This document shows positions 1 to 64,000 of a stretch of DNA of 64,000 nucleotides, piece by piece. Under the pieces are notes generated by a model, which was not told the origin of the DNA, made no database searches, and saw only the letters and a program-made list of their open reading frames with translations. A program made the position numbers and the translations under genes. Source of the stretch: Verrucosispora sp. WMMD573 (GTDB taxonomy: Bacteria > Actinomycetota > Actinomycetes > Mycobacteriales > Micromonosporaceae); NCBI RefSeq assembly GCF_027497175.1, contig NZ_CP114901.1:4092001-4156000 (forward strand), read 5' to 3'. Each line of letters begins with the position of its first letter. The stretch's first letter is position 1.

Positions 1-856
1 TCTTGCCGTTGCCCGGCGCGCCGGAGACCACCACCACGGGTGCCGTCCTGGTCCGCCGGATCACGTCCCGCTGCGCGGCGTTCAGCGGCAGAGGCGACAG
101 CACCTCGTCCTCGTCGCTGGGGCCGGCTCCGGTCGGCTCCGGGGCGTCGTCGGTGCCGAGGTAGAGCCGGCTCAGGGCGGTGTCCGCCAACCCGGGGCGA
201 CTCGCCCAGCTCAACAGGGTGTCGCGGAGGCGGCCGGCGAACACGTCACGGGTCACGAAGAGCGCTGCCGCGGCGACCCCGGTGACGTCGTGGCCGACGC
301 CGCGCGGCGATCGCGCCCGGACCGTGGTCACCTTCACGCCTGCGGCCTCGGCCGCCGCGGTGATCCAGGCGGTGGTGCCGGGGGCCGTCAGCCAGCCGGG
401 CCCGGCCAGCCCCGGCGCGGCCTCCAGCCGGGCCGCGAGTTCCCGGTCCTCGATGAGCGGGGTCAGTTCGAGGTCGCCGGCCGGCACGACCCGGTAATCG
501 CGCCGGCCGCGTTGCAGGCGTACCGGCTGGGCCAGCAGCGGCAGTCGGATTCGTCGCCGCGCACCGTCCAGGTCGGCTGTGCCGACGAGAAAGGCCAGCC
601 CGAGGCGGAGGATCCGTTCGTCGCGGTGCAGGGCGTCCAGCGCGGCGAGCCGGTCCAGTCGCGCGCTGCGGGGGCCCCGGTGCGGTTCCGGCAGCCAGAC
701 CAGCGGTCGACCGGTTCCGGCCACGTCGAGGATCCGCTCGGCACCGGCCGGAGCCAGGTCGGCGAGCGCGGTGAGGATGGTCGCCACGTGCATCGCCCGC
801 AGATTCTGCCGTACGCGATCACGGTCGTGCTCCGGTCGGTGGACGCGGCCGGGCAC
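1..856 (-). CDS. ATPase/helicase-like protein, N-terminal part (runs off left edge)
   Basis: The leftward reading frame is open from about 949 to the window edge. Its last visible residues are LNAAQRDVIRRTRTAP, followed by VVVVSGAPGNGK, a Walker A loop preceded by a Q-motif-like LNxxQ. This is the usual order in superfamily-1 (DNA2/NAM7-like, AAA_11/AAA_12) proteins, where a long N-terminal region comes before the ATPase core. About 260 residues are visible; before the Walker A the sequence matches nothing I recognise. The start is uncertain: GTG at 856 and ATG at 793 are both in frame and neither has a convincing ribosome binding site. Function beyond NTP binding cannot be stated because the helicase motifs lie outside the window. 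Confidence 0.6.
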   Translation of the reverse strand, partial: MPGRVHRPEHDRDRVRQNLRAMHVATILTALADLAPAGAERILDVAGTGRPLVWLPEPHRGPRSARLDRLAALDALHRDERILRLGLAFLVGTADLDGARRRIRLPLLAQPVRLQRGRRDYRVVPAGDLELTPLIEDRELAARLEAAPGLAGPGWLTAPGTTAWITAAAEAAGVKVTTVRARSPRGVGHDVTGVAAAALFVTRDVFAGRLRDTLLSWASRPGLADTALSRLYLGTDDAPEPTGAGPSDEDEVLSPLPLNAAQRDVIRRTRTAPVVVVSGAPGNGK

Positions 857-923
857 CGAGGATCCGGGGCCGTCGCGCTCCGGCCTCTGGCCGGGTCGCG
901 CGGCGGGGCCGAGGTATTGGTGT

Positions 924-1002
924 GCCCCCTTTGCTCTGCTTCAACTGACGCAACGGATTCACCCCGAAACCGGTGCGTCAGTTGAAGCAGAGCAAAGGGG
1001 GC
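924..1002. repeat. 29-bp perfect palindrome (dispersed element, possible bidirectional terminator)
   Basis: Arms at 924-952 and 974-1002 are exact reverse complements, with a 21-nt loop. Each arm contains tttgctctgcttcaa. It lies just past the stop of the leftward pectate lyase gene (1056), so it could end that transcript. The same core recurs at 41319-41404 inside a coding region, which argues for a dispersed repeat family and not only a terminator. Confidence 0.85.
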
Positions 1003-1055
1003 GGGAGAACAGTGGCGGGAGCCGCCGGGTGTCGACGACTCCCACCGGGTCGGTT

Positions 1056-2627
1056 CTAGCTGGCGTACGTCTCGAACTCGGCGACTCGTGGGGTGCCGGT
1101 CGAGCTGGTGATGTCGAAGGTGATCTTGCGCAGGGACGTCGCCCCGAAGCTGATGACGCCCGCGCCGGTGCCGGTGGCCAGCACCGCGCCGGTGTCGTGG
1201 TTGAGCACCCGCCAGTTACGGATGGTGCCGACGGAGCCGGCCGCCTCCCGAATGTTGATCTTCGACACGGTGGTGGCGGAGCCCCACTTGATCGAGATCT
1301 GGCCGGTGGTGCCGCTCGGCGACCAGGCGGTGTTCATGTTGCCGTCGCGTACGTCGCCGTAGCTGGTGCCGCTGGCCTTGCTGGAGCCGTCGGAGCCGGC
1401 GCCGATGCTCAGGTTGGTGCCGCTGGGCTGGCTCGGCGTCGGCGTCGGGTTGCTGGTCGGGGGCGGGGTGGTGGTGGTCGGGCCCGGCGTCGGGCTGGTC
1501 GGCCCGGCGGTCGGGCTCTGCGGCGTGCAGTTGCCGTTGGAGGTACGGATGCCCTTGTTCGCGCCGGCGGTCTGGCTGACGACGCTCGGCACGCAACTGG
1601 CCGAGTCGAGCCGGTACGAGTACGGGATGCTGACGCTGGTGTTGGAGGTCGGGTTGGGGCCGGCCGGGTTGGTGTCGCCGCTGCGCGAGGACCAGGTCAC
1701 GTTGTCGAAGATGTTGCCGCTGACCTGCCAGTAGCCGGCCTCGTCGGTGTAGAAGGTGCCCAGCACGTCCTTGGAGTTCTGGAAGTAGTTGTTGTCCACC
1801 TTGGCGCGTGCCCCGGCCCGGGAGTTGATGCCCGACTCGTTGAGGCGTACGTAGTGGTTGTTGTAGATGTGGGCGATGCCGCCGCGCAGCAGCGGCGTAC
1901 GGGAGTCGATGTTCTCGTACAGGTTGTGGTGGAACGTGACGTAGCCGTTGGACCTGTCGCTCTCGCTGGAGCCGATCAGGCCGCCCCGGCCGGAGTTGCG
2001 CAGGATGCTGTAGGACAGCGTCACGTACTGGGTGTTGTTCTTCATGTCGAACAGCCCGTCGAAGCCCTCCGACTCGCCACCGGATGCCTCCAGGGTGACG
2101 TGGTCGACCCAGACGTTGCGGACGTCGGCCTCCATGCCGATGGCGTCGCCGCCGTTGGAGGTGGGTGAGCCCGACTTCTTGACGTTCCGGACGGTCACGT
2201 TCTGGATGATGATGTTGCTGGCCTCGCGGATGTGGATGCCGATCTGGTCGAAGACCGCGCCGTTGCCGACCCCGAGGATCGTGACGTTGCTGATCTGCTT
2301 GAGTTCGATCACGTCGGCGGCCGTGTTGCAGCTCGAACCGGACACCTTCGTGGTGTTGCCGTGGTTGATGGTCCCCTCGACCTGGATGGTGATCGGGGTG
2401 CTGCTGCTGGCCCGGTTGCACAGGGCCGCGTGGATCTGGGTGCCGCTGGTGGCGCGCACGGTCTGCCCGCCCGCGCCGCCGGTGGTGCCACCGTTGCCGG
2501 TCGCGAAGCCGGTGGCGCTGCCGACCGCGGCCGACGCCTGCGGCGTCGTCAGAGCCACGCAGACCGCGGCTCCCGTGGCGGTGGCGGCCAGTCCTGCGAG
2601 GAGGCGGAGTGTGACTGGTCGTCTCAT
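1056..2627 (-). CDS. Secreted pectate lyase, family PL1, with C-terminal discoidin-like carbohydrate-binding domain
   Basis: A 523-residue extracellular enzyme predicted to cleave polygalacturonate by beta-elimination. Residues 1-33 form a Sec signal peptide ending ASA. The parallel beta-helix catalytic domain (about 45-360) carries family PL1 landmarks: WVDHVTL, DGLFDMKNNTQYVTLSY, then RTPLLRGGIAHIYNNHY, which holds the catalytic arginine region. A Pro/Thr-rich linker (about 365-402) leads to a 120-residue beta-sandwich resembling F5/8 type C modules (GDVRDGNMNTAWSPSG). It follows the other pectate lyase by only 41 nt, so the two are probably cotranscribed. GC content and codon use match the neighbours. 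Confidence 0.93.
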   Translation of the reverse strand: MRRPVTLRLLAGLAATATGAAVCVALTTPQASAAVGSATGFATGNGGTTGGAGGQTVRATSGTQIHAALCNRASSSTPITIQVEGTINHGNTTKVSGSSCNTAADVIELKQISNVTILGVGNGAVFDQIGIHIREASNIIIQNVTVRNVKKSGSPTSNGGDAIGMEADVRNVWVDHVTLEASGGESEGFDGLFDMKNNTQYVTLSYSILRNSGRGGLIGSSESDRSNGYVTFHHNLYENIDSRTPLLRGGIAHIYNNHYVRLNESGINSRAGARAKVDNNYFQNSKDVLGTFYTDEAGYWQVSGNIFDNVTWSSRSGDTNPAGPNPTSNTSVSIPYSYRLDSASCVPSVVSQTAGANKGIRTSNGNCTPQSPTAGPTSPTPGPTTTTPPPTSNPTPTPSQPSGTNLSIGAGSDGSSKASGTSYGDVRDGNMNTAWSPSGTTGQISIKWGSATTVSKINIREAAGSVGTIRNWRVLNHDTGAVLATGTGAGVISFGATSLRKITFDITSSTGTPRVAEFETYAS

Positions 2628-2668
2628 CCTCGTCTCACCTTTCCTGGTTGGTGGTGGTGGAGTGGGGG

Positions 2669-4054
2669 TTACAGGGGTAGGCGCTCGGCGCCGGCGAGCG
2701 GGCCGACCACGAGCGGCACCAGCGGGGCCGGCAGTACCGGTCCGTGCCGCAGCGTCGGCGTCCAGCCGGCATCGGGACTCAGGGCGGGGTCGTGTGCGGC
2801 GTTGTACGCGGCCACCAGGTCCACCGGGCGGGACGGCGCACCGGCGGACTTGATCCAGTTGCCCCGGGCGGTGATCGCGGTGCCGCCCCAGTCGTAGAGC
2901 AGATCGGCGGCGCTGACGTCGGCACCGAGGGTGAAGTGGTTGCTCTCGGCGTGCACGGCGGACTGGACGCCGACGCCGATGGCGTACTCGAAGCCGTCAC
3001 CGCCGAGCCGGTAGGCGTTGTTGTAGACGTCGACCTGGCCGAAGCGGACCCGGGGCAACCGCTGGAGCGCACCGTCGAACAGGTTGTGGTGCAGGGTCAC
3101 GTTGAGCCGTCCGACGTCCGGGCCGACGGTGTTGGACGAGCCGATCAGCATCACCTTGTCGCGCCCGGAGAAGCGGTTCCAGGAGGCGGTGACCAGGCTG
3201 GCGGTGTGGGTGATGTCCAGCGCGCCGTCGTGCACCTGGTAGGGCCGTCCGAAGTAGACGGGCTGGGCGCTGTCCGGGTTGTCGCCGTCGGTGAAGGTGT
3301 TGTGGTCGATCCAGACGTTCTCGCTGCGGCGCACCGAGACCAGGTCGTACTGCGAGTTCCAGTTGCCGGCCTCGCCGTCGGTGGGGGACCAGGCGGGGAA
3401 GCAGTCCCGGGCGTCGTCGAAGGTGATGTTGCGGACGATCACGTTCGACGCCCGGTCGATCATCAGCGTCAGCCCGGTCAGGCGTGCTCCCCGCAGTCCG
3501 ATGATTGTGGTGTTCGGGCCGACGTTGATCTGGGTCTGGCTGGTCTGGTTGGTCACCGATCGTCGCCGGGCCTCCTCCAGCGGCCCGCTCGGCGTCACCC
3601 GGCCCCACACCGCCGGGTCGTACGCGGCCAGATACCCCTCCAGCGAGTACTCGGGATCGGCCAGGTCGGTGCAGTCGAGCAGGCGACCGTCGGTGTCTTC
3701 GAAGCCGTCGATGCCGCCCCTGACGTACACGATCTTGGAGGTGGCGTTCGTCGCGTTCGTGGCGTTGTCGCCGCCGAGCGCGGCGACCAGCTCGGCGCGG
3801 CTGCTCACCACGTGGATCTGATCGGCTCCGGCGGCGGCGCCTCCGGTGGTGCCGGGCCCGGCGGCGGCCCAGCCGTCGCCGGCCGGGAGAGCCTGCCGGC
3901 CGAGCTGCCGGGCAAACGGGGACAGTGATGTCCTGGCGTCCCGGTCGCTGCCGGAGGGCGCGACCGCGTCGTTCGACGGCTGTGCCACGGCGGCGGTGGG
4001 GAGGACGGTCAGGGCGATAATCGTCGATGCCGCGGCGGCGGCAAGTCTGCGCAT
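2669..4054 (-). CDS. Secreted pectate lyase, family PL1
   Basis: Second extracellular PL1 lyase, about 461 residues. I start it at ATG 4054 (MRRLAAAAASTIIALTV), which gives a normal Sec signal peptide ending AVA and has GAAGGAAAC upstream. The longer frame back to 4159 would add 35 residues encoded by an AT-rich stretch that looks like promoter. The family signature is clear: WIDHNTFTDGDN, DGALDITHTASLVTASWNRF, KVMLIGSS, HHNLFDGALQRLPRVRFGQVDVYNN. There is no extra binding module. It is first of a two-gene lyase unit and sits downstream of the uronate operon, separated by 216 bp with its own likely promoter. Confidence 0.92.
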   Translation of the reverse strand: MRRLAAAAASTIIALTVLPTAAVAQPSNDAVAPSGSDRDARTSLSPFARQLGRQALPAGDGWAAAGPGTTGGAAAGADQIHVVSSRAELVAALGGDNATNATNATSKIVYVRGGIDGFEDTDGRLLDCTDLADPEYSLEGYLAAYDPAVWGRVTPSGPLEEARRRSVTNQTSQTQINVGPNTTIIGLRGARLTGLTLMIDRASNVIVRNITFDDARDCFPAWSPTDGEAGNWNSQYDLVSVRRSENVWIDHNTFTDGDNPDSAQPVYFGRPYQVHDGALDITHTASLVTASWNRFSGRDKVMLIGSSNTVGPDVGRLNVTLHHNLFDGALQRLPRVRFGQVDVYNNAYRLGGDGFEYAIGVGVQSAVHAESNHFTLGADVSAADLLYDWGGTAITARGNWIKSAGAPSRPVDLVAAYNAAHDPALSPDAGWTPTLRHGPVLPAPLVPLVVGPLAGAERLPL

Positions 4055-4098
4055 CGGCTCGTTCCGTTTCCTTCGTCGTTGTTTCTTATTAATGACGA

Positions 4099-4128
4099 AG
4101 GTTACGGTCGCGTTTTCACAACGGTCAA
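4099..4128 (-). promoter_or_regulatory. Possible promoter of the pectate lyase pair
   Basis: In an unusually AT-rich block between the uronate operon and the lyase start, the minus strand reads TTGACC (4128-4123), an 18-nt spacer and TAACCT (4104-4099), about 45 nt before the ATG at 4054. Position and composition support a promoter; the -10 match is weak. Confidence 0.35.
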
Positions 4129-4270
4129 TATTAATGATGTGCAGATTTGTTGCAGTCAATTCTGTCGAATGGCATCGCCCCGACTCTTTCTGGTCGGGAA
4201 ACCGCTGTTCACCGCGTTGTGTCGGATCCTGTGCGGACCAGGAAGTTGCAGTTTGTTGCGGCGATGCCTC

Positions 4271-5440
4271 CTATTCTTGCCGAGCGAGTTCCGTTCGCCA
4301 AGGCGCTATCGCCCACGGCACGCCGAGTTCCGACGGTAGTCGGCCCTCGTCAGCCACCCGACGTAACACCTCGTTGACGCCGCGCACCCGCAGCACCCGC
4401 TGCGCGCCGGCACCGACGGCGTCCACCAGCGCACCATCGAGCAGCGCCGGCTCGGGTGCCGCCTGCAGGGCGGTCAGGACGGCGGTGAACGGCGCGGTCC
4501 GGGCCAGCGGCGCGATCAGCGGCACCCGTGGATCAGCCCGGTGGGCCAACAGGTTCTCCAGCAGCCCGCACCGGCCGGGCACGTGCCGGGCAGCGGCCTC
4601 GCCGGGCAGCGACAGCCGGTCGGTCGGGTACTCCAGCACCGCTCGCCCGGCGTCGCCGGTGACCATCACCTCGCCGGCGATGAAGTCCTCGCCGGCGAGG
4701 GTCACCGCGGCCACGATCGGCGGACCGTGCCGATGCCGCACCCGCAGCGCTGCGGTGTCGTCCACCTCGATCGGCCGCACCCGGTAGCGTTCCACCTCGA
4801 TGCTGACCGGCTCCACCGGCCGACCGCCGAGTACCTCGGCGACCGCCAGGCACTGCATCACCGCGTGCGCGAGCGGGTTGGCCAACGCGCCGTCGAGCAC
4901 CGGCCGCCCGTCGAGCAGCCGTCGCCCGGCCCAGGGCGCACGGGCGTAGTAAGCGTCCGGACGTTGCCACGCGGCCACCGTGGCGACGCCGCTGACCGTG
5001 CCCAGCCGCCCGGCCGACACCGCATCCGTCAACGCGCGGAGTGCCGCCGAGCCGAGCGCCTGAAACCCGACCTGGACGGTCCGACCGGTGGTGGCCACCG
5101 CCCCGGACAGTTCCTCGTGCTCCGCGGTGGACAGCACCGGCGGTTTCTCCAGCAGCACGTCCGCCCCGGCGGTCACCGCGTCCCGGGCGATCCGCAGATG
5201 GGTGTGCGGTGGGGTGCAGATGACCACCACGTCCGGCGTGACGTCGGCGAGCATCGCCCGGTGATCGGCGAAGACCGGGACCCCGGCCGGCTCCGGTGCC
5301 GCCGGCTCCGGCTCGATCGGCCGCGTGTCGACCAGCGCGACCAGGCGTACCCGGCCGGCATCGTGCAGCGCCCCGATGACGCGGCGATGCCAGCGCCCGT
5401 GCCCGTTCGCCCCCACCAGCGCCACCCGGGGGCTCGTCAC
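4271..5440 (-). CDS. Gfo/Idh/MocA-family oxidoreductase
   Basis: A 389-residue NAD(P)-dependent dehydrogenase of the glucose-fructose oxidoreductase family. The N-terminal Rossmann fold begins VALVGANGHGRWH, and the conserved EKPP motif follows DVLLEKPPVLS near residue 97. A C-terminal alpha/beta substrate domain completes the usual length. The GTG start overlaps the stop of the preceding reductase gene (GTGA, 4 nt), so it is the last gene of the uronate operon. It probably oxidises or reduces a sugar or uronate derivative from pectin side chains; the substrate cannot be read from the sequence. Confidence 0.85.
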   Translation of the reverse strand: MTSPRVALVGANGHGRWHRRVIGALHDAGRVRLVALVDTRPIEPEPAAPEPAGVPVFADHRAMLADVTPDVVVICTPPHTHLRIARDAVTAGADVLLEKPPVLSTAEHEELSGAVATTGRTVQVGFQALGSAALRALTDAVSAGRLGTVSGVATVAAWQRPDAYYARAPWAGRRLLDGRPVLDGALANPLAHAVMQCLAVAEVLGGRPVEPVSIEVERYRVRPIEVDDTAALRVRHRHGPPIVAAVTLAGEDFIAGEVMVTGDAGRAVLEYPTDRLSLPGEAAARHVPGRCGLLENLLAHRADPRVPLIAPLARTAPFTAVLTALQAAPEPALLDGALVDAVGAGAQRVLRVRGVNEVLRRVADEGRLPSELGVPWAIAPWRTELARQE

Positions 5441-6927
5441 ACCGCACCGGCCAGGGTGGCGCGCACACCGTGCTGGTGCAGGTCGGCGAGCCAGGCGACC
5501 ACGTCGGCGCGGACCTGCGCGTCGGCGGCCACCTCGGGCGGGACGACCTCGTCGAGGCCGAGCACGGCATCCACCGCCCCCGACGGGGTCTGCGGCGCGG
5601 CGGCCAGCGCCGCGTGGATCCGCTCGGCCAGCGGGTCGTCCAGCGGCAGGGCGCGACCGTCGTCGGCGCTGCCCTGGACGAACCGGATCCAGGCGGCGAC
5701 GACCAGCGCCGCCCAGCGGGCCGGCCGCCCGGCCGCGCGCAGGTCGGCGACCGTGTGCAGGATGCGTTGCGGCAGTTTCTGCGACCCGTCCATCGCCACC
5801 TGGAGAGTGCGGTGCCGGATCGCCGGGTTACCGAAGCGTTCCAGCACCTGCTCGCCGTAGCCGACCACGTTGACCCCGTCAGGTGGAGCGAAGCTGGCGG
5901 CCACGTCCTCGGCGATCAGCCGTCGCAGCACCGTGTCCAGGTGCGGCAGCGTGAGAGCCTCCGCGATCATCTCGCAGCCGGCGAGCGCGCCGAGATACGC
6001 GGTCGCCGAGTGCACGCCGTTGAGGGCGCGCAACTTCAGCCGCTCCCACGGCCCCGCGTCCGCGCAGAGCACCGCCCCGGCGCGCTCCCACGCCGGTCGG
6101 CCGCCGGGGAAGTCGTCCTCGATGACCCATTGGGTGTACGGCTCGGCCGCCACCGCCGCGAGATCCTCGACGCCGAGCGCCCGCTCGGCCGCGGCGAGGG
6201 TCTCCGGGGTGCTGGCGGGGACGATCCGGTCCACCATGGTGCCGGGGAAACCTACCTGCGCCTCGACCCAGTCGAGCACCTGTCGCGGTGTGCCGGCGTA
6301 CGCCAGTGACTGGGTCACCAGTCCGCGCAGCCGGCGGCCGTTGGCGGGCAGGTTGTCGCAGCTGACCAGGGCGATCGGCCCGGCGTCGGCGGCGGCGCGG
6401 GCCCGCAGCCCGCGCACCAGCAGCCCCGGCACGGTGGCCGGCGGCCGGTCGGTGGTCAGGTCGGCGACCAGGTCGGCGTCGGGACGCAGCGTGCCGGCGG
6501 CCGGGTCGAGTTGGTACGCCTTCTCGGTCACCGTCAGGGTGACCACCCGGATCGACGGGTCGGCCAGCAGGGCCACCACCGCCTGCGGGTCGGCGGCGGC
6601 CAGTCGCACCCCGGCCAGTGATCCGACCACGCGGGTGTGCTGGTCGGTGGCGGAGAGCGTGCTGACGCTGAAGAGGTTGTCCTGGGCGGCCAGGGTCGCC
6701 ACCACCGCCGCGTTGCGGGGGGCCACGCCGATGATACCCCAGTCGCCACCGGCCAGGCCGATCGCCTGCTCGGTGTAGACGGCCTGGTGGGCGCGGTGGA
6801 AGGCGCCGAGCCCGAGGTGCACCACGCCGGCCGGCACGGTGCCTGGGCGGACCAGCGGACGGGCCTCGGCGGGCAACCGGCGGACCGCGCCCAGCCCGAG
6901 CCGGGACGCGCCCACGGTCACCGCCAT
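5437..6927 (-). CDS. Mannitol dehydrogenase-family reductase (fructuronate/tagaturonate reductase-like)
   Basis: A 496-residue member of the polyol-specific long-chain dehydrogenase family. The N-terminal nucleotide-binding segment reads VVHLGLGAFHRAHQAVYTEQ, followed by VDRIVPASTPE and the active-site motif KLRALNGVHSATAYLG with its K, N and H. In a uronate operon such enzymes reduce D-fructuronate to D-mannonate or D-tagaturonate to D-altronate, the step after UxaC, which is encoded two genes upstream. I start it at ATG 6927; the frame is open much further upstream, but that part is antisense-frame noise over the enolase gene. Start and upstream stop overlap by 10 nt. Confidence 0.86.
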   Translation of the reverse strand: MAVTVGASRLGLGAVRRLPAEARPLVRPGTVPAGVVHLGLGAFHRAHQAVYTEQAIGLAGGDWGIIGVAPRNAAVVATLAAQDNLFSVSTLSATDQHTRVVGSLAGVRLAAADPQAVVALLADPSIRVVTLTVTEKAYQLDPAAGTLRPDADLVADLTTDRPPATVPGLLVRGLRARAAADAGPIALVSCDNLPANGRRLRGLVTQSLAYAGTPRQVLDWVEAQVGFPGTMVDRIVPASTPETLAAAERALGVEDLAAVAAEPYTQWVIEDDFPGGRPAWERAGAVLCADAGPWERLKLRALNGVHSATAYLGALAGCEMIAEALTLPHLDTVLRRLIAEDVAASFAPPDGVNVVGYGEQVLERFGNPAIRHRTLQVAMDGSQKLPQRILHTVADLRAAGRPARWAALVVAAWIRFVQGSADDGRALPLDDPLAERIHAALAAAPQTPSGAVDAVLGLDEVVPPEVAADAQVRADVVAWLADLHQHGVRATLAGAV

Positions 6928-8219
6928 GCCGGGCCATCCGGAAAGCGGAAGGTGGCGATCGACTCGGGGTGCATGGTGGCGCTGTAACCGGCAGCGGCAG
7001 GCAGCAGGTAGCGCCCGTCGCGGGTGCGTACCGGGTCGACGAAGTGCTCGTGCAGGTGGTCGACGTACTCCACCATCCGTCCCTCCAGACTGGCGCCCAC
7101 CCGCAGGTAGTCGAAGATCGCCAGGTGCTGCACGTACTCGCAGAGGCCGACACCACCGGCGTGCGGGCAGATCGGCACCCCGAACTTCGCCGCCATCAGG
7201 ATCTCGGCGAGCACCTCGTTGACCCCGCCGACCCGACAGGCGTCGATCTGCATCACGCCGATCGCCTCGGCCTGCAACAGCTGCTTGAAGATGACCTTGT
7301 TGGCGGCCACCTCGCCGGTGGCGACCCGGCACCGCCCACCGGTCAACTCGTCCATCGCCCGGGCGATCCGGGCGTGGCCGAGGATGTCGTCGGCGTGCGT
7401 CGGCTCCTCGATCCAGTACGGGTCGACCTCGGCCAGCGCCGTCATGTTGGTGATCGCCTCGTCGACGTCCCAGACCTGGTTGGCGTCCATCATCAGCAGC
7501 GCGTCCGGGCCGATCTCCGACCGGATGATCCGGGCCCGCCGCAGGTCGTCGGCGGGCGGCCCGCCGACCTTCATCTTCATCGCCCGCCACCCCTGCGCGT
7601 ACGCCTCCCGGGTCAGCGCGCGGACCTTGTCGTCGGGGTAGCCCAGCCAGCCCACCGAGGTGGTGTACGAGGGGAAACCGTCCCGCTCCAGCAGCGCCAG
7701 CCGCTCGGCGAGCCCGTCGCGCCCCTTGTCCAGGATGGCGGCGGCCTCGTCGGCGGTGAGCGCGTCGGTGATGTGCCTGAAGTCGACATTGGCCACCAAC
7801 TCGTCGGTGGGCAGTTCGGCCAGGTAGCGCCACATCGGCTTGCCGGCCAGCTTGGCCCGCAGGTCCCACACCGCGTTGACCAGCGCGCCGGTGGCCATGT
7901 GGATGACCCCCTTCTCCGGGCCGAGCCAGCGCAACTGCACGTCGGCGACGAGTGAGCGCCAGAACGCCACCGGCTCGGCGGTGATCTCCGCGAGGCTACG
8001 TCCCCGTACGTGATGGGCCAGGGCGTCGACGGCGGCACAGGTGATTTCGTTGCCACGGCCGTTGGTGAAGGTGAATCCGGCGCCGGTCGGCCCGTCGTCG
8101 GTGCTCAACTCCACATAGGTTGCCGAGTAGTCGCCGCGGTTGATCGCGTCGGAGCCGTCGCCGCTGGCGGCGGTGGGGAACCGTACGTCGTGCACGGTCA
8201 CCTCGGTGATGCTGGTCAT
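6918..8219 (-). CDS. L-fuconate dehydratase-like enzyme, enolase superfamily
   Basis: A 433-residue sugar-acid dehydratase. It has the hallmarks of the FucD/ENOSF1 group: RFPTAASGDGSDA near the N-terminus, RGNE, QLRWLGPEKGVIHMAT, the KxK base pair in AMKMKVGG (Lys215, Lys217), metal ligands Asp245 (MDANQVWD), Glu271 (EEPT) and Glu303 (TGE), and catalytic His353 (CPHAGGVGLCE). These numbers sit within a few residues of characterised FucD. The known reaction is L-fuconate to 2-keto-3-deoxy-L-fuconate. Here it lies between UxaC and a fructuronate-type reductase and no UxuA or UxaA gene is present, so it may instead dehydrate mannonate, altronate or another aldonate. It overlaps UxaC by 4 nt. Confidence 0.88.
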   Translation of the reverse strand: MTSITEVTVHDVRFPTAASGDGSDAINRGDYSATYVELSTDDGPTGAGFTFTNGRGNEITCAAVDALAHHVRGRSLAEITAEPVAFWRSLVADVQLRWLGPEKGVIHMATGALVNAVWDLRAKLAGKPMWRYLAELPTDELVANVDFRHITDALTADEAAAILDKGRDGLAERLALLERDGFPSYTTSVGWLGYPDDKVRALTREAYAQGWRAMKMKVGGPPADDLRRARIIRSEIGPDALLMMDANQVWDVDEAITNMTALAEVDPYWIEEPTHADDILGHARIARAMDELTGGRCRVATGEVAANKVIFKQLLQAEAIGVMQIDACRVGGVNEVLAEILMAAKFGVPICPHAGGVGLCEYVQHLAIFDYLRVGASLEGRMVEYVDHLHEHFVDPVRTRDGRYLLPAAAGYSATMHPESIATFRFPDGPAWR

Positions 8220-9643
8220 GATCCCTCTCCGAACTTGAAGACCCGCTTCGGCAGCCGGTACGCCAGGTCGACGATGGTCTCGGCGGCCTCGTCCATGGGC
8301 AGCCGGTGCTCGGCGACCAGCCGGGCCAGGAAGCCGGCGTCGACGCGGCGCGCCACGTCGTGACGGACCGGGATGGAACAGAACGCCCGGGTGTCGTCGA
8401 CGAACCCGGCGGTGTTGTAGAAGCCGGCGGTTTCGGTCACCGACTCACGGAAGCGGCGCAGCACCTCGGGGGAGTCCAGGAACCACCAGGGGGCACCGAG
8501 CAGCAGCGCGGCGTACCCGCCCGCGAGGGGCGCCAACTCCCGGGTGAAGGTGTCCTCGTCGAGGGTGTAGAGCACCACCCGAAGGCGGGGGTCGTTGCCG
8601 TACGCGTCCAGCAGCGGGGCGAGGGCGTGCACGTACTCGGTGACCTGTGGGATGTCGCCACCCACGTCGCGGCCGTGCCGGGCGTGCAGCCACCGGTTGT
8701 GGTTGCGCACCGCACCCGGGTGCAACTGCATGACCAGGCCGTCGTCGAGCGACATGCGGGCGAACTCCAGCAGCATGTGCGCCCGGAACGCCTCCGCGTC
8801 GCCCGGCTCCGCCGCGCCCCGGCGCGCCCGGTCGAACAGCGTCGCGGCGCCGGCACCGAGATCGAGGGTACGGGCGGTGGGGTGGCCGTGGTCGGAGGAG
8901 GTGGCGCCGGCGGCGATGAAGGCGGCCCGGCGCGAACGCAGGGCGGCCAGGTAGCCGACGTACGTCCCGGTGTCCTCCCCGGTGATCTCGCCGAGCTGGT
9001 CGACGTTGCGCGACCAGCCCTCGAAGTCCAGGTCGACCACGTTGTCGGGGCGGAAGGTGGTGACCACCCGCCCGCCGGGACCGCCCCAGCCGTCGGCGGC
9101 GAGCTTGGCGTGCCGGCCAAGGTCGTCCAGGGGCGACTCGGTGGTGGCGAGCACCTCGATGTTGAACCGTTCGAACAGTGCCCGCGGCCGGAAGTCGGGC
9201 TCCGCGAGCCGGGCGGCGAGGGCGTCGTACACCTCGTCGGCGGTGCCCGGGGTGAGTCGGGTGTGCACGCCGAACACCTCGGTGAAGGTCTGCTCCAGCC
9301 ACAGCCGGGACGGGGTGCCCCGGAACAGGTGCCACCCGTCGGCGAAGCGACGCCAGATGCGCCGCCCGTCGGTCTCCACCGGGCTGCCGTCGCGGCTGGG
9401 CACCCCCAGCTCGCCAGGGGAGACGCCCTGGCTGAGCAGCATCCGGGTCACGTAGTGGTCCGGCACGATGAGCAGCTGGGACGGGTCGGGGAACGGCTGG
9501 TCCTCGGCCAGCAGCGCCGGATCGACGTGTCCGTGCGGGGAGATGATGGGCAACTGCGCCACCAGCGCGTACAGCTCCCGGGCCAGCGCACGTTGGCCCG
9601 GCTCGGCGGGGAGGAGCAGGTCGGGTCTGGTCGAGGTGGGCAC
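8216..9643 (-). CDS. uxaC: Glucuronate/galacturonate isomerase (uronate isomerase)
   Basis: A 475-residue amidohydrolase-superfamily isomerase that converts D-glucuronate to D-fructuronate and D-galacturonate to D-tagaturonate, the entry step for pectin-derived uronic acids. The metal-site start is visible as PIISPHGHVDP near residue 35, and the C-terminal GFVDDTRAFCSIPVRHDVARR is the typical UxaC signature. Length matches the family. It is second in the leftward operon, 24 nt after the Gfo/Idh gene. A purine-rich stretch precedes the ATG at 9643. Confidence 0.95.
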   Translation of the reverse strand: MPTSTRPDLLLPAEPGQRALARELYALVAQLPIISPHGHVDPALLAEDQPFPDPSQLLIVPDHYVTRMLLSQGVSPGELGVPSRDGSPVETDGRRIWRRFADGWHLFRGTPSRLWLEQTFTEVFGVHTRLTPGTADEVYDALAARLAEPDFRPRALFERFNIEVLATTESPLDDLGRHAKLAADGWGGPGGRVVTTFRPDNVVDLDFEGWSRNVDQLGEITGEDTGTYVGYLAALRSRRAAFIAAGATSSDHGHPTARTLDLGAGAATLFDRARRGAAEPGDAEAFRAHMLLEFARMSLDDGLVMQLHPGAVRNHNRWLHARHGRDVGGDIPQVTEYVHALAPLLDAYGNDPRLRVVLYTLDEDTFTRELAPLAGGYAALLLGAPWWFLDSPEVLRRFRESVTETAGFYNTAGFVDDTRAFCSIPVRHDVARRVDAGFLARLVAEHRLPMDEAAETIVDLAYRLPKRVFKFGEGS

Positions 9644-9667
9644 GGGGAGCGGCTCCTGTGGTCGGTG

Positions 9668-10996
9668 TCAGTCGAGGGTGAGCAGGTCGGCGACCCGCAC
9701 GGGTGCGCCGGTTTCGAAGGCCCGGTTGGCGGCCAGGCCGGTGAGCAGGGCCAGCGCCCCGTCGCGAGCGCTGGCCGCGCGGTGGAGCGGATCGGGTACG
9801 CCACCGAACAGCACCTGCGTCATCCGAGCGTCCGCCCCGCCGTGCCCGTGCCGGGTGTAGCCGTCGACCTCGATGCGTTGCGGCGGTGACCAGAAGGGGC
9901 GCAAGGTCAGCGTGGCGGCGCCACCCTCGTCGGCGGCCTGGTCGCCGTGCAGCGCGGCGCCCTTGAGCGCACCGGCGGCGGCCGGGCTGACGAACTCGCT
10001 CTCGGTGACCTCCAGTTCGAGGCGGCCCCGGCTGCCGTTGACCATCACCCGGTAACCCTCCCAGGGCGCGTACGCCGTGAGGTGGTAGGTCATGGTCGCC
10101 CCGGTGGAGTAGGTGGCCAGCACCGCCATGTCGTCCTCGATGCTGACTCCGGGGGCGAAGACGTTCTGGTCCCGGTGGTAGCCGTCCTCGGCCTCGGCGT
10201 CGAGGTACAACTCGCGCAGTCGGGGGTGCTCGGCCAGCCGCAACGCGAACGGGTCGTCGTCGGCGGCCGGCGACGCGTGCGCCCGGTCGTAGTCGCGGGC
10301 GTAGCCGTGCCGGCGGCCGGCGTCACCGTAGAAGAACAGCCGGCCGGCGGCGTACACCTGCACGGGTGTGGCGTCCAGCCACCAGTTGACCAGGTCGAAG
10401 TGGTGGCTGGCCTTGTGCACCATCAGGCCGCCGGAGCTGGCCTTGTCGCGGTGCCAGCGGCGGAAGTAGTCGGCGCCGTGGCGCACGTCGAGCAGCCATT
10501 CGAAGTGCACCGAGCCGATCTCGCCCACCGCCCCGTCGGCCAGCAGCCGGCGCAGTTGCTCGTGCAGCGGGTTGTAGCGGTAGTTGAAGGCCACCGTCAC
10601 CCGCCGGCCGGTGCGGCGTACCGCGTCGAGAATGCGCTGGCAGCGCGGCGCGTCGGTGGTCATCGGTTTCTCGGTGACCACGTCGCAGCCCGCCTCCAGA
10701 GCAGCCACCACGTACTCGTCGTGGGTGACGTCCACGGAGGTCACCAACACCACGTCGACGTGCTCCTTGGCCAGCATCGCGGCGAAGTCGCCCGCGTGGT
10801 AGGTCGGCACGGGCCGGTGGCCCAGCTCACCGAGCCACCGGTTGTGGGCGTCCATCCGGGCCTGGTTGACGTCGGCGAAGGCGACCAGCTCGACGGTGTC
10901 GGCGTGGTCGCGCACCAGTGCCCGGACGAACATCTCGGCGCGGGCGCCGGTGCCGACCACGGCGTACCGGGCCCGCCTGCCGGATTGCGGTGACAC
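9668..10996 (-). CDS. Gfo/Idh/MocA-family oxidoreductase, first gene of uronate operon
   Basis: A 442-residue NAD(P)-binding dehydrogenase. The Rossmann motif is VVGTGARAEM and the conserved lysine motif is EKPMTTD. The C-terminal region (NYRYNPLHEQLRRLL, GGLMVHKASHHFDLVNWWL) is typical of the large sugar-dehydrogenase-like subfamily. The GTG start at 10996 has GAGGAGGG eight bases upstream, which fixes the start. It is the promoter-proximal gene of a five-gene run and shares its upstream region with the divergent LacI gene. Substrate unknown; a role on an unsaturated or modified uronate is plausible from context. Confidence 0.86.
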   Translation of the reverse strand: MSPQSGRRARYAVVGTGARAEMFVRALVRDHADTVELVAFADVNQARMDAHNRWLGELGHRPVPTYHAGDFAAMLAKEHVDVVLVTSVDVTHDEYVVAALEAGCDVVTEKPMTTDAPRCQRILDAVRRTGRRVTVAFNYRYNPLHEQLRRLLADGAVGEIGSVHFEWLLDVRHGADYFRRWHRDKASSGGLMVHKASHHFDLVNWWLDATPVQVYAAGRLFFYGDAGRRHGYARDYDRAHASPAADDDPFALRLAEHPRLRELYLDAEAEDGYHRDQNVFAPGVSIEDDMAVLATYSTGATMTYHLTAYAPWEGYRVMVNGSRGRLELEVTESEFVSPAAAGALKGAALHGDQAADEGGAATLTLRPFWSPPQRIEVDGYTRHGHGGADARMTQVLFGGVPDPLHRAASARDGALALLTGLAANRAFETGAPVRVADLLTLD

Positions 10997-11019
10997 GGAC
11001 CGACCCTCCTCGATCTCTC

Positions 11020-11033
11020 TGCAAACCTTTGCA
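11020..11033. promoter_or_regulatory. LacI-type operator of the uronate operon
   Basis: TGCAAACCTTTGCA has perfect 6-bp inverted arms around a 2-bp centre. It lies 24-37 nt before the GTG of the first gene of the leftward operon, where bound repressor would block transcription. It shares the TGCAAAC half-site with the operator at 11171-11184, so both are probably bound by the LacI protein encoded next door. Confidence 0.7.
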
Positions 11034-11160
11034 CTGAAGTAACCACGGTCGATCGGCTCGCGTCAACGAGGGCGCGAAAATCGGCGGCATTTGCCCCGTT
11101 AGGTGGGCTTAACAGGGCATGATGTGTGGCCCACCGAAACACAGCTGTAACCATCCACCG

Positions 11161-11189
11161 TTGACACTGGCGCAACCGTTTGCATTAAT
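11161..11189 (+). promoter_or_regulatory. Promoter with embedded LacI operator for the regulator/importer operon
   Basis: TTGACA at 11161-11166 and ATTAAT at 11184-11189 are separated by 17 nt. CGCAACCGTTTGCA (11171-11184; reverse complement TGCAAACGGTTGCG, with the CG centre usual for LacI operators) fills the spacer. Transcription would begin near 11196, giving a leader of about 38 nt before the ATG at 11234. The layout predicts autorepression of the LacI gene and repression of the importer behind it. Confidence 0.65.
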
Positions 11190-11233
11190 TGGCGGCACCC
11201 GTGACCGCCGACACATCGACGAAGGGAGCCTGG

Positions 11234-12364
11234 ATGCCAGTCACCATCAGGGACGTCGCCCGGGCCTCCGGCGTGCACATCTCCACCGTCTCCCGCACCT
11301 TTTCGGCACCCCACCTGGTCAATCCGGAGACCCGGGTACGGGTGCTCGCGTGCGCCGAGGATCTGGGCTATCGGCCCAACCGCGCCGCCCGCGCACTCAT
11401 TACCGGCCGTACCCACAACATCGGGCTGATCATCGCCGACATCGCCAACCCCTTCTTCCCGCCACTGATCAAGGCGGCGGAGAGCCAGGCCCGCCACCGC
11501 GACTACCACGTCTTCGTGGCCGACACCAACGAGGACGCCGCCGCCGAGGAGGAACTGGTCCACGCCCTGGCCAAGCAGGTCGACGGGGTGCTGCTGTGCA
11601 GCCCCCGGATGAGCAACAGCCTGATCGAGCAGCTCAGTCGGGAGGTGCCGCTGGTGGTGGTGAACCGACAGCTGGCCGGGCTGCCGTGCGTGCTGATGGA
11701 TGTCGGGCAGGGCGCGCGTTCGGCCATCGAGCACCTCGCCGGGCTGGGGCACCGGGAAATGGCACTGCTGGGCGGTCCACGTGGTTCGTGGACCAGCCGG
11801 GAGATCCGGCGCGCCGCCAGCGCCGCCGCCCGGGCCGCGGGAGCGGAGCTGACCGTGCTCGGTCCCAACCCGCCCACCGAGACCGGCGGTCTCGCCCAGG
11901 CGGAGCAGGTCCGCCGGGCCGGCGTCACCGCCGTGCTCGCCTACAACGACCTGATGGCGATCGGGCTTCTCGAAGGGCTCGACGCACTCGGGGTGCGGGT
12001 GCCACAGGAGGTGAGTGTCGTCGGTGTCGACGACATCTCCCTGAGCCGACTCACCCGCCCCAAGCTGACGACGGTGGCCACGCCAACCGCGGCCGCCGGC
12101 CGGACGGCCGTCGACATGTTGCTGCAACAGGACACCGATTTCCCGCGCACCGCGCGGGGCGGCGGTGCCACCGTGGCAGTCGGCGTCCGTCGCACCACCG
12201 CACAGGTAATGCTCCAGACCGAGTTGGTCATCCGCGACTCCACCGCGCCGGGCCCCTACGCCGGCCGGGAACGTCCCGGAACCGCTGCCGCTGGCCCGGG
12301 TCCGCATCGCCGTGCGGACCCGGGCAACCCGGTCGTGGCCGCCGGTGACGTGGTCGCCTCCTAA
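11234..12364 (+). CDS. LacI-family transcriptional regulator of the pectin/uronate locus
   Basis: A 376-residue repressor. The N-terminal helix-turn-helix reads VTIRDVARASGVHISTVSRTFS, with the hinge-helix segment RPNRAARALITGR. A periplasmic-binding-protein-like effector domain follows (HNIGLIIADIANPFFPPLI; GVDDISLSRLTRPKLTTV). The ATG at 11234 is chosen because GAAGGGAG precedes it and because the TTG alternative at 11189 lies inside the promoter. The C-terminus carries about 45 extra Gly/Pro/Arg-rich residues beyond the usual end. It sits between the two operons it most likely controls; two matching operators are present. The inducer is probably a uronate or oligogalacturonide, by inference. 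Confidence 0.93.
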   Translation: MPVTIRDVARASGVHISTVSRTFSAPHLVNPETRVRVLACAEDLGYRPNRAARALITGRTHNIGLIIADIANPFFPPLIKAAESQARHRDYHVFVADTNEDAAAEEELVHALAKQVDGVLLCSPRMSNSLIEQLSREVPLVVVNRQLAGLPCVLMDVGQGARSAIEHLAGLGHREMALLGGPRGSWTSREIRRAASAAARAAGAELTVLGPNPPTETGGLAQAEQVRRAGVTAVLAYNDLMAIGLLEGLDALGVRVPQEVSVVGVDDISLSRLTRPKLTTVATPTAAAGRTAVDMLLQQDTDFPRTARGGGATVAVGVRRTTAQVMLQTELVIRDSTAPGPYAGRERPGTAAAGPGPHRRADPGNPVVAAGDVVAS

Positions 12365-12383
12365 CGCCAAGGAGTGAGCGCAC

Positions 12384-13724
12384 ATGCACCCCGCAACGCA
12401 CCCCACCGCCAGCGCGCCTGACGGGCGCACCTACCGTACCCCCCTGCTGCGCCGCCGGCTGTTGCGCGGCCTGCTCGCCGCGGTCGTGGCCCTGCCGCTG
12501 GTCGGCGCGGCCGCGGCCTGCGGCGACGACGCCGGGTCCGACGGCAAGACCACCATCTCGATCTTCTGGTGGGGCGGCGAGGCCCGGGCCCAGCTCACCG
12601 AGCAGGCGCTGGACCTCTACACCCAGAAGAACCCGGACGTCGTCTTTGAGAAGGTCTGGCAGGCCAACCAGGGCTACTTCGACAAGCTGGCCACCCTGAC
12701 CGCCGGCGGCAACCCGCCGGACATCTTCCAGATCGATGACAACTTCCTCACCGAGTACGCGGCCCGCAACGCGACCCTGGACCTCAAGCCGTATCAGGAA
12801 TCCGGTGACCTGGACACCTCCAAGTTCCCGCCCAGCCTCCTCCAGTACGGCGTGGTCGACGGCAAGCTCGCCGGCCTGGCCGCCGGGGAGAACACCCAGG
12901 GACTGGTCTACAACAAGACGCTTGTGACCAAGAACGGCCTGCCCGAGCCGACCACCGGGATGAGCTGGGAGGAGCACATCGACTGGGCCGAGCAGGTCAG
13001 CAAGAAGACCGGTGTGCCCGGTACCCAGGACCCCAGCGCCGACTACAAGGCGTTCTGGGTGTGGCTGCGTCAGCAGGGCAAGGACCTATACTCCGGCAGC
13101 GACCTCGGCTTCACCGTCGATGACGTGACCAAGTGGTTCGAGCTGTGGAAGGGTGCCCGAGACCGGGGAGCCACCCCGACCCCCGACGTCATCCACGAGG
13201 GCAACGCCACCGACATCACCAAGCAACTCGTGGTCACCGGCAAGTCGGCGACCTCCTGGGTCTGGGTCAACCAGATGCCGGAACTGAAGAAGAACACCTC
13301 CGACGAACTCGGTGTCATCGCCTACCCGGGTGACCCCGCCGGCCAGTGGGCCCGTGCCTCGATGTACTGGTCGGTCTTCCGGGGCAGCAAGAACGCCGAC
13401 ATCGCCGTCGATGTGATCAACTTCCTGGCGAACGACCCCGAGGCGGTCAAGCTGCTCGGCACCGACCGGGGCCTGCCCTCCAACCTGGACCTGCGCCGGG
13501 TGGTCAGCGACGACACCACCGACGAGGCGATGAAGCAGTCCATCGCGGTGGAGACCGAGCTGGCCGAGACGTTCGGTGAGGCGCCCCAGGTGCCGATCAA
13601 GGGCCACAGCAAGGTCCGGGCCGAGCTGACCAAGGCCGGCGAGAACGCGCAGTACGGTCGGGCGACGCCGGCCGAGGCTGCCGCCCAGTTCGTCGAGGCA
13701 TGCAAGGCGGCAATCGCCTCCTGA
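12384..13724 (+). CDS. ABC sugar importer, substrate-binding lipoprotein
   Basis: A 446-residue solute-binding protein of the extracellular family 1 group. The signal segment LLRGLLAAVVALPLVGAAAAC ends in a cysteine for lipid attachment, after an unusually long charged N-region. The mature protein has the family pattern ISIFWWGGEARAQLTEQALDLY and GGNPPDIFQIDD. It follows the LacI gene by 19 nt and is followed by two permease genes. As in most actinomycete sugar importers, no ATPase gene is present, so a shared MsiK-type ATPase elsewhere is assumed. Probable cargo: oligogalacturonides or similar, from context. Confidence 0.92.
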   Translation: MHPATHPTASAPDGRTYRTPLLRRRLLRGLLAAVVALPLVGAAAACGDDAGSDGKTTISIFWWGGEARAQLTEQALDLYTQKNPDVVFEKVWQANQGYFDKLATLTAGGNPPDIFQIDDNFLTEYAARNATLDLKPYQESGDLDTSKFPPSLLQYGVVDGKLAGLAAGENTQGLVYNKTLVTKNGLPEPTTGMSWEEHIDWAEQVSKKTGVPGTQDPSADYKAFWVWLRQQGKDLYSGSDLGFTVDDVTKWFELWKGARDRGATPTPDVIHEGNATDITKQLVVTGKSATSWVWVNQMPELKKNTSDELGVIAYPGDPAGQWARASMYWSVFRGSKNADIAVDVINFLANDPEAVKLLGTDRGLPSNLDLRRVVSDDTTDEAMKQSIAVETELAETFGEAPQVPIKGHSKVRAELTKAGENAQYGRATPAEAAAQFVEACKAAIAS

Positions 13725-13754
13725 CCCGCCGCACCACCCGGAGAGGAGCAGTTC

Positions 13755-14738
13755 GTGGCGTTGACCACGGCGCCCGACCCGACCCGACGCGGCACCGGAT
13801 CCGTCCGGCCCGACGCCAACCGGCGCGGGTTCGGACGGATCCGGCACGGTGAAGGTCTGGCCGGTTACGTTTTCCTGTCGCCCTGGCTCATCGGTCTGAT
13901 GGGCATCACGGCGCTACCCATGCTGTTGTCGCTGTACCTCAGCTTCACCAACTACGACATCCTCACCCCGTTGTCCGAGGTGGAGTGGGTCGGGCTGGCC
14001 AACTACGAGCGGATGTTCACGAGCGATCCTTCGTGGTGGCACTCGGTACGGGTCACGCTCAGCTTCGCCCTCATCGCCGTACCGCTGAAACTGGCCGCCG
14101 CGCTCGGGGTGGCCCTGCTGCTCAACCGGGCATGGCGCGGCGTCGGGCTGTTCCGCGGCCTGTTCTACCTGCCGTCGCTGCTCGGCGGCAGTGTGGCCCT
14201 GGCCATCGTCTGGGTCAACATGTTCAACCGGGACGGTGCGTTCAACTCGTTCCTCGCCCTCTTCGGCATTCAGGGCAAGCCCTGGGTCAACGACCCGGAC
14301 TGGGCGCTTGAGACGCTCATGGTGCTGGCCATCTGGCAGTTCGGCGCACCCATGGTGATCTTCCTGGCCGGGCTCAAGCAGGTGCCCACGGAGCTGTACG
14401 AGGCCGCCGCGGTGGACGGGGCCGGCAAGTTCCGGCAGTTCGTCAACGTGACCCTGCCGATGCTCTCCCCGGTGATCTTCTTCAACCTGGTGCTGGAGAC
14501 CATCAACGGGTTCCAGGGCTTCACCGCCGCGTTCGTGCTCAGCAACGGCACCGGCGGGCCGGTCGACTCGACCCTGATGTACACGCTCAACCTCTACATC
14601 ACCGGCTTCACCAACCTGGAGATGGGCTACGCCTCCGCGATGGCCTGGGTGTTCCTGATCGCCATCGCGATCATCACGGTGATCTTCTTCAGCACCGGCC
14701 GGTTCTGGGTGCACTACTCCGACGGGGAGGATCGCTGA
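13755..14738 (+). CDS. ABC sugar importer permease (MalF/UgpA type)
   Basis: A 327-residue inner-membrane permease with about six membrane spans. The first is GLAGYVFLSPWLIGLMGITALPM. The ATPase-contacting EAA loop is visible as ELYEAAAVDGAGKFRQFVNVTLPML, near residue 215. GTG start at 13755 with GAGAGGAG upstream. Pairs with the next gene, whose ATG overlaps its stop by one base. Confidence 0.93.
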   Translation: MALTTAPDPTRRGTGSVRPDANRRGFGRIRHGEGLAGYVFLSPWLIGLMGITALPMLLSLYLSFTNYDILTPLSEVEWVGLANYERMFTSDPSWWHSVRVTLSFALIAVPLKLAAALGVALLLNRAWRGVGLFRGLFYLPSLLGGSVALAIVWVNMFNRDGAFNSFLALFGIQGKPWVNDPDWALETLMVLAIWQFGAPMVIFLAGLKQVPTELYEAAAVDGAGKFRQFVNVTLPMLSPVIFFNLVLETINGFQGFTAAFVLSNGTGGPVDSTLMYTLNLYITGFTNLEMGYASAMAWVFLIAIAIITVIFFSTGRFWVHYSDGEDR

Positions 14739-15622
14739 TGGTGGCCGATACCGTCGCCCCGACCGTGGCGACCCGTCCACAACGCCCACGCAGCCGTTCC
14801 TGGCTCCGGTTGGTCGTGCTGCTGGTCATCGTCGCGGTCGTGCTCTACCCGCTGTTCTGGATGATCGGCACCTCCGTCAAGTCGCAGGAGGAGATCGTCA
14901 ACAACATCGGTCTGCTGCCCCGGAACTTCACCCCGGGCAACTACACCGACGGGTGGACCAACTTCGACGTCAGCTTCGCCCGCTTCTTTCTGAACAGTGC
15001 CATGGTCAGCCTGCTCACCCTGGTCGGCAACGCGGTGAGCTGCCTGCTGGCCGCGTACGCCTTCGCCCGGCTGAGGTTCCGGCTGCGCGGGCTGTGGTTC
15101 GCCGTCATGATCGGCACCCTGCTGCTGCCGGGGCACGTGCTGATCGTGCCGCAGTACATCCTCTTCCGCACCCTCGGCCTGGTAGGCGGGGAGTGGCCAT
15201 ACCTGCCACTGCTCATCCCGCAGTTCCTGGCCACGGAGGCGTTCTTCGTCTTCCTGATGGTGCAGTTCATGCGGGGCATCCCCCGCGAGCTGGACGAGGC
15301 GGCGCGGATCGACGGCGCGAACGCGTTCGGCATCTTCCGGCACGTGATCCTGCCGCTGAGCCGTCCGGCTCTGGTCACCACCGCGATCTTCTCGTTCATC
15401 TGGACCTGGAACGACTTCTTCCGGCAACTGGTGTTCCTGTCCGAGTTGAGCGACTACACCGTCCCGGTGGCGTTGACCCTGTTCATCGACTCCACCAGCC
15501 AGAGCGCCGTCGGGCCGATGTTCGCCATGGCGGTGCTGTCCCTGCTGCCGGTCTTCCTGTTCTTCGTCGCCTTCCAGCGGATGCTCGTCGAGGGGATCAA
15601 CACCAGTGGACTCAAGGGCTGA
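14738..15622 (+). CDS. ABC sugar importer permease (MalG/UgpE type)
   Basis: Second permease half of the importer, 294 residues and about six spans beginning LRLVVLLVIVAVVLYPLFWM. The EAA loop reads ELDEAARIDGANAFGIFRHVILPL. Its ATG overlaps the preceding stop (TGATG), so translation is coupled. The downstream YesL-like gene begins inside its last codons. Confidence 0.93.
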   Translation: MVADTVAPTVATRPQRPRSRSWLRLVVLLVIVAVVLYPLFWMIGTSVKSQEEIVNNIGLLPRNFTPGNYTDGWTNFDVSFARFFLNSAMVSLLTLVGNAVSCLLAAYAFARLRFRLRGLWFAVMIGTLLLPGHVLIVPQYILFRTLGLVGGEWPYLPLLIPQFLATEAFFVFLMVQFMRGIPRELDEAARIDGANAFGIFRHVILPLSRPALVTTAIFSFIWTWNDFFRQLVFLSELSDYTVPVALTLFIDSTSQSAVGPMFAMAVLSLLPVFLFFVAFQRMLVEGINTSGLKG

Positions 15623-16238
15623 CGGGCGCGCCGCGCCGGACAGGCCGGGGCGCGACTGGCGGGACACCGTCAGCGACGCCGCCGACCTCGCGCTGCTGGG
15701 CATCCTGGCCGTGCTCGCCGCGGTACCGGTGCTGACCGCCGGTGCCGCGGTCGGCACCGCCAGCGCGGCCGTGCACAGCTGGCTCACCACAGGCAGTTGG
15801 CCGCCGGCGCGTCTGACGCTGTCGCGTTTCGGCCGGGCGCTGCTGCCGGGGGTGCCTGCGGTTCTGATCGGGTTGGCCGCCGCCGGACTGCTCGTCGCGG
15901 ACCTGGCCGCGTTGGCCACCGGCCGGGTCCCGGGCGGTACGGTGGCGCTGGTGCTCACCATCGTCGTCGCGGCGGCGCTGCTCGGCTACGCCGCCGCGAT
16001 AGTGGTCGAGGTGGGGCGCGCCGGTGGCACCGGGTGGCGGTCGGCGGTCACCCGGGCCGCCCGCGCCTGCCTCGACCACCCCGCGCGCTGGGCCGCCCTC
16101 GCCGGCACCGCGCTGGTCGTGGTCCTGCTGTCGGTGCTGGTCACCCCGGTGGCGGTGCCGATCCTCGCCGGGTACGCGCTGGCCGCCGTGCACGCCGTCG
16201 CCCGCCGCCGGCCGGTCGGTCGGGTGGAGCTGTCGTGA
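15606..16238 (+). CDS. YesL-like (DUF624) integral membrane protein
   Basis: A 210-residue protein with about four to five hydrophobic spans (LALLGILAVLAAVPVLTAGAAVG; AVLIGLAAAGLLVADLAAL; VALVLTIVVAAALLGYAAAIVV; TALVVVLLSVLVTPVAVPILAGYAL). DUF624/YesL proteins recur next to oligogalacturonide and rhamnogalacturonan importers in many bacteria, and their function is unproven; a role in importer assembly is often suggested. The GTG start lies 17 nt before the end of the permease gene, so expression is coupled. Family assignment rests on spans, size and context. Confidence 0.7.
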   Translation: MDSRADGRAAPDRPGRDWRDTVSDAADLALLGILAVLAAVPVLTAGAAVGTASAAVHSWLTTGSWPPARLTLSRFGRALLPGVPAVLIGLAAAGLLVADLAALATGRVPGGTVALVLTIVVAAALLGYAAAIVVEVGRAGGTGWRSAVTRAARACLDHPARWAALAGTALVVVLLSVLVTPVAVPILAGYALAAVHAVARRRPVGRVELS

Positions 16239-17080
16239 GCGCTGTCGCCGACCCGCAGTTGCTCGTCGCGGGTACGCCGGTCGCCCGGTACGTGCTCGCA
16301 CCCGACCTGGACGTCCGGCACGGACCCCGGCCGTACCTGCATCCGATCCGGACCCTGGTCGGCACGGTGGTCACCGACGCGCTCCCCGCCGACCACGTGT
16401 GGCACCTCGGCGCGTCGCTGGCGGTGCAGGACGTCAACGGCACGAACCTGTGGGGCGGGCGGACGTACGTGCGCGACGTCGGGTACACCTGGCGCGCCGA
16501 CCACGGCCGGATCGTGCACACCGGATGGGACCGCCGCGAACCGCAGGTGCTGGACCACCACCTGCACTGGTGTGACCCGAGCGGCCGGGTCCTGCTCGCC
16601 GAGCGACGTACGCTGGCCGCCTCGGCGGTGCCCGGTCACGGGAGCGCGTGGCGGCTGGAGGTGTCCAGCACCCTGACGGCACCCGTTGACCACGACGTCA
16701 CGCTGGGCAGCCCGGCCACCAACGGCCGTCCCGGCGGGGCCGGCTACGGCGGATTCTTCTGGCGGGCGGTGGCGGCCGAGCCAGCCGAGGTGTTCACCGC
16801 TGAGCTGGACGGCGAGGAGGCGGTCAACGGGTGCACCGAGCCATGGGTGGCGATGACCGGGCGGGCACCGGACGGTGAGGCGTATTCGCTGGTCTTCAGC
16901 GGCCTCGGGCCCGGCGATCGATGGTTCGTGCGGACGGCGATGTACCCGGGGGTGTGCGTGGCCTTCGCCTTCGAGCAGACCACCACCATCCCGGCGGGCA
17001 CGAGCCGGCGCGGCCACTACCGCGTCGTCATCGCCGACGGCACGCTCGATCGGCACACCGCCGCCGTCCTCATCGACTGA
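16235..17080 (+). CDS. PmoA-like protein (DUF6807 family)
   Basis: A 281-residue soluble protein starting at GTG 16235, which overlaps the upstream stop by 4 nt. Landmarks are RPYLHPIRTLVGTVVTDALPADHVWHLG, WGGRTYVRDVGY, a HHLHW block and GGAGYGGFFWRAV. These are typical of proteins labelled methane oxygenase PmoA or DUF6807 that sit in sugar-utilisation operons. The PmoA name is misleading, since these are not methane monooxygenase subunits. The His-rich blocks could be a metal or carbohydrate site. It ends the rightward importer operon; substrate and reaction are unknown. Confidence 0.75.
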   Translation: MSAVADPQLLVAGTPVARYVLAPDLDVRHGPRPYLHPIRTLVGTVVTDALPADHVWHLGASLAVQDVNGTNLWGGRTYVRDVGYTWRADHGRIVHTGWDRREPQVLDHHLHWCDPSGRVLLAERRTLAASAVPGHGSAWRLEVSSTLTAPVDHDVTLGSPATNGRPGGAGYGGFFWRAVAAEPAEVFTAELDGEEAVNGCTEPWVAMTGRAPDGEAYSLVFSGLGPGDRWFVRTAMYPGVCVAFAFEQTTTIPAGTSRRGHYRVVIADGTLDRHTAAVLID

Positions 17081-17189
17081 CCCGCCCACCCACGGCACCG
17101 CGACCGATGGCGGTCGAAGCGCTCGCTCCGCCACTCCCGGAGCTCCCGCAACGCTATAGGATCCCGGCAGCGGAGCCACCGGCGGTCGA

Positions 17190-19817
17190 TCAACCGGCGC
17201 CCAGGCAGACGAACGCCGCCGCGGTAGCCCGGGCGGTGCCGTCGCCCCCTGCGACAAATGCCTGCTGGGTCTCGGCGAGGGCGTGCGCCGGTCGGGCACC
17301 GGCCCGCATCCGCCGGTGCAGGTCCAGCATGAGCGCGGTGGTCGAGTCGGCCGGCACCGGTAGCACCGTGGCGATCAGACACCGGGTGCCCAGGGCCAGC
17401 AGCACCGCGGCGAATCCCATCACCTCGTCGCCCGGGCGAATGCCGGTCAGCCCCGACTCGCAGGCGGAGAGGACCACGCAGCCGGGTGGCCGCGCGACAC
17501 GTTCCCACTCGTACGCGAACAGCGGTCCCCCGGCGAGCTCCAGAGTGGAGAACTGTGGATTGTCCGCGCGGAACGTGCCGTGAGCCGCGATGTGCACCAA
17601 CCCGGCACCGTCCAGTGCCCGGGTGAGCGCGTCGGCGGTGGCGTCCGCCCCGGTGATCAGTCGGGCTCCCGGCAACACCCGGGCGAGCCGGCGGACCTCG
17701 GCCCGCCCGGCCGGTAGCCGCGGGCCGCTGGCCAGGACAGGCGGTCCGACCGCCGCCTCGCGTCGATCCGCGCCGAGCCATACCGTGGCCGACGGGGCGA
17801 CCGTGACGGCCCGACCAGCACAGGTCGGCAACTCGGCCCAGCCGACGGCATGCAGCTCACCGACCGGAACGATCACCAGGGGCCGGTCGGCCAGACGGCG
17901 TCGCACCGGATCGAAGAGCTGACGGTCGAGTACCGCGGCGGCATGTGCGGCACCCGCCTGCGCGGCGGCCGAGTCCCCGGTGGTGATCAGTCGACGTAGC
18001 CCGAACCGATGCCATCGGGCCAGCCTCGCCGCCTCGGCGAGCGGGCCGAGGTCGTGCAGGCTGACCCGACCGTCGCGGACCATCACCGCCCGGAGCCGAT
18101 CGCCGTGCGCCACCAGTTCGACCAGGACGCGCGAGCCGAGCCGCTCGGCCAGGGCGTCCACGGTGGGCGGGGCGACCACCTCGCTCCCGCCGGGCATCCG
18201 CCGGGCAAGGTCGCGGATGCGGTGTTCGAGTCGGGCCTGCCGACCGCGCAGGGCACGTACCGGACGGTCGGCCAGCACCGCGTCCTCGATCAGCCCGCTG
18301 ACCATCCTCAGCTCGGCGAGCGTGGTGACCAGATCGGGGTCATCGGGTGGGAGCGCCGAGCGCATCCGCAGCGTGTTGGCGCGCCACCGTTCCGACCAGG
18401 CGAGGACCCGGGCCGGTGCGCCGGCGCGGACGGCGACGTCCAGCCCCTCGGCCGCCAGTTCCTGCCCGTACGCCCCGCTGTGGGCCCGCAGTTCCGTGGC
18501 GCCGAGCGAGGTGCGGTGCCGGTCGAGCACGGCCAGTCCGCGCCGGAGGGCACGAGCCGCGCCGGACTCGTCGCCGCTCAACCGGCGCGACAGTGCCAGG
18601 GCGTACCAACCCTGAGCCCGTCGGGGAGCGGTGCCCCGGCCCCGCGCCCGGGCGGCCCGCCCGAACAGCTCCATGGCGCGGCCGGTGCGGCCAGTGGCAG
18701 CCGCCAGCAGACCGGCGTCGATGCGGGTGATCAGCGCGGGATCCGGCCAGCCGGTGGCGTCGAGCTGGTCGGCGGTCCGGACCATCGCGGTGAACAGGGC
18801 CGGCGAACGGGTTCCCCGGCGAAACTCGGCGCGCAGCTCGACGTGCCGGGCGAACGCGGCCCAGGTCCGGCGGCCCTGGCGCCGGAACCGGGTGCGGGCG
18901 GCCGCCGCGGCTGCGGTCGCGGTGTCCAGGTCACCGGCGAGCAACGCGGCCCGGGCCTGGGCCAGCAGCGCCTCGGCGAGATCGGAGGCCATCCCACGGC
19001 GGCGTAGTTCCCGGATCGCCACGGCGGCGACCTGCACCGCCTCGTCGACCAGGGGCACCGACAGCAGCAACTCGACGCGGTCCAGCAGCAACGCCGGCCG
19101 GGGCACCGCCAGTCGCCGGTACTCCTCGCCGATGGCGGCGAAGCAGCGCAGCGCGGCCGCGATGTCACCGCGCCGGCCGGCCGCGATCCCGCCGTTCCAG
19201 CGGGCGTCGGCTGCCGCCAGGTCCAGGCCGAGTCCATGGAAGACGGTCGCCGCCCGGGAGAGGTCGTCCGCGCCATCGACGGTGCCCCGGTGGGCGTTGA
19301 GCAGGCCCCGGTTGTTCCGGGCCCGTGCCTCCAGCAGCAGGTCACCGTCGCGTTGGGCGATGTCGATGGCGTGGCCGTAGTCGCGAACCGCTTCGTCGTA
19401 GCGTCCGCGGTAGTGCAGCACCACCCCGCGCTGCATCCGGGCCCGCCCGGCGTCCGCACCGGTCAGGTGGGGCAGCGCGTCGGTTACGGCCCGCAGCGCC
19501 GCCGCGGTACGGCCGGCGTTGGCCAGTACGTAACCGAGACTCATCTGCGCCAGCGCCCGGGTCCGGGCGGTGCCGGCGGTGCGTACCGCCCGTCGCAGGT
19601 GACGTAGCGCGCCGGATAGATCGTTGAGTTCCCGCAGGGCCAGGCCGATCGCCCGGTCGGCGGTGGATCGCTCGTCGTCGTCGGCGGTGCTGGCGGCGAG
19701 CACCCGCTGGGCGATCGCGATCGCCTCACGCGGACAGCGCTGGACGGTGTCGAGCGCCGCCATGGCGGTCCCGGCACCGGCGTCGGTGCTGTCGGGCATG
19801 GACAAAGAGTTCCCCAT
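17190..19817 (-). CDS. TPR-CHAT protein (caspase-like peptidase)
   Basis: An 875-residue protein. Residues about 20-480 form helical tetratricopeptide-like repeats; a linker follows, then a C-terminal CHAT domain (about 560-875). The caspase-like catalytic dyad is intact: His746 in LVHIAAHGTF and Cys786 in VVLSACESG. The typical CHAT strand VIVPVGELHAVGWAELP and the end motif ALGTRCLIATVLPVPA are also present. No signal peptide or membrane span, so cytoplasmic. ATG 19799 (MPDSTDAG), with GGGGA upstream, is a good alternative start. It is divergently arranged, with a 177-bp gap, from a subtilase/sigma/small-protein operon. CHAT proteases in bacteria act in conflict and signalling systems; the target here is unknown. 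Confidence 0.9.
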   Translation of the reverse strand: MGNSLSMPDSTDAGAGTAMAALDTVQRCPREAIAIAQRVLAASTADDDERSTADRAIGLALRELNDLSGALRHLRRAVRTAGTARTRALAQMSLGYVLANAGRTAAALRAVTDALPHLTGADAGRARMQRGVVLHYRGRYDEAVRDYGHAIDIAQRDGDLLLEARARNNRGLLNAHRGTVDGADDLSRAATVFHGLGLDLAAADARWNGGIAAGRRGDIAAALRCFAAIGEEYRRLAVPRPALLLDRVELLLSVPLVDEAVQVAAVAIRELRRRGMASDLAEALLAQARAALLAGDLDTATAAAAAARTRFRRQGRRTWAAFARHVELRAEFRRGTRSPALFTAMVRTADQLDATGWPDPALITRIDAGLLAAATGRTGRAMELFGRAARARGRGTAPRRAQGWYALALSRRLSGDESGAARALRRGLAVLDRHRTSLGATELRAHSGAYGQELAAEGLDVAVRAGAPARVLAWSERWRANTLRMRSALPPDDPDLVTTLAELRMVSGLIEDAVLADRPVRALRGRQARLEHRIRDLARRMPGGSEVVAPPTVDALAERLGSRVLVELVAHGDRLRAVMVRDGRVSLHDLGPLAEAARLARWHRFGLRRLITTGDSAAAQAGAAHAAAVLDRQLFDPVRRRLADRPLVIVPVGELHAVGWAELPTCAGRAVTVAPSATVWLGADRREAAVGPPVLASGPRLPAGRAEVRRLARVLPGARLITGADATADALTRALDGAGLVHIAAHGTFRADNPQFSTLELAGGPLFAYEWERVARPPGCVVLSACESGLTGIRPGDEVMGFAAVLLALGTRCLIATVLPVPADSTTALMLDLHRRMRAGARPAHALAETQQAFVAGGDGTARATAAAFVCLGAG

Positions 19818-19888
19818 TCATGACGGTGCGTCAATGTCGACGGTCTCGTCTCACCGCCCTCGCCGGCGTGGGCTCGTCATTCGATCAA

Positions 19889-19917
19889 TTGACATTCGGC
19901 GATTAGTTGGAAGAATC
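19889..19917 (+). promoter_or_regulatory. Probable promoter of the subtilase-sigma operon
   Basis: TTGACA at 19889-19894 is followed after 17 nt by AGAATC (19912-19917); with a 16-nt spacer the hexamer is AAGAAT. It lies in a locally AT-rich stretch about 80 nt before the GTG at 19995. The -35 is consensus and the -10 only partial. Confidence 0.45.
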
Positions 19918-19994
19918 GGGGAGGTCCGGGGGATGTTCGCCGCGTCGACCACCGGTGGCGCGTGCCACTGCCCGGACCGTTCTTGGAGGACCTC

Positions 19995-21308
19995 GTGCTT
20001 CCTGATCACCCCATCGCGTCGCGTCCCGAACCGGGGCTGTCCCGACGGTGGCTTCTTGCGGCGTCCGCCCTGGCTACGGCCGCGGTGTCGCTCGGCGCCG
20101 GACTGCGTCCGCCGCCCGCGCGCGGCGACCTCGACGACGACAAGGCCTACCAGCTCGCGTTTGCCGAAGCACTCGACGCCGATCGCGAGGTGCGGCAGCA
20201 CACCACGTCGGGTCGGGAGATCCTCTACCGACCCCGGCAACTGCTCACCGCGGACGCGGACACCTGGCGGGTCGTCGCCTGGCTGAGAAACGGCGGCCAC
20301 GCGGTGACCATCGCCGACCGTTTCGCCGGTGTCACCCGGCTGCTGTTCGCCGGGGAGACCGACATTCCCGCAGTGGTGACGAGGCTGCGCGATCCCCGGC
20401 AGTGGCCCGGCCAGCCGGTGCCCGCGGTCCAACCGCACCACGTGCTGCTCGGTCTGGGCAACATCATGGGCAATCCGAGCGGACCGCCCAGGACGGTCGC
20501 TGCCCTACCGCCACCGGATCTGGCCCGGCTCGGCGAGGGGGCGGGGGTGACGGTCGGCATCTGCGACACCGGCATCTGGCGGCAGGCGGGCGACGTTCAC
20601 CCGGAGTGGCTCGGTGGCGCCTACCTGCCGGAGTCCGACGACGAGGATCCGCTCTACGTCCACAGCGACGTGCTCGCCCCGCAGGGCGGCCACGGCACGT
20701 TCGTCGCCGGGGTGGTCCGGCAGGCCGCGCCGGGCGTGCGCGTCGACCCGGAATCGGCGCTGGGTCCCACCGGCGTCGGTGACGAGGCGATGCTGGTGGC
20801 CGCGCTCGGTCGGCTCGCGCCGGAGGTGTCCGTGGTGAATCTCTCGCTGGGCGGTTTCACCCTCGACGACCAGCCGTCGCTGCCGCTGGCCAACGCCGTG
20901 GCCGGACTACGGTCGACGACCGCGGTGGTGGCGGCGGCCGGAAACGCCGGCATCAACCGACCTGTCTGGCCGGCCGCGCTGCACCGGGTCCTGTCGGTCG
21001 CGGCGGTCGCCGCGACCGACACCGGCCCGGTGCCGGCGACCTACAGCGGCTTCGGAGCGTGGGTTGACGCCTGCGCCCTCGGCCAGCACCACAGCACGTT
21101 CGTCGACGGCCGGCTGCCGTTGCCGGGTCGGCCGACCCGGCAGTTCCGCGGGTTCGCCACCTGGGCCGGCACCTCGTTCGCGTCGGCGTACGTCGCGGGT
21201 CGGCTCGCCGCACTGATGACCACCGCCGGCCTGACCGCCGAGGCGGCACGGCTGGCGTTGCTCGCGGCGCCGCGCTGGCATCCCGACTACGGTGTCCTCG
21301 TCGGATGA
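19995..21308 (+). CDS. Subtilisin-family (S8) serine protease with Tat-type signal
   Basis: A 437-residue protease starting at GTG 19995, chosen because GGAGGA sits 4 nt upstream; the frame also opens at GTG 19962. The N-terminus has SRRWLLAASALATAAVSLGAG, a twin-arginine plus hydrophobic segment pointing to Tat export. The catalytic triad is complete: Asp191 (GICDTGI), His233 (GGHGTFVAGV), Ser394 (AGTSFASAYVAG), with the oxyanion Asn317 in AAAGNAG. A 130-residue region precedes the catalytic domain and may be a propeptide. It is first of a tight operon with a sigma factor and a small protein, divergent from the CHAT gene. Confidence 0.92.
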   Translation: MLPDHPIASRPEPGLSRRWLLAASALATAAVSLGAGLRPPPARGDLDDDKAYQLAFAEALDADREVRQHTTSGREILYRPRQLLTADADTWRVVAWLRNGGHAVTIADRFAGVTRLLFAGETDIPAVVTRLRDPRQWPGQPVPAVQPHHVLLGLGNIMGNPSGPPRTVAALPPPDLARLGEGAGVTVGICDTGIWRQAGDVHPEWLGGAYLPESDDEDPLYVHSDVLAPQGGHGTFVAGVVRQAAPGVRVDPESALGPTGVGDEAMLVAALGRLAPEVSVVNLSLGGFTLDDQPSLPLANAVAGLRSTTAVVAAAGNAGINRPVWPAALHRVLSVAAVAATDTGPVPATYSGFGAWVDACALGQHHSTFVDGRLPLPGRPTRQFRGFATWAGTSFASAYVAGRLAALMTTAGLTAEAARLALLAAPRWHPDYGVLVG

Positions 21309-21327
21309 GTGCCCAGACGGGAATGTC

Positions 21328-21963
21328 GTGCTGACCGATCGCAGCGCCACAGACCTGGTGTCCGCCGCGACGCACGGCGACGAGGCGGCCTGGGCCGAGC
21401 TGGTGCGCCGGTACACCCCGCTGGTGTACTCGGTGATCCGGTCCCACGACCTGGGTGGCGCCGACGCGGCCGATGTCAACCAGACCGTCTGGCTGCGGCT
21501 GGTGGAGCACCTGAATCAGGTACGCGAACCCGAGGCGCTGGCCGCCTGGCTGGCCGTGACGACCCGGCGCGAGTGCTACCGGATGTCCCGCCTCGGCCGG
21601 CGTACACAGCCGATGGACCCGTCCGACGGTGCGTTCGAGGCGTACCACGGGACCTGGGCGGACGTCGCGGCGCCGGACGAGGACCTGCTGCGAGCCGAGC
21701 GGCGCCAGGCGCTGCGGGAGAGCTTCGCTCAGCTTCCGCCGCGGTGCCAGGAGCTGCTTTCGTTGCTGACCGCCGATCCGCCGCTGACCTACCGGGAGGT
21801 CGCCGGCCGGCTGGGCCTACCGGTCGGCAGCATCGGGCCGACCCAGGCCCGCTGCCTGCGCAGGCTGCGCGACTCCCCGGCCCTCGCGTCGTACCTTGAA
21901 CCGGGCGGGACGACCGGACGGAAGTGGGGTGAACGCGATGGAGCCGTGGCCGCCGGTCGATGA
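21328..21963 (+). CDS. ECF-type RNA polymerase sigma factor
   Basis: About 211 residues if translation starts at GTG 21328, 19 nt after the protease stop; GTG 21292, overlapping the protease end, is an in-frame alternative. Region 2 is seen in WAELVRRYTPLVYSVIRSHDLGGADAADVNQTVWLRLVEHL and WLAVTTRRECYRMSR. Region 4 is seen in LPPRCQELLSLL, YREVAGRLGLP and GSIGPTQARCLRRLR. The GSIGPTxARCL motif is common in actinobacterial sigma factors that lack a classical anti-sigma partner. The following small-protein gene begins inside its last 10 codons. Confidence 0.9.
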   Translation: MLTDRSATDLVSAATHGDEAAWAELVRRYTPLVYSVIRSHDLGGADAADVNQTVWLRLVEHLNQVREPEALAAWLAVTTRRECYRMSRLGRRTQPMDPSDGAFEAYHGTWADVAAPDEDLLRAERRQALRESFAQLPPRCQELLSLLTADPPLTYREVAGRLGLPVGSIGPTQARCLRRLRDSPALASYLEPGGTTGRKWGERDGAVAAGR

Positions 21964-22402
21964 CGACCGGTTGCAGGCGGAGCTGGGCGCGGCGCTCTGG
22001 GACGCCGGGGGAGTTCCCGAGGAGTACGTAACGGCGGCGCGGGCGGCGTTCGCCTGGCGGACGGTAGACGCCGAACTGACCCTGGCCGAGCTGATCTTCG
22101 ACTCGGCAAGTGAGGCGGAACCGGCCGGGCTGACCCGGTCGGCGGGCTCCGCGCGCACCCTTTCCTTCCGCGGTGGCCCGGTCGTCGTGGAGATCGAGGT
22201 GACCGACGCCGGGATCGTCGGGCAGCTCTCCCCGACCGGCGGCGGTCGGGTCAGCGCCCGCACGAGCAGCGGCATCTACGAGGAGGCCCCGGTCAACGCG
22301 GTGGGTCTCTTCTCGCTGGGTGCTCCGCCGCCCGGTCCGATCCAGCTCCGAGCCGACGCGGGCGGACACATGGTGGTCACCGACTGGGTCTGCCTACGCT
22401 GA
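21938..22402 (+). CDS. Small sigma-factor-linked protein with predicted beta-sandwich
   Basis: A 154-residue soluble protein with no recognised enzyme motif. Residues 1-50 are helical and acidic (RLQAELGAALW, EEYVTAARAAFAW), then DAELTLAELIFDSA. The remainder alternates short strands and turns (RTLSFRGGPVVVEIEV, GIVGQLSPTGGGRVSA, GPIQLRADAGGHMVVTDWVCL), the look of a carboxypeptidase-regulatory-like or transthyretin-like fold. It overlaps the sigma gene by 26 nt, so it is cotranslated and probably acts with it, perhaps as its modulator. GTG 21929 is an alternative start. The functional proposal is inference from linkage. Confidence 0.75.
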   Translation: MEPWPPVDDDRLQAELGAALWDAGGVPEEYVTAARAAFAWRTVDAELTLAELIFDSASEAEPAGLTRSAGSARTLSFRGGPVVVEIEVTDAGIVGQLSPTGGGRVSARTSSGIYEEAPVNAVGLFSLGAPPPGPIQLRADAGGHMVVTDWVCLR

Positions 22403-22447
22403 CGGGGCCGCGAGCCGTCCGGCCCGCAGCCCCGCCAGGGCGCTGGA

Positions 22448-23473
22448 CTACCGCCTGCCAGCGCTGATCAGATACTGCACGCCACCGAGGTCGGTCCGTC
22501 GCTGTCCGCTGTTGTCCGGCCCGAACTGGGTCACGTTGAACGCGATTTCCCGGTCGGACGTGGCCTCGGCCGAGAAGAGCAGCGAGAACTGCACCCGCTC
22601 ACCGGGGTTGAGCACCAGATTGCCCAGGACGGCCCTGGTGGGCTCCACGATCTCCACCTGGGTCTCTCCGACCGGGCGGACGCCGGTGCCGGCCGCGCCG
22701 CCGGCCCGCCAGCGCTCGAAGAGTTCCGGACCGAGGTCGACGACGACACGGCCGCCGATGGGCCGCAGCGGCTCGGCCGCCGCGAAGACCACATCGTTCC
22801 TGGAGGGTACGGTAAGCGTGTTGCCGATGGCGAAGGGCCGCACGACCGGGCCCGTGCCCGGGGTCAGCCGGACCGAGTCGACGTTGCGCCACGCGATGTT
22901 GTTGTTGTGCCGGGTGTTGGTGTGGATGTCCGGACCCTCGAAGGTCATCGGGTCGGAGTCGGAACTCCAGCGGGCGATGAGGCAGAAGTGACCCGGCCCG
23001 GGTACCCCCGTCCACGGGATGGTGACCGTCGTGACGCCCGGGGCGGCGACGACGTTGGCGGCCCCGATCTGGGTCCAGTGGGTCGGCCAGGTCGCACCAC
23101 CGCCGGGCGTGGTCCGGAAGACCCGGAGCACGCCGCTACCGACACCGGAGCCGTACGGCCCGGGATTGCGCAGCTTGACGAAGACGTAGTTCGTCACCCC
23201 CACGATCGGGTTCTGGCTGGTGGCGCACTCGACGGCGGTCGGGCAGACCTTGATGTCGGGGCTGATCCACAGCGGTTCGAGCATGTGCGGCTCGGCCCCG
23301 ACATCGGCGGCGACATCCTTGATGTAGACGTCGGTGCGGGCCGTCGCGGCCGCCCGCTCCGATGCCGGGAAGGGCGCGGCGGCGGCTGCGGTGACCGCCA
23401 GCAGACTGGTCAGCGCCGCTCCCGCGAGGACGACCAGGGCGGCTCTGCGGACACGTCTTCCTGCACTGCTCAT
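22448..23473 (-). CDS. Secreted protein of unknown function
   Basis: A 341-residue exported protein. It has a Sec signal (RRAALVVLAGAALTSLLAVTAAAAA) and a middle domain I recognise as recurring in secreted proteins of streptomycetes and myxobacteria, though not as a named family. That domain contains DVYIKDVAADVGAEP, LWISPDIKVCP, NYVFVKLRNPGPYGSG, PGHFCLIARWSSDSDPMTF and NNNIAWRNVDSV. Strand-rich, probably Ig-like. It converges on the small protein of the CHAT/sigma cassette with a 45-bp gap, so it could be a neighbour only. No catalytic residues stand out. Confidence 0.75.
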   Translation of the reverse strand: MSSAGRRVRRAALVVLAGAALTSLLAVTAAAAAPFPASERAAATARTDVYIKDVAADVGAEPHMLEPLWISPDIKVCPTAVECATSQNPIVGVTNYVFVKLRNPGPYGSGVGSGVLRVFRTTPGGGATWPTHWTQIGAANVVAAPGVTTVTIPWTGVPGPGHFCLIARWSSDSDPMTFEGPDIHTNTRHNNNIAWRNVDSVRLTPGTGPVVRPFAIGNTLTVPSRNDVVFAAAEPLRPIGGRVVVDLGPELFERWRAGGAAGTGVRPVGETQVEIVEPTRAVLGNLVLNPGERVQFSLLFSAEATSDREIAFNVTQFGPDNSGQRRTDLGGVQYLISAGRR

Positions 23474-23649
23474 GACAGGTCTCTCCTATCGACGGGACTG
23501 GGCCGACCGGTACGTTTCCGTACTGTGTCGGCGCGGTTACGTCATTCAGGAGTGGGAAGACGGGCTGGAAATACCGTCGCCGGGCCACTGCGCTGTCAGA
23601 TGGCGCGACGACCGGCAAAATTCCCGGGTCGGATGGCCCGCGATCTCGG

Positions 23650-24657
23650 TCAATCAGGCAGCGCCTGGCAGGAGGAGCGGACCACCAGCTCGGTGGGCAG
23701 TCGGATGTGGGTGTCGCGTTCGACGCCGGCGATCAGGTCGACCAACAGGCGCAACGCCTCCGCGCCCATCCGTTGCAACGGCTGCATTATTGTCGTCAGA
23801 GGCGGGTTGACCAGCGCCGACTCCGGGATGTTGTCGAAGCCGATCACGGACAGGTCGTCGGGGACCGACAGGCCCATGCTCCGGGCGACATCGATCGTGG
23901 AGATCGCGGAGAGGTCGTTGCCGGCGAAGACGGCGGTCGGACCGTCGGGCAACGCAAGCAGTTCGGCGGCGGTTTCGGCGGCGCTCTCGATGCGGAACCC
24001 GCCGACCCGGACCAGCCGCTCGTCCACCGTCACGCCCGCGTCGGCCATGGCCTGCCGGAAGCCCGCCTCGCGTAGCCGGGACGATTCGAGGTCGGGGCGT
24101 CCGCTGATGTGTCCGATGCGGCGGTGGCCGAGGGACAGCAGGTAGTTGGTCGCCAGGACGGCGCCGGCGAAGTTGTCGGAATCGACGGTCGGCAGCCCCG
24201 ACGGGCCGGTGTGCGGGTCGACGGCCACGACGTGGAAGCCCTGCTTGGTCTCCACCACCGTCGGCGTGACGATCACGGCCCCGTCGATGAGCGTGCCCGA
24301 CAACCGGGCCAGCGAGCGACGTTCCCAACCGACGGCCGTACCGGCGCCGTCGCCGCCGGAGTACGCCAGCAGTTGGTAGCCGGTGCCGGCGACCTCCACG
24401 CTGGCGCCCTTGAGCAGTTCGGTCGAGAACGGCTCGAACTCGGCGACCAGGATGCCCAGCACGTTGGTGCGATGGCTGCGCAGGCTCTGCGCCCCGAGGC
24501 TGGCCTCGTAGCCGAGTTGACGGATGACCTGTTGGACCCGCTCCACGGTCGCCTGTGCCACTCCGTAACGGCCGTTCACCACCTTGGAAACGGTCGCCAC
24601 GGAGACGCCGGCCGTGCGGGCTACGTCCGACATCTTGACACGCTGGGAAAACGCCAC
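23650..24657 (-). CDS. LacI-family transcriptional regulator of the GH3/importer cluster
   Basis: A 335-residue repressor. Helix-turn-helix KMSDVARTAGVSVATVSKVVNGRYGV, hinge SLRSHRTNVLGILV, and an effector-binding domain containing VIGFDNIPESALVNPPLTTI. Called from GTG 24657; ATG 24633 (MSDVARTAG) is an alternative and would match many relatives. It diverges from the sugar importer operon, with one strong palindrome in between. It probably responds to a beta-glucoside or xylo-oligosaccharide cleaved by the GH3 enzyme; that part is inference. Confidence 0.92.
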   Translation of the reverse strand: MAFSQRVKMSDVARTAGVSVATVSKVVNGRYGVAQATVERVQQVIRQLGYEASLGAQSLRSHRTNVLGILVAEFEPFSTELLKGASVEVAGTGYQLLAYSGGDGAGTAVGWERRSLARLSGTLIDGAVIVTPTVVETKQGFHVVAVDPHTGPSGLPTVDSDNFAGAVLATNYLLSLGHRRIGHISGRPDLESSRLREAGFRQAMADAGVTVDERLVRVGGFRIESAAETAAELLALPDGPTAVFAGNDLSAISTIDVARSMGLSVPDDLSVIGFDNIPESALVNPPLTTIMQPLQRMGAEALRLLVDLIAGVERDTHIRLPTELVVRSSCQALPD

Positions 24658-24700
24658 GTCGATGATGATAGAGGGCCATCGGGCTGGTTACGGAGACGAG

Positions 24701-24716
24701 TCGAAAACGTTATCGA
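24701..24716. promoter_or_regulatory. LacI-type operator of the GH3/importer cluster
   Basis: TCGAAAACGTTATCGA is a 16-bp palindrome centred on AACGTT with one mismatched pair, the classic LacI-family form. It lies in the divergent gap 44 nt before the LacI start and 78 nt before the importer ATG. A TTGACA (24723-24728) adjoins it on the importer side, but its -10 is poor (AAAACT at 24746-24751). Confidence 0.7.
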
Positions 24717-24793
24717 CACCGATTGACACTGGGTGACCCGACTGAAAAACTCGCTCAGGCCGAGCACCCGACTGACTGGTCGAGGAGACATCG

Positions 24794-26104
24794 ATGGCTA
24801 TAAAGCGCCGTGCAACCACCTTCCTAGCGCTGTCCATGACAACCGCACTACTCGTCGCCGGCTGTGGCGGTGGCGGCGAGGACGAGGCACCTGCCGAAAG
24901 CGAGCTGTACAAGAACCCGGTGACGCTGACCTGGTGGCACAACGCCTCCCAGGACGGTCCCGGAAAGACCTACTGGGAAAAGGTCGCCAAGGACTTCAAC
25001 GCCCTGCACCCCACGGTCACGATCGAGATCGAGGGCATCGAGACCAACCAACTCCAGCGCACCCGGCTCCCCGCCGCGCTGCTGAGCAACGACCCGCCGG
25101 ACATCTTCCAGGCATGGGGCGGCGGCGAGATCCGCGAGCAGGTGGAGGCCGACTACCTCAAGGACATCACCGACCAGGTCAAGGACGAGGTTGCCAACAT
25201 CGGCAGCGCGGTCGAGATCTGGCAGGTGGACGGCAAGCAGTACGGCCTGCCGTACCGGATGGGCATCGAGGGCATCTGGTACAACAAGGACCTGTTCCAG
25301 CAGGCCGGCATCACCGCTCCGCCGGCCACCTTCGACGAGCTGAACGACGCGGTCACCAAGCTCAAGGCGATCAACGTCATTCCGATCGCCGTCGGCGCCG
25401 GTGACAAGTGGCCCGCCGCGCACTGGTGGTACAACTTCGCCCTGCGTGCCTGCTCGGTGGACACCCTGCGAAAGGCCTCCCTCGAGAACGTCTTCGACGA
25501 CCAGTGCTTCGTCAAGGCCGGTCAGGACCTGAAGGCCTTCATCGACACCGAGCCGTTCCAGCCCAACTTCATCGCCACGCCGGGTCAGAACGACCCGACC
25601 AGCGCCAACGGCCTGCTGGCCAACGGCAAGGCCGCGATGGAGCTGATGGGTGACTGGAACAAGGGCACCCTGGACACCGTCACCGAGGACCAGGAGGCGC
25701 TGAACAAGTTCATCGGCTGGTTCCCGGTGCCCGCCATCACCGGTTCCGCCGGTGACCCGAAGGCGGCCCTGGGCGGCGGCGACGGTTTCGCCTGTGCCAA
25801 GAACGCGCCGGCCGAGTGCGTCGAGTTCCTCAAGTACATCGTCAGCCCCGAGGTGCAGAAGGGCTACGCCGAGACCGGCACCGGCCTGCCGGTCGCCAAG
25901 GGCGCCGAGGACGGCGTCAAGGACCCGGCCCTGAAGTCCATCCTGGAGGCCACCACCAACGCCACCTACGTGCAGCTCTGGCTGGACACGGCGTTCGGTA
26001 GCACCGTCGGTAACGCGATGAACGACGCGATCGTCGCCATCTTCGCCGGTAACGGCACCCCTGAGCAGGTTGTCGAGGCCATGAAGGCGGCCGCGCGCAA
26101 GTGA
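24794..26104 (+). CDS. ABC sugar importer, substrate-binding lipoprotein
   Basis: A 436-residue solute-binding lipoprotein. Lipobox LLVAGC at about residue 24, followed by a Gly/Glu-rich tether. Mature-domain landmarks are VTLTWWHNASQDGPGKTYWEKVAKDF, SNDPPDIFQAWGGGE and DGKQYGLPYRMGIEGIWYNKDLF. It is closest in feel to actinomycete xylobiose/cellobiose binding proteins. GAGGAG lies 6 nt before the ATG. First gene of a four-gene operon with two permeases and a GH3 glycosidase. Confidence 0.93.
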   Translation: MAIKRRATTFLALSMTTALLVAGCGGGGEDEAPAESELYKNPVTLTWWHNASQDGPGKTYWEKVAKDFNALHPTVTIEIEGIETNQLQRTRLPAALLSNDPPDIFQAWGGGEIREQVEADYLKDITDQVKDEVANIGSAVEIWQVDGKQYGLPYRMGIEGIWYNKDLFQQAGITAPPATFDELNDAVTKLKAINVIPIAVGAGDKWPAAHWWYNFALRACSVDTLRKASLENVFDDQCFVKAGQDLKAFIDTEPFQPNFIATPGQNDPTSANGLLANGKAAMELMGDWNKGTLDTVTEDQEALNKFIGWFPVPAITGSAGDPKAALGGGDGFACAKNAPAECVEFLKYIVSPEVQKGYAETGTGLPVAKGAEDGVKDPALKSILEATTNATYVQLWLDTAFGSTVGNAMNDAIVAIFAGNGTPEQVVEAMKAAARK

Positions 26105-27099
26105 CCTCGACCAACCCGACCCTGGACCTCGCCGGCGGCGCATCCGCGCCGCCGGCGGGACCTCGGCCTGCCCGGCGCTCGTCCGCTCGGGCCGCCGAGA
26201 CCCGACGCAAGTGGTACGAGATCATCGGGCTCACGACACCAGCCGTGATCGTCTACGTGATGTTCGTGCTGGTCCCGATGGGCTTCGCCTTCTACTACAG
26301 CCTGTTCCGTTGGCGTGGCGTCGGACCGCCCACCGACTATGTCGGCTTCGACAACTACGTCCTGGCCTTCCAGGACCCGATCTTCATCGACGCGCTGCGC
26401 AACAACGCGATCATCGTGTTCGGGTCACTGTTGATCCAGGGACCCATCGCGCTGGGCGTTGCCCTGCTGCTCAACCGCAACTTCCGCGGCCGTACGCTGT
26501 TCCGCCTGCTGGCGTTCGTGCCGTACGTGCTCGCCGAGGTCACCGTCGGCATCATGTGGAAGCTGCTGCTGTCCGACGCCGGCACGGTGAACGCGACGCT
26601 GGAGTCGCTGGGGCTGGGCAGCCTCGTGCAGGCGTGGCTCGCCGATCTCGATATCGTTATCTGGACGATGCTGGCCGTCCTGACCTGGAAGTACGTCGGT
26701 TTCGCCATCATCCTTCTGCTGGCCGGTCTGTCGAATGTGCCGCAGGAGCTGAACGAGGCCGCCGCCATCGACGGCGCGAGCTGGTGGCAGATCCAGCGGC
26801 ACGTGACGCTGCCGCTGTTGGGGCCCACGATCCGGATCTGGATGTTCCTTTCCATGATCGGCTCGTTGCAGGTCTTCGACGTGATCTGGGTGACCTCCGT
26901 GCCCGCGGTGCGGTCGCTGGGCGCGTCGGCCACCATGGCGACGTACATGGTGGACAACGGGTTCTTCGCCCGCCTGTGGGGCTACGGCAACGCGGTGGCG
27001 GTCATCCTGTTCGCCATCTCGTTCGTCGCGGCGGTGCTGTTCCAGCGTTTCCTCCTGCGTCGTGACATCGAGGGCGCCATCACCAGAAGGGCAAACTGA
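26101..27099 (+). CDS. ABC sugar importer permease (MalF/UgpA type)
   Basis: A 332-residue permease with about six spans, the first being TTPAVIVYVMFVLVPMGFAFYY. EAA loop: ELNEAAAIDGASWWQIQRHVTLPLLGP. The GTG start overlaps the binding-protein stop by 4 nt (GTGA). The first 35 residues are polar and Arg/Ala/Pro-rich. Confidence 0.93.
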   Translation: MTSTNPTLDLAGGASAPPAGPRPARRSSARAAETRRKWYEIIGLTTPAVIVYVMFVLVPMGFAFYYSLFRWRGVGPPTDYVGFDNYVLAFQDPIFIDALRNNAIIVFGSLLIQGPIALGVALLLNRNFRGRTLFRLLAFVPYVLAEVTVGIMWKLLLSDAGTVNATLESLGLGSLVQAWLADLDIVIWTMLAVLTWKYVGFAIILLLAGLSNVPQELNEAAAIDGASWWQIQRHVTLPLLGPTIRIWMFLSMIGSLQVFDVIWVTSVPAVRSLGASATMATYMVDNGFFARLWGYGNAVAVILFAISFVAAVLFQRFLLRRDIEGAITRRAN

Positions 27100-27101
27100 T
27101 C

Positions 27102-27962
27102 GTGGCCGCGAACGCCGTTCTATCGCCAACCGCCAAGCGCCGTCCGGTGTCGTGGGGCAACCCGCTCACCTACGCGCTGGCGCTCGCGGTCGCCGCCGTG
27201 TCGATCACTCCGGTGGTGTACGTGATCATCGGCGGCTTCCGCACCACGCCGCAGATCGTGGCGGATCCGGCCGGACTGCCCGACCCGTGGGTCTGGGACA
27301 ACTACTCCCGGGTGCTGACCCAGAGCGACTTCTGGCGGCAGGTCTTCAACAGCGCCGTGGTGTCCCTGGGCACCACGATCGGCGTCGTCGTGCTGGGGGT
27401 CTGTGCCGCGTTCGTACTGGCCCGCTACACCTTCCGCGGCCGTGAGGTGCTCTACACCTTCTTCACCCTCGGTCTGCTGTTCCCGGCCGGAGCGGCGATC
27501 CTGCCGCTCTACCTCATGCTGCGTGACCTCAACCTGATCAACTCGTACTACGCGGTGATCCTGCCGCAGGTGGCCTTCGCGCTGCCGCTGACGATCGTGA
27601 TCCTGCGACCGTTCCTCACCGCCATTCCCCGCGAGCTGGAGGACGCGGCGGCCATCGACGGCACCGGTCGGCTCGGCTTCCTCTGGCGCATCCTGCTGCC
27701 CCTGTCGCGGCCCGCGCTGGTCACCGTCGGTATTCTCGCATTCGTCACCAGCTGGAACGCGTTCCTGCTGCCGCTGCTCGTGCTCGGTGACGCGAGCCTG
27801 CACACCCTGCCGCTGGGCGTGCAGAACTTCTCCAGCCAGTACACCTCCGACACGGCTGGCATCCTCGCCTTCACCTCGCTGGCGATGTTGCCGGCGCTCA
27901 TTTTCTTCACGTTCGCCGAGAAGCAGATCGTCGGTGGCCTCCAGGGCGCGGTCAAGGGCTGA
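27102..27962 (+). CDS. ABC sugar importer permease (MalG/UgpE type)
   Basis: A 286-residue permease partner starting at GTG 27102, two bases after the previous stop. Six spans; EAA loop ELEDAAAIDGTGRLGFLWRILLPL. As with the first importer, no ATPase gene accompanies it. Confidence 0.93.
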   Translation: MAANAVLSPTAKRRPVSWGNPLTYALALAVAAVSITPVVYVIIGGFRTTPQIVADPAGLPDPWVWDNYSRVLTQSDFWRQVFNSAVVSLGTTIGVVVLGVCAAFVLARYTFRGREVLYTFFTLGLLFPAGAAILPLYLMLRDLNLINSYYAVILPQVAFALPLTIVILRPFLTAIPRELEDAAAIDGTGRLGFLWRILLPLSRPALVTVGILAFVTSWNAFLLPLLVLGDASLHTLPLGVQNFSSQYTSDTAGILAFTSLAMLPALIFFTFAEKQIVGGLQGAVKG

Positions 27963-27997
27963 GCGGCAGCGGCACGAACACAAAGGGGTAACACAGC

Positions 27998-30334
27998 ATG
28001 ACTGAGGTCCGCGAGGTCGTGGGCGGGCCGGCACCGGTGCCGGCCCAGACAGGATCGGGCCACGGCCGGCCCGACCGGTACGGGTCCGATGGCGAGACGC
28101 GTGTGCGTGAACTGCTCGGTCGGATGACGATCGAGGAGAAGATCGCGCAGCTCGTCGGCTTCTGGGAGAAGGCGGAGGGCGAGGCCGTCGCGCCGTTGCA
28201 GGGCGAGTTCAGCGACATCAGCCGACTCGAAGACTTCTCCCGACACGGGCTCGGTCACCTCACCCGCGCCTACGGCACCCGGCCGGTCGAGGCCGTGTCG
28301 CGGGCGTCATGGCTGTGGAAGTTCCAGTCCGACCTGGTGACGGGGACCAGGCTCGGCATCCCGGCGATCGTGCACGAGGAGTGCCTGACCGGGCTCTCGG
28401 CATGGAAGGCGGCCACCTTCCCCACCCCGCTGGCGTGGGGGGCCGCCTTCGACCCCGACCTGGTCACCGAGATGGCGGCGGCGATCGGGGCGTCGATGCG
28501 GGCGCTCGGCATCCACCAGGGGCTGTCGCCGGTGCTCGACGTGATCCGTGATCCCCGCTGGGGGCGGGTCGACGAGTGCATCGCCGAGGATCCCTACCTG
28601 GTCGGCACCCTCGGCACCTCGTACGTGCGCGGCCTGCAGTCGCAGGGCGTGCACGCCACGCTCAAACACTTCGTCGGCTACTCCGCCTCCCGCGCCGGGC
28701 GCAACTTCGCGCCGGTGCACGCCGGTCCGCGTGAACTCGCCGACGTGCTGCTCGTACCGTTCGAGATGGCGATCCTCGACGGCGACGCGCGTTCGGTGAT
28801 GCACTCCTACGCCGAGATCGACGGCGTGCCCGTGGCTGCCGATCCGACGCTGCTGACCGGGTTGCTCCGGGACCGGTGGGGCTTCGACGGCACGGTGGTG
28901 GCCGACTACTACGGTGTGGCGTTCCTGAACCTGCTGCACCAGGTCGCCGGTGACCACGCGGACGCGGCCGTGCAGGCGCTGACCGCCGGTGTCGACATCG
29001 AGTTGCCGACCGGCGACGCGTACCTGACCCTGGCGGACTCGGTGCGCGCCGGCCGGATCGAGGAGTCGGTGATCGACCAGGCGGTGCTGCGGGTGTTGCG
29101 GCAGAAGCTGGAACTCGGGCTGCTGGACGCCACCTTCGCCGACGAGCCCGCCCAGGTGGTCGACCTCGACTCGTCCGAGCACCGGGCGATCGCCCGCAGC
29201 CTCGCGGAGAAGTCGATAGTCCTGGTCGCCAACCAGGACACGCTGCCGTTGCCGGCGGGCCGGCGGATCGCGGTGATCGGGCCGAACGCCGACCGGCAGG
29301 GTGCCCTCTTCGGGTGCTATTCCTTCCTCAACCACGTGCTCGTGCAGCATCCTGACGTGGAGACCGGCATCGAGGTGCCGACGGTGCTCGACGCGCTACG
29401 CGCCGAGTTCGGTGCCGATCTGGTCACCTCGGCCCGTGGCTGCGAGGTCGACGACGACGACCGCTCCGGCTTCGACGCCGCCGTCGCCGCCGCCACCGCG
29501 GCAGACGTCGCCGTGCTGGTCGTCGGTGACCACGCGGGACTGTTCGGTCGCGGCACGGTCGGCGAGGGCTGCGACCGGGACGACCTGGAGCTACCCGGTG
29601 TGCAGCGGGACCTTGTCGAGGCCGTGCTGGCGACGGGTCGGCCCGTCGTGCTGGTGCTGCTCACCGGTCGGCCGTACGCGATCGACTGGGCACTGAGCCG
29701 CTGCGCGGCGGTGGTGCAGACGTTCTTCCCGGGCGAGGAGGGCGCCGGTGCGATCGCCGGTGTGCTCTCCGGGCGGGTCAACCCATCGGGGCGGCTGCCG
29801 GTCAGCCTGCCCAGGTCGGCGGGCGCGCAGCCGTACTCGTACCTGCACCCCACGCTCGGCGACGGCAACGAGGTGACCAGTCTGCTGACGACGCCCGCGG
29901 CGCCCTTCGGTCACGGCCTGTCCTACACGACGTTCGAGCACACGAACCTGACGGCACCGGCCACGGTGCCGACCGACGGGGCACTCACGGTGAGCGTACG
30001 TGTCACCAACACCGGTGCGGTGGCCGGCGACGACGTGGTGCAGCTCTACGGCCGAGACCTGGTGGCGTCGGTGACCCGACCGGTGGCACAGCTGCTCGGC
30101 TACCAGCGGGTGCACCTTGCGCCGGGCCAGTCGGTCACGGTCACGCTGACGGTGCCCACCACCCGGCTGGCCTTCTCCGACCGGACGCTCACCCGGGTGG
30201 TGGAGCCCGGTGCCGTCGACCTGTGGGTCGGCACCAGCGCACGCCGTGACGTGGTGGCGTCGACCACCCTGGTCGGCGACGTCGCACCGGTCACCAACGC
30301 CTCCGCCCGCTGGACGACCACCGAGCTCAGCTGA
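27998..30334 (+). CDS. Glycoside hydrolase family 3 beta-glycosidase (glucosidase/xylosidase-like), cytoplasmic
   Basis: A 778-residue enzyme without a signal peptide, so it should act inside the cell on imported oligosaccharides. The N-terminal TIM barrel includes DPRWGR, HATLKHFVGYSAS (substrate-binding Lys-His) and the nucleophile Asp in GTVVADYYGVAF. The second alpha/beta domain starts near SIVLVANQDTLPLP and holds VLVVGDHAG. A C-terminal fibronectin-III-like domain (VSVRVTNTGAVAGDDVVQLY) completes the usual three-domain layout. Substrate choice between beta-glucosides and beta-xylosides cannot be settled by eye. It is the last gene of the importer operon and is followed by a strong hairpin. 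Confidence 0.93.
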   Translation: MTEVREVVGGPAPVPAQTGSGHGRPDRYGSDGETRVRELLGRMTIEEKIAQLVGFWEKAEGEAVAPLQGEFSDISRLEDFSRHGLGHLTRAYGTRPVEAVSRASWLWKFQSDLVTGTRLGIPAIVHEECLTGLSAWKAATFPTPLAWGAAFDPDLVTEMAAAIGASMRALGIHQGLSPVLDVIRDPRWGRVDECIAEDPYLVGTLGTSYVRGLQSQGVHATLKHFVGYSASRAGRNFAPVHAGPRELADVLLVPFEMAILDGDARSVMHSYAEIDGVPVAADPTLLTGLLRDRWGFDGTVVADYYGVAFLNLLHQVAGDHADAAVQALTAGVDIELPTGDAYLTLADSVRAGRIEESVIDQAVLRVLRQKLELGLLDATFADEPAQVVDLDSSEHRAIARSLAEKSIVLVANQDTLPLPAGRRIAVIGPNADRQGALFGCYSFLNHVLVQHPDVETGIEVPTVLDALRAEFGADLVTSARGCEVDDDDRSGFDAAVAAATAADVAVLVVGDHAGLFGRGTVGEGCDRDDLELPGVQRDLVEAVLATGRPVVLVLLTGRPYAIDWALSRCAAVVQTFFPGEEGAGAIAGVLSGRVNPSGRLPVSLPRSAGAQPYSYLHPTLGDGNEVTSLLTTPAAPFGHGLSYTTFEHTNLTAPATVPTDGALTVSVRVTNTGAVAGDDVVQLYGRDLVASVTRPVAQLLGYQRVHLAPGQSVTVTLTVPTTRLAFSDRTLTRVVEPGAVDLWVGTSARRDVVASTTLVGDVAPVTNASARWTTTELS

Positions 30335-30379
30335 CGCCGTGACAGCCGGCGACCGTCGCGATGGTCGCGCCCGCACTAT

Positions 30380-30414
30380 CCGGGGCAGTTCCCGATCATC
30401 GGGAACTGCCCCGG
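30380..30414. terminator. Hairpin terminator between GH3 and YidC genes
   Basis: A perfect 15-bp stem (30380-30394 with 30400-30414) and a 5-nt loop, 46 nt after the GH3 stop and 20 nt after the leftward YidC stop. No T-tract, as is usual in actinomycetes. Placed between convergent genes, it can serve both strands. Confidence 0.85.
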
Positions 30415-30433
30415 CGCACATGCGGCGCACGAC

Positions 30434-31360
30434 TCAGGTGGCACGCCTCCGGCGGTGGTTGGTCGGCTTCGCCCCGACCTTCGGTGCGGCCGGGCGGCCA
30501 GGCTCGTCGTCGTCTCCGCCCGCGACGGCCTTCGACGCGTCGCCTCGCGGCCCCGGGCTGGTGGCGGAGCTGGCCGGTAACGGATATCGGCGCAGCGTCC
30601 AGGTCTGCTGGCCGAGCGAGAAGAGGTTCGTGGTCACCCAGTAGATGATCACACCGATCGGGAAGATCAGTCCGGAGACGAGCAGCGAGGCGGGGATGCC
30701 GTAGAGCATCAGCCGCTGCACCAGCCGCTGCTGCGGACCCGTGGCCCAGCCGCTGCGCAGGATCAGTTGACGGCTGGACAGGTAGGTCGTGGCGATCATC
30801 GTCGCGATCAGCACGGCGGCCACGATCCTGACCGTCGTGCCGTCCGCGCCGAGCAGGGCCAGTTCCTGCCCGGTCGAACCGAAGGTACCCGCGATCGGCG
30901 CGCCGAACAGCGTGGCCGACGAGGCGCTGTCGAACTGGGTGACCGACCAGCCGTACAAGGTCTTGAGGTGTTCCGGCATCGACGGTTTGAGGTGACGCAA
31001 CACGTGCAGCAGGCCGAGGAACACCGGGATCTGCACCACCATCGGCAGGCAGCCCATCAGCGGGTTGGCCTTCTCCACCCGGTACAGCTCGACGAGCTCT
31101 TTCTGCAGGGTCTCCCGGTCGTCGCGGTGCCGGGCCTGGAGTTCGGCGATCCTCGGCTGCAACGCCTGCACCGCCCGCTGCGACCGGATCTGCTTGACGA
31201 AGACCGGGAACAGGATGATCCGGACGGTGAGCACCAGGAAGACGATGCCCAGCACCCAGGACCAGTCGGTGCCCAGCCCGGAGGCGTCGCCGAGCAGCCG
31301 CTGCCAGGTGGTGTGCCAGAACAACAGGATCTCGGAAATGGCGCGGTAGATCATGGACAT
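30434..31360 (-). CDS. YidC/Oxa1-family membrane protein insertase (second, non-canonical copy)
   Basis: A 308-residue inner-membrane insertase. Spans include WSWVLGIVFLVLTVRIILFPVFV; the family motif region NPLMGCLPMVVQIPVFLGLLHVLRHL and the C-terminal ASLLVSGLIFPIGVIIYWVTTNLFSLGQQ are clear. The charged Gly/Pro/Arg tail is typical. It is not in the rpmH-rnpA-yidC context of the housekeeping copy, so it is likely a paralogue. A small membrane protein lies upstream on the same strand, an arrangement I associate with actinomycete DUF6412 genes. Confidence 0.92.
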   Translation of the reverse strand: MSMIYRAISEILLFWHTTWQRLLGDASGLGTDWSWVLGIVFLVLTVRIILFPVFVKQIRSQRAVQALQPRIAELQARHRDDRETLQKELVELYRVEKANPLMGCLPMVVQIPVFLGLLHVLRHLKPSMPEHLKTLYGWSVTQFDSASSATLFGAPIAGTFGSTGQELALLGADGTTVRIVAAVLIATMIATTYLSSRQLILRSGWATGPQQRLVQRLMLYGIPASLLVSGLIFPIGVIIYWVTTNLFSLGQQTWTLRRYPLPASSATSPGPRGDASKAVAGGDDDEPGRPAAPKVGAKPTNHRRRRAT

Positions 31361-31455
31361 GAAGAACCCCTCGAAACGCGACTACGGCTGATGTGCGCAG
31401 GAACGGTCACCAGCGGTCGCCGAGGAGCGGCAGAGGTGGGTGAGTGAAGAGACGC

Positions 31456-31740
31456 TCAGGCGACCGCGAGGGTCGCGGCGGTGGGGGCTCTGGGCCGGGC
31501 CCGGCCGGCAGCGTCCGGATCGCGGTGACGGGGTACGCCGGTACGGCCCGAGCGCTCCCGCAGCATCCGACGAGTAATCCGCAGGTCGGGATCGGCCACC
31601 GCCCCGGCGAGCAGAACCCCGGCAGCGAGCACGGCGGCCAGCAGCACGCCGGTCACCGCCGCCGTGCCGGAGAACATGCTGGTGGCACCGACGTCGGCCA
31701 GCACGCCGACGAGGTACCAGAGCAGGCCGAGCCCGATCAC
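31456..31740 (-). CDS. Small membrane protein, DUF6412-like
   Basis: A 94-residue protein with one or two membrane spans (GLGLLWYLVGVLADVGATSMF; VTGVLLAAVLAAGVLLAGAV) and a basic C-terminus containing RITRRMLRERSGR. It precedes the YidC paralogue by 95 nt on the same strand, which is the usual place of DUF6412 proteins in actinomycetes. Possibly a partner or client of that insertase. Assignment is from context and general shape. Confidence 0.6.
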   Translation of the reverse strand: MIGLGLLWYLVGVLADVGATSMFSGTAAVTGVLLAAVLAAGVLLAGAVADPDLRITRRMLRERSGRTGVPRHRDPDAAGRARPRAPTAATLAVA

Positions 31741-31819
31741 AGGGCAACCATATCCGGCGCAAGCAATCGGCGCTGTCTGCCGTCAACCGTATGTCGAACG
31801 TGCGCACCCGCCGTCGCCG

Positions 31820-31893
31820 CAGCAACATCAGGGTTGTTGCGGTGTCCGGCCGGCAGGAGGCGACAACTACCGGGTTGTTGCGGTGTCCGGCCC
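31820..31893. repeat. Tandem pair of hairpin-forming repeats
   Basis: Two copies of gggttgttgcggtgtccggc (31831-31850 and 31872-31891), 41 bp apart. Each is preceded by a partly complementary CAAC-containing segment (gcaacatc; gacaactac), so each copy can fold into a short hairpin. They occupy the 262-bp gap between the DUF6412-like gene and the last injection-system gene, upstream of the former and downstream of the latter. Confidence 0.65.
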
Positions 31894-32002
31894 GCGGGAG
31901 GGTGCCACGGCCGCCGAAGCGGCAGCGGCAGCCGCCCACCGGTGTCTCCACGCAGACCAGCGGTCCCGACTGACGGCACAGCCCATTCCTTCAGGCCGGC
32001 CC

Positions 32003-32773
32003 TCAGCCGTGCGGGTCCGGCTCGGCGCGCAGGGCGGCTGTGGCCCGCACCGCCTTGACGATCGCCGGGATCGCTCCGATCAGCAGCACCAGCGCCCAGA
32101 CGATCGCGATGATCGCGAAGACGACGGCGCCCACGGAGTCGAGGATGCTCACCAGGATCACCGGCACCAGGTGGTGCAGGAACTCCAGCAGCACCGTGCA
32201 GAGCAGGCTGGTCAGGATCAGCAGAACCAGACCCTTGTTCTGCAGGAACTTCGGTTGGGCCAGGATCAGCAACCCGGCCCAGGCGAGCTTGAGCAGCAGC
32301 GCCAGCCCGAGCAGCACCGCCGCGTCACCGACCGGGAAGAAACCCCACAACGCCAGGTACGCCAGCGTGCCGAACGGCGGCGCCAGGAACAACGACACCA
32401 TGATCATCAGCTCGATGAACGCGAGCACCAGTGCCAGCAGGGCCACGAGGATCAGGACGATGGAGAAGATCAGGGTGGCGACGCCCTGGATCCGGCCGTG
32501 CAGCCGGTCCGGCAGCACCAGACCCAGGCAGAACAGCCCGGTCGTCCAGAGCGCCGCCGCGTCGACCAGCGCCAGATAGCCCGTACCACGGCCGGACGGC
32601 TCGCTGACATCCCGGACGTCGCCGACCTCCACCCCGAGGTCGGCGGCGCTGCCGGCCAACTCCGCGCCGGCGTCACCGCCGCCCAGCAACAGCCCGGCAC
32701 CCACCTCCAGGCCGACCGCCAGCACCAGCGCCAGCATCGCCAGCAGCAGGAACGGCTTGCGCAGCGCACCCAT
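32003..32773 (-). CDS. Polytopic membrane protein at the end of the injection-system cluster
   Basis: About 256 residues from ATG 32773 (MGALRKPFLLLAML), with roughly six to seven membrane spans, including a long Leu/Ile/Val-rich segment (LIFSIVLILVALLALVLAFIELMIMVSLF). No catalytic motif is visible. It follows the preceding small membrane protein by 14 nt and is the last gene of the long leftward run encoding the contractile injection system, so a membrane role for that system is suggested by linkage only. Function unknown. Confidence 0.7.
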   Translation of the reverse strand: MGALRKPFLLLAMLALVLAVGLEVGAGLLLGGGDAGAELAGSAADLGVEVGDVRDVSEPSGRGTGYLALVDAAALWTTGLFCLGLVLPDRLHGRIQGVATLIFSIVLILVALLALVLAFIELMIMVSLFLAPPFGTLAYLALWGFFPVGDAAVLLGLALLLKLAWAGLLILAQPKFLQNKGLVLLILTSLLCTVLLEFLHHLVPVILVSILDSVGAVVFAIIAIVWALVLLIGAIPAIVKAVRATAALRAEPDPHG

Positions 32774-32787
32774 GCCGACCTCCCGCC

Positions 32788-33243
32788 TCAGTCCCGCGCG
32801 ATCGTGACGAGGCACCCGGGCGGACAACTCAGCAGCACCGTGGTGGCCCGGTCGACGGCGACGCGGGCCACGGCGCCGCTGCCGTCGTCGGCGGGCGCCG
32901 CCTCGTCGGTGACCGTGAAGTCGGCGTCGCCCGGGGCCGTGGCCGTTACAACGAACGCCTGTGGACCGCGCAGGATCAGGGTGCGCAGCCCGCCCGGATC
33001 GGCGATGCGCAACTCGCAGCGGCCGTCGACCACCAACCGCCCGGTGGCGTCGGCGCAGTCCGCGTCCACCCCGGCCGGATCGACGGCGCTCCGCCCACCT
33101 CCGGCCCGGCCCAGCAGGTCGACAAGTGGATGCCGGGCTGCCGGATCACCCCGGTCGCCGCTACCCGCGCCCACCGCCACCGCGAACAGCAGCACCAGCA
33201 GTACGCCCAGCGCCGCCAGCAACGCCTTCTGCTGCCCGCTCAT
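32788..33243 (-). CDS. Single-span exported protein of the injection-system cluster
   Basis: A 151-residue protein with an N-terminal membrane anchor ([21 protein letters not shown]) and an outside domain that contains four cysteines ([23 protein letters not shown]), probably two disulphides. Strand-rich; not recognised. Its ATG overlaps the stop of the CisA-like gene by 4 nt, so it is translated with it. Confidence 0.7.
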
Positions 33244-34169
33244 GTCGACACTTCGCTTCGCTGCGCGACCTCGGTGAACCGAAGTAGGTCGATGCCGGCG
33301 AAGTAGCGGTCAGTGCTCTGCGTCTTGCCGATCACGACCAGGGTGATCTCGTGGGTTCCGGGGCCGAGCCGCACCCGGGCCACGTCGACCCAGTCGGTGA
33401 TCTGCACCTTCGGGGTGAACCCGAGGAACGGGGCGCCGACCTGCCGGCCGTCGATCAGGAAGAGCGTGTTGGCGTAGTCGGACGCAGTGGTCAGCACGGC
33501 GGAGAACTGCCAGGTCGCCTCGGCGGGCAGCGCCACCGTCACGGTCACCCGGTCGTTCACCGCCCGGCCGAGGAAGAACAGCTGAGCGTCCTGCGACCAG
33601 GTCACCTCGCAGCAGTTCTGCTGCACCTGGACGTTGGCACCGGAACCCGCCGGCGACTCGACCCGGGCCCCGGTCACCAGGGTCTCCGCCTCGACGGTCA
33701 CCACCTGCGCCTGCGGTGGCGGCTCGTCGTCGCGGGCCACCAGGAACACCACCACCGCCGAGACCACCAGCACCAACGCCGCCGCCGCGGCGATCCAGGG
33801 CCAGGGCGTACGCTTCGGTGGCGCCACCGCGCGTACCTCGTAGGTCACCCGGCCGCTGGAGCGGGAACTCTCCTCCGGCGCCGTGTTCGCCGAGTACGCG
33901 AACCCGGTCATGTCGTAGCGTCGGGGCGGCGTGCCCGCCGGCACGGCCAGCCGGACCAGGAACGACACCGAGCCCTGGCCCGGAACCACCCGTTGGGGCT
34001 CGGTGACGGTGAACCACGAGCGTTGGGTGCCCTCGCCGGGCGCCACGTCGAACACCACGGTGTCCGGTGCGACGCCCGGGTTGGAGACGGTGAAGGTCAG
34101 CTCACCGGCGTTGCGGGCGTCCAGGGTGAACTGCTCGGCGGCGGCGACGACGGTCCATTCGGTGGTCAT
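33240..34169 (-). CDS. CisA-like membrane protein: cytoplasmic Ig-like domain, one span, external carbohydrate-binding-like domain
   Basis: A 309-residue bitopic protein without a signal peptide. Residues 1-112 form an Ig-like domain ([37 protein letters not shown]). A proline-rich hinge and one span follow ([23 protein letters not shown], about 120-145). The C-terminal domain (about 155-305) starts [12 protein letters not shown] and ends [12 protein letters not shown], resembling family 6/35 carbohydrate-binding modules, with an NCCEV pair. A similar split layout is described for CisA, the membrane protein that works with the Streptomyces contractile injection system. It overlaps the tail protein I gene by 4 nt. 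The CisA comparison is from memory of architecture, not from alignment. Confidence 0.7.
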
Positions 34170-34771
34170 GACGGCTCCTCGACGGCGGAAACGGGGGAGA
34201 CGGGAGCTGGCGGGTCGACGGCCGGCGACGGCACGCTGGCCCGGCCGACCGCCCGCTCCGACGGGGTGTCACCGACCGTGATCTCGGCGGTGACGGCGGC
34301 CGGCTTCTCGGCGGCCACGATCCGGTCGACCAGGGCCAGCTGGTCGGCGGCGTCGGTGGGCACCCGCACGACCAGGTGAAACGGCCGCTCGGCCGGCTCG
34401 TCGAGGACGAACCCGTTGACCCCGGTGGCCAGCTCCAGGGCGGTACGCAGACCGTCCGGTGTGCCCCGCCAGGCGGCCAGCGCGGCGCCGTGCGCCACCA
34501 CGTCGCGTAGCCGGTTGAGGGGCAGCGGCAGGGGAACGTCCCGTCGGGGCGCGGTGACCAGGTGGTCCATCGCCACCCAGCGGGCCAGGTACGCCACCAT
34601 CGGCGCGGGCGCCCGGTACGGCCCGAAGAGCGCGTCGACCTCGGCCAGTACCGCCTCGTCCGGGGCGTGCAACGCCTCCATCACGTCCAGCAGCGCCCAC
34701 AGCACGCTGCCCGGCCCGGCCGCCCGTTGGTAGGCCGCGGGCAGCAGCCGCTCAATTGCCGCTCGTCGCAT
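34166..34771 (-). CDS. Tail protein I-like baseplate wedge protein of contractile injection system
   Basis: A 201-residue protein matching the P2 gpI/tail protein I group: N-terminal [48 protein letters not shown], then LARWVAMD and [16 protein letters not shown]. The last 35 residues are Pro/Ser/Val-rich. In phage tails and injection systems this protein links the baseplate wedge to the spike hub. Its start lies 20 nt inside the upstream baseplate J gene, in keeping with the usual J-I order. Confidence 0.8.
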
Positions 34772-37349
34772 CCTGCCGCACCACCTCGATGTCGTGCTCG
34801 CCGGAGCAGAGCAGCCAGGTGTCCGGGACCGTCACCACGTCGGCGGTGGACTGGTTGGCGCTGGCCGACCACTCCACCGCGTCCTCGCTGCGGTGCACGC
34901 CGCGTTCCCCGCCGGCCAGCACCAGGCGGTCCGCCGCGCCGGTGGCGGCGACCGCGTCCACCGGCATGAACCGGGTCCGGTCACGCAGCGGCAGCCCGCA
35001 GTTCACCGACACGGACGTCCACTGCGGCTGCGCGGCAAGGGTGTCCAGCCGGAGCACGCCGCCGCTCTGCGTCGCGGCCAGCGCGAGCGGACCGCTGAAG
35101 GCGAGATCCCGGCAGGTGCCGCCGAGCCAGCCCGCCGACAGCGCCTGCCACTTCACGTCGGATTCGAACAGCCGGGAGCGGAAGCATCCCTGGCCGGGCT
35201 TCTTCGGATCTGGTTCGCCGGTGCCGCTCCACAGCAGGGTGGCCGGTCCGTCGTACTGCACGGCGAGCACCCGGTTGTCCACGTTGGCCAGGCCCACGTG
35301 ACTGAAGCTGCCGGGGCGTCCGGCGTTGTGGGACAGGTACACCCCGAAACCGGCCTGGGCGGCCACCGCCACCCCGGCCGCGCCACGCTCGGAGACGAAC
35401 GACCGCACCGCGTAGAAGCCCCGGTCCGCGTCGGCCGGATCGACCAGGATCTGCAACGGCACCGCGCCCGGCAGCAGGGACACCTCGTACAGGCCGCTGT
35501 CGGTGGCGAGCAGCAGCGCTCCCGCACCGTCCCGGTCGATCCAGGCCAGGTCGCCGACCCGCGAGTCCAGGTCGGCCAGCAACGACCAGGTCTCACCCAG
35601 GTCGGTGCTCAGGTGCACTCGGGACCCGCCGCCGGCACGTACCGTCGCCACCGCCACCGAGCCGGCCCGGGGCACGATGCCCGGTCGTACCGGCGCGGGG
35701 GCCGGCACCACCCGCTGCACGGTCTCCCCGTCGAAGCGTCCGGCCGGCTCCCATCCGGCCCCGGCGTTTGTGGAGCGGAACAGCACCGCTCCGCTGCCGG
35801 CGTACCAGGTGCGGGGCTGGTACTGGTCGGCCGCCAGGGTGCGCACCTGGCTGTCCGGCGCCTCGTCGACGTCGAACCGCACCGACTCGACGTAGCGCAC
35901 CCCCGGCTCGGCGTGCTCCAGCAGGCGGTACACGTTGGACGCCCGCAGCGGCTCACCGAACGCCCAGCCCGTCGGGTTGAGCGCGGTCGGCAACGGACTC
36001 AGCGTCTGGTGCAGGCGGTCGTGGATGCGTCGGCGTACCGCGTCGACGTCCTCCTCCCGGCGGACCACCACCCGGGCCCGGATCGACACCGCCTTGTACC
36101 GCGCCCAGGTGGCCCGGCAGGTGGTGCCCAGCGAGCGGCGGCGCTCCAGATCCGCCTCGACCCGTGTCCGGACCTCCTCCACCTCGTGCGCGCGGAGTAC
36201 CGACACCGGCAGCTGGCCACCGGGCCGGGCAGCGTCCGGCACGTACGGCACCAGCACCACCTCCACCTCACCGGGGCGGGCGAAGCTGTACACGGCGGCC
36301 CGGGTGAAGGCACGGGCCCGGCTCACCCCGCCGGCGGCGGTGGCCAGCACCTCGAAGTCCCGGGCGGTCACCGCGCGCTGCTGGGCGAAGAAGGCGTACG
36401 GACCGCGCAGCAGCACCGACTCCATGGCCTCCAGCTCGCGCCCACCGGCCGCCGGCAGTGGGTTGACCACCTTCACTCCCGGCAGCGGGTCACGCAGGCT
36501 GGTCAGGGTGCCGGCGGCCACGTTGCCGGCTGGTCCACCACCGGCGCGGTACCACAGCCGAACCTGCCGCCCGGCCGGTGGCACCGCCGCGACCGCGCCG
36601 TCACCGAAGGCCAGCGCCCCGCCGTCGGTGGCCCGCAGGTCCAGTGCCGGGGCGAAGGTCACCGTCCCGGAGCAGCGGTCCACCAGGTACGCCTTGTCCT
36701 GCGGGCCGAGGCCGGCGAAGCTGTCCACCGCCCGCCAGATCTCGAAGGTGCGCCCGTCGTGTTCCCGGGCCGCAGCGCCCAGTTCCACCGAACCGGCCGG
36801 CACCTCGACACCGAGCAGCAGGTCCAGCGGTTCGGCGGTACGGGCCAGCGGCGCACGGCCGGCGCGCAGCACCTGCCCGGGCTGCCCGGTACCGACGCCG
36901 AGCAACTCCGCCTCCACCGGCTCACAGTGGTGCATCCGGACGGTCACCTCCCGCTGCCCGGCGGCGAGCAGCGCCGGCTCGCAGGTGACGAAGACCACCG
37001 GCCGAGGGTCGGCTCCCCGGGCGGCGGCCACCCGGGTACCGGCGGGGATCCGTAGCGCGGCCTCGTCCGGGCCGGTACGGGTGAACCGGACGTCCGCCCA
37101 GGCCGCCGCCGGTGGGTGCCGGGTGACCCCGAGCAGGTTGAGGAAGGAAACGTACGCCTTCTCCGGCAACTGGTTCAGCCGGTAGATCATCACCTCGGTG
37201 AGATGAGCGAACGCCTCCAGCAGCGCGACGCCGGGGTCGTGCGCGGACAGGTCGGTCCACCCTGGGCAGGACTGCCGGATCCGGTCCCGGGCCTCGGTGA
37301 CCAGGTCGAGGAAGGTCCGATCGTCCAGGTGCGGCACGGGCAGCGTCAT
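34752..37349 (-). CDS. Baseplate J-like protein with C-terminal beta-propeller
   Basis: About 865 residues from ATG 37349 (MTLPVPHLDDRTFLDLVTEARDRIRQ). The first 500 residues are a putative baseplate assembly protein (Afp11/gpJ group): SAHDPGVALLEAFAHLTEVMIYRLNQLPEKAYVSFLNLLGV, then PLPAAGG, ARAFTRAAVYSFARPGEVEVVLVP and GWAFGEPLRASNVYRLLE. From about residue 505 the protein changes character into repeats such as GAVLFRSTNAGAGWEPAG, VHLSTDLGETWSLLADL and LLLATDSGLYEVS, the pattern of a sortilin/BNR-type beta-propeller. The open frame continues upstream to 37994, but that part overlaps other genes. Overlaps the gp25 gene by 4 nt. Confidence 0.85.
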   Translation of the reverse strand: MTLPVPHLDDRTFLDLVTEARDRIRQSCPGWTDLSAHDPGVALLEAFAHLTEVMIYRLNQLPEKAYVSFLNLLGVTRHPPAAAWADVRFTRTGPDEAALRIPAGTRVAAARGADPRPVVFVTCEPALLAAGQREVTVRMHHCEPVEAELLGVGTGQPGQVLRAGRAPLARTAEPLDLLLGVEVPAGSVELGAAAREHDGRTFEIWRAVDSFAGLGPQDKAYLVDRCSGTVTFAPALDLRATDGGALAFGDGAVAAVPPAGRQVRLWYRAGGGPAGNVAAGTLTSLRDPLPGVKVVNPLPAAGGRELEAMESVLLRGPYAFFAQQRAVTARDFEVLATAAGGVSRARAFTRAAVYSFARPGEVEVVLVPYVPDAARPGGQLPVSVLRAHEVEEVRTRVEADLERRRSLGTTCRATWARYKAVSIRARVVVRREEDVDAVRRRIHDRLHQTLSPLPTALNPTGWAFGEPLRASNVYRLLEHAEPGVRYVESVRFDVDEAPDSQVRTLAADQYQPRTWYAGSGAVLFRSTNAGAGWEPAGRFDGETVQRVVPAPAPVRPGIVPRAGSVAVATVRAGGGSRVHLSTDLGETWSLLADLDSRVGDLAWIDRDGAGALLLATDSGLYEVSLLPGAVPLQILVDPADADRGFYAVRSFVSERGAAGVAVAAQAGFGVYLSHNAGRPGSFSHVGLANVDNRVLAVQYDGPATLLWSGTGEPDPKKPGQGCFRSRLFESDVKWQALSAGWLGGTCRDLAFSGPLALAATQSGGVLRLDTLAAQPQWTSVSVNCGLPLRDRTRFMPVDAVAATGAADRLVLAGGERGVHRSEDAVEWSASANQSTADVVTVPDTWLLCSGEHDIEVVRQDATSGN

Positions 37350-37813
37350 CGTGCCTCCTCGATGTCGGCGGCGGAACCGCTGGTCGGCCCGGCGGTCGGG
37401 TCGTCGTCGGCGGGCAGCAGGTCGAGCGAGAAGACCAACTGGCCGGGGGTGAGGCTGGCCCGGATCCGGTAGTCCAGCCGGATCACCAGCCGCCACGGGT
37501 CGTCCGGATCCGCGCCGGCGTCGACGTCGAGCACGTCGATGCGGTGCTCCCAGCGGGCAATGGCGGCGCGGACGTAGTGGATGGCCAACCCGGCGGTGGT
37601 GTCGTCGTTCGGCGCGAAGACCAGTCGGTGCAGGCGGGAGCCGTACCCGGGCCGCATCAGCCGCTCGCCCGGCGTGGTGGACAGCAGCAGGAACAGCGCC
37701 TGGCGTACCGTCTCGTCGCCGTCGGTCATCGCCAGGCCGCCGGCCGCGGTCAACCCGATCCCGCCGCCCTGACCGGGGTCGAAGCCGGCACCGACGAACC
37801 GGATCGCCCTCAC
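37346..37813 (-). CDS. GPW/gp25-family baseplate protein
   Basis: A 155-residue protein from GTG 37813 (VRAIRFVGAGF). It has the gp25 core DETVRQALFLLLSTTPGERLMRPGYGSRLHRLVFAPND and RAAIARWEHRIDVLDV. gp25 proteins are the sheath-initiating lysozyme-fold component of contractile baseplates. 4-nt overlaps with the genes on both sides show strong translational coupling. Confidence 0.88.
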   Translation of the reverse strand: MRAIRFVGAGFDPGQGGGIGLTAAGGLAMTDGDETVRQALFLLLSTTPGERLMRPGYGSRLHRLVFAPNDDTTAGLAIHYVRAAIARWEHRIDVLDVDAGADPDDPWRLVIRLDYRIRASLTPGQLVFSLDLLPADDDPTAGPTSGSAADIEEAR

Positions 37814-38148
37814 CGGTCGGCCCCCACGAAACGCTGCCGGGGATCGCGTACCCGGTAGGTGAACTGGCCCGGTGGACTGCCGTTGGTGAAACCGGACAGG
37901 TGCGACAGCACGATCCGCCGGCCGTCCACGCGAACCCAGTCGCCGTAGCCGGCCCGCACCGCCTCGGTGCTGGTGCACGGCTTGACCGTGGCACCGTAGT
38001 TCGGGCAGGCGACGATCTCCCGGCCCTTCGGGTCGTCGGCCACCAGCACCGGTGCGCCGGCCACCGTGACCCACTCCTGGGACGCCCGGTTGCGGACCCG
38101 GCCGTCGTGGCTGCACCTGATCACCGAGTCGCGGTGGATCCAGCGCAT
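37810..38148 (-). CDS. Probable spike-tip (PAAR-position) protein
   Basis: A 112-residue protein from ATG 38148 (MRWIHRDSVIRCSHDGRVRN). It lies exactly between the VgrG-like spike gene and gp25, the place PAAR-like tip proteins hold in related clusters. It has strand-rich sequence and three cysteines (IRCSHDG, IVACPNYG, KPCTSTEAV) that with histidines could bind a metal, as in PAAR tips. I do not see a canonical PAAR repeat, so the call is from position and general character. Confidence 0.55.
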   Translation of the reverse strand: MRWIHRDSVIRCSHDGRVRNRASQEWVTVAGAPVLVADDPKGREIVACPNYGATVKPCTSTEAVRAGYGDWVRVDGRRIVLSHLSGFTNGSPPGQFTYRVRDPRQRFVGADR

Positions 38149-39743
38149 CAGCTGCCTCCTTCGTGGTGGGCGCGGGCGAGTGTTCGGGCCTGCTCGGCGG
38201 CCGTCTGCGGGTCCTCGACGGTCTCGGCGTGCAGGAAGTCGACGCTGCGGGCCCGGACGACCATCGCCCGACCGGGCGCGGACAGCACCAGATCCGTCGC
38301 GGCGTGCAGGGTGGCCAGCTGCGGGGTCAGTTCCAGCCAACTGCCGGTGTCGGTGCTCAGGCGCAGGCTGCGTGCCACGTCGTCGACCACCACCTGCTGA
38401 CCACCGGCGGTACGCAGCGACCAACGCCGGGCCCGCCCGTCGTCGATCCCGGTGTCGTACGGCTCGACGGCGCCGAACAGCGAGCCGAGCACCACGCCGG
38501 AGGCCGGCTCACCACCGGGCAGCGCCACCAGCACGCTGTCCTGCGGATCGGGCAGCGCGACCAGGCCCTTGCCCCGCCCGGCCCCCGGGCACAGCACCGC
38601 CAGCCAGCCGGCGTCCGCCCCGCCGTACGCGGGCAGCTCCACCCGTACCCGACCCAGACCGTCCGGGTCGGACACGTCGGTGACCGTGCCGAGGGTGACC
38701 ACCGCGGGTGTCGGCGAACCGGAGCGCGGCGCCGGTGGCGGCAGGGTGGAGAACCGACTCAGGTGACCGTTCGCGTCGACGGTGTGCACCACCTCCGTCA
38801 ACACGTACGTCCCGGCCACCGGCTCGGCCACCCCGGTCAGCCGGATCCGACGGCCGGGCCGCAACCCGGGCGTGCCCTCGGCCGTGCCGTCGGCGGTGAC
38901 CAGGGCGGCGGCCCGGGTGTCGAGCCGGGCCTGGGCCAGCGCGGCGATCTCGTCGTCGCTGCGCCCCGGCTGGTCCAGGGCGGTACGGGCGCCGTCCGCG
39001 CCGACATCGGCCGGATCGGGATCCGCCGGGGTGCGTCGCCCGCAGCGGGGGATGTCGGCGCGCTGGGCGATCGGTTCGGCGCGCTGCGGATGCCAGCCCA
39101 GCGCCGCGCTCTCCCCGGCGGCACTGTCGGCGTTCACCGACAACCGGAGGCCGTGCACGTCGCGGCCCAGCTCCAGCGGGATCGCCTCGCCGTGGCCGTC
39201 CAGGGTGACCAGTCGCAGCACGTCACCGTCGAGGATCAGGTGCAGCCCGGCCCGTGCGGCCACCTCGACCAGCAGGTCCAGGTCGTTGGGCCGGTGGTGC
39301 GGCAGCCGGTCCAGGTGCGGGCCGTCGACCTCCGCCTCGACCCGCAACCCGAGGTCGGCGCAGAGGTCCGTGGCCAACTCGGCGGCGCTCACCGACTCGA
39401 AGACCCGGATCCGTTGCCGCTTGCGCAGCCGGTGCAGCAGGTCGTACCCGCGCACCCGCAGCAGGGCCGCGCCGTCGGCGGCGTACTCGACCTCGACGGC
39501 GGTGACCTCCCCGGTGAACAGCGCCTCCGGATGCCCGTCGAGGCGCACGTCCAGGCTCGCGCCGATCTGCACCGGTCCGGTCAGCGCGGCGGTGCCGGAG
39601 CCGGTGCGCAGCGTCACCTCGCACTGGGTGGGCCGGTTCAGGCGGGCGGCCACCCGTACCGAGGCGACCCGGCCGGTCATCGCCTCGGGCAACGATCTGC
39701 CGCCGAGCAGCACGGTCAGCGCCCGGGGCGCGGCGGCGGTCAC
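38148..39743 (-). CDS. VgrG-like spike protein (phage late control D family)
   Basis: A 531-residue spike/hub protein. The gp27-like N-terminal half has CEVTLRTGSG, IGASLDVRLDGHPEALFTGEV, RVRGYDLLHRLRKRQRIRVF and RPNDLDLLVEVAARAGLHL. The gp5-like OB fold is TPAVVTLGTVTDVSDPDGLGRVRVELP with WLAVLCPGAGRGKG and PDPQDSVLVALPGGEPASGVVLGSLFG. A C-terminal strand-rich tail (WSLRTAGGQQVVVDD) resembles the needle of VgrG. GTG start with a 4-nt overlap with the LysM-type gene. No obvious effector domain is fused. Confidence 0.9.
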   Translation of the reverse strand: MTAAAPRALTVLLGGRSLPEAMTGRVASVRVAARLNRPTQCEVTLRTGSGTAALTGPVQIGASLDVRLDGHPEALFTGEVTAVEVEYAADGAALLRVRGYDLLHRLRKRQRIRVFESVSAAELATDLCADLGLRVEAEVDGPHLDRLPHHRPNDLDLLVEVAARAGLHLILDGDVLRLVTLDGHGEAIPLELGRDVHGLRLSVNADSAAGESAALGWHPQRAEPIAQRADIPRCGRRTPADPDPADVGADGARTALDQPGRSDDEIAALAQARLDTRAAALVTADGTAEGTPGLRPGRRIRLTGVAEPVAGTYVLTEVVHTVDANGHLSRFSTLPPPAPRSGSPTPAVVTLGTVTDVSDPDGLGRVRVELPAYGGADAGWLAVLCPGAGRGKGLVALPDPQDSVLVALPGGEPASGVVLGSLFGAVEPYDTGIDDGRARRWSLRTAGGQQVVVDDVARSLRLSTDTGSWLELTPQLATLHAATDLVLSAPGRAMVVRARSVDFLHAETVEDPQTAAEQARTLARAHHEGGS

Positions 39744-40501
39744 GGCCCGGTCCCGGAGGTGTCGGTGGACGTCGCCCCTGCCGGCGCGGTGCCGGGCAGC
39801 GGCGGTACGGCGAGCGCGGTGCCGGCGGGCACCGCCAGCGGATCGGTGATCCGGTTGTGCTCGGCCAGCAGCCGCCAGCGCAGGGGCGAGCCCAGCGCGT
39901 CATGGGCGAGCAGGTCGAAGCGTACGCCCGAGGTGTCGGCGGTGGCGGTGCCGTCACCGGCGGCCACCACGGCCGTGCCCGGGGCGACGGTGGGAGTCTG
40001 TGCGGCGGACAGCTCCTCGGCGAAACCCTCCTCGGCGCGGTGGGCGTCCTCCGCCACCCGGACCAGCTTGAGCCGCAGCCAGGAGCGGCGCGGGGAGCCG
40101 GTGGCGGTGAACGCGTCGAAGCGCTCCGCCACCGCGACGATCACCCCCGGCACGTTCCAGGTCTTGCCCCAGACCATCCGCACCAGCGGCGGTCGCAGCC
40201 AGCCGTGCTCCACCGCCGAGTTCTCGGCCAGCATCCAGAGTGGTCGGGTGAGCGCCCGGACGTCGGTGGGACGGACCTGCCCCTCGGCGAAGTCGATGTC
40301 GAAGAGCAGGTCCAGCACGAGTTCGGTGCGGCCACCGCCGGTGAACAGCAACGGGTCGTCGGCCAGCCCGGCGCCGGTCAGCTGACCGTCGGAGCCACCC
40401 CGCTGGCGCACCCCGGCGAGGCGGGTCACCTGCACGGTCTCCGGATTGAGCAGACAGTCGATCCGCTCGCCGGTGTCGATGAGGAAGGCCACCCGCTGCA
40501 T
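39740..40501 (-). CDS. Contractile injection system tube/LysM-type protein (Afp7-like)
   Basis: A 253-residue protein with the N-terminal domain typical of CIS tube proteins (VAFLIDTGERIDCLLNPETVQVTRLAGVRQRGG; ELVLDLLFDIDFAEG; RPLWMLAENSAVEHGWLRPPLVRMVWG). A shorter C-terminal region has a LysM-like reading (DLLAHDALGSPLRWRLLAEHNRITDPLAVPAGTALAVPPLP). These proteins link the inner tube to the spike hub. Its stop overlaps the start of the VgrG gene by 4 nt. Confidence 0.85.
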   Translation of the reverse strand: MQRVAFLIDTGERIDCLLNPETVQVTRLAGVRQRGGSDGQLTGAGLADDPLLFTGGGRTELVLDLLFDIDFAEGQVRPTDVRALTRPLWMLAENSAVEHGWLRPPLVRMVWGKTWNVPGVIVAVAERFDAFTATGSPRRSWLRLKLVRVAEDAHRAEEGFAEELSAAQTPTVAPGTAVVAAGDGTATADTSGVRFDLLAHDALGSPLRWRLLAEHNRITDPLAVPAGTALAVPPLPGTAPAGATSTDTSGTGP

Positions 40502-41874
40502 CAGCCGCCCGCCTGTTCACCGTCGAGCCGCCGCGTCCGGTGCTCGTCGCCGCCGGCCGGTCCGGGCACCGACCACAGCGCCCGGTCGTCGGGGAGGGCC
40601 GGCCACGGGTCGGGACCGGTACGCCCACCGCGCGACGACTCCAACTCCGGCCAGCGGAGGTCCGCGCCAACGGACCAGCGTCCGTCGCCGATCGGAAGCC
40701 CGCTGGCGGGCCAACGCCCGTCGCCGGTGGAAGATCCGTCCGGCCGGCGGGGGTCGGCCGTCCACTCGTGCCCGGTCACCAGCCGGAGCACCGCGCGGTG
40801 CTCCGGGCCGGCCCCTGCCGGGTGCGGCTCGGCGGTACTCGGCGGCCCGGTCCGCTGCGGCCCGGCCACGACGAAGAGCCGGCCGGCGGGGCCGGTGGGC
40901 CGCCCAGCCGCGTCGACAGGCGGGTTCGCCGCGTTGGTGGGCGGGTTCGCCGTGCCGGTGTACCAGCTCGCCGGGTGGGGGTGCCGTGGGGTCGGGGCGT
41001 GCGGCAGCGGCGGCTCCGCCCTGGCCGGGACTGCTGCGGGCCGCTCCGCGTCGGTGCTGATCGGTGCTCTGGTGGCGCGCAGGTCGCCGCACACCGGCGC
41101 GGCCGGGCGGGTAGCTGGCGTCGCCGCCGGAGCCCCGTCCTGGTTGTCCGTCGTGGCTGCTGCCGCCCCGACTGCCCGGACCGTCCCTCCGCTCCACCGC
41201 CGGTGGGCACTGTCCGTACCGCTCGATCCGACCGAGTCGAGTCGGCCTGGCTCGTCTGGCCCGCCGGGCCCGTGCTGCGCGGCCGTCGCGGGAGCGGGCC
41301 GGGACGTTCCACTGCGGTCCCTTTGCTCTGCTTCAATCGGCGCACCGGCCACTGTCCGGGTACCGGACGTCGAGTGGTGCGTGGGGTGAAGCAGAGCAGA
41401 GGACGTGGGGGAGGGGGTGGCCGGTGCCGGCCCGGACGCCGGGGAGCGCTCCGTCGACCGGGGGCTCGCGTCGGCGGCCGGGTCCGGACCGGCCGCCACG
41501 CCGGGTCGGTGGACGCGCCGACCGGCTGCGTCGACCGCCGCCGCGGGTCGATGTCCCGGGTCGTCGGCAGCACTTCCGGCCGCCGGCTCGGCGAAACCGG
41601 CGTCCGACCGGCCGCCGCGGTGCGGTTCGCGGGAGCCCGGCCCCTGGTGGTACGCCCCGGCCGGCGCGGCGTCCGGCGGCGGATCGAGGGCCAGATCCCG
41701 CAGCAGTCCGGGGGCGTGTGCGGTGACCACCCGCAGCCAGTGCTCGGGCGGTTGACCCGGTCGCCGGGGTCGACCAGAGGGCTCGTCGAGGGTGGCTGCG
41801 AGGCGGTCCACGGCAGCCGCCGCGGACCGGAGGCGATCGGCCAGCCAGCTACGCGGGCGTCGGCGCGGCACCAC
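40501..41874 (-). CDS. Long disordered protein of the injection-system cluster
   Basis: A 457-residue protein that is mostly Ala/Pro/Gly/Thr/Arg/Asp low-complexity and predicted disordered. The ends are more conserved in appearance: N-terminal RSWLADRLRSAAAAVDRLAATL and EHWLRVVTAHAPGLLRDLALDPP, and C-terminal WPALPDDRALWSVPGP preceded by short repeats (TGDGRWPASGLPIGDGRWSV). Such proteins occupy this slot between the inner tube and LysM genes in actinomycete systems; role unknown, perhaps scaffold or chaperone. An imperfect palindromic repeat is inserted in frame (residues near APIEAEQRD). The GTG start lies inside the end of the inner tube gene (26-nt overlap). Another frame on the opposite strand is also long, but that is a GC-bias effect. 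Confidence 0.7.
   Translation of the reverse strand: MVPRRRPRSWLADRLRSAAAAVDRLAATLDEPSGRPRRPGQPPEHWLRVVTAHAPGLLRDLALDPPPDAAPAGAYHQGPGSREPHRGGRSDAGFAEPAAGSAADDPGHRPAAAVDAAGRRVHRPGVAAGPDPAADASPRSTERSPASGPAPATPSPTSSALLHPTHHSTSGTRTVAGAPIEAEQRDRSGTSRPAPATAAQHGPGGPDEPGRLDSVGSSGTDSAHRRWSGGTVRAVGAAAATTDNQDGAPAATPATRPAAPVCGDLRATRAPISTDAERPAAVPARAEPPLPHAPTPRHPHPASWYTGTANPPTNAANPPVDAAGRPTGPAGRLFVVAGPQRTGPPSTAEPHPAGAGPEHRAVLRLVTGHEWTADPRRPDGSSTGDGRWPASGLPIGDGRWSVGADLRWPELESSRGGRTGPDPWPALPDDRALWSVPGPAGGDEHRTRRLDGEQAGG
41319..41404. repeat. Degenerate copy of the dispersed palindrome, inside a coding region
   Basis: Outer arms tgctctgcttca (41324-41335) and tgaagcagagca (41387-41398) are exact reverse complements and share the core of the palindrome at 924-1002. 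Inner arms cgcacc and ggtgcg add to the stem, and a small hairpin (gtccg/cggac) lies in the loop. It falls within the disordered protein and keeps the frame open. Confidence 0.7.
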
Positions 41875-42328
41875 CGGCCTCCAGTTCCAGGCTCTCGTAG
41901 CGCAGCGTCAGCGCCGCGATGGCGATCTCCTGACCGAGCGTGTTCAGGTGGGCGCCGCGCCAGTTGGTGGGCCACGCGTTGATCAGGTTCCAGCGCAACA
42001 CCTCCGCCGTGCCCGCGGCATCGAGCAGCACCACCGAGACGTTGCGTCGGCTGACCGTGCCCCGGGCGACGGCGTGCACCCAGTCCCACAACTCCCGCGA
42101 CGCGGTGAGGCCGAAATGCAGGGTGACCGGCCCGTACTCCACCTGGCCCGGGACCATCCGGATCCGGTCGTTGCCCTGCTCCCGGTAGGGCACCGCCGGT
42201 ATGTTCACCTCCAGCCCGCTGACCTCGGTGAAGTGGCCGTTGGTCACCCCGTTGACCAGCAGCTTGAAGTTGTAGGCCCGGTACGGGTCGACCGGGGTGC
42301 CCGGCTGTGGAGTGGCCGTGGTCGGCAT
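41849..42328 (-). CDS. Inner tube protein of contractile injection system (T4 gp19-like)
   Basis: A 159-residue protein from ATG 42328. Clear tube-protein family pattern: DPYRAYNFKLLVNGVTNGHFTEVSGLEVNIPAVPYREQG, YGPVTLHFGLTASRELWDWV, RNVSVVLLD and WNLINAWPTNW. It polymerises as the hexameric inner tube inside the sheath. Follows the sheath gene with one base between. Only one tube gene is present here; many related clusters have two or three. Confidence 0.93.
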   Translation of the reverse strand: MPTTATPQPGTPVDPYRAYNFKLLVNGVTNGHFTEVSGLEVNIPAVPYREQGNDRIRMVPGQVEYGPVTLHFGLTASRELWDWVHAVARGTVSRRNVSVVLLDAAGTAEVLRWNLINAWPTNWRGAHLNTLGQEIAIAALTLRYESLELEAGGAAPTPA

Positions 42329-42329
42329 G

Positions 42330-43580
42330 TCAGCCTCCAATCGTCTCGGTCTCGGTGCCACCGGCCCACTGGCTCAGCTTGAACACCACGAACTCGGCGG
42401 GCTTGACCACGGCGATGCCGATGTGGGCGACGACCATCCCCGCGTCGCGGACGTCGGCCGGGTTGGTCTCCTCGTCGCACTTGACGAAGAACGCCTCCTC
42501 GGGCGTGCGTCCCAACAGCGCCCCGTCCCGCCACACCCGGGTGAGGAAGGCACCGATGTCGCGCCGGATGGACCGCCACAACGTGTAGTCGTTCGGCTCG
42601 AACACCATCCACCGGGTGCCGTTGGCGATGGCCTGCTCGATGGCGATGGAGAGCCGGCGCACGTTGAGGTATCGCCACTCGCTGGCCTCGGCGGCGAGGG
42701 TGCGGGCGCCCCAGACCCGGATACCCTCGCCGGGGAAGTACCGGATGACGTTGACGCCCCGGGGGTTGAGCACGTCGTGCTCGGCCCGGGTGACCAGGTG
42801 GCCCAGGTCGACCGCGCCGCGTACCGGCTCGTTCGCGGGTGCCTTGTGCACCCCGCGCAGCGCGTCGGTACGCGCCCAGATGCCCGCCACGTGCCCGCTC
42901 GGCGGGGTGAGCACCAGGTCGCCGCTGAGCGGGTCGCGGACCCGCAGCCACGGGTAGTAGAGGGCGGCGAAGTCGGACTGCCGGGGGCGGTGCGCCACCG
43001 GTCCGCTCCCGCTGCCGCCGCCTCCGCTGCCGGATGCGGCTGGGGCGTCCGACTCGCTGGTGTCGCTCGGCTTCGCCGGACGGCCCGAACCGGGCGTGGC
43101 GACCCGGGTGAGGGTGGAGATGTCGTCGATGTCGGGTGCCGGGTCGCAGATGGCCACCATGGTGCGGGTGCGCTCGGCCAGGCTCAGCAGCGCCTCGTGG
43201 GAGACCGGGTCGTGGAAGCCGGGCGCGGCCAGGATGGAGATCTCGTCGACCGCCTCCAGCAGGTCGAGACCGGCGCGCCTGCGGCCGGTGCCGGAGATGG
43301 CGCCGCCCTCGCCGACGTTCACCACCCAGCAGCGGGTGCCGCCGTTGTCCAGGAAGCCGAAGACGGCCCGGGCCAGCGGGGTGCTCTCCAACTGGTCACC
43401 GTCGGCGTACAGGCGGAGGAAATCGGTCCAGTTGTTCACCGCGAGGGCCTCGCCGAGATGGGCGGTGCGGTCCGGCGCGACGCCGACGAAGGCCGCCGTG
43501 CTGGTGCCGACCGGTCCGATCGGCCGGGCGCCACTGGGCACCTCCTCGACGTAGATGCCGGGCGAGAAGTAGGTGGGCAT
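42330..43580 (-). CDS. Contractile sheath protein
   Basis: A 416-residue phage-tail-sheath-family protein. N-terminus PTYFSPGIYVEEVPSGARPIGPVGTSTAAFVG is diagnostic. The C-terminal domain gives WRYLNVRRLSIAIEQAI, VFEPNDYTLWRSIRRDIGAFL and FFVKCDEETNP. A Gly/Ser-rich loop near residues 175-195 is variable. GGGAGGA precedes the ATG. Its small size and the single-copy tube gene next to it fit an extracellular or cytoplasmic contractile injection system and not a prophage. Confidence 0.95.
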   Translation of the reverse strand: MPTYFSPGIYVEEVPSGARPIGPVGTSTAAFVGVAPDRTAHLGEALAVNNWTDFLRLYADGDQLESTPLARAVFGFLDNGGTRCWVVNVGEGGAISGTGRRRAGLDLLEAVDEISILAAPGFHDPVSHEALLSLAERTRTMVAICDPAPDIDDISTLTRVATPGSGRPAKPSDTSESDAPAASGSGGGGSGSGPVAHRPRQSDFAALYYPWLRVRDPLSGDLVLTPPSGHVAGIWARTDALRGVHKAPANEPVRGAVDLGHLVTRAEHDVLNPRGVNVIRYFPGEGIRVWGARTLAAEASEWRYLNVRRLSIAIEQAIANGTRWMVFEPNDYTLWRSIRRDIGAFLTRVWRDGALLGRTPEEAFFVKCDEETNPADVRDAGMVVAHIGIAVVKPAEFVVFKLSQWAGGTETETIGG

Positions 43581-43610
43581 CGGTCCTCCCGTGCAGGTCG
43601 GGTCGGCGGA

Positions 43611-44303
43611 TCAGGGGGTCGGCGGCGTGCAGACGATGACGATGTCGGGTTCGGTCGGGTCGACCTCGGCGGTGAGCACCTGCCCCCGGCCGGTGAGCCG
43701 GAGCCGGACCGGTGTCGGCCGGTCCGGATCGTGGGGCACGCCGACGACCCGGAAGCGGCCCGCCGGGTCGGTGCGGGTCGCGTACGGCTGGCCGACGACC
43801 TCGACCCGCATCGCCGCGAGGGGCTGTTCGGCCGGGCCGACGACGCGCCCGTCGAAGGTCAGCATCTCCAGTTGCCGCAGCCGCAGCGGGCGCAGGACCG
43901 GTGTGGCCGGCCGGGTCGGATGGGCGATCTGTACCGGCACGTCGATGAGCAACGCCGGCCGGGGCGGCGCACCAAAGGCCGCCCACAGGGCCGGGTCGCC
44001 GGCCTCCAGCACCAGCGTCCGCCCGTCCGCTCGGGTGGCCGAAACGAGCGCCCGGTCCAGCGCGGTCAACGCCTCGGGGCCGCCGGCGGCCAGCAGGTAG
44101 CGCACCGTGAACCGGTACGGCTCCGGGCCGTTGCCGCTGCCCCGGGTCTGCCGGGCCGGCCGGACGTCCAGCGGCCACAGCGTCAACCGGCTCGGGTCGG
44201 CGTCGGGGGCGGGCGGGCCGACCGGGACGGTGTCTCCCACCACCCCGGCCAGCCACGCCACCAACTCGGCCGTGGCCGTGCAGATCGGACCGTCGTCGGT
44301 CAT
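43611..44303 (-). CDS. Pvc16/DUF4255-like cap protein with C-terminal beta-sandwich
   Basis: A 230-residue protein from ATG 44303 (MTDDGPICTATAELVAWLAG). The N-terminal part (SRLTLWPLDVRPARQ, PYRFTVRYLLAAGGPEALTALDRALVSA, LLIDVPVQIAHP) follows the pattern of Pvc16/Afp16 tube-terminating proteins. The last 85 residues look like a carboxypeptidase-regulatory/transthyretin-like domain (MLTFDGRVVGPAEQPLAAMRVEV, TDPAGRFRVVGVPHDP). Located just before the sheath gene. The frame is open upstream to 45137 but that stretch is a shadow of other genes. Confidence 0.75.
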   Translation of the reverse strand: MTDDGPICTATAELVAWLAGVVGDTVPVGPPAPDADPSRLTLWPLDVRPARQTRGSGNGPEPYRFTVRYLLAAGGPEALTALDRALVSATRADGRTLVLEAGDPALWAAFGAPPRPALLIDVPVQIAHPTRPATPVLRPLRLRQLEMLTFDGRVVGPAEQPLAAMRVEVVGQPYATRTDPAGRFRVVGVPHDPDRPTPVRLRLTGRGQVLTAEVDPTEPDIVIVCTPPTP

Positions 44304-44908
44304 CGCGGCGGCGTCCCCTGGATCCGGTACGCGATGGCCTCGTTCCACACGTGTGGGTAGACGCCGATCTCGAAGTACCGGGTGAAGCGGTTGATAGGTG
44401 CGCCGGTGTGGTCGTGGTACAGCAGCCAGATCGGCGCGATGGTGAACAGCACGTAGTTGGCCACGACCAGCGGGATGTACAGCGGGCCGAGCAGCCGTGC
44501 CTGGAAGATGTGCACGTCCTCGTGTCGTTGGATGCCGGGGCCGGAGCCGGCGCAGACCGTGCCGAGCGTGGTGGCGTAGCGGGGGGAGACCCCCTCGACC
44601 ACGTTCACCCGGCAGCTGTGCCGGGAGGTGGCCCGGTCCAGTGAGTGGCCGAACACCAGGTGCAGGGTCAGGTAGATCGCACCGACGAGGGTGTTCGGCA
44701 GGCTCCAGCTGTGATCGACGACGAAGAGGAAGACACCGCGCGGGCTCACCGCGTAGATCTCGGCTGCGGCGACCGCCCAGCCGAAGACCGCGCCGACGAG
44801 CAGGCCGATGCCCGCGCCGACGAGCAGCCCGACGCTGCCCCCGACGAGTTGGCCGCTCACGGCGCCTGCGGCGACGTGAGCGGCGGCGCTGAAGATTCCG
44901 AAGACCAT
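44300..44908 (-). CDS. Membrane protein with HEDVH motif in the injection-system cluster
   Basis: A 202-residue protein. Residues 1-52 are a glycine-zipper-rich hydrophobic region (GAVSGQLVGGSVGLLVGAGIGLLVGAVFGWAVAAA). The centre has QRHEDVHIFQARLLGPLYIPLVVANYV; HEDVH fits the HExxH zinc-peptidase signature and the residues after it are amphipathic-to-hydrophobic. The C-terminal part is NRFTRYFEIGVYPHVWNEAIAYR, whose Glu could be a third ligand. It may be a membrane-bound peptidase or a toxin-like effector; neither is shown. Overlaps the cap-protein gene by 4 nt. Confidence 0.7.
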   Translation of the reverse strand: MVFGIFSAAAHVAAGAVSGQLVGGSVGLLVGAGIGLLVGAVFGWAVAAAEIYAVSPRGVFLFVVDHSWSLPNTLVGAIYLTLHLVFGHSLDRATSRHSCRVNVVEGVSPRYATTLGTVCAGSGPGIQRHEDVHIFQARLLGPLYIPLVVANYVLFTIAPIWLLYHDHTGAPINRFTRYFEIGVYPHVWNEAIAYRIQGTPPR

Positions 44909-44920
44909 GTCCGACTCCGC

Positions 44921-45256
44921 TCAGGCCCAGGAGCGGATGAACCGGGGCTCGTTGCCCTGCGCCAGTTGGGTCGGCGTCGCCTGCCGGTTGCCGGGAGGCA
45001 GCTGGTTGACGCCCAGCGCGGCGGAGAAGATGACCAGCCCGTTGAAGAACGCGATGATCCACTTCTCGGGGCCGGCCTCGGTGGCGAAGCCGGCGGTGAG
45101 GTAGGACAGTGCGAGGGCGATGCCCAGCGCGATCCACTTGCGGGCCTTGTCGGCGCTCGGGCCGACGAGTCCGCCGATGACGTTGGTGGCGAGCAGAGTC
45201 GCGGCACTGGCGCCGGTCAGGCTGCCCAGGGCCGCCCAGGTGAAGAGATCGTTCAT
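44921..45256 (-). CDS. Small three-span membrane protein (holin-like size and layout)
   Basis: A 111-residue protein with three hydrophobic segments (GSLTGASAATLLATNVIGGLV; WIALGIALALSYLTAGFAT; WIIAFFNGLVIFSAALGVNQL) and a polar C-terminus. Size and topology resemble holins, but sequence alone does not prove it. It is the first gene of the injection-system run, 12 nt before the HEDVH protein gene. Confidence 0.65.
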   Translation of the reverse strand: MNDLFTWAALGSLTGASAATLLATNVIGGLVGPSADKARKWIALGIALALSYLTAGFATEAGPEKWIIAFFNGLVIFSAALGVNQLPPGNRQATPTQLAQGNEPRFIRSWA

Positions 45257-45338
45257 CGCCGATCCCCCTTCGGTGTTGCGTACTGCCGGGTGGGGTGTGG
45301 TGAGCTGCCGTCCTCGGTGGGCGGCGGCCGGCCGGTCG

Positions 45339-46145
45339 TCAGCCGGCGTCCGGCGGGCCGGGATTCGTGACGGTCGACGTCACCGGTGTGGATCCGCCGA
45401 CCGGGGGTGAGGCGCTCTCGGGCGGTGTACCGCCGGTGCGGGAGCGGCGGAGCAGGACCGCGACCAGCACCGCGACGAGCAGCAGTAGCACGGTGCCGGC
45501 GATGATCAGCAACCAGGGAAACCCGCCGTCGGAGTCCGCGCCGGCCGCCGGAGACGGTCGCGGCGGCGCCTCGGCGACGGCGCGCAGCTCGGTTGGCTTC
45601 TGCTCGTTGCGGTTGACCCGCCAGGTGACCGTCCGGTCGTTGACCTGACCGCCGGTGCTGGCGTCCAGGACGCGACCGGGAAAGGTCACCGCGATCTCGA
45701 ACGACATCAACAACATGAATCGCTCTTGATTCTTGGGGTCCTGTTCGGCCACTTTTCCGCCGTACTTCTGCGGGTCCAGCGGAAGGGTGAACACGTACCG
45801 GTCGTCGGTGCGGACGATGCTCAGACTTTCGCTGTCGAATTCGGCCAGCGGCACGTTCCGATAGTTGATCAGAGAGCCGAAGTGGGTGGTGTCCTCGTAT
45901 CGGGTTTCCGGCCCGGCCGGTAGCGCCGGTATGTTCTGCCGCAACTCGGCGAAGCCCGCCTCGACTGGCCTGTTGTTCAAGGTCAGGACGTTCCGCTCGG
46001 CGGTGAGCAGAAGCTGGCCGCTGACCGTGTCGTCCGGGTTGACGGTCAGCCCGGCATTGAGTTGCATGCAGCCGGAAAGGGTCGCCGCCAGCACGAGGCA
46101 CGCCGCGCCGCGGAGTGTGCTGAAGCGCCCGAGCCTCGAATTCAT
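45339..46145 (-). CDS. LppM-domain lipoprotein (DUF3153-like)
   Basis: A 268-residue membrane protein from ATG 46145. Lipobox LAATLSGC near residue 26 follows a short signal. The extracellular domain (MQLNAGLTVNPDDTVSGQLLLTAERNVL; FTLPLDPQKYG; SFEIAVTFPGRVLDASTGGQVNDRTVTWRV) is typical of actinobacterial LppM/DUF3153 proteins. A C-terminal span (WLLIIAGTVLLLLVAVLVAVLLRRSR) and a Pro/Thr tail follow. It precedes the injection-system genes on the same strand by 82 nt, so it may be cotranscribed, but relatives are common outside such clusters. Confidence 0.8.
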   Translation of the reverse strand: MNSRLGRFSTLRGAACLVLAATLSGCMQLNAGLTVNPDDTVSGQLLLTAERNVLTLNNRPVEAGFAELRQNIPALPAGPETRYEDTTHFGSLINYRNVPLAEFDSESLSIVRTDDRYVFTLPLDPQKYGGKVAEQDPKNQERFMLLMSFEIAVTFPGRVLDASTGGQVNDRTVTWRVNRNEQKPTELRAVAEAPPRPSPAAGADSDGGFPWLLIIAGTVLLLLVAVLVAVLLRRSRTGGTPPESASPPVGGSTPVTSTVTNPGPPDAG

Positions 46146-46331
46146 GGGCTCAGTGTGTGCTCCCGCCGTCCGAGTCATCAGTCAGCGATCAGTCACAAGC
46201 AAGTCGCCGATCTTACCGGTACCCCGTCACATTCGGTCGAGGTCGCGATCCGGGAAAATCGATATTCTGGAAGGTTGGCCGCAACTACTTGATCGGGTTG
46301 TGTCGGGTGCGGCGTCAGGTGGGCTGACGGC

Positions 46332-47315
46332 TCAGGCGCTGCCGCGCACGACCAACGCCGACGGGAAGACGGTCGTCTCCGGTGCCTCGCGATGCTCCAG
46401 CACCATGGTCGCGGCTGCGGTGATGATCTGCCGTACCGGGTGGCTGGCCGTGGTCAGCGCCACCGTCGCGGCCAGCGGGATGTCGTCGAATCCGGTCACC
46501 GCGACGTCCTCGGGCACCCGGATGCCGTCGGCCCGTAGCCGACCGATCACCCCGAGCGCTGTCGCGTCGCTGATCCCGACGATCGCGTCGGTGTCCGGCC
46601 AGCGTCGCAGCACCTCCCGAGCGGCGGCGTAACCACGGGCCGCGCTGAAATCGCCGACCACCTCCCGGGCCGGCAGGCCGGCGTCGCACAGCAGCCTGCG
46701 GTACGCCCCGACGGAGCGGTTGGCGCAGGCCAGCCAGCGGGGACCGGTGACCATGGCGATCCGACGCCGCCCGGCGTCGTACAGGTGACGGACGATCGCC
46801 GCGGTGCCGCCGCCGTTGTCGATGTCGACCGACGGCACCGTGGCCGAGCCGATCCCGATCGACACGGCCCGGCCGCGCAGCCGGCGCGGCACCAGATCCA
46901 GCAGCGCCGGAGTCGTGTTGAGCAGGACCAGGCCGGCCACGCCCCGGTCGTCGGTCAACCGGGTCAGCCGCTCCGGTGCTCCCAACGGCACCCACTGCAC
47001 CGCCACGCCCAGACCATGCGGCGTGCAGGCCCGGGCCACTGCGGCGACCGCCTGGTCGACGTAGGGGTCGTCGAGGACAGCCGGGCCGGTGCCCGAAACC
47101 GCGATCAGCAGCCGTACGCCGGAACCGTGCACCAGGGCACGGGCCGCCGGATTCGGCACGTAGCCGAGCAGGTTCACGGCGGTGCGTACCCGCTCGCGGG
47201 CGGTCGGTGACGCGAAGCCGTTGCCAGCGAGAACCCGGGACGCCGTGGAACGGGACACCCCGGCGGCCCGGGCCACGTCGTCGAGGGTGGCCGGGCGGCG
47301 CGCTGCCGTCGTCAT
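46332..47315 (-). CDS. LacI-family transcriptional regulator (CelR-type operator nearby)
   Basis: A 327-residue repressor from ATG 47315, with GGGGAG upstream. Helix-turn-helix ATLDDVARAAGVSRSTASRVLAGNGF, hinge NPAARALVHGSGVRLLIAV, effector domain ending VTGFDDIPLAATVALTTASHPV. It diverges from an MFS transporter gene, and the gap contains a palindrome of the CelR type. Probably represses that transporter. The ligand is unknown. Confidence 0.92.
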   Translation of the reverse strand: MTTAARRPATLDDVARAAGVSRSTASRVLAGNGFASPTARERVRTAVNLLGYVPNPAARALVHGSGVRLLIAVSGTGPAVLDDPYVDQAVAAVARACTPHGLGVAVQWVPLGAPERLTRLTDDRGVAGLVLLNTTPALLDLVPRRLRGRAVSIGIGSATVPSVDIDNGGGTAAIVRHLYDAGRRRIAMVTGPRWLACANRSVGAYRRLLCDAGLPAREVVGDFSAARGYAAAREVLRRWPDTDAIVGISDATALGVIGRLRADGIRVPEDVAVTGFDDIPLAATVALTTASHPVRQIITAAATMVLEHREAPETTVFPSALVVRGSA

Positions 47316-47410
47316 GTACGTCTCCCCGTTGCTGCTCCCGCCCACCTGGGCGCCCATCAGCATCATGCCGTGCCCGACGGCCGCTGGTAAGGACCGGAGG
47401 TGGATTGTGG

Positions 47411-47424
47411 TGGTAGCGCTCCCA
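47411..47424. promoter_or_regulatory. CelR-like LacI operator upstream of MFS transporter
   Basis: TGGTAGCGCTCCCA is a 14-bp palindrome with one mismatched pair and differs by one base from TGGGAGCGCTCCCA, the site known for CelR/CebR-type actinobacterial repressors. It lies 38 nt before the transporter ATG and 96 nt before the LacI start. Confidence 0.7.
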
Positions 47425-47461
47425 GGTGTGTGATCGCCGTACTGCCCGAGGAGAGGACCGG

Positions 47462-48715
47462 ATGGACCCCGTCGTCACCACCCCTGCCAACCCGCCGACC
47501 AGCGCTGGCCCGTCCCGTGCCGTCCTGGCCGCCCGCAACGGTGTGGCGGTCGTGTTCGCGCTCAACGGACTGGCCGTGGCCACCTGGTTCGCCCGGGTGC
47601 CGGCGGTCCGCGATGGCCTCGGCCTCAGCCCGGGTCGTCTCGGCCTGCTGCTGCTGACCCTGTCGGCCGGGGCGATCCTCGCCATGCCCACCGCCGGCCT
47701 GGTCGCCCAGCGCCTCGGCGCGGCGCGGGCCGTGGCGGCGTCCACCCTGCTCGTCGCGCTCGGGCTGACCATCACCGGAGTCTCGACCGGGGTGGCTGGG
47801 TGGCTGCCCGGGGTGGCGGTCGGCCTGTTCGCGCTCGGCTACGGCTCGGGCACCTGCGATGTCGCGATGAACATCGAGGGCGCGGCGGTCGAACGGCGGC
47901 TCGGTTGGACGGTGATGCCGCGCTTCCACGCCGCCTGGAGCCTCGGCTCGGTGGCCGGCGCGGGCGTCGGCGCGGGGGCCGCCCGGCTGGGCGTCCCGGT
48001 AGCGGTGCACCTCGGTGTGCTGGCCGCGGTGGTGTTCGGCGGCACGCTGCTCGGGGCGCGCGCGTTCCTGCCGGTCGGGCCGGCGGCGGCCGACACCTCG
48101 GCCGGGCGTCGCGGCCGGCTGCTGGCCGCCTGGCGGGAGCCGCGCACCCTGCTCATCGGCCTGCTGGTGCTGGCGGCGGCGTTCGCCGAGGGCAGCGCCA
48201 ACGACTGGCTCGCGGTCGCCTTCATCGACGGCTACGGCTTCACTGAGGCGGCCGGCGCGGCGGTCTTCGGCGTCTTCGTGGTCGGTATGACGCTGGGCCG
48301 CACCGCCGGCACGGTGGCGCTGGACCGCTGGGGACGGGGGCCGGTGCTGACCACGACCATTCTGCTCGCCATCTTCGGCGCCGGCCTGGCGGTGCTCGCC
48401 GGGTCCGGTCCGGTCGCGGTGGTCGGCGTGGCGCTGTGGGGGATCGGTGCCTCGCTCGGTTTCCCGGTGGGGATGAGCGCCGCGGCCGACGAGGAGGAGC
48501 ACGCGCACGTACGGGTAAGCGTGGTCGCGGTGATCGGTTACACGGCGTTCCTGGCCGGACCGCCGTTGCTGGGCCTGCTCGGTGACCAGGTGGGCACGCT
48601 GCAGGCGCTGCTGGTCGTACCGCTGCTCCTGCTGCCGACCCTCCTGCTCGTCCCGGCGGCTCGCCCGCCCGTCGCCGGCGGCACAGGGGCGGGCTCGGCG
48701 CAGCCAGACGCGTAG
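47462..48715 (+). CDS. MFS transporter (YbjJ-like)
   Basis: A 417-residue transporter with about 12 spans. MFS features are visible: NGLAVATWFARVPAVRDGLGLSPGRLGLLL, the FALGYGSGTCDVAMNIEGAAVERRLG segment, and VMPRFHAAWSLGSVAGAG, typical of the YbjJ group of inner-membrane MFS proteins. GAGGAGAGG lies 5 nt before the ATG. Control by the divergent LacI repressor suggests a sugar or sugar derivative as cargo. Confidence 0.88.
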   Translation: MDPVVTTPANPPTSAGPSRAVLAARNGVAVVFALNGLAVATWFARVPAVRDGLGLSPGRLGLLLLTLSAGAILAMPTAGLVAQRLGAARAVAASTLLVALGLTITGVSTGVAGWLPGVAVGLFALGYGSGTCDVAMNIEGAAVERRLGWTVMPRFHAAWSLGSVAGAGVGAGAARLGVPVAVHLGVLAAVVFGGTLLGARAFLPVGPAAADTSAGRRGRLLAAWREPRTLLIGLLVLAAAFAEGSANDWLAVAFIDGYGFTEAAGAAVFGVFVVGMTLGRTAGTVALDRWGRGPVLTTTILLAIFGAGLAVLAGSGPVAVVGVALWGIGASLGFPVGMSAAADEEEHAHVRVSVVAVIGYTAFLAGPPLLGLLGDQVGTLQALLVVPLLLLPTLLLVPAARPPVAGGTGAGSAQPDA

Positions 48716-48835
48716 CGGGTCGGTGGCCGTGCCGCCGTCGGCGGGCCTACGCGACGGGGGATTCTCACCCGGCTCACAGGGATCTGCCAGGTGACGGTGC
48801 TGCACTGGGGGTCACGCCGAGGAGAGGAGCCGGAC

Positions 48836-49171
48836 ATGGGCTGGTTCAGCCGGCGGTCACGGGCCGCGCAGGGCACCCCGACGAAACTCGACCGCGAAGG
48901 TACCCCCGAGGACCTCGCCGCGCTGGAGCGGTTCGCCACCAGCCGGCAGGGGGTGGAGTTCTACCTGGAGCCGGAGACCACCGCCACCGACACCACCGTG
49001 ATGGCCATCGCCCACGACGGCGAGTGGATCCGCCGCCGCACCGGCACGCCGCGCGCCGCCGGTGCCCTGGCCCGCAAACACGCCATCCCGCTCTACGAGG
49101 CCGCCAAGGTCGGGTACCCGGATCGGATGCGGGCCTGGAACCGGGCACATCCGGAGCGTCGTGCCCGCTGA
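48836..49171 (+). CDS. Conserved small actinobacterial protein, unknown function
   Basis: A 111-residue basic protein from ATG 48836 with GGAGAGGAG upstream. The main block is GTPEDLAALERFATSRQGVEFYLEPETTATDTTVMAIAHDGEWIRRR followed by AGALARKHAIPLYEAAKVGYPDRMRAWNR. It has no signal or span. Alpha/beta in character, not linked to a known family by me. Convergent with the MBL-fold gene with 19 nt between. Confidence 0.75.
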   Translation: MGWFSRRSRAAQGTPTKLDREGTPEDLAALERFATSRQGVEFYLEPETTATDTTVMAIAHDGEWIRRRTGTPRAAGALARKHAIPLYEAAKVGYPDRMRAWNRAHPERRAR

Positions 49172-49190
49172 GCCGAACGGGTCGCCCCGC

Positions 49191-49904
49191 TCACTGGCTG
49201 ATCGCCGCCCGGGCCTCGTCGAGGGTCAGCGGCGGACTGTGGCTGGAGACGTACCAGCCGATGTCGTCGTCGAGCAGCCGTCCGACCAGCGCGAGGTCCG
49301 GTTCGTCCGCCGGTGTCCGCAGGTGCGCCGGTGGGGGATACCAGCTGTCACCGAGCAGCATGACCTTCGAGTCGGGCACCAACACGATTGCGGAGTCCGG
49401 GGCGTGTCGGCCGCCGACGTGGCGCGCCAGCACGCCGGTGGGCAACTCCACCTCGTCGGTGAAGACGCGGCTGGGCGGTAGCACCCGCAGCTCGTCCCAG
49501 GAGTCGACGGCCAGCGCGCGAGCCCGGTAGCTCGGCCCGAGCCGACGGTTGCGGAGCACCTCCTCGCGCAGGTACCGGACGCTCCACGGCCGGGTCGCCT
49601 CCGCGCGCAGCAGTTCCGCGCCGCTGACATGTCCAATGATCTCCACCTCCGGCCAGGCGCAGGCACCCCAGACGTGGTCCCAGTGGTGGTGGGTGTAGAC
49701 CAGCCAGCGGGGCGCCGGTAGACCGGCGGCGCGCAACGCGACCTGGATCTCACGGGCGTGCGACGGGCTCTGCCCCGCGTCCACCAGCACGCTGCCCCGC
49801 TCGTCGACGATCACCGCAACGCCCGCCTGCACCATCTCGGGATCGGGGTGCCCCGGACAGAGCCAAACCCGCCCCGCAAGATGCCCGAACGCCACCACCA
49901 CCAC
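49191..49904 (-). CDS. MBL-fold metallo-hydrolase
   Basis: A 237-residue metallo-beta-lactamase-fold enzyme. Metal-binding HxHxDH-type motif is seen as YTHHHWDHVWGA near residue 72, with a later His in ARHVGGRHAPDSAIV and an Asp in VMLLGDSWYPP. Substrate unknown; it resembles small cytoplasmic hydrolases of the glyoxalase-II-like group. Starts near a palindrome that occupies the gap before the methyltransferase gene. Confidence 0.85.
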   Translation of the reverse strand: MVVVAFGHLAGRVWLCPGHPDPEMVQAGVAVIVDERGSVLVDAGQSPSHAREIQVALRAAGLPAPRWLVYTHHHWDHVWGACAWPEVEIIGHVSGAELLRAEATRPWSVRYLREEVLRNRRLGPSYRARALAVDSWDELRVLPPSRVFTDEVELPTGVLARHVGGRHAPDSAIVLVPDSKVMLLGDSWYPPPAHLRTPADEPDLALVGRLLDDDIGWYVSSHSPPLTLDEARAAISQ

Positions 49905-49940
49905 CGCACCCTACCCCCACTCCCCGCCCCCGAGCCCTGA

Positions 49941-50011
49941 CGATCATGCAGTTGTGGCACCGGACGAGTGGGGCGAATGCGGAGCAAGCAACGACCACAA
50001 CTGCATGATCG
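49941..50011. repeat. 17-bp perfect inverted repeat
   Basis: Arms cgatcatgcagttgtgg (49941-49957) and its exact reverse complement (49995-50011), with a 37-nt loop. It sits between the stop of the methyltransferase gene (leftward) and the start of the MBL-fold gene. The arms are AT-richer than the surroundings. Likely another dispersed element or a long terminator stem. Confidence 0.75.
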
Positions 50012-50039
50012 CGAAGGGCGGGGGAGGGGAGGGGCCGGG

Positions 50040-50798
50040 TTAGTGGGTGGCGACGACGGCGGCGTCGGCGGCGCCGCGCCAGAGGGTGCCGACCTCGGTG
50101 AATCCCGCTTCTCTGAGGGCGGTGAGGTGCCAGGAGGCCGGGGGCAGCCATTCGGGGCTGTGCCCGGACGGGTAGATGGCGTGGCGTTGCCGCACGAACG
50201 GAGCCAGCGTCGGGTCCTGCTCGGCCTGCTGCCACCACTGCGACCAGGACAGCACGGCACCGGCGGCGTACCGGGCCGCCCGGTGCTCCTCGGCCCGGGC
50301 GAGCAGCCGCTTGGTCAACTCCGGCAGGTCGTCATCGGGCATGTGGTCGGCGTTGACGAACAGGCCACCCGGCCGGAGCAGGTCGCGGATCTCCGCATAG
50401 AGGATGCGTAACCGGTCGGCGGGCAACCAGTGCAGCGCGGTGGCGGTGAGCACGGCGTCGTAGCGCTGGTGCGGCAGCGCCGTGGCCCAGTCCGGCCGAC
50501 CCAAATCGGCCGTGACGATGGTGGCCCGCTCGCCGAGCGAGGCGGTGGCGAGGGCGAGCAGCGCCGGGTCGAGGTCGACCAGGGTGACCTCGGCGTCGGG
50601 GAAACGCCGCAGGGCCCGCAGCGAGATGGTGCCGGTGCCGCCGGCCAGGTCGAGTAGCCGGAGCGGTGCGGCCTCGCGGACGGCGTCGACCGTGTCGAGC
50701 ATGACGGTGAACCGGTGCTCACGGTCCGGCATGTACGCCTCCTGCTGGCGGTCCCAACTTTCCTGCCAGGCGGCGACGTTGCTGATGTAAGGACTCAT
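50040..50798 (-). CDS. SAM-dependent class I methyltransferase
   Basis: A 252-residue enzyme from ATG 50798 (MSPYISNVAAWQESWDRQQEAYMPDREHRF). The SAM-binding motif I is LRLLDLAGGTGTISLRAL near residue 47, motif II TLVDLDPALL, and the post-motif region YDAVLTATALHWLPADRLRILYAEIRDLLRPGGLFVNAD. Substrate unknown. The open frame extends to 50858 but the shorter start gives the usual N-terminus. Confidence 0.88.
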   Translation of the reverse strand: MSPYISNVAAWQESWDRQQEAYMPDREHRFTVMLDTVDAVREAAPLRLLDLAGGTGTISLRALRRFPDAEVTLVDLDPALLALATASLGERATIVTADLGRPDWATALPHQRYDAVLTATALHWLPADRLRILYAEIRDLLRPGGLFVNADHMPDDDLPELTKRLLARAEEHRAARYAAGAVLSWSQWWQQAEQDPTLAPFVRQRHAIYPSGHSPEWLPPASWHLTALREAGFTEVGTLWRGAADAAVVATH

Positions 50799-51047
50799 AG
50801 CGTGCACGCTAGTTACTAGGCGGCCGAGCTGTCCAGGCTTGTTGCCAACCTTTTGCAACTAGGAGAAGATGGTGGAGCGATGATCGGATCGGGCCGGACC
50901 GGGACGACCCGGTTCGGCCCGATCGTGTCTGCACGGCACCCGCGCCCGTCCTCCGGTGGTCGGCCTCCGCGAACGCCCGCCGACCGGCGATGCCATGATG
51001 TCCCGTGGCGAGGGCGAGGTGCCCGGCCGGAACGGACTGGAAGCAGC

Positions 51048-51521
51048 GTGGACCACCAGCGCACCGCCGCGCACGAGATGTTCGACGCCGACGTGGCCTC
51101 GAACCGGCTCGGCATCGAGCTGATCAGCGCCGCCGACGGCAGCGCGGTGGCCCGGATGCTGATCACCGACGGCATGGTCAACGGACACCGGATAGCGCAC
51201 GGCGGTTTCGTGTTCCTCCTGGCCGACACCGCGTTCGCGCTGGCCTGCAACAGCCACGGTCCGGCCACCGTCGCCGCCGGTGCCGACATCACCTTCGTCC
51301 GCCCGGCCCGGCAGGGGGACGTGCTGGTCGCCCGGGCCAGCGAACGCACCCGGTACGGCCGCAGCGGCATCTACGACGTCACCGTCAGCCGCGAGGGCGG
51401 GGAGGTGGTCGCGGAGTTCCGTGGCCAGAGCCGGACCCTGCGGGCGGTAGCCTCCGCCGACGGCGGCGGACCGGAACCGGGGAAGCACGACCGGGCGCCA
51501 ACAGCCGGCCAGGGACGCTGA
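51048..51521 (+). CDS. PaaI-type hotdog thioesterase
   Basis: A 157-residue hotdog-fold protein from GTG 51048. Core: IELISAADGSAVARMLITDGMVNGHRIAHGGFVFLLADTAFALACNSHG, with the HGG active-site turn typical of phenylacetyl-CoA thioesterase PaaI, and a Gly/Ala-rich short C-terminal tail. No other phenylacetate genes are nearby, so it may be a general acyl-CoA thioesterase. Its last 137 bases lie antisense to the extended frame of the cyclase gene. Confidence 0.82.
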   Translation: MDHQRTAAHEMFDADVASNRLGIELISAADGSAVARMLITDGMVNGHRIAHGGFVFLLADTAFALACNSHGPATVAAGADITFVRPARQGDVLVARASERTRYGRSGIYDVTVSREGGEVVAEFRGQSRTLRAVASADGGGPEPGKHDRAPTAGQGR

Positions 51522-54039
51522 TCGGGGACCCGGTACCGCCGCTCCCGCCGGTCCGGGTCCACCAGCCGTCCGGGACGGATCCCGTGCGCGCCGCCCCGTG
51601 CTGGTCCCGGGCGTCGGGCACGATGTCCCGATGGGACACGTCGTGCTCTTCCACTCCGTGTACGGGCTGCGGCCGGCGGTGCTGGCGGCCGCCGACCGGC
51701 TGCGCGCCGCCGGCCATCAGGCGCACACGCCCGACCTGTACGGCGTGCCCGCCGTCGACTCCGTGGCGGCAGGCTTCGACCTGCTGGAGCGGATCGGCCA
51801 GCAGACGGTTCTCGACCGGGCCCGCGCGGCGCTCGACGGGCTGCCGCCCGACACCGTGCTCGCCGGGTTCTCGATGGGCGCCGGGGTGGCCGGCGCGCTG
51901 CTGGCCGAGCGCCCCGACACCGCTGGCCTGCTGCTGTTGCACGGCACCGGAGGCTCCCCCACGGCGGTCCGTCCCGGCCTCCGGGTGCACCTGCACCTGG
52001 CCGACCCGGACGCCTACGACCCGCCGGACGAGGTCGACCAGTGGCAGCGGGAGATGATCGCGGCCGGAGCGGATCTCGTGGTGCACCGCTATCCCGGGGC
52101 GGGTCACCTCTTCACCGACCCGACCGTTGCCGACCACGATCCGCGCGCTGCCCGGCTGACCTGGGATCGGGTGCTTGCCTTCATGGAGCACCGCTGACCG
52201 GGCCGCCGGCCGGGGGACTAGGGGGCAGGCCCGTCGCCCCACCCGGCTCGCGCTCGTCCCGGTCGTCGAGGTGACCCGGCCGGCCGGGGCCACCCCGCTC
52301 GGTGGCCTCCCGGCTGCCGGGATGACCCGGTCGATCCGCCGGGCGAGCACGGTGCGCACCGCCCGGGGCAGCCGGGCGCCAGCGACCTGCCGCAGGACCG
52401 GATCGGCGACGTCGTATCCGCCGGTCGGCCGGAGCGCCAGCAGGCCGTCGTCGGTCAGGGCGGCCAGCTCCGCCGCCGCCCGGCTCCGCGGCCAGTCGAG
52501 CACATCGGCCAGCTCCGCCCCGGTGCGGCCCGGCGCGAGCGCGGCAGCCGTCAGGACCGCCCGCGCACCGGCGTCGAGACGATCCAGCCGGGCCTCGACC
52601 ACCCGACGCACACCCTCCGGTACGGGCGGGGTCCCGCTGTCACCTCCGGCGAGCGTACGGACATAGGCCACGGCCCGCCCGGGGATGCCACCGGTCACGG
52701 GGATCAGCCGGGCCGCCAAGTCGGCCGGTTGGCCGGCTCGACGCAGCAGTCGGCGCAGGAGCCGGCCGGTGGTGACGGTGTCGAGCGGCGACAGGCGCAC
52801 CCTGGCCGTCGCGGGATCGGGAGCGTTCAGCCTCGGCTCCTGAGCGCCGGTCGCCACCAGCACCAGTGGGAGGTCACGCTGGTCGGCCAGCTCCACGAGC
52901 CCGGCCAACTGGCGACGCAGCGCTGGTGCGGCACGATCGAGATCGTCGACGGCGACCACTACCGGTTGCCGTCGCGCCAGGCTCAGCAGCACCTCCCGCC
53001 AGTGCGTCACCGTGCCGGTCTGCGTGACCGTCGCCCCAAGCAGGTCCTCGACCGTGTCCAGGGCGGGCGTCAGCAGGTCGGCCGGAACCAGACCCGTCAG
53101 GGCGGCGACGAGCCGGCGGCGTACCGTCTCGGGGTCGTCGCCGTCGCCGGCCTGGGCCAGTCCGCGGACCAGGTCCGCGACGGGCGTCAGCGGCCCCTCC
53201 GGGTAGGGCGGGCAGGTCGTCGAGCACCAACGCACCGGGACGCCGCCCAGCGTGCGGGTGCGCTGCGCGAGTTCGCGCAACAGGCGGCTGCGCCCGCTGC
53301 CGGGCGGACCGAGCAGCAGCACCCGGCGGTCACCGCGCCCGCGCACCGCCTCCGCGAGGTGCTCCCGGGCCACGGCCAGCTCCCGTCGTCGGCCGAGCAG
53401 CGGAACGTCGTGCCGTGGCGGCCGGGGACGCTCGGTGCCGACGGCGTGCCAGACGTCGACCGGCAGCGCCTTGCCGGTGACGGCCACCGCCGGGACCGGG
53501 CGCTGGGCGATCAGGCCGACGACGGCCCGATGCGTGGCCGGGCAGAGCGCCACCCCGCCGGGTGGGGCGTGCTCCTGCAACCGGGCGGCGAGGGTGATGA
53601 CCGCACCGCTGGCCACGCCGTGCCCACCGTCGTGGTCGACGGCCAGGTCGACCACGGCCTCACCGGTGGCGACGCCGACCCGGACCCGCAGGCCCGGTGC
53701 CGAGGCCAGCGGCCGGCCGTCCAGCGCCCGCTGGATCTCCAACCCGGCCCGCACCGCCCGGTACGCGTCCCACCCGTCAGCGCGGCGGGCGCCGAACAGT
53801 GCCATCACGGCGTCGCCGACGTACTTCTCCACCGCGCCGTTCCACCGCCGCAGCACCCGGGCGACGGTGCCGAAGTAGGCCCGTTGCAGGGCGCGGACGT
53901 CCTCCGGGTCGAGCCGGTCGACCAACCGGGTCGACCCGACAATGTCGACGAAGAGGACCGTGACGGTCCGCCGCTCCTCCGCCACGGGCCAACGCACCCG
54001 CTCGACGAGTGACTGACCAGCGACAACAGAACTGGGCAT
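51385..54039 (-). CDS. Class III nucleotide cyclase domain fused to AAA ATPase (C-terminal end anomalous)
   Basis: Starts at ATG 54039. Residues about 20-180 are a class III adenylate/guanylate cyclase domain: TVLFVDIVGSTRLVDRLDPEDV with metal Asp32, and WNGAVEKYVGDAVMALFGARR with Asp76. An AAA/STAND-like ATPase follows: VLLLGPPGSGRSRLLRELA (Walker A) and VVVAVDDLDRAAP (Walker B), with winged-helix-like DWPRSRAAAELAALTDDGLLALRP. Recognisable sequence ends near 52300. No in-frame stop occurs until 51385, so the literal product (884 residues) would run antisense through the dienelactone hydrolase gene. In the next frame a TAG lies at 52220-52218, just after a run of five C; loss of one C would end the protein there. 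Frameshift or sequence error is the likely explanation. Cyclase-AAA fusions usually act as regulators. Confidence 0.75.
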   Translation of the reverse strand: MPSSVVAGQSLVERVRWPVAEERRTVTVLFVDIVGSTRLVDRLDPEDVRALQRAYFGTVARVLRRWNGAVEKYVGDAVMALFGARRADGWDAYRAVRAGLEIQRALDGRPLASAPGLRVRVGVATGEAVVDLAVDHDGGHGVASGAVITLAARLQEHAPPGGVALCPATHRAVVGLIAQRPVPAVAVTGKALPVDVWHAVGTERPRPPRHDVPLLGRRRELAVAREHLAEAVRGRGDRRVLLLGPPGSGRSRLLRELAQRTRTLGGVPVRWCSTTCPPYPEGPLTPVADLVRGLAQAGDGDDPETVRRRLVAALTGLVPADLLTPALDTVEDLLGATVTQTGTVTHWREVLLSLARRQPVVVAVDDLDRAAPALRRQLAGLVELADQRDLPLVLVATGAQEPRLNAPDPATARVRLSPLDTVTTGRLLRRLLRRAGQPADLAARLIPVTGGIPGRAVAYVRTLAGGDSGTPPVPEGVRRVVEARLDRLDAGARAVLTAAALAPGRTGAELADVLDWPRSRAAAELAALTDDGLLALRPTGGYDVADPVLRQVAGARLPRAVRTVLARRIDRVIPAAGRPPSGVAPAGRVTSTTGTSASRVGRRACPLVPRPAARSAVLHEGKHPIPGQPGSARIVVGNGRVGEEVTRPGIAVHHEIRSGRDHLPLPLVDLVRRVVGVRVGQVQVHPEAGTDRRGGASGAVQQQQASGVGALGQQRAGHPGAHREPGEHGVGRQPVERRAGPVENRLLADPLQQVEACRHGVDGGHAVQVGRVRLMAGGAQPVGGRQHRRPQPVHGVEEHDVSHRDIVPDARDQHGAARTGSVPDGWWTRTGGSGGTGSPISVPGRLLAPGRASPVPVRRRRRRLPPAGSGSGHGTPRPPPRPRG
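51631..52197 (+). CDS. Dienelactone hydrolase-family alpha/beta hydrolase
   Basis: A 188-residue alpha/beta hydrolase. N-terminus MGHVVLFHSVYGLRPAVLAAADRLRAAGHQAHTPDLYG. Catalytic candidates are Ser81 in LAGFSMGAGVAGA (serine, where classic dienelactone hydrolases have cysteine), Asp125 in LADPDAYDP and His159 in YPGAGHLF. GTG 51598 is an alternative start. Physiological substrate unknown. The whole gene is antisense to the over-extended cyclase frame. Confidence 0.82.
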   Translation: MGHVVLFHSVYGLRPAVLAAADRLRAAGHQAHTPDLYGVPAVDSVAAGFDLLERIGQQTVLDRARAALDGLPPDTVLAGFSMGAGVAGALLAERPDTAGLLLLHGTGGSPTAVRPGLRVHLHLADPDAYDPPDEVDQWQREMIAAGADLVVHRYPGAGHLFTDPTVADHDPRAARLTWDRVLAFMEHR

Positions 54040-54118
54040 GGAGATCGCACCTGCCTCTCCCCCCGTACGCGCCGACGATGTCCGGAGCCTGTCACCGCTG
54101 GTCTGACGGCGGATCGGC

Positions 54119-54130
54119 AGAACGACGTAT
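54119..54130 (+). promoter_or_regulatory. Candidate regulatory motif, copy 1
   Basis: AGAACGACGTAT in the divergent gap between the cyclase-AAA and LuxR-type genes, 80 nt before the first and 85 nt before the second. The same 12-mer occurs on the opposite strand at 57114-57125. Possible binding site of one of the two regulators. Confidence 0.35.
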
Positions 54131-54214
54131 GTCGGCCGAACGCAACCTTTGGTCGCAATGTCGACGCGATGAGTAGGACTGACGCGAGGCACCTGTAGAA
54201 CGGGGACGGGACCT

Positions 54215-57106
54215 GTGACTAGGCTGCGAGCCATGGCCAGCGACGTGGACACCACACCGCTCGTGGGTCGGGACGACCTGATGGCGACGGTACGATCCGC
54301 GCTGCTCGACGACGTCACGCCTGGGCAGACGGCGGCGGTGTTCCTGACCGGTGAGAGCGGCGTGGGTAAGAGCCGCCTGCTGCACGAGGTCGGCGATCGG
54401 TTGGGCCACGATGGCGCCCTGGTGCTCACCGGGTCCTGTCTGGACATCGGCGACGCCTCGCCGCTGCATCCCCTACGACAGGCGCTACGCCGCCTCGACG
54501 CCGACCTCGCCCCGCCGGCCGCGGCGTCCGTCCGCGCGCTGCTCGGGGTGTTCGCCGAGGACCGGGCCGGTCCGGACGGCGCGGGTGCGTTGCTGGAGCG
54601 GGTGTCCCGTGGGCTGCACGTGATCGCCGGTGGCCGCCCGCTGGTGCTGGTGCTCGACGACCTCCAGTGGGTCGACCGGACGACCCGCCAACTTCTGCTC
54701 TACCTGCTCGCCGGCCTCGGTGACCTGCAACTGTCGGTGCTGGCGGCGGTGCGGTCGGAGTCGTTGCAGGGAGCGCATCCGCTGCGTCGGGTGCTCACCG
54801 AGCTGCGCCGGTTGCGCTCGGTGCGGGTGCTCGACCTGGCCCCGCTGGATCGGCCCGGCACCGAGGAGTTGGCCACCGCCGTGATGCGTCGACCACCGAC
54901 GCCGGAGGCGGCCGAGCAACTGTGGCGACGCAGCGGTGGCAATCCCTTTGTCGTCGAGGAGCTCTCCCGGGAGCTGCGCGACGGGCGCGACGGGCTCTCC
55001 GACACCCTCCGCGAGGTCTTTCTGGCCCGGGTGGACGCGCTGCCCCGACCGGCTCACCGTGCCGTGCACGCCGTCGCCGCCGGAGTGGAACCGGTGGAAC
55101 ACTGGCTGCTCGCCCGGGTGGTCGGGCTGCCGGAGCACGAGCTGCTCGACGCGGTCCGGGCAGCGGTGTCCCATCGGCTGCTGGTCGGCTCGGCCGACGG
55201 CTATCGGCTACGTCACCGGCTCGTCGCCGAGGTGCTGGAGGATGAGTTGCTCCCCGCCGAGCGGGCACTGCTGCACCGCCGCTACGCGGAGGCGTTGACC
55301 TCGGCACCGGCGGAGTTGCACCAGGCCCGGTTGGCCCATCACTGGCGGCTGGCCGGTGAGCCGGAGCGGGCGCTGCCGGCGGCGGTGGCCGCCGCCGAGG
55401 AGGCGGAGCGGCTGTACGGCTACGCCGAGGCGCATCGGCACTGGTCGGTGGCGGTGCAGTCGGCCGAAGGGCTGCCGGGTGTCGACCGGGCCACGCTGCT
55501 CGGGCGGGCGGCCGAGGCGGCCCACCACTGTGGTGAGTACGCCCGCGCGTTGACCCTGCTCGAGGAACTGGCGGGCGCCGATACCGACCTTCCGGCCTGC
55601 GACCTGCACATCCGGCGGGCCCGTTACCTGGCCGCCGCCGGCCGTTCCGCGTTGGCCGAGGCGGAGTACGAGCAGGCGCTCGCCGTCGCCGACTGCACAC
55701 CCGGGCAGCGGGCCACCGCCGCCGCCCGGCTGGCGGAGCTGCTGCTGCAACTCGGCCGGTACGCCGAAGCGGGCCAGCGGGCGCGGGAGGCGCTGGCCCT
55801 GGCCGAGCAGGTGGACGGGGCGACCACCGAGGTGGTGCTGGCCAGCGCGGCGCTGGGCTTCTCCGAGGCGTACCGCCAGGATCCGGACGCGGGCCTGGCG
55901 GTGCTGCGGCGGGCGCTGGCCACCGCCGAGCGGGCCGGTCGTCCGGAGGACGTCGCCTTGGCCTACCTGCACCTGGCCGAGCTACTGACCGGGCCGCTGA
56001 ACATCCTTGAGGAGGGGGTGGTGGTCGCCCGGCGGGGTGCCGAACGGGTTGCCGAGCTGGGGCTGGGTCGGTCCTACGAGACCCGGCTGCTGGCCATCGC
56101 CACAAATGGACTGTTCCGGGTAGGACAGTGGGCCGAAGCGGAGAAGGTGGTCGCCTCGGCTCTGCGGCACCGTCCCTCCGGCGCGGACGCCGTCGAGCTG
56201 CTGCTGGCCCGTTGCCGGCTGTCGGTCGGTTACGGCGACGTCGAGGCGGCCGACCGGGATCTGGACGCCGTGGCGACCATCCTGGCCGGCGGTGGCGCCC
56301 GGCACGTGATCCCGTTGCTCACCCTGCGCGCCGGGCTGGCCATGTGGCAGGGGCGGCACGATGTGGCCCGGCACGCGGTGCAGCGGGGTCTGACCGAGAC
56401 CCGCTCCGACGACCTGGTCATTCTCGCGGTGCTGGTCTGGCACGGGCTGCGCGCCGAGGCGGAGGCGCACGCCAGCCGCGCCGTGGCCGTCGACGACAAC
56501 GCGGTACGCCGGCTGCGTGAAATCGCCGACCGGGTGGCGGTGCGCAGCGAGCGGGCGGCCCGGCCGGTGCGCTATGTGATCGACGGCTACCTGGCGCTGT
56601 GCGCCGCCGAGGTGAGCCGGCTCGACGGGGCCGATCCAGAGCTCTGGGCGCGGGCGGCGGCCGAGTGGGACCACCGCAACCACCCGTACCCGGCGGCGTA
56701 CTCCCGCCTGCGGCAGGCCGAGGCGCTGCTGGCCAGCCGCCGCAAGGCCGCCACCGCCGGGAAGCTGCTGCGCCGGGCGTACCAGATGGCGCAGACGCTG
56801 GGCGCGGTGCCGTTGACCGACGAGATCCGTACGCTCGCCGGGCGGGCCCGGGTCGCGTTGGAGGAGCGCGGCGCGGCCGAGTCCGCGACGTCCGGCGGGT
56901 CGGTCGGTGAGGAGTTGGCCGCCCTGACCGCGCGGGAGCGTGAGGTGCTGGCCGCGGTGGCCGAAGGGCTCACCAACAAGGAGATCGGCCAGCGGCTGTT
57001 CATCAGCGAGCGGACCATCGGCGTCCACGTGTCCCACATCTTCGACAAACTCCAGGTACGTACCCGGGTGCAGGCGAGCGCCATCTTCCTGCGTAGTCGG
57101 GCGTAG
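54215..57106 (+). CDS. LuxR-family large ATP-binding regulator (LAL/MalT-like)
   Basis: A 963-residue transcriptional regulator. N-terminal AAA module: PLVGRDDLMATVRSAL, Walker A FLTGESGVGKSRLL (about 45-58), Walker B LVLVLDDLQWVDR, and the sensor-like GGNPFVVEELSREL. Residues 380-830 are TPR-like helices. C-terminal LuxR helix-turn-helix: LTAREREVLAAVAEGLTNKEIGQRLFISERTIGVHVSHIF. Called from GTG 54215 (GGGGAC upstream); ATG 54233 is also possible. Divergent from the cyclase-AAA gene with a 175-bp gap. Ligand and regulon unknown. Confidence 0.93.
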   Translation: MTRLRAMASDVDTTPLVGRDDLMATVRSALLDDVTPGQTAAVFLTGESGVGKSRLLHEVGDRLGHDGALVLTGSCLDIGDASPLHPLRQALRRLDADLAPPAAASVRALLGVFAEDRAGPDGAGALLERVSRGLHVIAGGRPLVLVLDDLQWVDRTTRQLLLYLLAGLGDLQLSVLAAVRSESLQGAHPLRRVLTELRRLRSVRVLDLAPLDRPGTEELATAVMRRPPTPEAAEQLWRRSGGNPFVVEELSRELRDGRDGLSDTLREVFLARVDALPRPAHRAVHAVAAGVEPVEHWLLARVVGLPEHELLDAVRAAVSHRLLVGSADGYRLRHRLVAEVLEDELLPAERALLHRRYAEALTSAPAELHQARLAHHWRLAGEPERALPAAVAAAEEAERLYGYAEAHRHWSVAVQSAEGLPGVDRATLLGRAAEAAHHCGEYARALTLLEELAGADTDLPACDLHIRRARYLAAAGRSALAEAEYEQALAVADCTPGQRATAAARLAELLLQLGRYAEAGQRAREALALAEQVDGATTEVVLASAALGFSEAYRQDPDAGLAVLRRALATAERAGRPEDVALAYLHLAELLTGPLNILEEGVVVARRGAERVAELGLGRSYETRLLAIATNGLFRVGQWAEAEKVVASALRHRPSGADAVELLLARCRLSVGYGDVEAADRDLDAVATILAGGGARHVIPLLTLRAGLAMWQGRHDVARHAVQRGLTETRSDDLVILAVLVWHGLRAEAEAHASRAVAVDDNAVRRLREIADRVAVRSERAARPVRYVIDGYLALCAAEVSRLDGADPELWARAAAEWDHRNHPYPAAYSRLRQAEALLASRRKAATAGKLLRRAYQMAQTLGAVPLTDEIRTLAGRARVALEERGAAESATSGGSVGEELAALTAREREVLAAVAEGLTNKEIGQRLFISERTIGVHVSHIFDKLQVRTRVQASAIFLRSRA

Positions 57107-57113
57107 GTGTCGG

Positions 57114-57125
57114 ATACGTCGTTCT
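57114..57125 (-). promoter_or_regulatory. Candidate regulatory motif, copy 2
   Basis: Reverse-strand AGAACGACGTAT, 8 nt after the LuxR-type stop and about 87 nt before the DUF5995 start. Matches the copy at 54119-54130 exactly over 12 bases. Confidence 0.35.
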
Positions 57126-57211
57126 ACTGATGTCCGCGCGGCGGACGCCTGAAAGGCTGAGCCCGGCGTCGCAACGGGCACGACGACGCCGGCGAGCAGC
57201 CTGGAGGGGAC

Positions 57212-58000
57212 ATGAGCGAGCGCGGTGGGTGTGGTGAGCCGGCGTGGGGGCCGGTGCACCGGGACATCGTCGACCTGCTGGCCGATCATCCGACCGACGT
57301 GCCCGCCGTCGTCGACCATCTGACCAAGCTGCAGGACATGCTGGTCCGGTTGCCTCCGCTGCTGGACAGCTGCCCGCTGGCGGACTTCAACAAGCTGTAC
57401 CTCACCATCACCTCCAGCGTCCTGGACGGGCTGTACGCCGATCGGTTCGTCGACCCGGTCTTCCTGTCCCGGCTGGACGTCGAGTTCGCGGCCCGCTATT
57501 TCGACGCGTTGCGGATGTGGAGCGACGCCAGCCCGAGCACGCCCCGGGCCTGGGCGTGTCTGTTCGAGCGGATGCGCGGTCCGGACGCCCGGCCGTTGCC
57601 CTCGGCGGCGGCCGGCGTCAACGCGCACATCAACTTCGACCTGCCGTTCGCGCTCGTCACCACCTTCGACCACCTGGAGTCCGAACCGGTCGACGGCAGC
57701 GACCAGCACCGTGACTATCTGGAGATCAACAAGATCTTCGCCGACAAGATCCCCGGCCTGCGCCGGGGGTACCTCGAGCAGTGGCAACTGCTCATCGACA
57801 TGCTCAACGGCGAGATCGACGACTGGTATCAGGGCGAGCTGATCCACTACACGCGCGATGTCGCCTGGCGCAACGCGCAGCGGATCTGGCGGTGCCGGCA
57901 CGACCCGCACCAGCACGAGCGCGAGCGCAGGCGGCTCGACGACACGGCCGCCGCGCTCGGTCGGTTGCTGCTGTCGCCCCTCGGGGCGTTCCTGCAGTAA
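57212..58000 (+). CDS. DUF5995 family protein
   Basis: A 262-residue soluble helical protein. Recognisable DUF5995 blocks: HLTKLQDMLVRLPPLLDSCPLADFNKLYLTIT, FLSRLDVEFAARYFDAL, WACLFERM, AAGVNAHINFDLPFALVTTFD, DYLEINKIF. Conserved His and Asp residues in AGVNAHINFDLP suggest a metal or catalytic site, but no reaction is established for the family. ATG 57212 follows GGAGGGG. It ends before a terminator-like hairpin. Confidence 0.85.
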   Translation: MSERGGCGEPAWGPVHRDIVDLLADHPTDVPAVVDHLTKLQDMLVRLPPLLDSCPLADFNKLYLTITSSVLDGLYADRFVDPVFLSRLDVEFAARYFDALRMWSDASPSTPRAWACLFERMRGPDARPLPSAAAGVNAHINFDLPFALVTTFDHLESEPVDGSDQHRDYLEINKIFADKIPGLRRGYLEQWQLLIDMLNGEIDDWYQGELIHYTRDVAWRNAQRIWRCRHDPHQHERERRRLDDTAAALGRLLLSPLGAFLQ

Positions 58001-58014
58001 CCGGGACGGGGGGT

Positions 58015-58046
58015 CCCCGCGCCTCGTCCGGCTGAGGGGCGCGGGG
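58015..58046 (+). terminator. GC-rich hairpin after DUF5995 gene
   Basis: Stem ccccgcgcc (58015-58023) with ggcgcgggg (58038-58046), 14-nt loop, 15 nt past the stop codon. No T-tract. Likely transcription terminator. Confidence 0.6.
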
Positions 58047-58089
58047 GCATCCGGCCCGAGATCCGGACGAGCGACGTCCGGAGGTGGTC

Positions 58090-58170
58090 ACGGGGGGACC
58101 AGGGGGGAGCACGGGGGGACCACGGGGGAAGCACGGGGGGACCACGGGAACGCGGGGGACCACGGGGGGA
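58090..58170 (+). repeat. G-tract tandem repeat (21-22 nt unit, about 3.5 copies)
   Basis: The unit cacggggggaccacggggga repeats with small changes from 58090 to 58170, giving eight G-runs of 3-6. It fills most of the 335-bp gene-free gap 58001-58335 together with two hairpins. The plus strand has strong G-quadruplex potential. No open frame of convincing coding character covers it. Confidence 0.75.
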
Positions 58171-58172
58171 AA

Positions 58173-58211
58173 CAGGGGCCGGCCGGCCCGGGGGGTGTCG
58201 GCCGGCCCCTG
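58173..58211 (+). terminator. Second hairpin after the G-tract repeat
   Basis: Stem caggggccggcc (58173-58184) with ggccggcccctg (58200-58211), 15-nt loop. Follows the G-tract repeat directly and precedes the next gene by 124 nt. A terminator or an RNA structure in the 5' leader of that gene. Confidence 0.6.
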
Positions 58212-58335
58212 CGGGGTACGCCGCGACAATGACCGCTGTGTCCCGGCACCGTCCTGCCGCCCGGCCGCGACCGCGCCCCGCCGCCCCACCCCGCCCAGCG
58301 CGGCCGGGAGACCGCGTCGGCCGCGGAGCCCGGGG

Positions 58336-58731
58336 ATGACGGTCGAGGTTTTCCAGTTCCGCTTCGAGTCGCGGTTCCGCTGGCTGCTGGCGCTGATCGG
58401 TGTCCGGCCCGGCACCGCCTGGGTGCGGGTGGACTCCGCCCAACTGCTGGTCCGGTTCGGCCCCTGGCAGCTGCGTACCGGGCGGGAGAACGTCGCCGGT
58501 GTGGAGATCGGCGGCCCGTACCGCTGGTGGCGGGTGGTCGGCCCGCACCTGTCCGGCACCGACACCGGCGTCACGTTCGGCACCACCACGACCGCCGGGC
58601 TCTGCGTCCGATTCGTGCGACCGGTGCCCGCCCTGCTGCCCGGCCGGTGGCCCCGGCATCCCGGGATGACGGTCACCGTGACCGACCCCGCCGACCTGGC
58701 CCGGGCGCTCACCGCTCCGGACGGCGGCTGA
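58336..58731 (+). CDS. Conserved small actinobacterial protein, unknown function
   Basis: A 131-residue strand-rich protein from ATG 58336 (MTVEVFQFRFESRFRWLLALIGV). Blocks WVRVDSAQLLVRFGPWQLRTGRENVAGVEIGGPYRWWRVVGPHLS, then TGVTFGTTTTAGLCVRFVRPVPALLPG and TVTVTDPADLARAL. The pattern resembles PH-like bacterial proteins of actinomycetes that pair with nothing in particular. No catalytic motif or span. Confidence 0.75.
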   Translation: MTVEVFQFRFESRFRWLLALIGVRPGTAWVRVDSAQLLVRFGPWQLRTGRENVAGVEIGGPYRWWRVVGPHLSGTDTGVTFGTTTTAGLCVRFVRPVPALLPGRWPRHPGMTVTVTDPADLARALTAPDGG

Positions 58732-58786
58732 CCGGTAGCGGACCGAACCACCACCCACGGTCTGTTCGACAACGGTGAGGCGGGAC

Positions 58787-60877
58787 ATGGGGGACCAGAC
58801 GAGAGCGCGACGGGGCCGGGAACGCCGTCGTCCGGCGGCCGGTGCACCAGAACCGGGGTTGCGTGCCGCGCGGGATCCGACACGCAAGGGGGAGCGGGCG
58901 GGGCGGCGGGTCACCGTGCCCGAACGGGTGGCCGTCCCGACCGGCCCGGCGAGATCGGAGAGCCGGCTGCGTCGGTGGCTGTTCGTCCACCAGGTGCAGC
59001 CGGTCGGGCCGGAGACCGCCGAGGGACAGGCCCGATCGCACGCCTGGTGGCGGGTGATGTGCCTGACCGGCGTCGACTACTTCTCCACCCTGTCCTACCT
59101 TCCCGGCATCGCCGCCCTGGCCGCCGGTGCGCTGTCGCCCGTGGCGACCCTGCTGATCGTGGCACTGACCCTGTTCGGAATGCTGCCGATGTACCGCCGG
59201 GTGGCCGGGGACAGCCCGCATGGCCAGGGGTCGGTGGCGATGCTGGAACGCCTGCTGCCGTTCTGGCGCGGCAAGATTTTCGTGCTGGTGCTGCTCGGTT
59301 TCGTCGCCACCTCGTGGATCGTCACGATCACGCTCTCCTCGGCCGACGCCACCGTGCACGTGCTGCAGAACCCGTACCTGCCGGAGTGGTTCGGCGGCAC
59401 CGGCGTCGCCGTCGGGGTGACCGTGGGCCTGCTGCTGATTCTCGGCGCGGTGTTCCTGCTCGGCTTTCGGGAAGCCGTGGCGGTGGCCGTCCCGCTGGTG
59501 GCCGCCTTCCTCGGCCTGAACGCGGTGATCGTGGGGGTGTCGCTCGTCGAACTGGCCGGCGATCCCCGTCCGCTGGGGGACTGGACGGCGGCGCTGACCT
59601 CGGGCGGTGGTCCGGGCCAGGTGGCGCTGACCGCGGCGCTGGCGTTTCCGCTGCTGGTGTTGGGCCTGTCCGGGTTCGAGACCGGGGTCAGCATGATGCC
59701 GCTGGTGGCGGGAAAGGGGCCCGACGCGCCGGCCCGCCTGGCCGCCCGGATCCGCAACACCCGGCGGCTGCTCACCACCGCCGCGGCCATCATGTCGGTC
59801 TACCTGCTATCGACCACCTTCGTCACCGCGGTGCTCATCCCGTCCGAGGCGTTCGCGCCGGGCGGGGCCGCCAACGGGCGGGCGCTGGCCTATCTCGCCC
59901 ACGAGCAGGTGGGCGAGGCGTTCGGAACGGCCTACGACGTGAGCAGCGTGCTTATCCTCTGGTTCGCCGGTGCGTCGGCGATGGCCGGGCTGATCAACAT
60001 CGTGCCGCGCTACCTGCCCTCCTACGGCATGGCGCCGGAGTGGGCGCGCGCGGTGCGCCCGGTGGTGATCGTCTACACGCTGGTCTGCATCGTGCTGACC
60101 ATCGTGTTCCGCGCCGACGTCGACGCGCAGGCAGGGGCGTACGCCACCGGGATCCTGGCGATGATGGTGTCGGCGGCCGTGGCGGTGGCCATCGCCGCCG
60201 CCGGCCGCCGGCAACGCGGCGTCGCCGCCGGCTTCACGGTGCTCACCCTGGTGCTGCTGTACGCGCTGGTCGAGAACGTGATCGAGAAGCCGGACGGGAT
60301 CGCCATCTCCGGACTGTTCATCCTCGGCATCATCGCCGTCTCGCTGGTGTCCCGGGTGTCCCGCACCACCGAACTGCGGGCGGAGCGGGTCGAGTTCGAC
60401 GAGACGGCGCGGCGGTTCATCGCCGACTCGGTGGCCCATGACGGGCGGCTGCACGTGATCGCCCACAAGCGGCGCAGCGGGGCGATCAAGGAGTACACCA
60501 TCAAGGAGCGCGCGCAGCGTGGCCTGAACCCGGTGCCGGGGGCGACCGACGTGCTCTTCCTGGAGATCGACGTGGTGGATCCGTCCGGGTTCCGTCACGT
60601 GCTGCGGGTGTGCGGCGTCGAGGTGGGGGGCTACCGGGTGCTGCGGGCCAGCAGCCCGGCGGCACCGAACGCCATCGCGGCGATCCTACTGGCGCTGCGG
60701 GACGCCACCGGCGTACGCCCGCACGCACACTTCGAGTGGTCGGAGGGGAACCCGATCGCTCACCTGCTGCGCTACCTCATTCTCGGGCGGGGGGACACCC
60801 CGCCGGTGGTACGCGAGATTCTGCGCAAGTCCGAGCCGGATCCCGCCCGCCGTCCCGGCATCCACGTCGGGGGTTGA
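58787..60877 (+). CDS. APC-superfamily amino acid/polyamine-type permease
   Basis: A 696-residue membrane protein from ATG 58787, which has GAGG upstream. A 60-residue Arg-rich N-terminal tail precedes about 12 spans, beginning with [57 protein letters not shown] is a typical APC loop. The last 170 residues are a soluble cytoplasmic domain ([59 protein letters not shown]). The family includes amino acid and possibly ion transporters; the cargo is not evident. Confidence 0.85.
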
Positions 60878-61066
60878 GCGACGCCACCGATGTCCTCGGT
60901 GCCGGCTCCGGGCACATGTGAAGCCGAATGGCTTACTCATTCACTTATGCCTGATTTGCGTCATGTGTCGCCGTACGGTGGCCTCTGGTGGCTGAGGCGA
61001 TGTCAGTCACCCCGCGCCCGATTCGGTGCGGCCGTGTTTGCGCATGCACGAGAGGCAGGAGCGCTG

Positions 61067-62638
61067 ATGTCCACGTACCAAGGGAGCCGTGGGTCCACCC
61101 GACCCGGTCGGCGGTCCCGGTGGTTGCTGGCCGGTGGCCTGGTGGCGGGCAGCCTGGTGGCCGGAGCGGCGGGCCTGACCGCCGTCACCGCCTCGGCCGC
61201 CGACCGTGACCCGGCGGCACCGAAACCGGGCCAGCCCGCCGCGATGTTTCAGGATGACGTACCCGGAGCCGACGAGACGCCGCAACGCCGGGGGCAGGAC
61301 CGGCAACGGCCGGAGTGGCGACACGACGCGGACGCTACCCAGCCCGACCGGGGCGGTGCGACCGGCCGGTCGAGCGGTCACCACGGACGCGCACCGGACG
61401 GCACGGTGGTGCCCGTGCCCTGCGATTCCGCCCGGCTCATCGCGGCGCTGGTGCGGGCGAACGCCGAGGGCGGTGCCACCCTGCGACTGGCGGAGAAGTG
61501 CACCTACACGTTGACCCATGCGTTCCAGCAGCCCGACGAATACGACGGCGGCATCCGCGACGCGCGGGAGGCCGCGGACGCCGCCGAGAACCCCGGTGAC
61601 GCCGAGGCGCCACCGCGCAACCCCGCCGACGACAAAGCCGGCCTGCCGGTGATCTACCATGGGATCACCATCGAGGGCTCCGGCGCGACCATCGCCCGTG
61701 GGGTGAACACCCCCGACTTCCGCTTCTTCACCGTCCGCGACGGCGGCGAACTGACCCTCCGGGACGTCACCCTGCGCAACGGCCGCTCGGCGGCGGAGGG
61801 TGGCAGCATCCACGTCGTGCACGGTGCCACGGCGGTCGTCGAAGGGGTCACCGTCGTCGGCAGCACCTCGCTGTCGGCGGAGGGCGGTGGCGGTGGCATC
61901 TTCAACGACGGCAACCTCCAGATCAGCGACAGCAAACTGATCGGCAACCGGGCCGCCGGCACCCAGGGCAAGGGCGGGGGCCTGCTCAACGGCGGCGTCA
62001 TGACCATGCACCGCACCGAGTTCCGGCACAACAGCGCGGTCAGCTACGGCGGTGGCCTGGCCAACTTCCGGGCCGCGGGTGACGTCTACTCCTCCACCTT
62101 CGTGCAGAACAACGCCGGTCAGGGCGGCGGCCTGGCCAGCTTCTCCGCCCGTACCAAGGTCTTCGACACGCTGGTGGCGCAGAACAGCGCCGAGATCGGC
62201 GGTGGCCTGGCCAACTCCGACGCGGTGCTGGTGCTGCGGCAGCTGACGGTCCACGGCAACGTCGCCACCGTCAAGGGCGGCGGCATCTCCACCTTCCAGG
62301 GCCTGCTGCCACTGGACGACAGCGTGGTCAGCGAGAACACCACGCGCGGCAATGGCGGTGGCATCCACACCGAGAGGTCGAACCTGCTCGTGCGGGGCAG
62401 CGACGTCAAGGAAAACGCCGCGGTCGGCAAGCGGTCGCAGGGAGCGGGGCTGTTCGTGACGGCGGGCTCGACCTCGCTCTACCGCAGCCACGTGACCGGC
62501 AACCAGTCCACGGTGAAGGCGGGCGGGATTCAGGCCGAGCGGGCCCAGGTCAAGATCGATGACGACAGCGTCGTCATCGAGAACAATCCGACCAACTGCG
62601 CGGGCAGCAAGGTGCCGGTGGCGCACTGCTTCCGCTGA
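61067..62638 (+). CDS. Secreted right-handed beta-helix protein
   Basis: A 523-residue exported protein from ATG 61067. Signal region GRRSRWLLAGGLVAGSLVAGAAGLTAVTASA, then a charged disordered stretch (60-115). From about residue 120 the protein resembles polymorphic-outer-membrane-protein/parallel beta-helix repeats: GGGIFNDGNLQISDSKLIGN, GGGLLNGGVMTMHRTEFRHN, GGGLANFRAAGDVYSSTFVQN, GGGISTFQGLLPLDDSVVSEN. Cysteine pairs (PCDSAR, EKCTY; NCAGS, AHCFR) close the ends. Could be a surface-exposed binding protein or a lyase-like enzyme; no catalytic residues were identified. Confidence 0.85.
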   Translation: MSTYQGSRGSTRPGRRSRWLLAGGLVAGSLVAGAAGLTAVTASAADRDPAAPKPGQPAAMFQDDVPGADETPQRRGQDRQRPEWRHDADATQPDRGGATGRSSGHHGRAPDGTVVPVPCDSARLIAALVRANAEGGATLRLAEKCTYTLTHAFQQPDEYDGGIRDAREAADAAENPGDAEAPPRNPADDKAGLPVIYHGITIEGSGATIARGVNTPDFRFFTVRDGGELTLRDVTLRNGRSAAEGGSIHVVHGATAVVEGVTVVGSTSLSAEGGGGGIFNDGNLQISDSKLIGNRAAGTQGKGGGLLNGGVMTMHRTEFRHNSAVSYGGGLANFRAAGDVYSSTFVQNNAGQGGGLASFSARTKVFDTLVAQNSAEIGGGLANSDAVLVLRQLTVHGNVATVKGGGISTFQGLLPLDDSVVSENTTRGNGGGIHTERSNLLVRGSDVKENAAVGKRSQGAGLFVTAGSTSLYRSHVTGNQSTVKAGGIQAERAQVKIDDDSVVIENNPTNCAGSKVPVAHCFR

Positions 62639-62667
62639 GCCGGACGTACGGCCGGGTATCCGCGCCG

Positions 62668-62710
62668 ACGACCAAGGCCCGTGTCCGAAGCCGGCACGGG
62701 CCTTGGTCGT
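62668..62710. terminator. Bidirectional hairpin terminator
   Basis: A perfect 16-bp stem (62668-62683 with 62695-62710) and an 11-nt loop, 29 nt after the beta-helix gene stop and 12 nt after the leftward small-protein stop. Between convergent genes, no T-tract. Confidence 0.85.
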
Positions 62711-62722
62711 GCGTCACCGGGC

Positions 62723-62929
62723 TCACTGAGAGGGCTGGGGCAGTTCGCAGTCGATCTTCGGGTTGGCGCCGACGTAGTTCAACGGCCCGGCGGCGATGGT
62801 CACCAGGATCGTGCCGACCTCGGCGCAGTTGGCTTCCTCGTCGCTGTAGTAGCCGCGCTGGCCGGCGGCGATGGCGCCGATGACGAGCCAGATCACCACG
62901 AGGACTCCGAATATCGACGTGCCACGCAT
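62723..62929 (-). CDS. Small conserved one-span membrane protein
   Basis: A 68-residue protein from ATG 62929 with GGAGGAAG four bases upstream. One span (SIFGVLVVIWLVIGAIAAGQ), then YYSDEEANCAEVGTILVTIAAGPLNYVGANPKIDCELPQPS outside, with two cysteines. This type is widespread in Micromonosporaceae as a hypothetical protein. Function unknown. Confidence 0.75.
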   Translation of the reverse strand: MRGTSIFGVLVVIWLVIGAIAAGQRGYYSDEEANCAEVGTILVTIAAGPLNYVGANPKIDCELPQPSQ

Positions 62930-63016
62930 GGCTTCCTCCACAGATTCGGGGGTTGAGTTGCAAGGTTTGGGCCTTGTACCCAGACGCGCCGAGTGGCTAA
63001 CGGAGGCCGGCGTGAC

Positions 63017-64000
63017 CTACGGCGGCATGGGTGCCTCAGGCGGACGGTTGCGGGTGTGGCGGAGGTCGGCCAGCGCTACCCCGGCGAGCACCAGTAGCGC
63101 GGCCAGCGCGGCACTGAGCGCCGGCAGGAACAGCACCGCGGGCACCGCGGCCAGCAGCGCCACCACGCCGCCGAGCCGGGACCACGACACCCGGTTGAAC
63201 ACCTCGCGTTCGAAGAGGGCCCGGCCGACCAGGAACAGCGCCGGGCCGCCGAGCATGATCGATGCCCATTCGGGCGGGGTACGCGCGGGCAGGGTGTAGG
63301 TGTGCAGCACCAGCTCGAAACCGGCCGCCGTGGCGACGACCCCGGCGACCATCAACAGGTGGGTGTACGGGGAGGTGTTCAGGAAGCGGATCGGCCTCCT
63401 CGTGGCCTTGATGGCGACGGGCAGCAGCTCCCCGGCCTTGTGCACGTAGATCCGCCAGAGCAGCAGGGTGGTGGCGAAGGCCAGCAGCAGCGCCATGGCG
63501 TCCTCGAACTCCGAGTGGTTCGTGGTGTAGGCGATGCCGATGACGAGGATCGCGTCGCCCAGGGCGATGGTGTAGAACTGCTGATACCGCTCGGCCAGGT
63601 GCTCGGCGGTCAATTTGAACAGCGCAGCGGGGACGCTGCCCAGCCCGGGTACCGGGTAGGACAGCCGCAGCCCGAGGTAGTCGATGCCGAGGGCGAGCAG
63701 CCACAGCACCATTCGCGCATCCTCGGAGACGAACGCGCCGCCGATCCACGGCACCGCCGACAGCGTGAACCAGCAGAAGATCCTGGCCGCCCGTCGTTGG
63801 ACCTGCGGGTCGTTGCGAACCGCTGGAATGATGAACAACCCGCGTCCGAGGTGGATGGCGACGTACGCACCGGCGAAGGTGAGCCCCCGATCGCCGAACG
63901 CCTTGGGGATCGCGCTGGCCATCAGCAGCACCCCGAACATCACGGCGAGCACCAGGGCCTTGATCTCGGTGCGCTCCGGGTCGTACAGGTCGGTGACCAG
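63017..64000 (-). CDS. Low temperature requirement protein A (LtrA) family, C-terminal part, runs off right edge
   Basis: The frame is open to the right edge (first visible residues LVTDLYDPERTEIKALVLAVMFG). At least 9 membrane spans are visible. The LtrA pattern is clear in AYVAIHLGRGLFIIP, WLLALGIDYLGLRL and LAERYQQFYTIALGDAILVIGIAY, including the conserved ERxxxFTIIxLGExI-like motif. About 328 residues are present; the missing N-terminus should be short. Function of LtrA proteins is poorly defined. Confidence 0.85.
   Translation of the reverse strand: MVTDLYDPERTEIKALVLAVMFGVLLMASAIPKAFGDRGLTFAGAYVAIHLGRGLFIIPAVRNDPQVQRRAARIFCWFTLSAVPWIGGAFVSEDARMVLWLLALGIDYLGLRLSYPVPGLGSVPAALFKLTAEHLAERYQQFYTIALGDAILVIGIAYTTNHSEFEDAMALLLAFATTLLLWRIYVHKAGELLPVAIKATRRPIRFLNTSPYTHLLMVAGVVATAAGFELVLHTYTLPARTPPEWASIMLGGPALFLVGRALFEREVFNRVSWSRLGGVVALLAAVPAVLFLPALSAALAALLVLAGVALADLRHTRNRPPEAPMPP

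Follow-up and report, generated by a model that had tools for sequence, protein, structure and literature searches.

The window analysed here is the whole 64,000-nucleotide stretch of Verrucosispora sp. WMMD573 contig NZ_CP114901.1 (positions 4,092,001 to 4,156,000), and the four genes that the initial annotation had placed at 17190..22402 of it were confirmed at those coordinates. The genes and their associated features are as follows.

17190..19817, minus strand: TPR-CHAT protease of 875 amino acids (Pfam CHAT, 118 bits, plus TPR matches)
19889..19916, plus strand: promoter-like site of housekeeping type, TTGACA-16-AAGAAT, directed towards the S8, sigma and small-protein genes
19962-21308, plus strand: ORF of an S8 subtilase (Peptidase_S8, 62 bits), with an ortholog-supported GTG start at 19995
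21292..21963, plus strand: ORF of an ECF-type sigma factor, with a likely GTG start at ~21328 and sigma regions 2 and 4
21938..22402, plus strand: small protein, a candidate anti-sigma factor (homologs of 154 amino acids; the ORF opens at 21896)
22136..22138, plus strand: codon for Arg67 of the small protein, a candidate cleavage site (invariant in homologs and fusions)

The promoter-like site is the only one within 19700-22600 (shuffled sequences gave a mean of 0.0, sd 0.2); its -35 box and most of its -10 box are kept in loci L018-L024 and are not kept in L025.

The two proteases

The window CHAT protein carries His746 (codon 17580-17582) and Cys786 (codon 17460-17462), the intact caspase-like dyad that had been read from it initially, and both residues are conserved in 58 of 61 relatives, the remaining three frames being truncated where the stretch ends. 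When the CHAT profile was compared with PDB entries, the catalytic part was covered only by TPR-CHAT/Csx29 entries among the best 60 of 85 matches.

The GTG start of the S8 subtilase at 19995 lies behind a GGAGG motif and is supported by aligned orthologs. The protein has Asp202, His244 and Ser405 (numbered from 19962), and all 51 relatives compared, of 51, retain the Asp, His, Asn and Ser. Near 20037-20084 it contains the Tat-like segment LSRRWLLAASALATAA, which includes LSRRWLL. A twin arginine followed by a hydrophobic segment is found in this subtilase and at 22 further loci, that is, in 23 of 127 subtilases (sorted partly by eye), all of them from Micromonospora-type, Verrucosispora or Plantactinospora loci; no Tat-like signal was found in the other 104. 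The description of the enzyme as an exported S8 protease with a complete triad is correct as to the triad and as to the window protein's signal, but the signal is restricted to one lineage, in which the subtilase probably acts outside the cell. Because 104 of the 127 subtilases have no such signal, the suggested layout of one protease inside and one outside the cell is not a general design of the module.

The sigma factor and the small protein

The ECF-type sigma gene reported beside the CHAT and S8 genes is indeed present, with both regions 2 and 4, and its GTG start at ~21328 agrees with the N-termini of orthologs as judged by eye. The closest public homologs of the small protein start at the internal ATG at 21938, giving 154 amino acids; its gene therefore overlaps the sigma gene by 26 nt. 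Across relatives the two genes are adjacent and coupled, overlapping or abutting each other (143 pairs, median 11 nt), the small protein is the most constant partner of the sigma factor (72 of 76 loci), and 11 proteins are natural fusions of the two, their sigma parts lacking a normal region 4. The predicted model is closed, a result obtained with no sigma-alone control for comparison.

The AlphaFold model of the small protein (mean pLDDT 84.4) comprises an N-terminal helical hairpin, a linker and an Ig-like beta-sandwich, with no membrane segment. This protein had been thought to belong to no nameable family, a statement that needs some amendment: it gives a weak CarboxypepD_reg (PF13620) signal of 14.5 bits, below the cut-off of 32.3, and some of its relatives are named "carboxypeptidase regulatory-like" in UniRef. 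The C-terminal sandwich is common to the two, and some relatives carry the precomputed domain, but the window protein falls under the cut-off and its N-terminal half lies outside the domain.

Arg67 is invariant in the homologs (75/75 and 82/82) and in all 11 sigma fusions, one of which belongs to the 75. It lies within block 61-70, a predicted loose linker with a mean AlphaFold pLDDT of 54, and falls in a low-confidence linker in both predicted models; the caspase-like CHAT protease may cut the small protein here. The small protein had been singled out as a candidate substrate or regulator, and the natural sigma fusions and the invariant linker arginine strengthen that choice. The sequence comparisons suggest that it is the anti-sigma factor of the module, a proposal that is new here; among the open-licence PMC titles and abstract openings listed, none proposes it as an anti-sigma factor or a CHAT substrate.

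Distribution of the module and its relation to ECF54

The four genes are a real and widely inherited module of actinomycetes. Conservation of the CHAT gene beside its neighbors was one of the tests by which the module idea had been proposed to stand or fall, and the idea survives it: all four genes occur in 75 of 80 named-genome loci of Actinomycetota (located via the small protein's motif). The pattern is all-or-none in 25 genomes of the same genus, 13 with the module and 12 without. Where the sigma/small-protein pair stands apart, the CHAT gene is still present elsewhere in the genome, next to a subtilase gene, and CHAT and the small protein were both found in 12 of the 12 genomes searched for such unlinked cases. 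At least one gene of a common housekeeping block lies beside 28 of 156 loci, and at least two such genes lie beside 25; this block is absent from the window itself.

The gene set as such is not a novelty. The available text of a 2022 review (PMC8999054) describes ECF54, a group it attributes to Huang 2015 and Casas-Pastor 2021, as an actinobacterial sigma factor in conserved context with CHAT, a subtilase and a "carboxypeptidase", and proposes proteolytic control. Of the ECF sigmas regulated by proteolysis, AntA (ECF282) is the only one that this text names as demonstrated by experiment. PMC8195603 and PMC7159879 deal with different caspase/ECF or subtilisin systems. We assign the module to ECF54 by gene context rather than by the score of an ECF54 group model, the 75 of 80 named loci having all four genes if the "carboxypeptidase" is taken as the small protein. 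Geodermatophilus amargosae, the species of the review's representative SFT86700.1, has a four-gene locus (L100) whose sigma factor is 50% identical to that of the window. The "carboxypeptidase" of the review probably corresponds to the small protein, with its Ig-like sandwich as the C-terminal half. Unlike the proposal in the available text of PMC8999054, which has no anti-sigma factor, our reading takes this CarboxypepD_reg-like protein as one.

Control of the sigma factor

The reading that we place first, at slightly below an even chance, is an ECF54-type module with a soluble anti-sigma factor that a caspase-like protease inactivates. The helical hairpin of the small protein would hold the sigma factor until a signal, perhaps read by the TPR repeats, triggered the CHAT protease; a cut after Arg67 would then separate the hairpin from the beta-sandwich, inactivating the brake and freeing the sigma factor for its promoters. 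The subtilase, which would belong with CHAT in function, might activate CHAT or clear fragments; it shows no export signal in most lineages, the Tat-like signal presumably having been gained in that of Micromonospora. With a candidate for the anti-sigma factor, a predicted cut at one residue and naturally occurring fusions, ECF54 control can be tested directly.

It is less likely, though worth serious consideration, that the small protein is an uncut co-activator, sensor or scaffold of the sigma factor, with Arg67 a binding residue and the proteases acting downstream as regulon products or effectors. The beta-sandwich might recognise a ligand or a surface, the fusions may be scaffolds since their sigmas lack a normal region 4, and the window subtilase looks exported; on the other hand, CHAT and the small protein occur together even when unlinked, both models place Arg67 in a linker of low confidence, and both proteases keep their catalytic residues. 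The control proposed in the available text of PMC8999054, in which the system is held off because the associated proteases degrade the sigma factor itself, seems to us improbable. It accords with two active-looking proteases and with a module that includes no membrane anti-sigma gene, but it gives no role to the small protein, which accompanies the sigma factor most constantly and is its fusion partner, and no strongly conserved site was found in the sigma linker.

Known defence systems include CHAT and S8 proteases, and a mobile anti-phage or conflict system whose sigma factor switches on defence genes would fit the patchy occurrence in the genus (13 of 25 genomes). Two weak PADLOC matches, to BovA (23 bits) and a subtilase (20 bits), point the same way, but they were the only ones: no module protein matched any defence system strongly, and the sigma factor, small protein and fusion had no match. 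The lack of matches for these three, the recurrent housekeeping neighbourhood and the sole plasmid-collection match, a record of 11.85 Mb, argue against the conflict system entertained initially, which we regard as very unlikely. A chance neighbourhood of unrelated genes, for which no supporting point was found, has a negligible probability and is refuted because the set is conserved across genera; CHAT genes, moreover, number only five in the 6.5 Mb genome.

In CRISPR type III-E, the Csx29 protease cuts Csx30 and frees CASP-sigma. The module resembles this CASP/Craspase system in its TPR-CHAT protease with a His/Cys dyad, which matches Csx29-type PDB entries as noted above, its ECF-like sigma factor and its small sigma partner. 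It differs in that Cas7-11 is not part of the four-gene set (nor is it among the annotated neighbors of the window locus, where annotation is partial), in having a subtilase, and in its invariant Arg67, whereas Csx30 sites differ between orthologs; the small-protein profile listed only Bsp chains from the PDB and no Csx30 chain. A broader and more tentative reading than the anti-sigma mechanism itself is that the module is a CRISPR-independent, chromosomal counterpart of CASP across much of Actinomycetota, in which TPR-CHAT and subtilase activate an ECF sigma factor by cutting a previously unrecognised anti-sigma family at one universal arginine in a disordered linker. If so, type III-E would have borrowed an older protease-sigma circuit, and its CHAT proteases would be tied to an ordinary actinomycete signalling circuit.

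As in RpoE-RseA and SigW-RsiW, the sigma and regulator genes are adjacent and often overlapping, and release by proteolysis is proposed. The module's candidate regulator differs from those in that its model shows a two-helix hairpin and an Ig-like sandwich but no membrane segment, and the protease is caspase-like, in contrast to the DegS/site-2 type proteases of those systems.

The four-gene module and its conservation

The module lies on a 6.5 Mb chromosome and comprises the following genes, the S8 start being placed from aligned orthologs and that of the small protein according to public homologs.

Leftwards from 19817, minus strand: TPR-CHAT protease, CHAT (families CHAT and TPR)
From GTG 19995, plus strand: S8 subtilase, S8 (family Peptidase_S8)
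Between S8 and the small protein gene, plus strand: ECF-type sigma factor (sigma-70 regions 2 and 4)
ATG 21938 to 22402, plus strand: small protein, a candidate anti-sigma factor (CarboxypepD_reg match, sub-threshold only)

Given the ATG 21938 start, the sigma and small protein genes overlap by 26 nt. The nearest relatives of the small protein are from Micromonospora, and its profile matches 86 of 296 genomes of the class and 42 of 105 genera. Gene order in relatives is either CHAT leftwards followed by S8, sigma and small protein rightwards, or a rearranged form. Among 76 small protein loci (the window included, and with some stretches stopping at contig ends), 72 have sigma fused or encoded upstream on the same strand, 61 carry CHAT, 51 carry S8 and 48 have all four genes. 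A small protein pattern, which selects for the WRTxD motif but not for neighbours, matched 175 stretches in named genomes; 104 of these encode a relative and 80 were retained. Within the fetched stretches sigma is present in 79 (on the opposite strand in 7), CHAT and S8 in 76 each, and all four in 75, although the 80 loci are not independent, as some genera and a few genomes are represented more than once. The co-occurrence across actinomycetes on which the initial annotation's module depended is thus borne out. The genera include Micromonospora, Geodermatophilus, Blastococcus, Cellulomonas, Kribbella, Saccharothrix, Lentzea, Nocardioides and Microbispora, and the scan also reached Solirubrobacter and two Acidimicrobiia MAGs. 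Blastococcus mobilis has two neighbouring modules (L094 and L095) on one contig. Loci L070–L074, L078, L080 and L081 carry sigma, small protein and CHAT without S8 within the fetched stretch, and their sigma region 4 is diverged.

Co-inheritance and genomic setting

Twenty-five same-genus genomes, its own included, divide into 13 with all four genes (counting G004, whose small protein is detected only by the wider profile, at L174, and G010, whose S8 is on a separate contig) and 12 with none when rated with the narrower small protein profile. These 12 give generic ECF matches of at most 57 bits, and three give CHAT or S8 matches of 31–35 bits. CHAT was searched for in 12 genomes, ten with a fetched sigma-small protein locus without adjoining CHAT and two same-genus genomes with unfetched loci; all 12 have a full-length-type ortholog (at least 513 bits; one split across two contigs), and S8 adjoins it in 11 of 11 fetched places, in one of them only as a partial gene cut off by the end of the contig. 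Thus, the module is built of two halves, sigma plus small protein and CHAT plus S8, which are kept in the same genome even if separated. L026 and L079, two more loci with sigma and small protein only, sit on short contigs or where a contig begins and lie outside this 12-genome search.

In 28 of 156 loci the module adjoins at least one gene (in 25 at least two) of a housekeeping block of nucleotide pyrophosphatase, DUF5998, acyl-CoA synthetase-like, thymidine kinase, ferrochelatase and rhodanese genes, which points to a long-established place on the chromosome in those lineages and favours a regulatory function over a mobile system. Loci with this common neighbourhood (L037, L054, L062, L065, L082, L098 and others) come from several families. 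The window module lies without this block beside it. It is surrounded by carbohydrate genes (12384–30334; solute-binding proteins, permease, LacI regulator, DUF6807, glycoside hydrolase family 3). A 341-aa secreted-looking protein of no family (22448–23473, minus strand), convergent with the small protein gene, flanks it in five of seven close relatives and has two more matches in locus L020. Phage_base_V and Phage_GPD domains (38148–39743, minus) suggest a nearby contractile-injection or phage-tail-like cluster, and a 1020-aa ORF (51385–54447, minus) has nucleotide cyclase and AAA ATPase domains.

The two proteases

The S8 Asp, His, Asn and Ser are conserved in 51 of 51 proteins, and the CHAT His and Cys in 58 of 61, the remaining three being cut by the stretch end. 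Among the 60 of 85 PDB matches to the CHAT profile that are listed, the catalytic part is covered only by CHAT/Csx29 entries. Residue 763 of the window CHAT is Gly; 56 of 58 relatives have Asp.

The initial annotation placed one protease inside and one outside the cell. A rough screen for a twin arginine with a hydrophobic segment picked out 29 of the 127 S8 proteins, and sorting by eye left 23 with Tat-like signals; L045, L066, L124, L146, L161 and L169 were dropped as prodomain or spurious. All 23 belong to genomes of the same genus or to named Micromonospora, Verrucosispora or Plantactinospora (S8 of named Micromonospora locus L122 was not flagged), and the other 104 have no Tat-like signal by these means. 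The predicted inside/outside arrangement would therefore be a local addition in Micromonospora-type genera rather than a feature of the module at large.

The sigma factor and the small protein

According to a 2022 review (PMC8999054), the conservation of carboxypeptidase, subtilase and CHAT proteins has led to proteolytic control being proposed for sigma group ECF54, whose listed representative is a Geodermatophilus amargosae sigma, SFT86700.1. The G. amargosae locus L100, matched to that representative by species alone, has all four genes, its sigma 50% and its small protein 42% identical to those of the window. The window, then, very probably belongs to ECF54. The carboxypeptidase of the printed description is most likely the small protein, with its sub-threshold CarboxypepD_reg match.

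In CRISPR type III-E, Csx30, an inhibitor of CASP-sigma, is reported to be cut by Csx29 (PMC10028731), at a site that varies among orthologs (PMC11106740). An AlphaFold model of the small protein (mean pLDDT 84.4, pTM 0.65) has helices at 9–22 and 28–42, a strand at 47–55, a low-confidence block at 61–70 (mean 54) and then a generic Ig-like beta-sandwich; in a sequence search of the PDB, a Bsp chain scores best (E 1e-4). Arg67 (codon 22136–22138), in the loose block, is invariant in 75 of 75, 82 of 82 and, among fusions, 11 of 11 sequences, one fusion being also counted in the 75. It is preceded by V, L, T or I in 72 of 75 and followed by S, G or A in 67 of 75. Besides Arg67, only a glycine is fully invariant across the wider set of 75; the narrower named set has several further invariant residues. 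An invariant residue in a predicted loose linker fits the expected look of a processing site, but a binding site could look alike. As for a cut in sigma itself, the linker joining regions 2 and 4 has no residue conserved above 83% in 150 sigmas, which speaks weakly against a conserved cleavage site in that linker. The sigma-small protein fusions L027 and P0122–P0131 have lost the sigma region-4 motif and so are possibly scaffolds instead of working sigmas.
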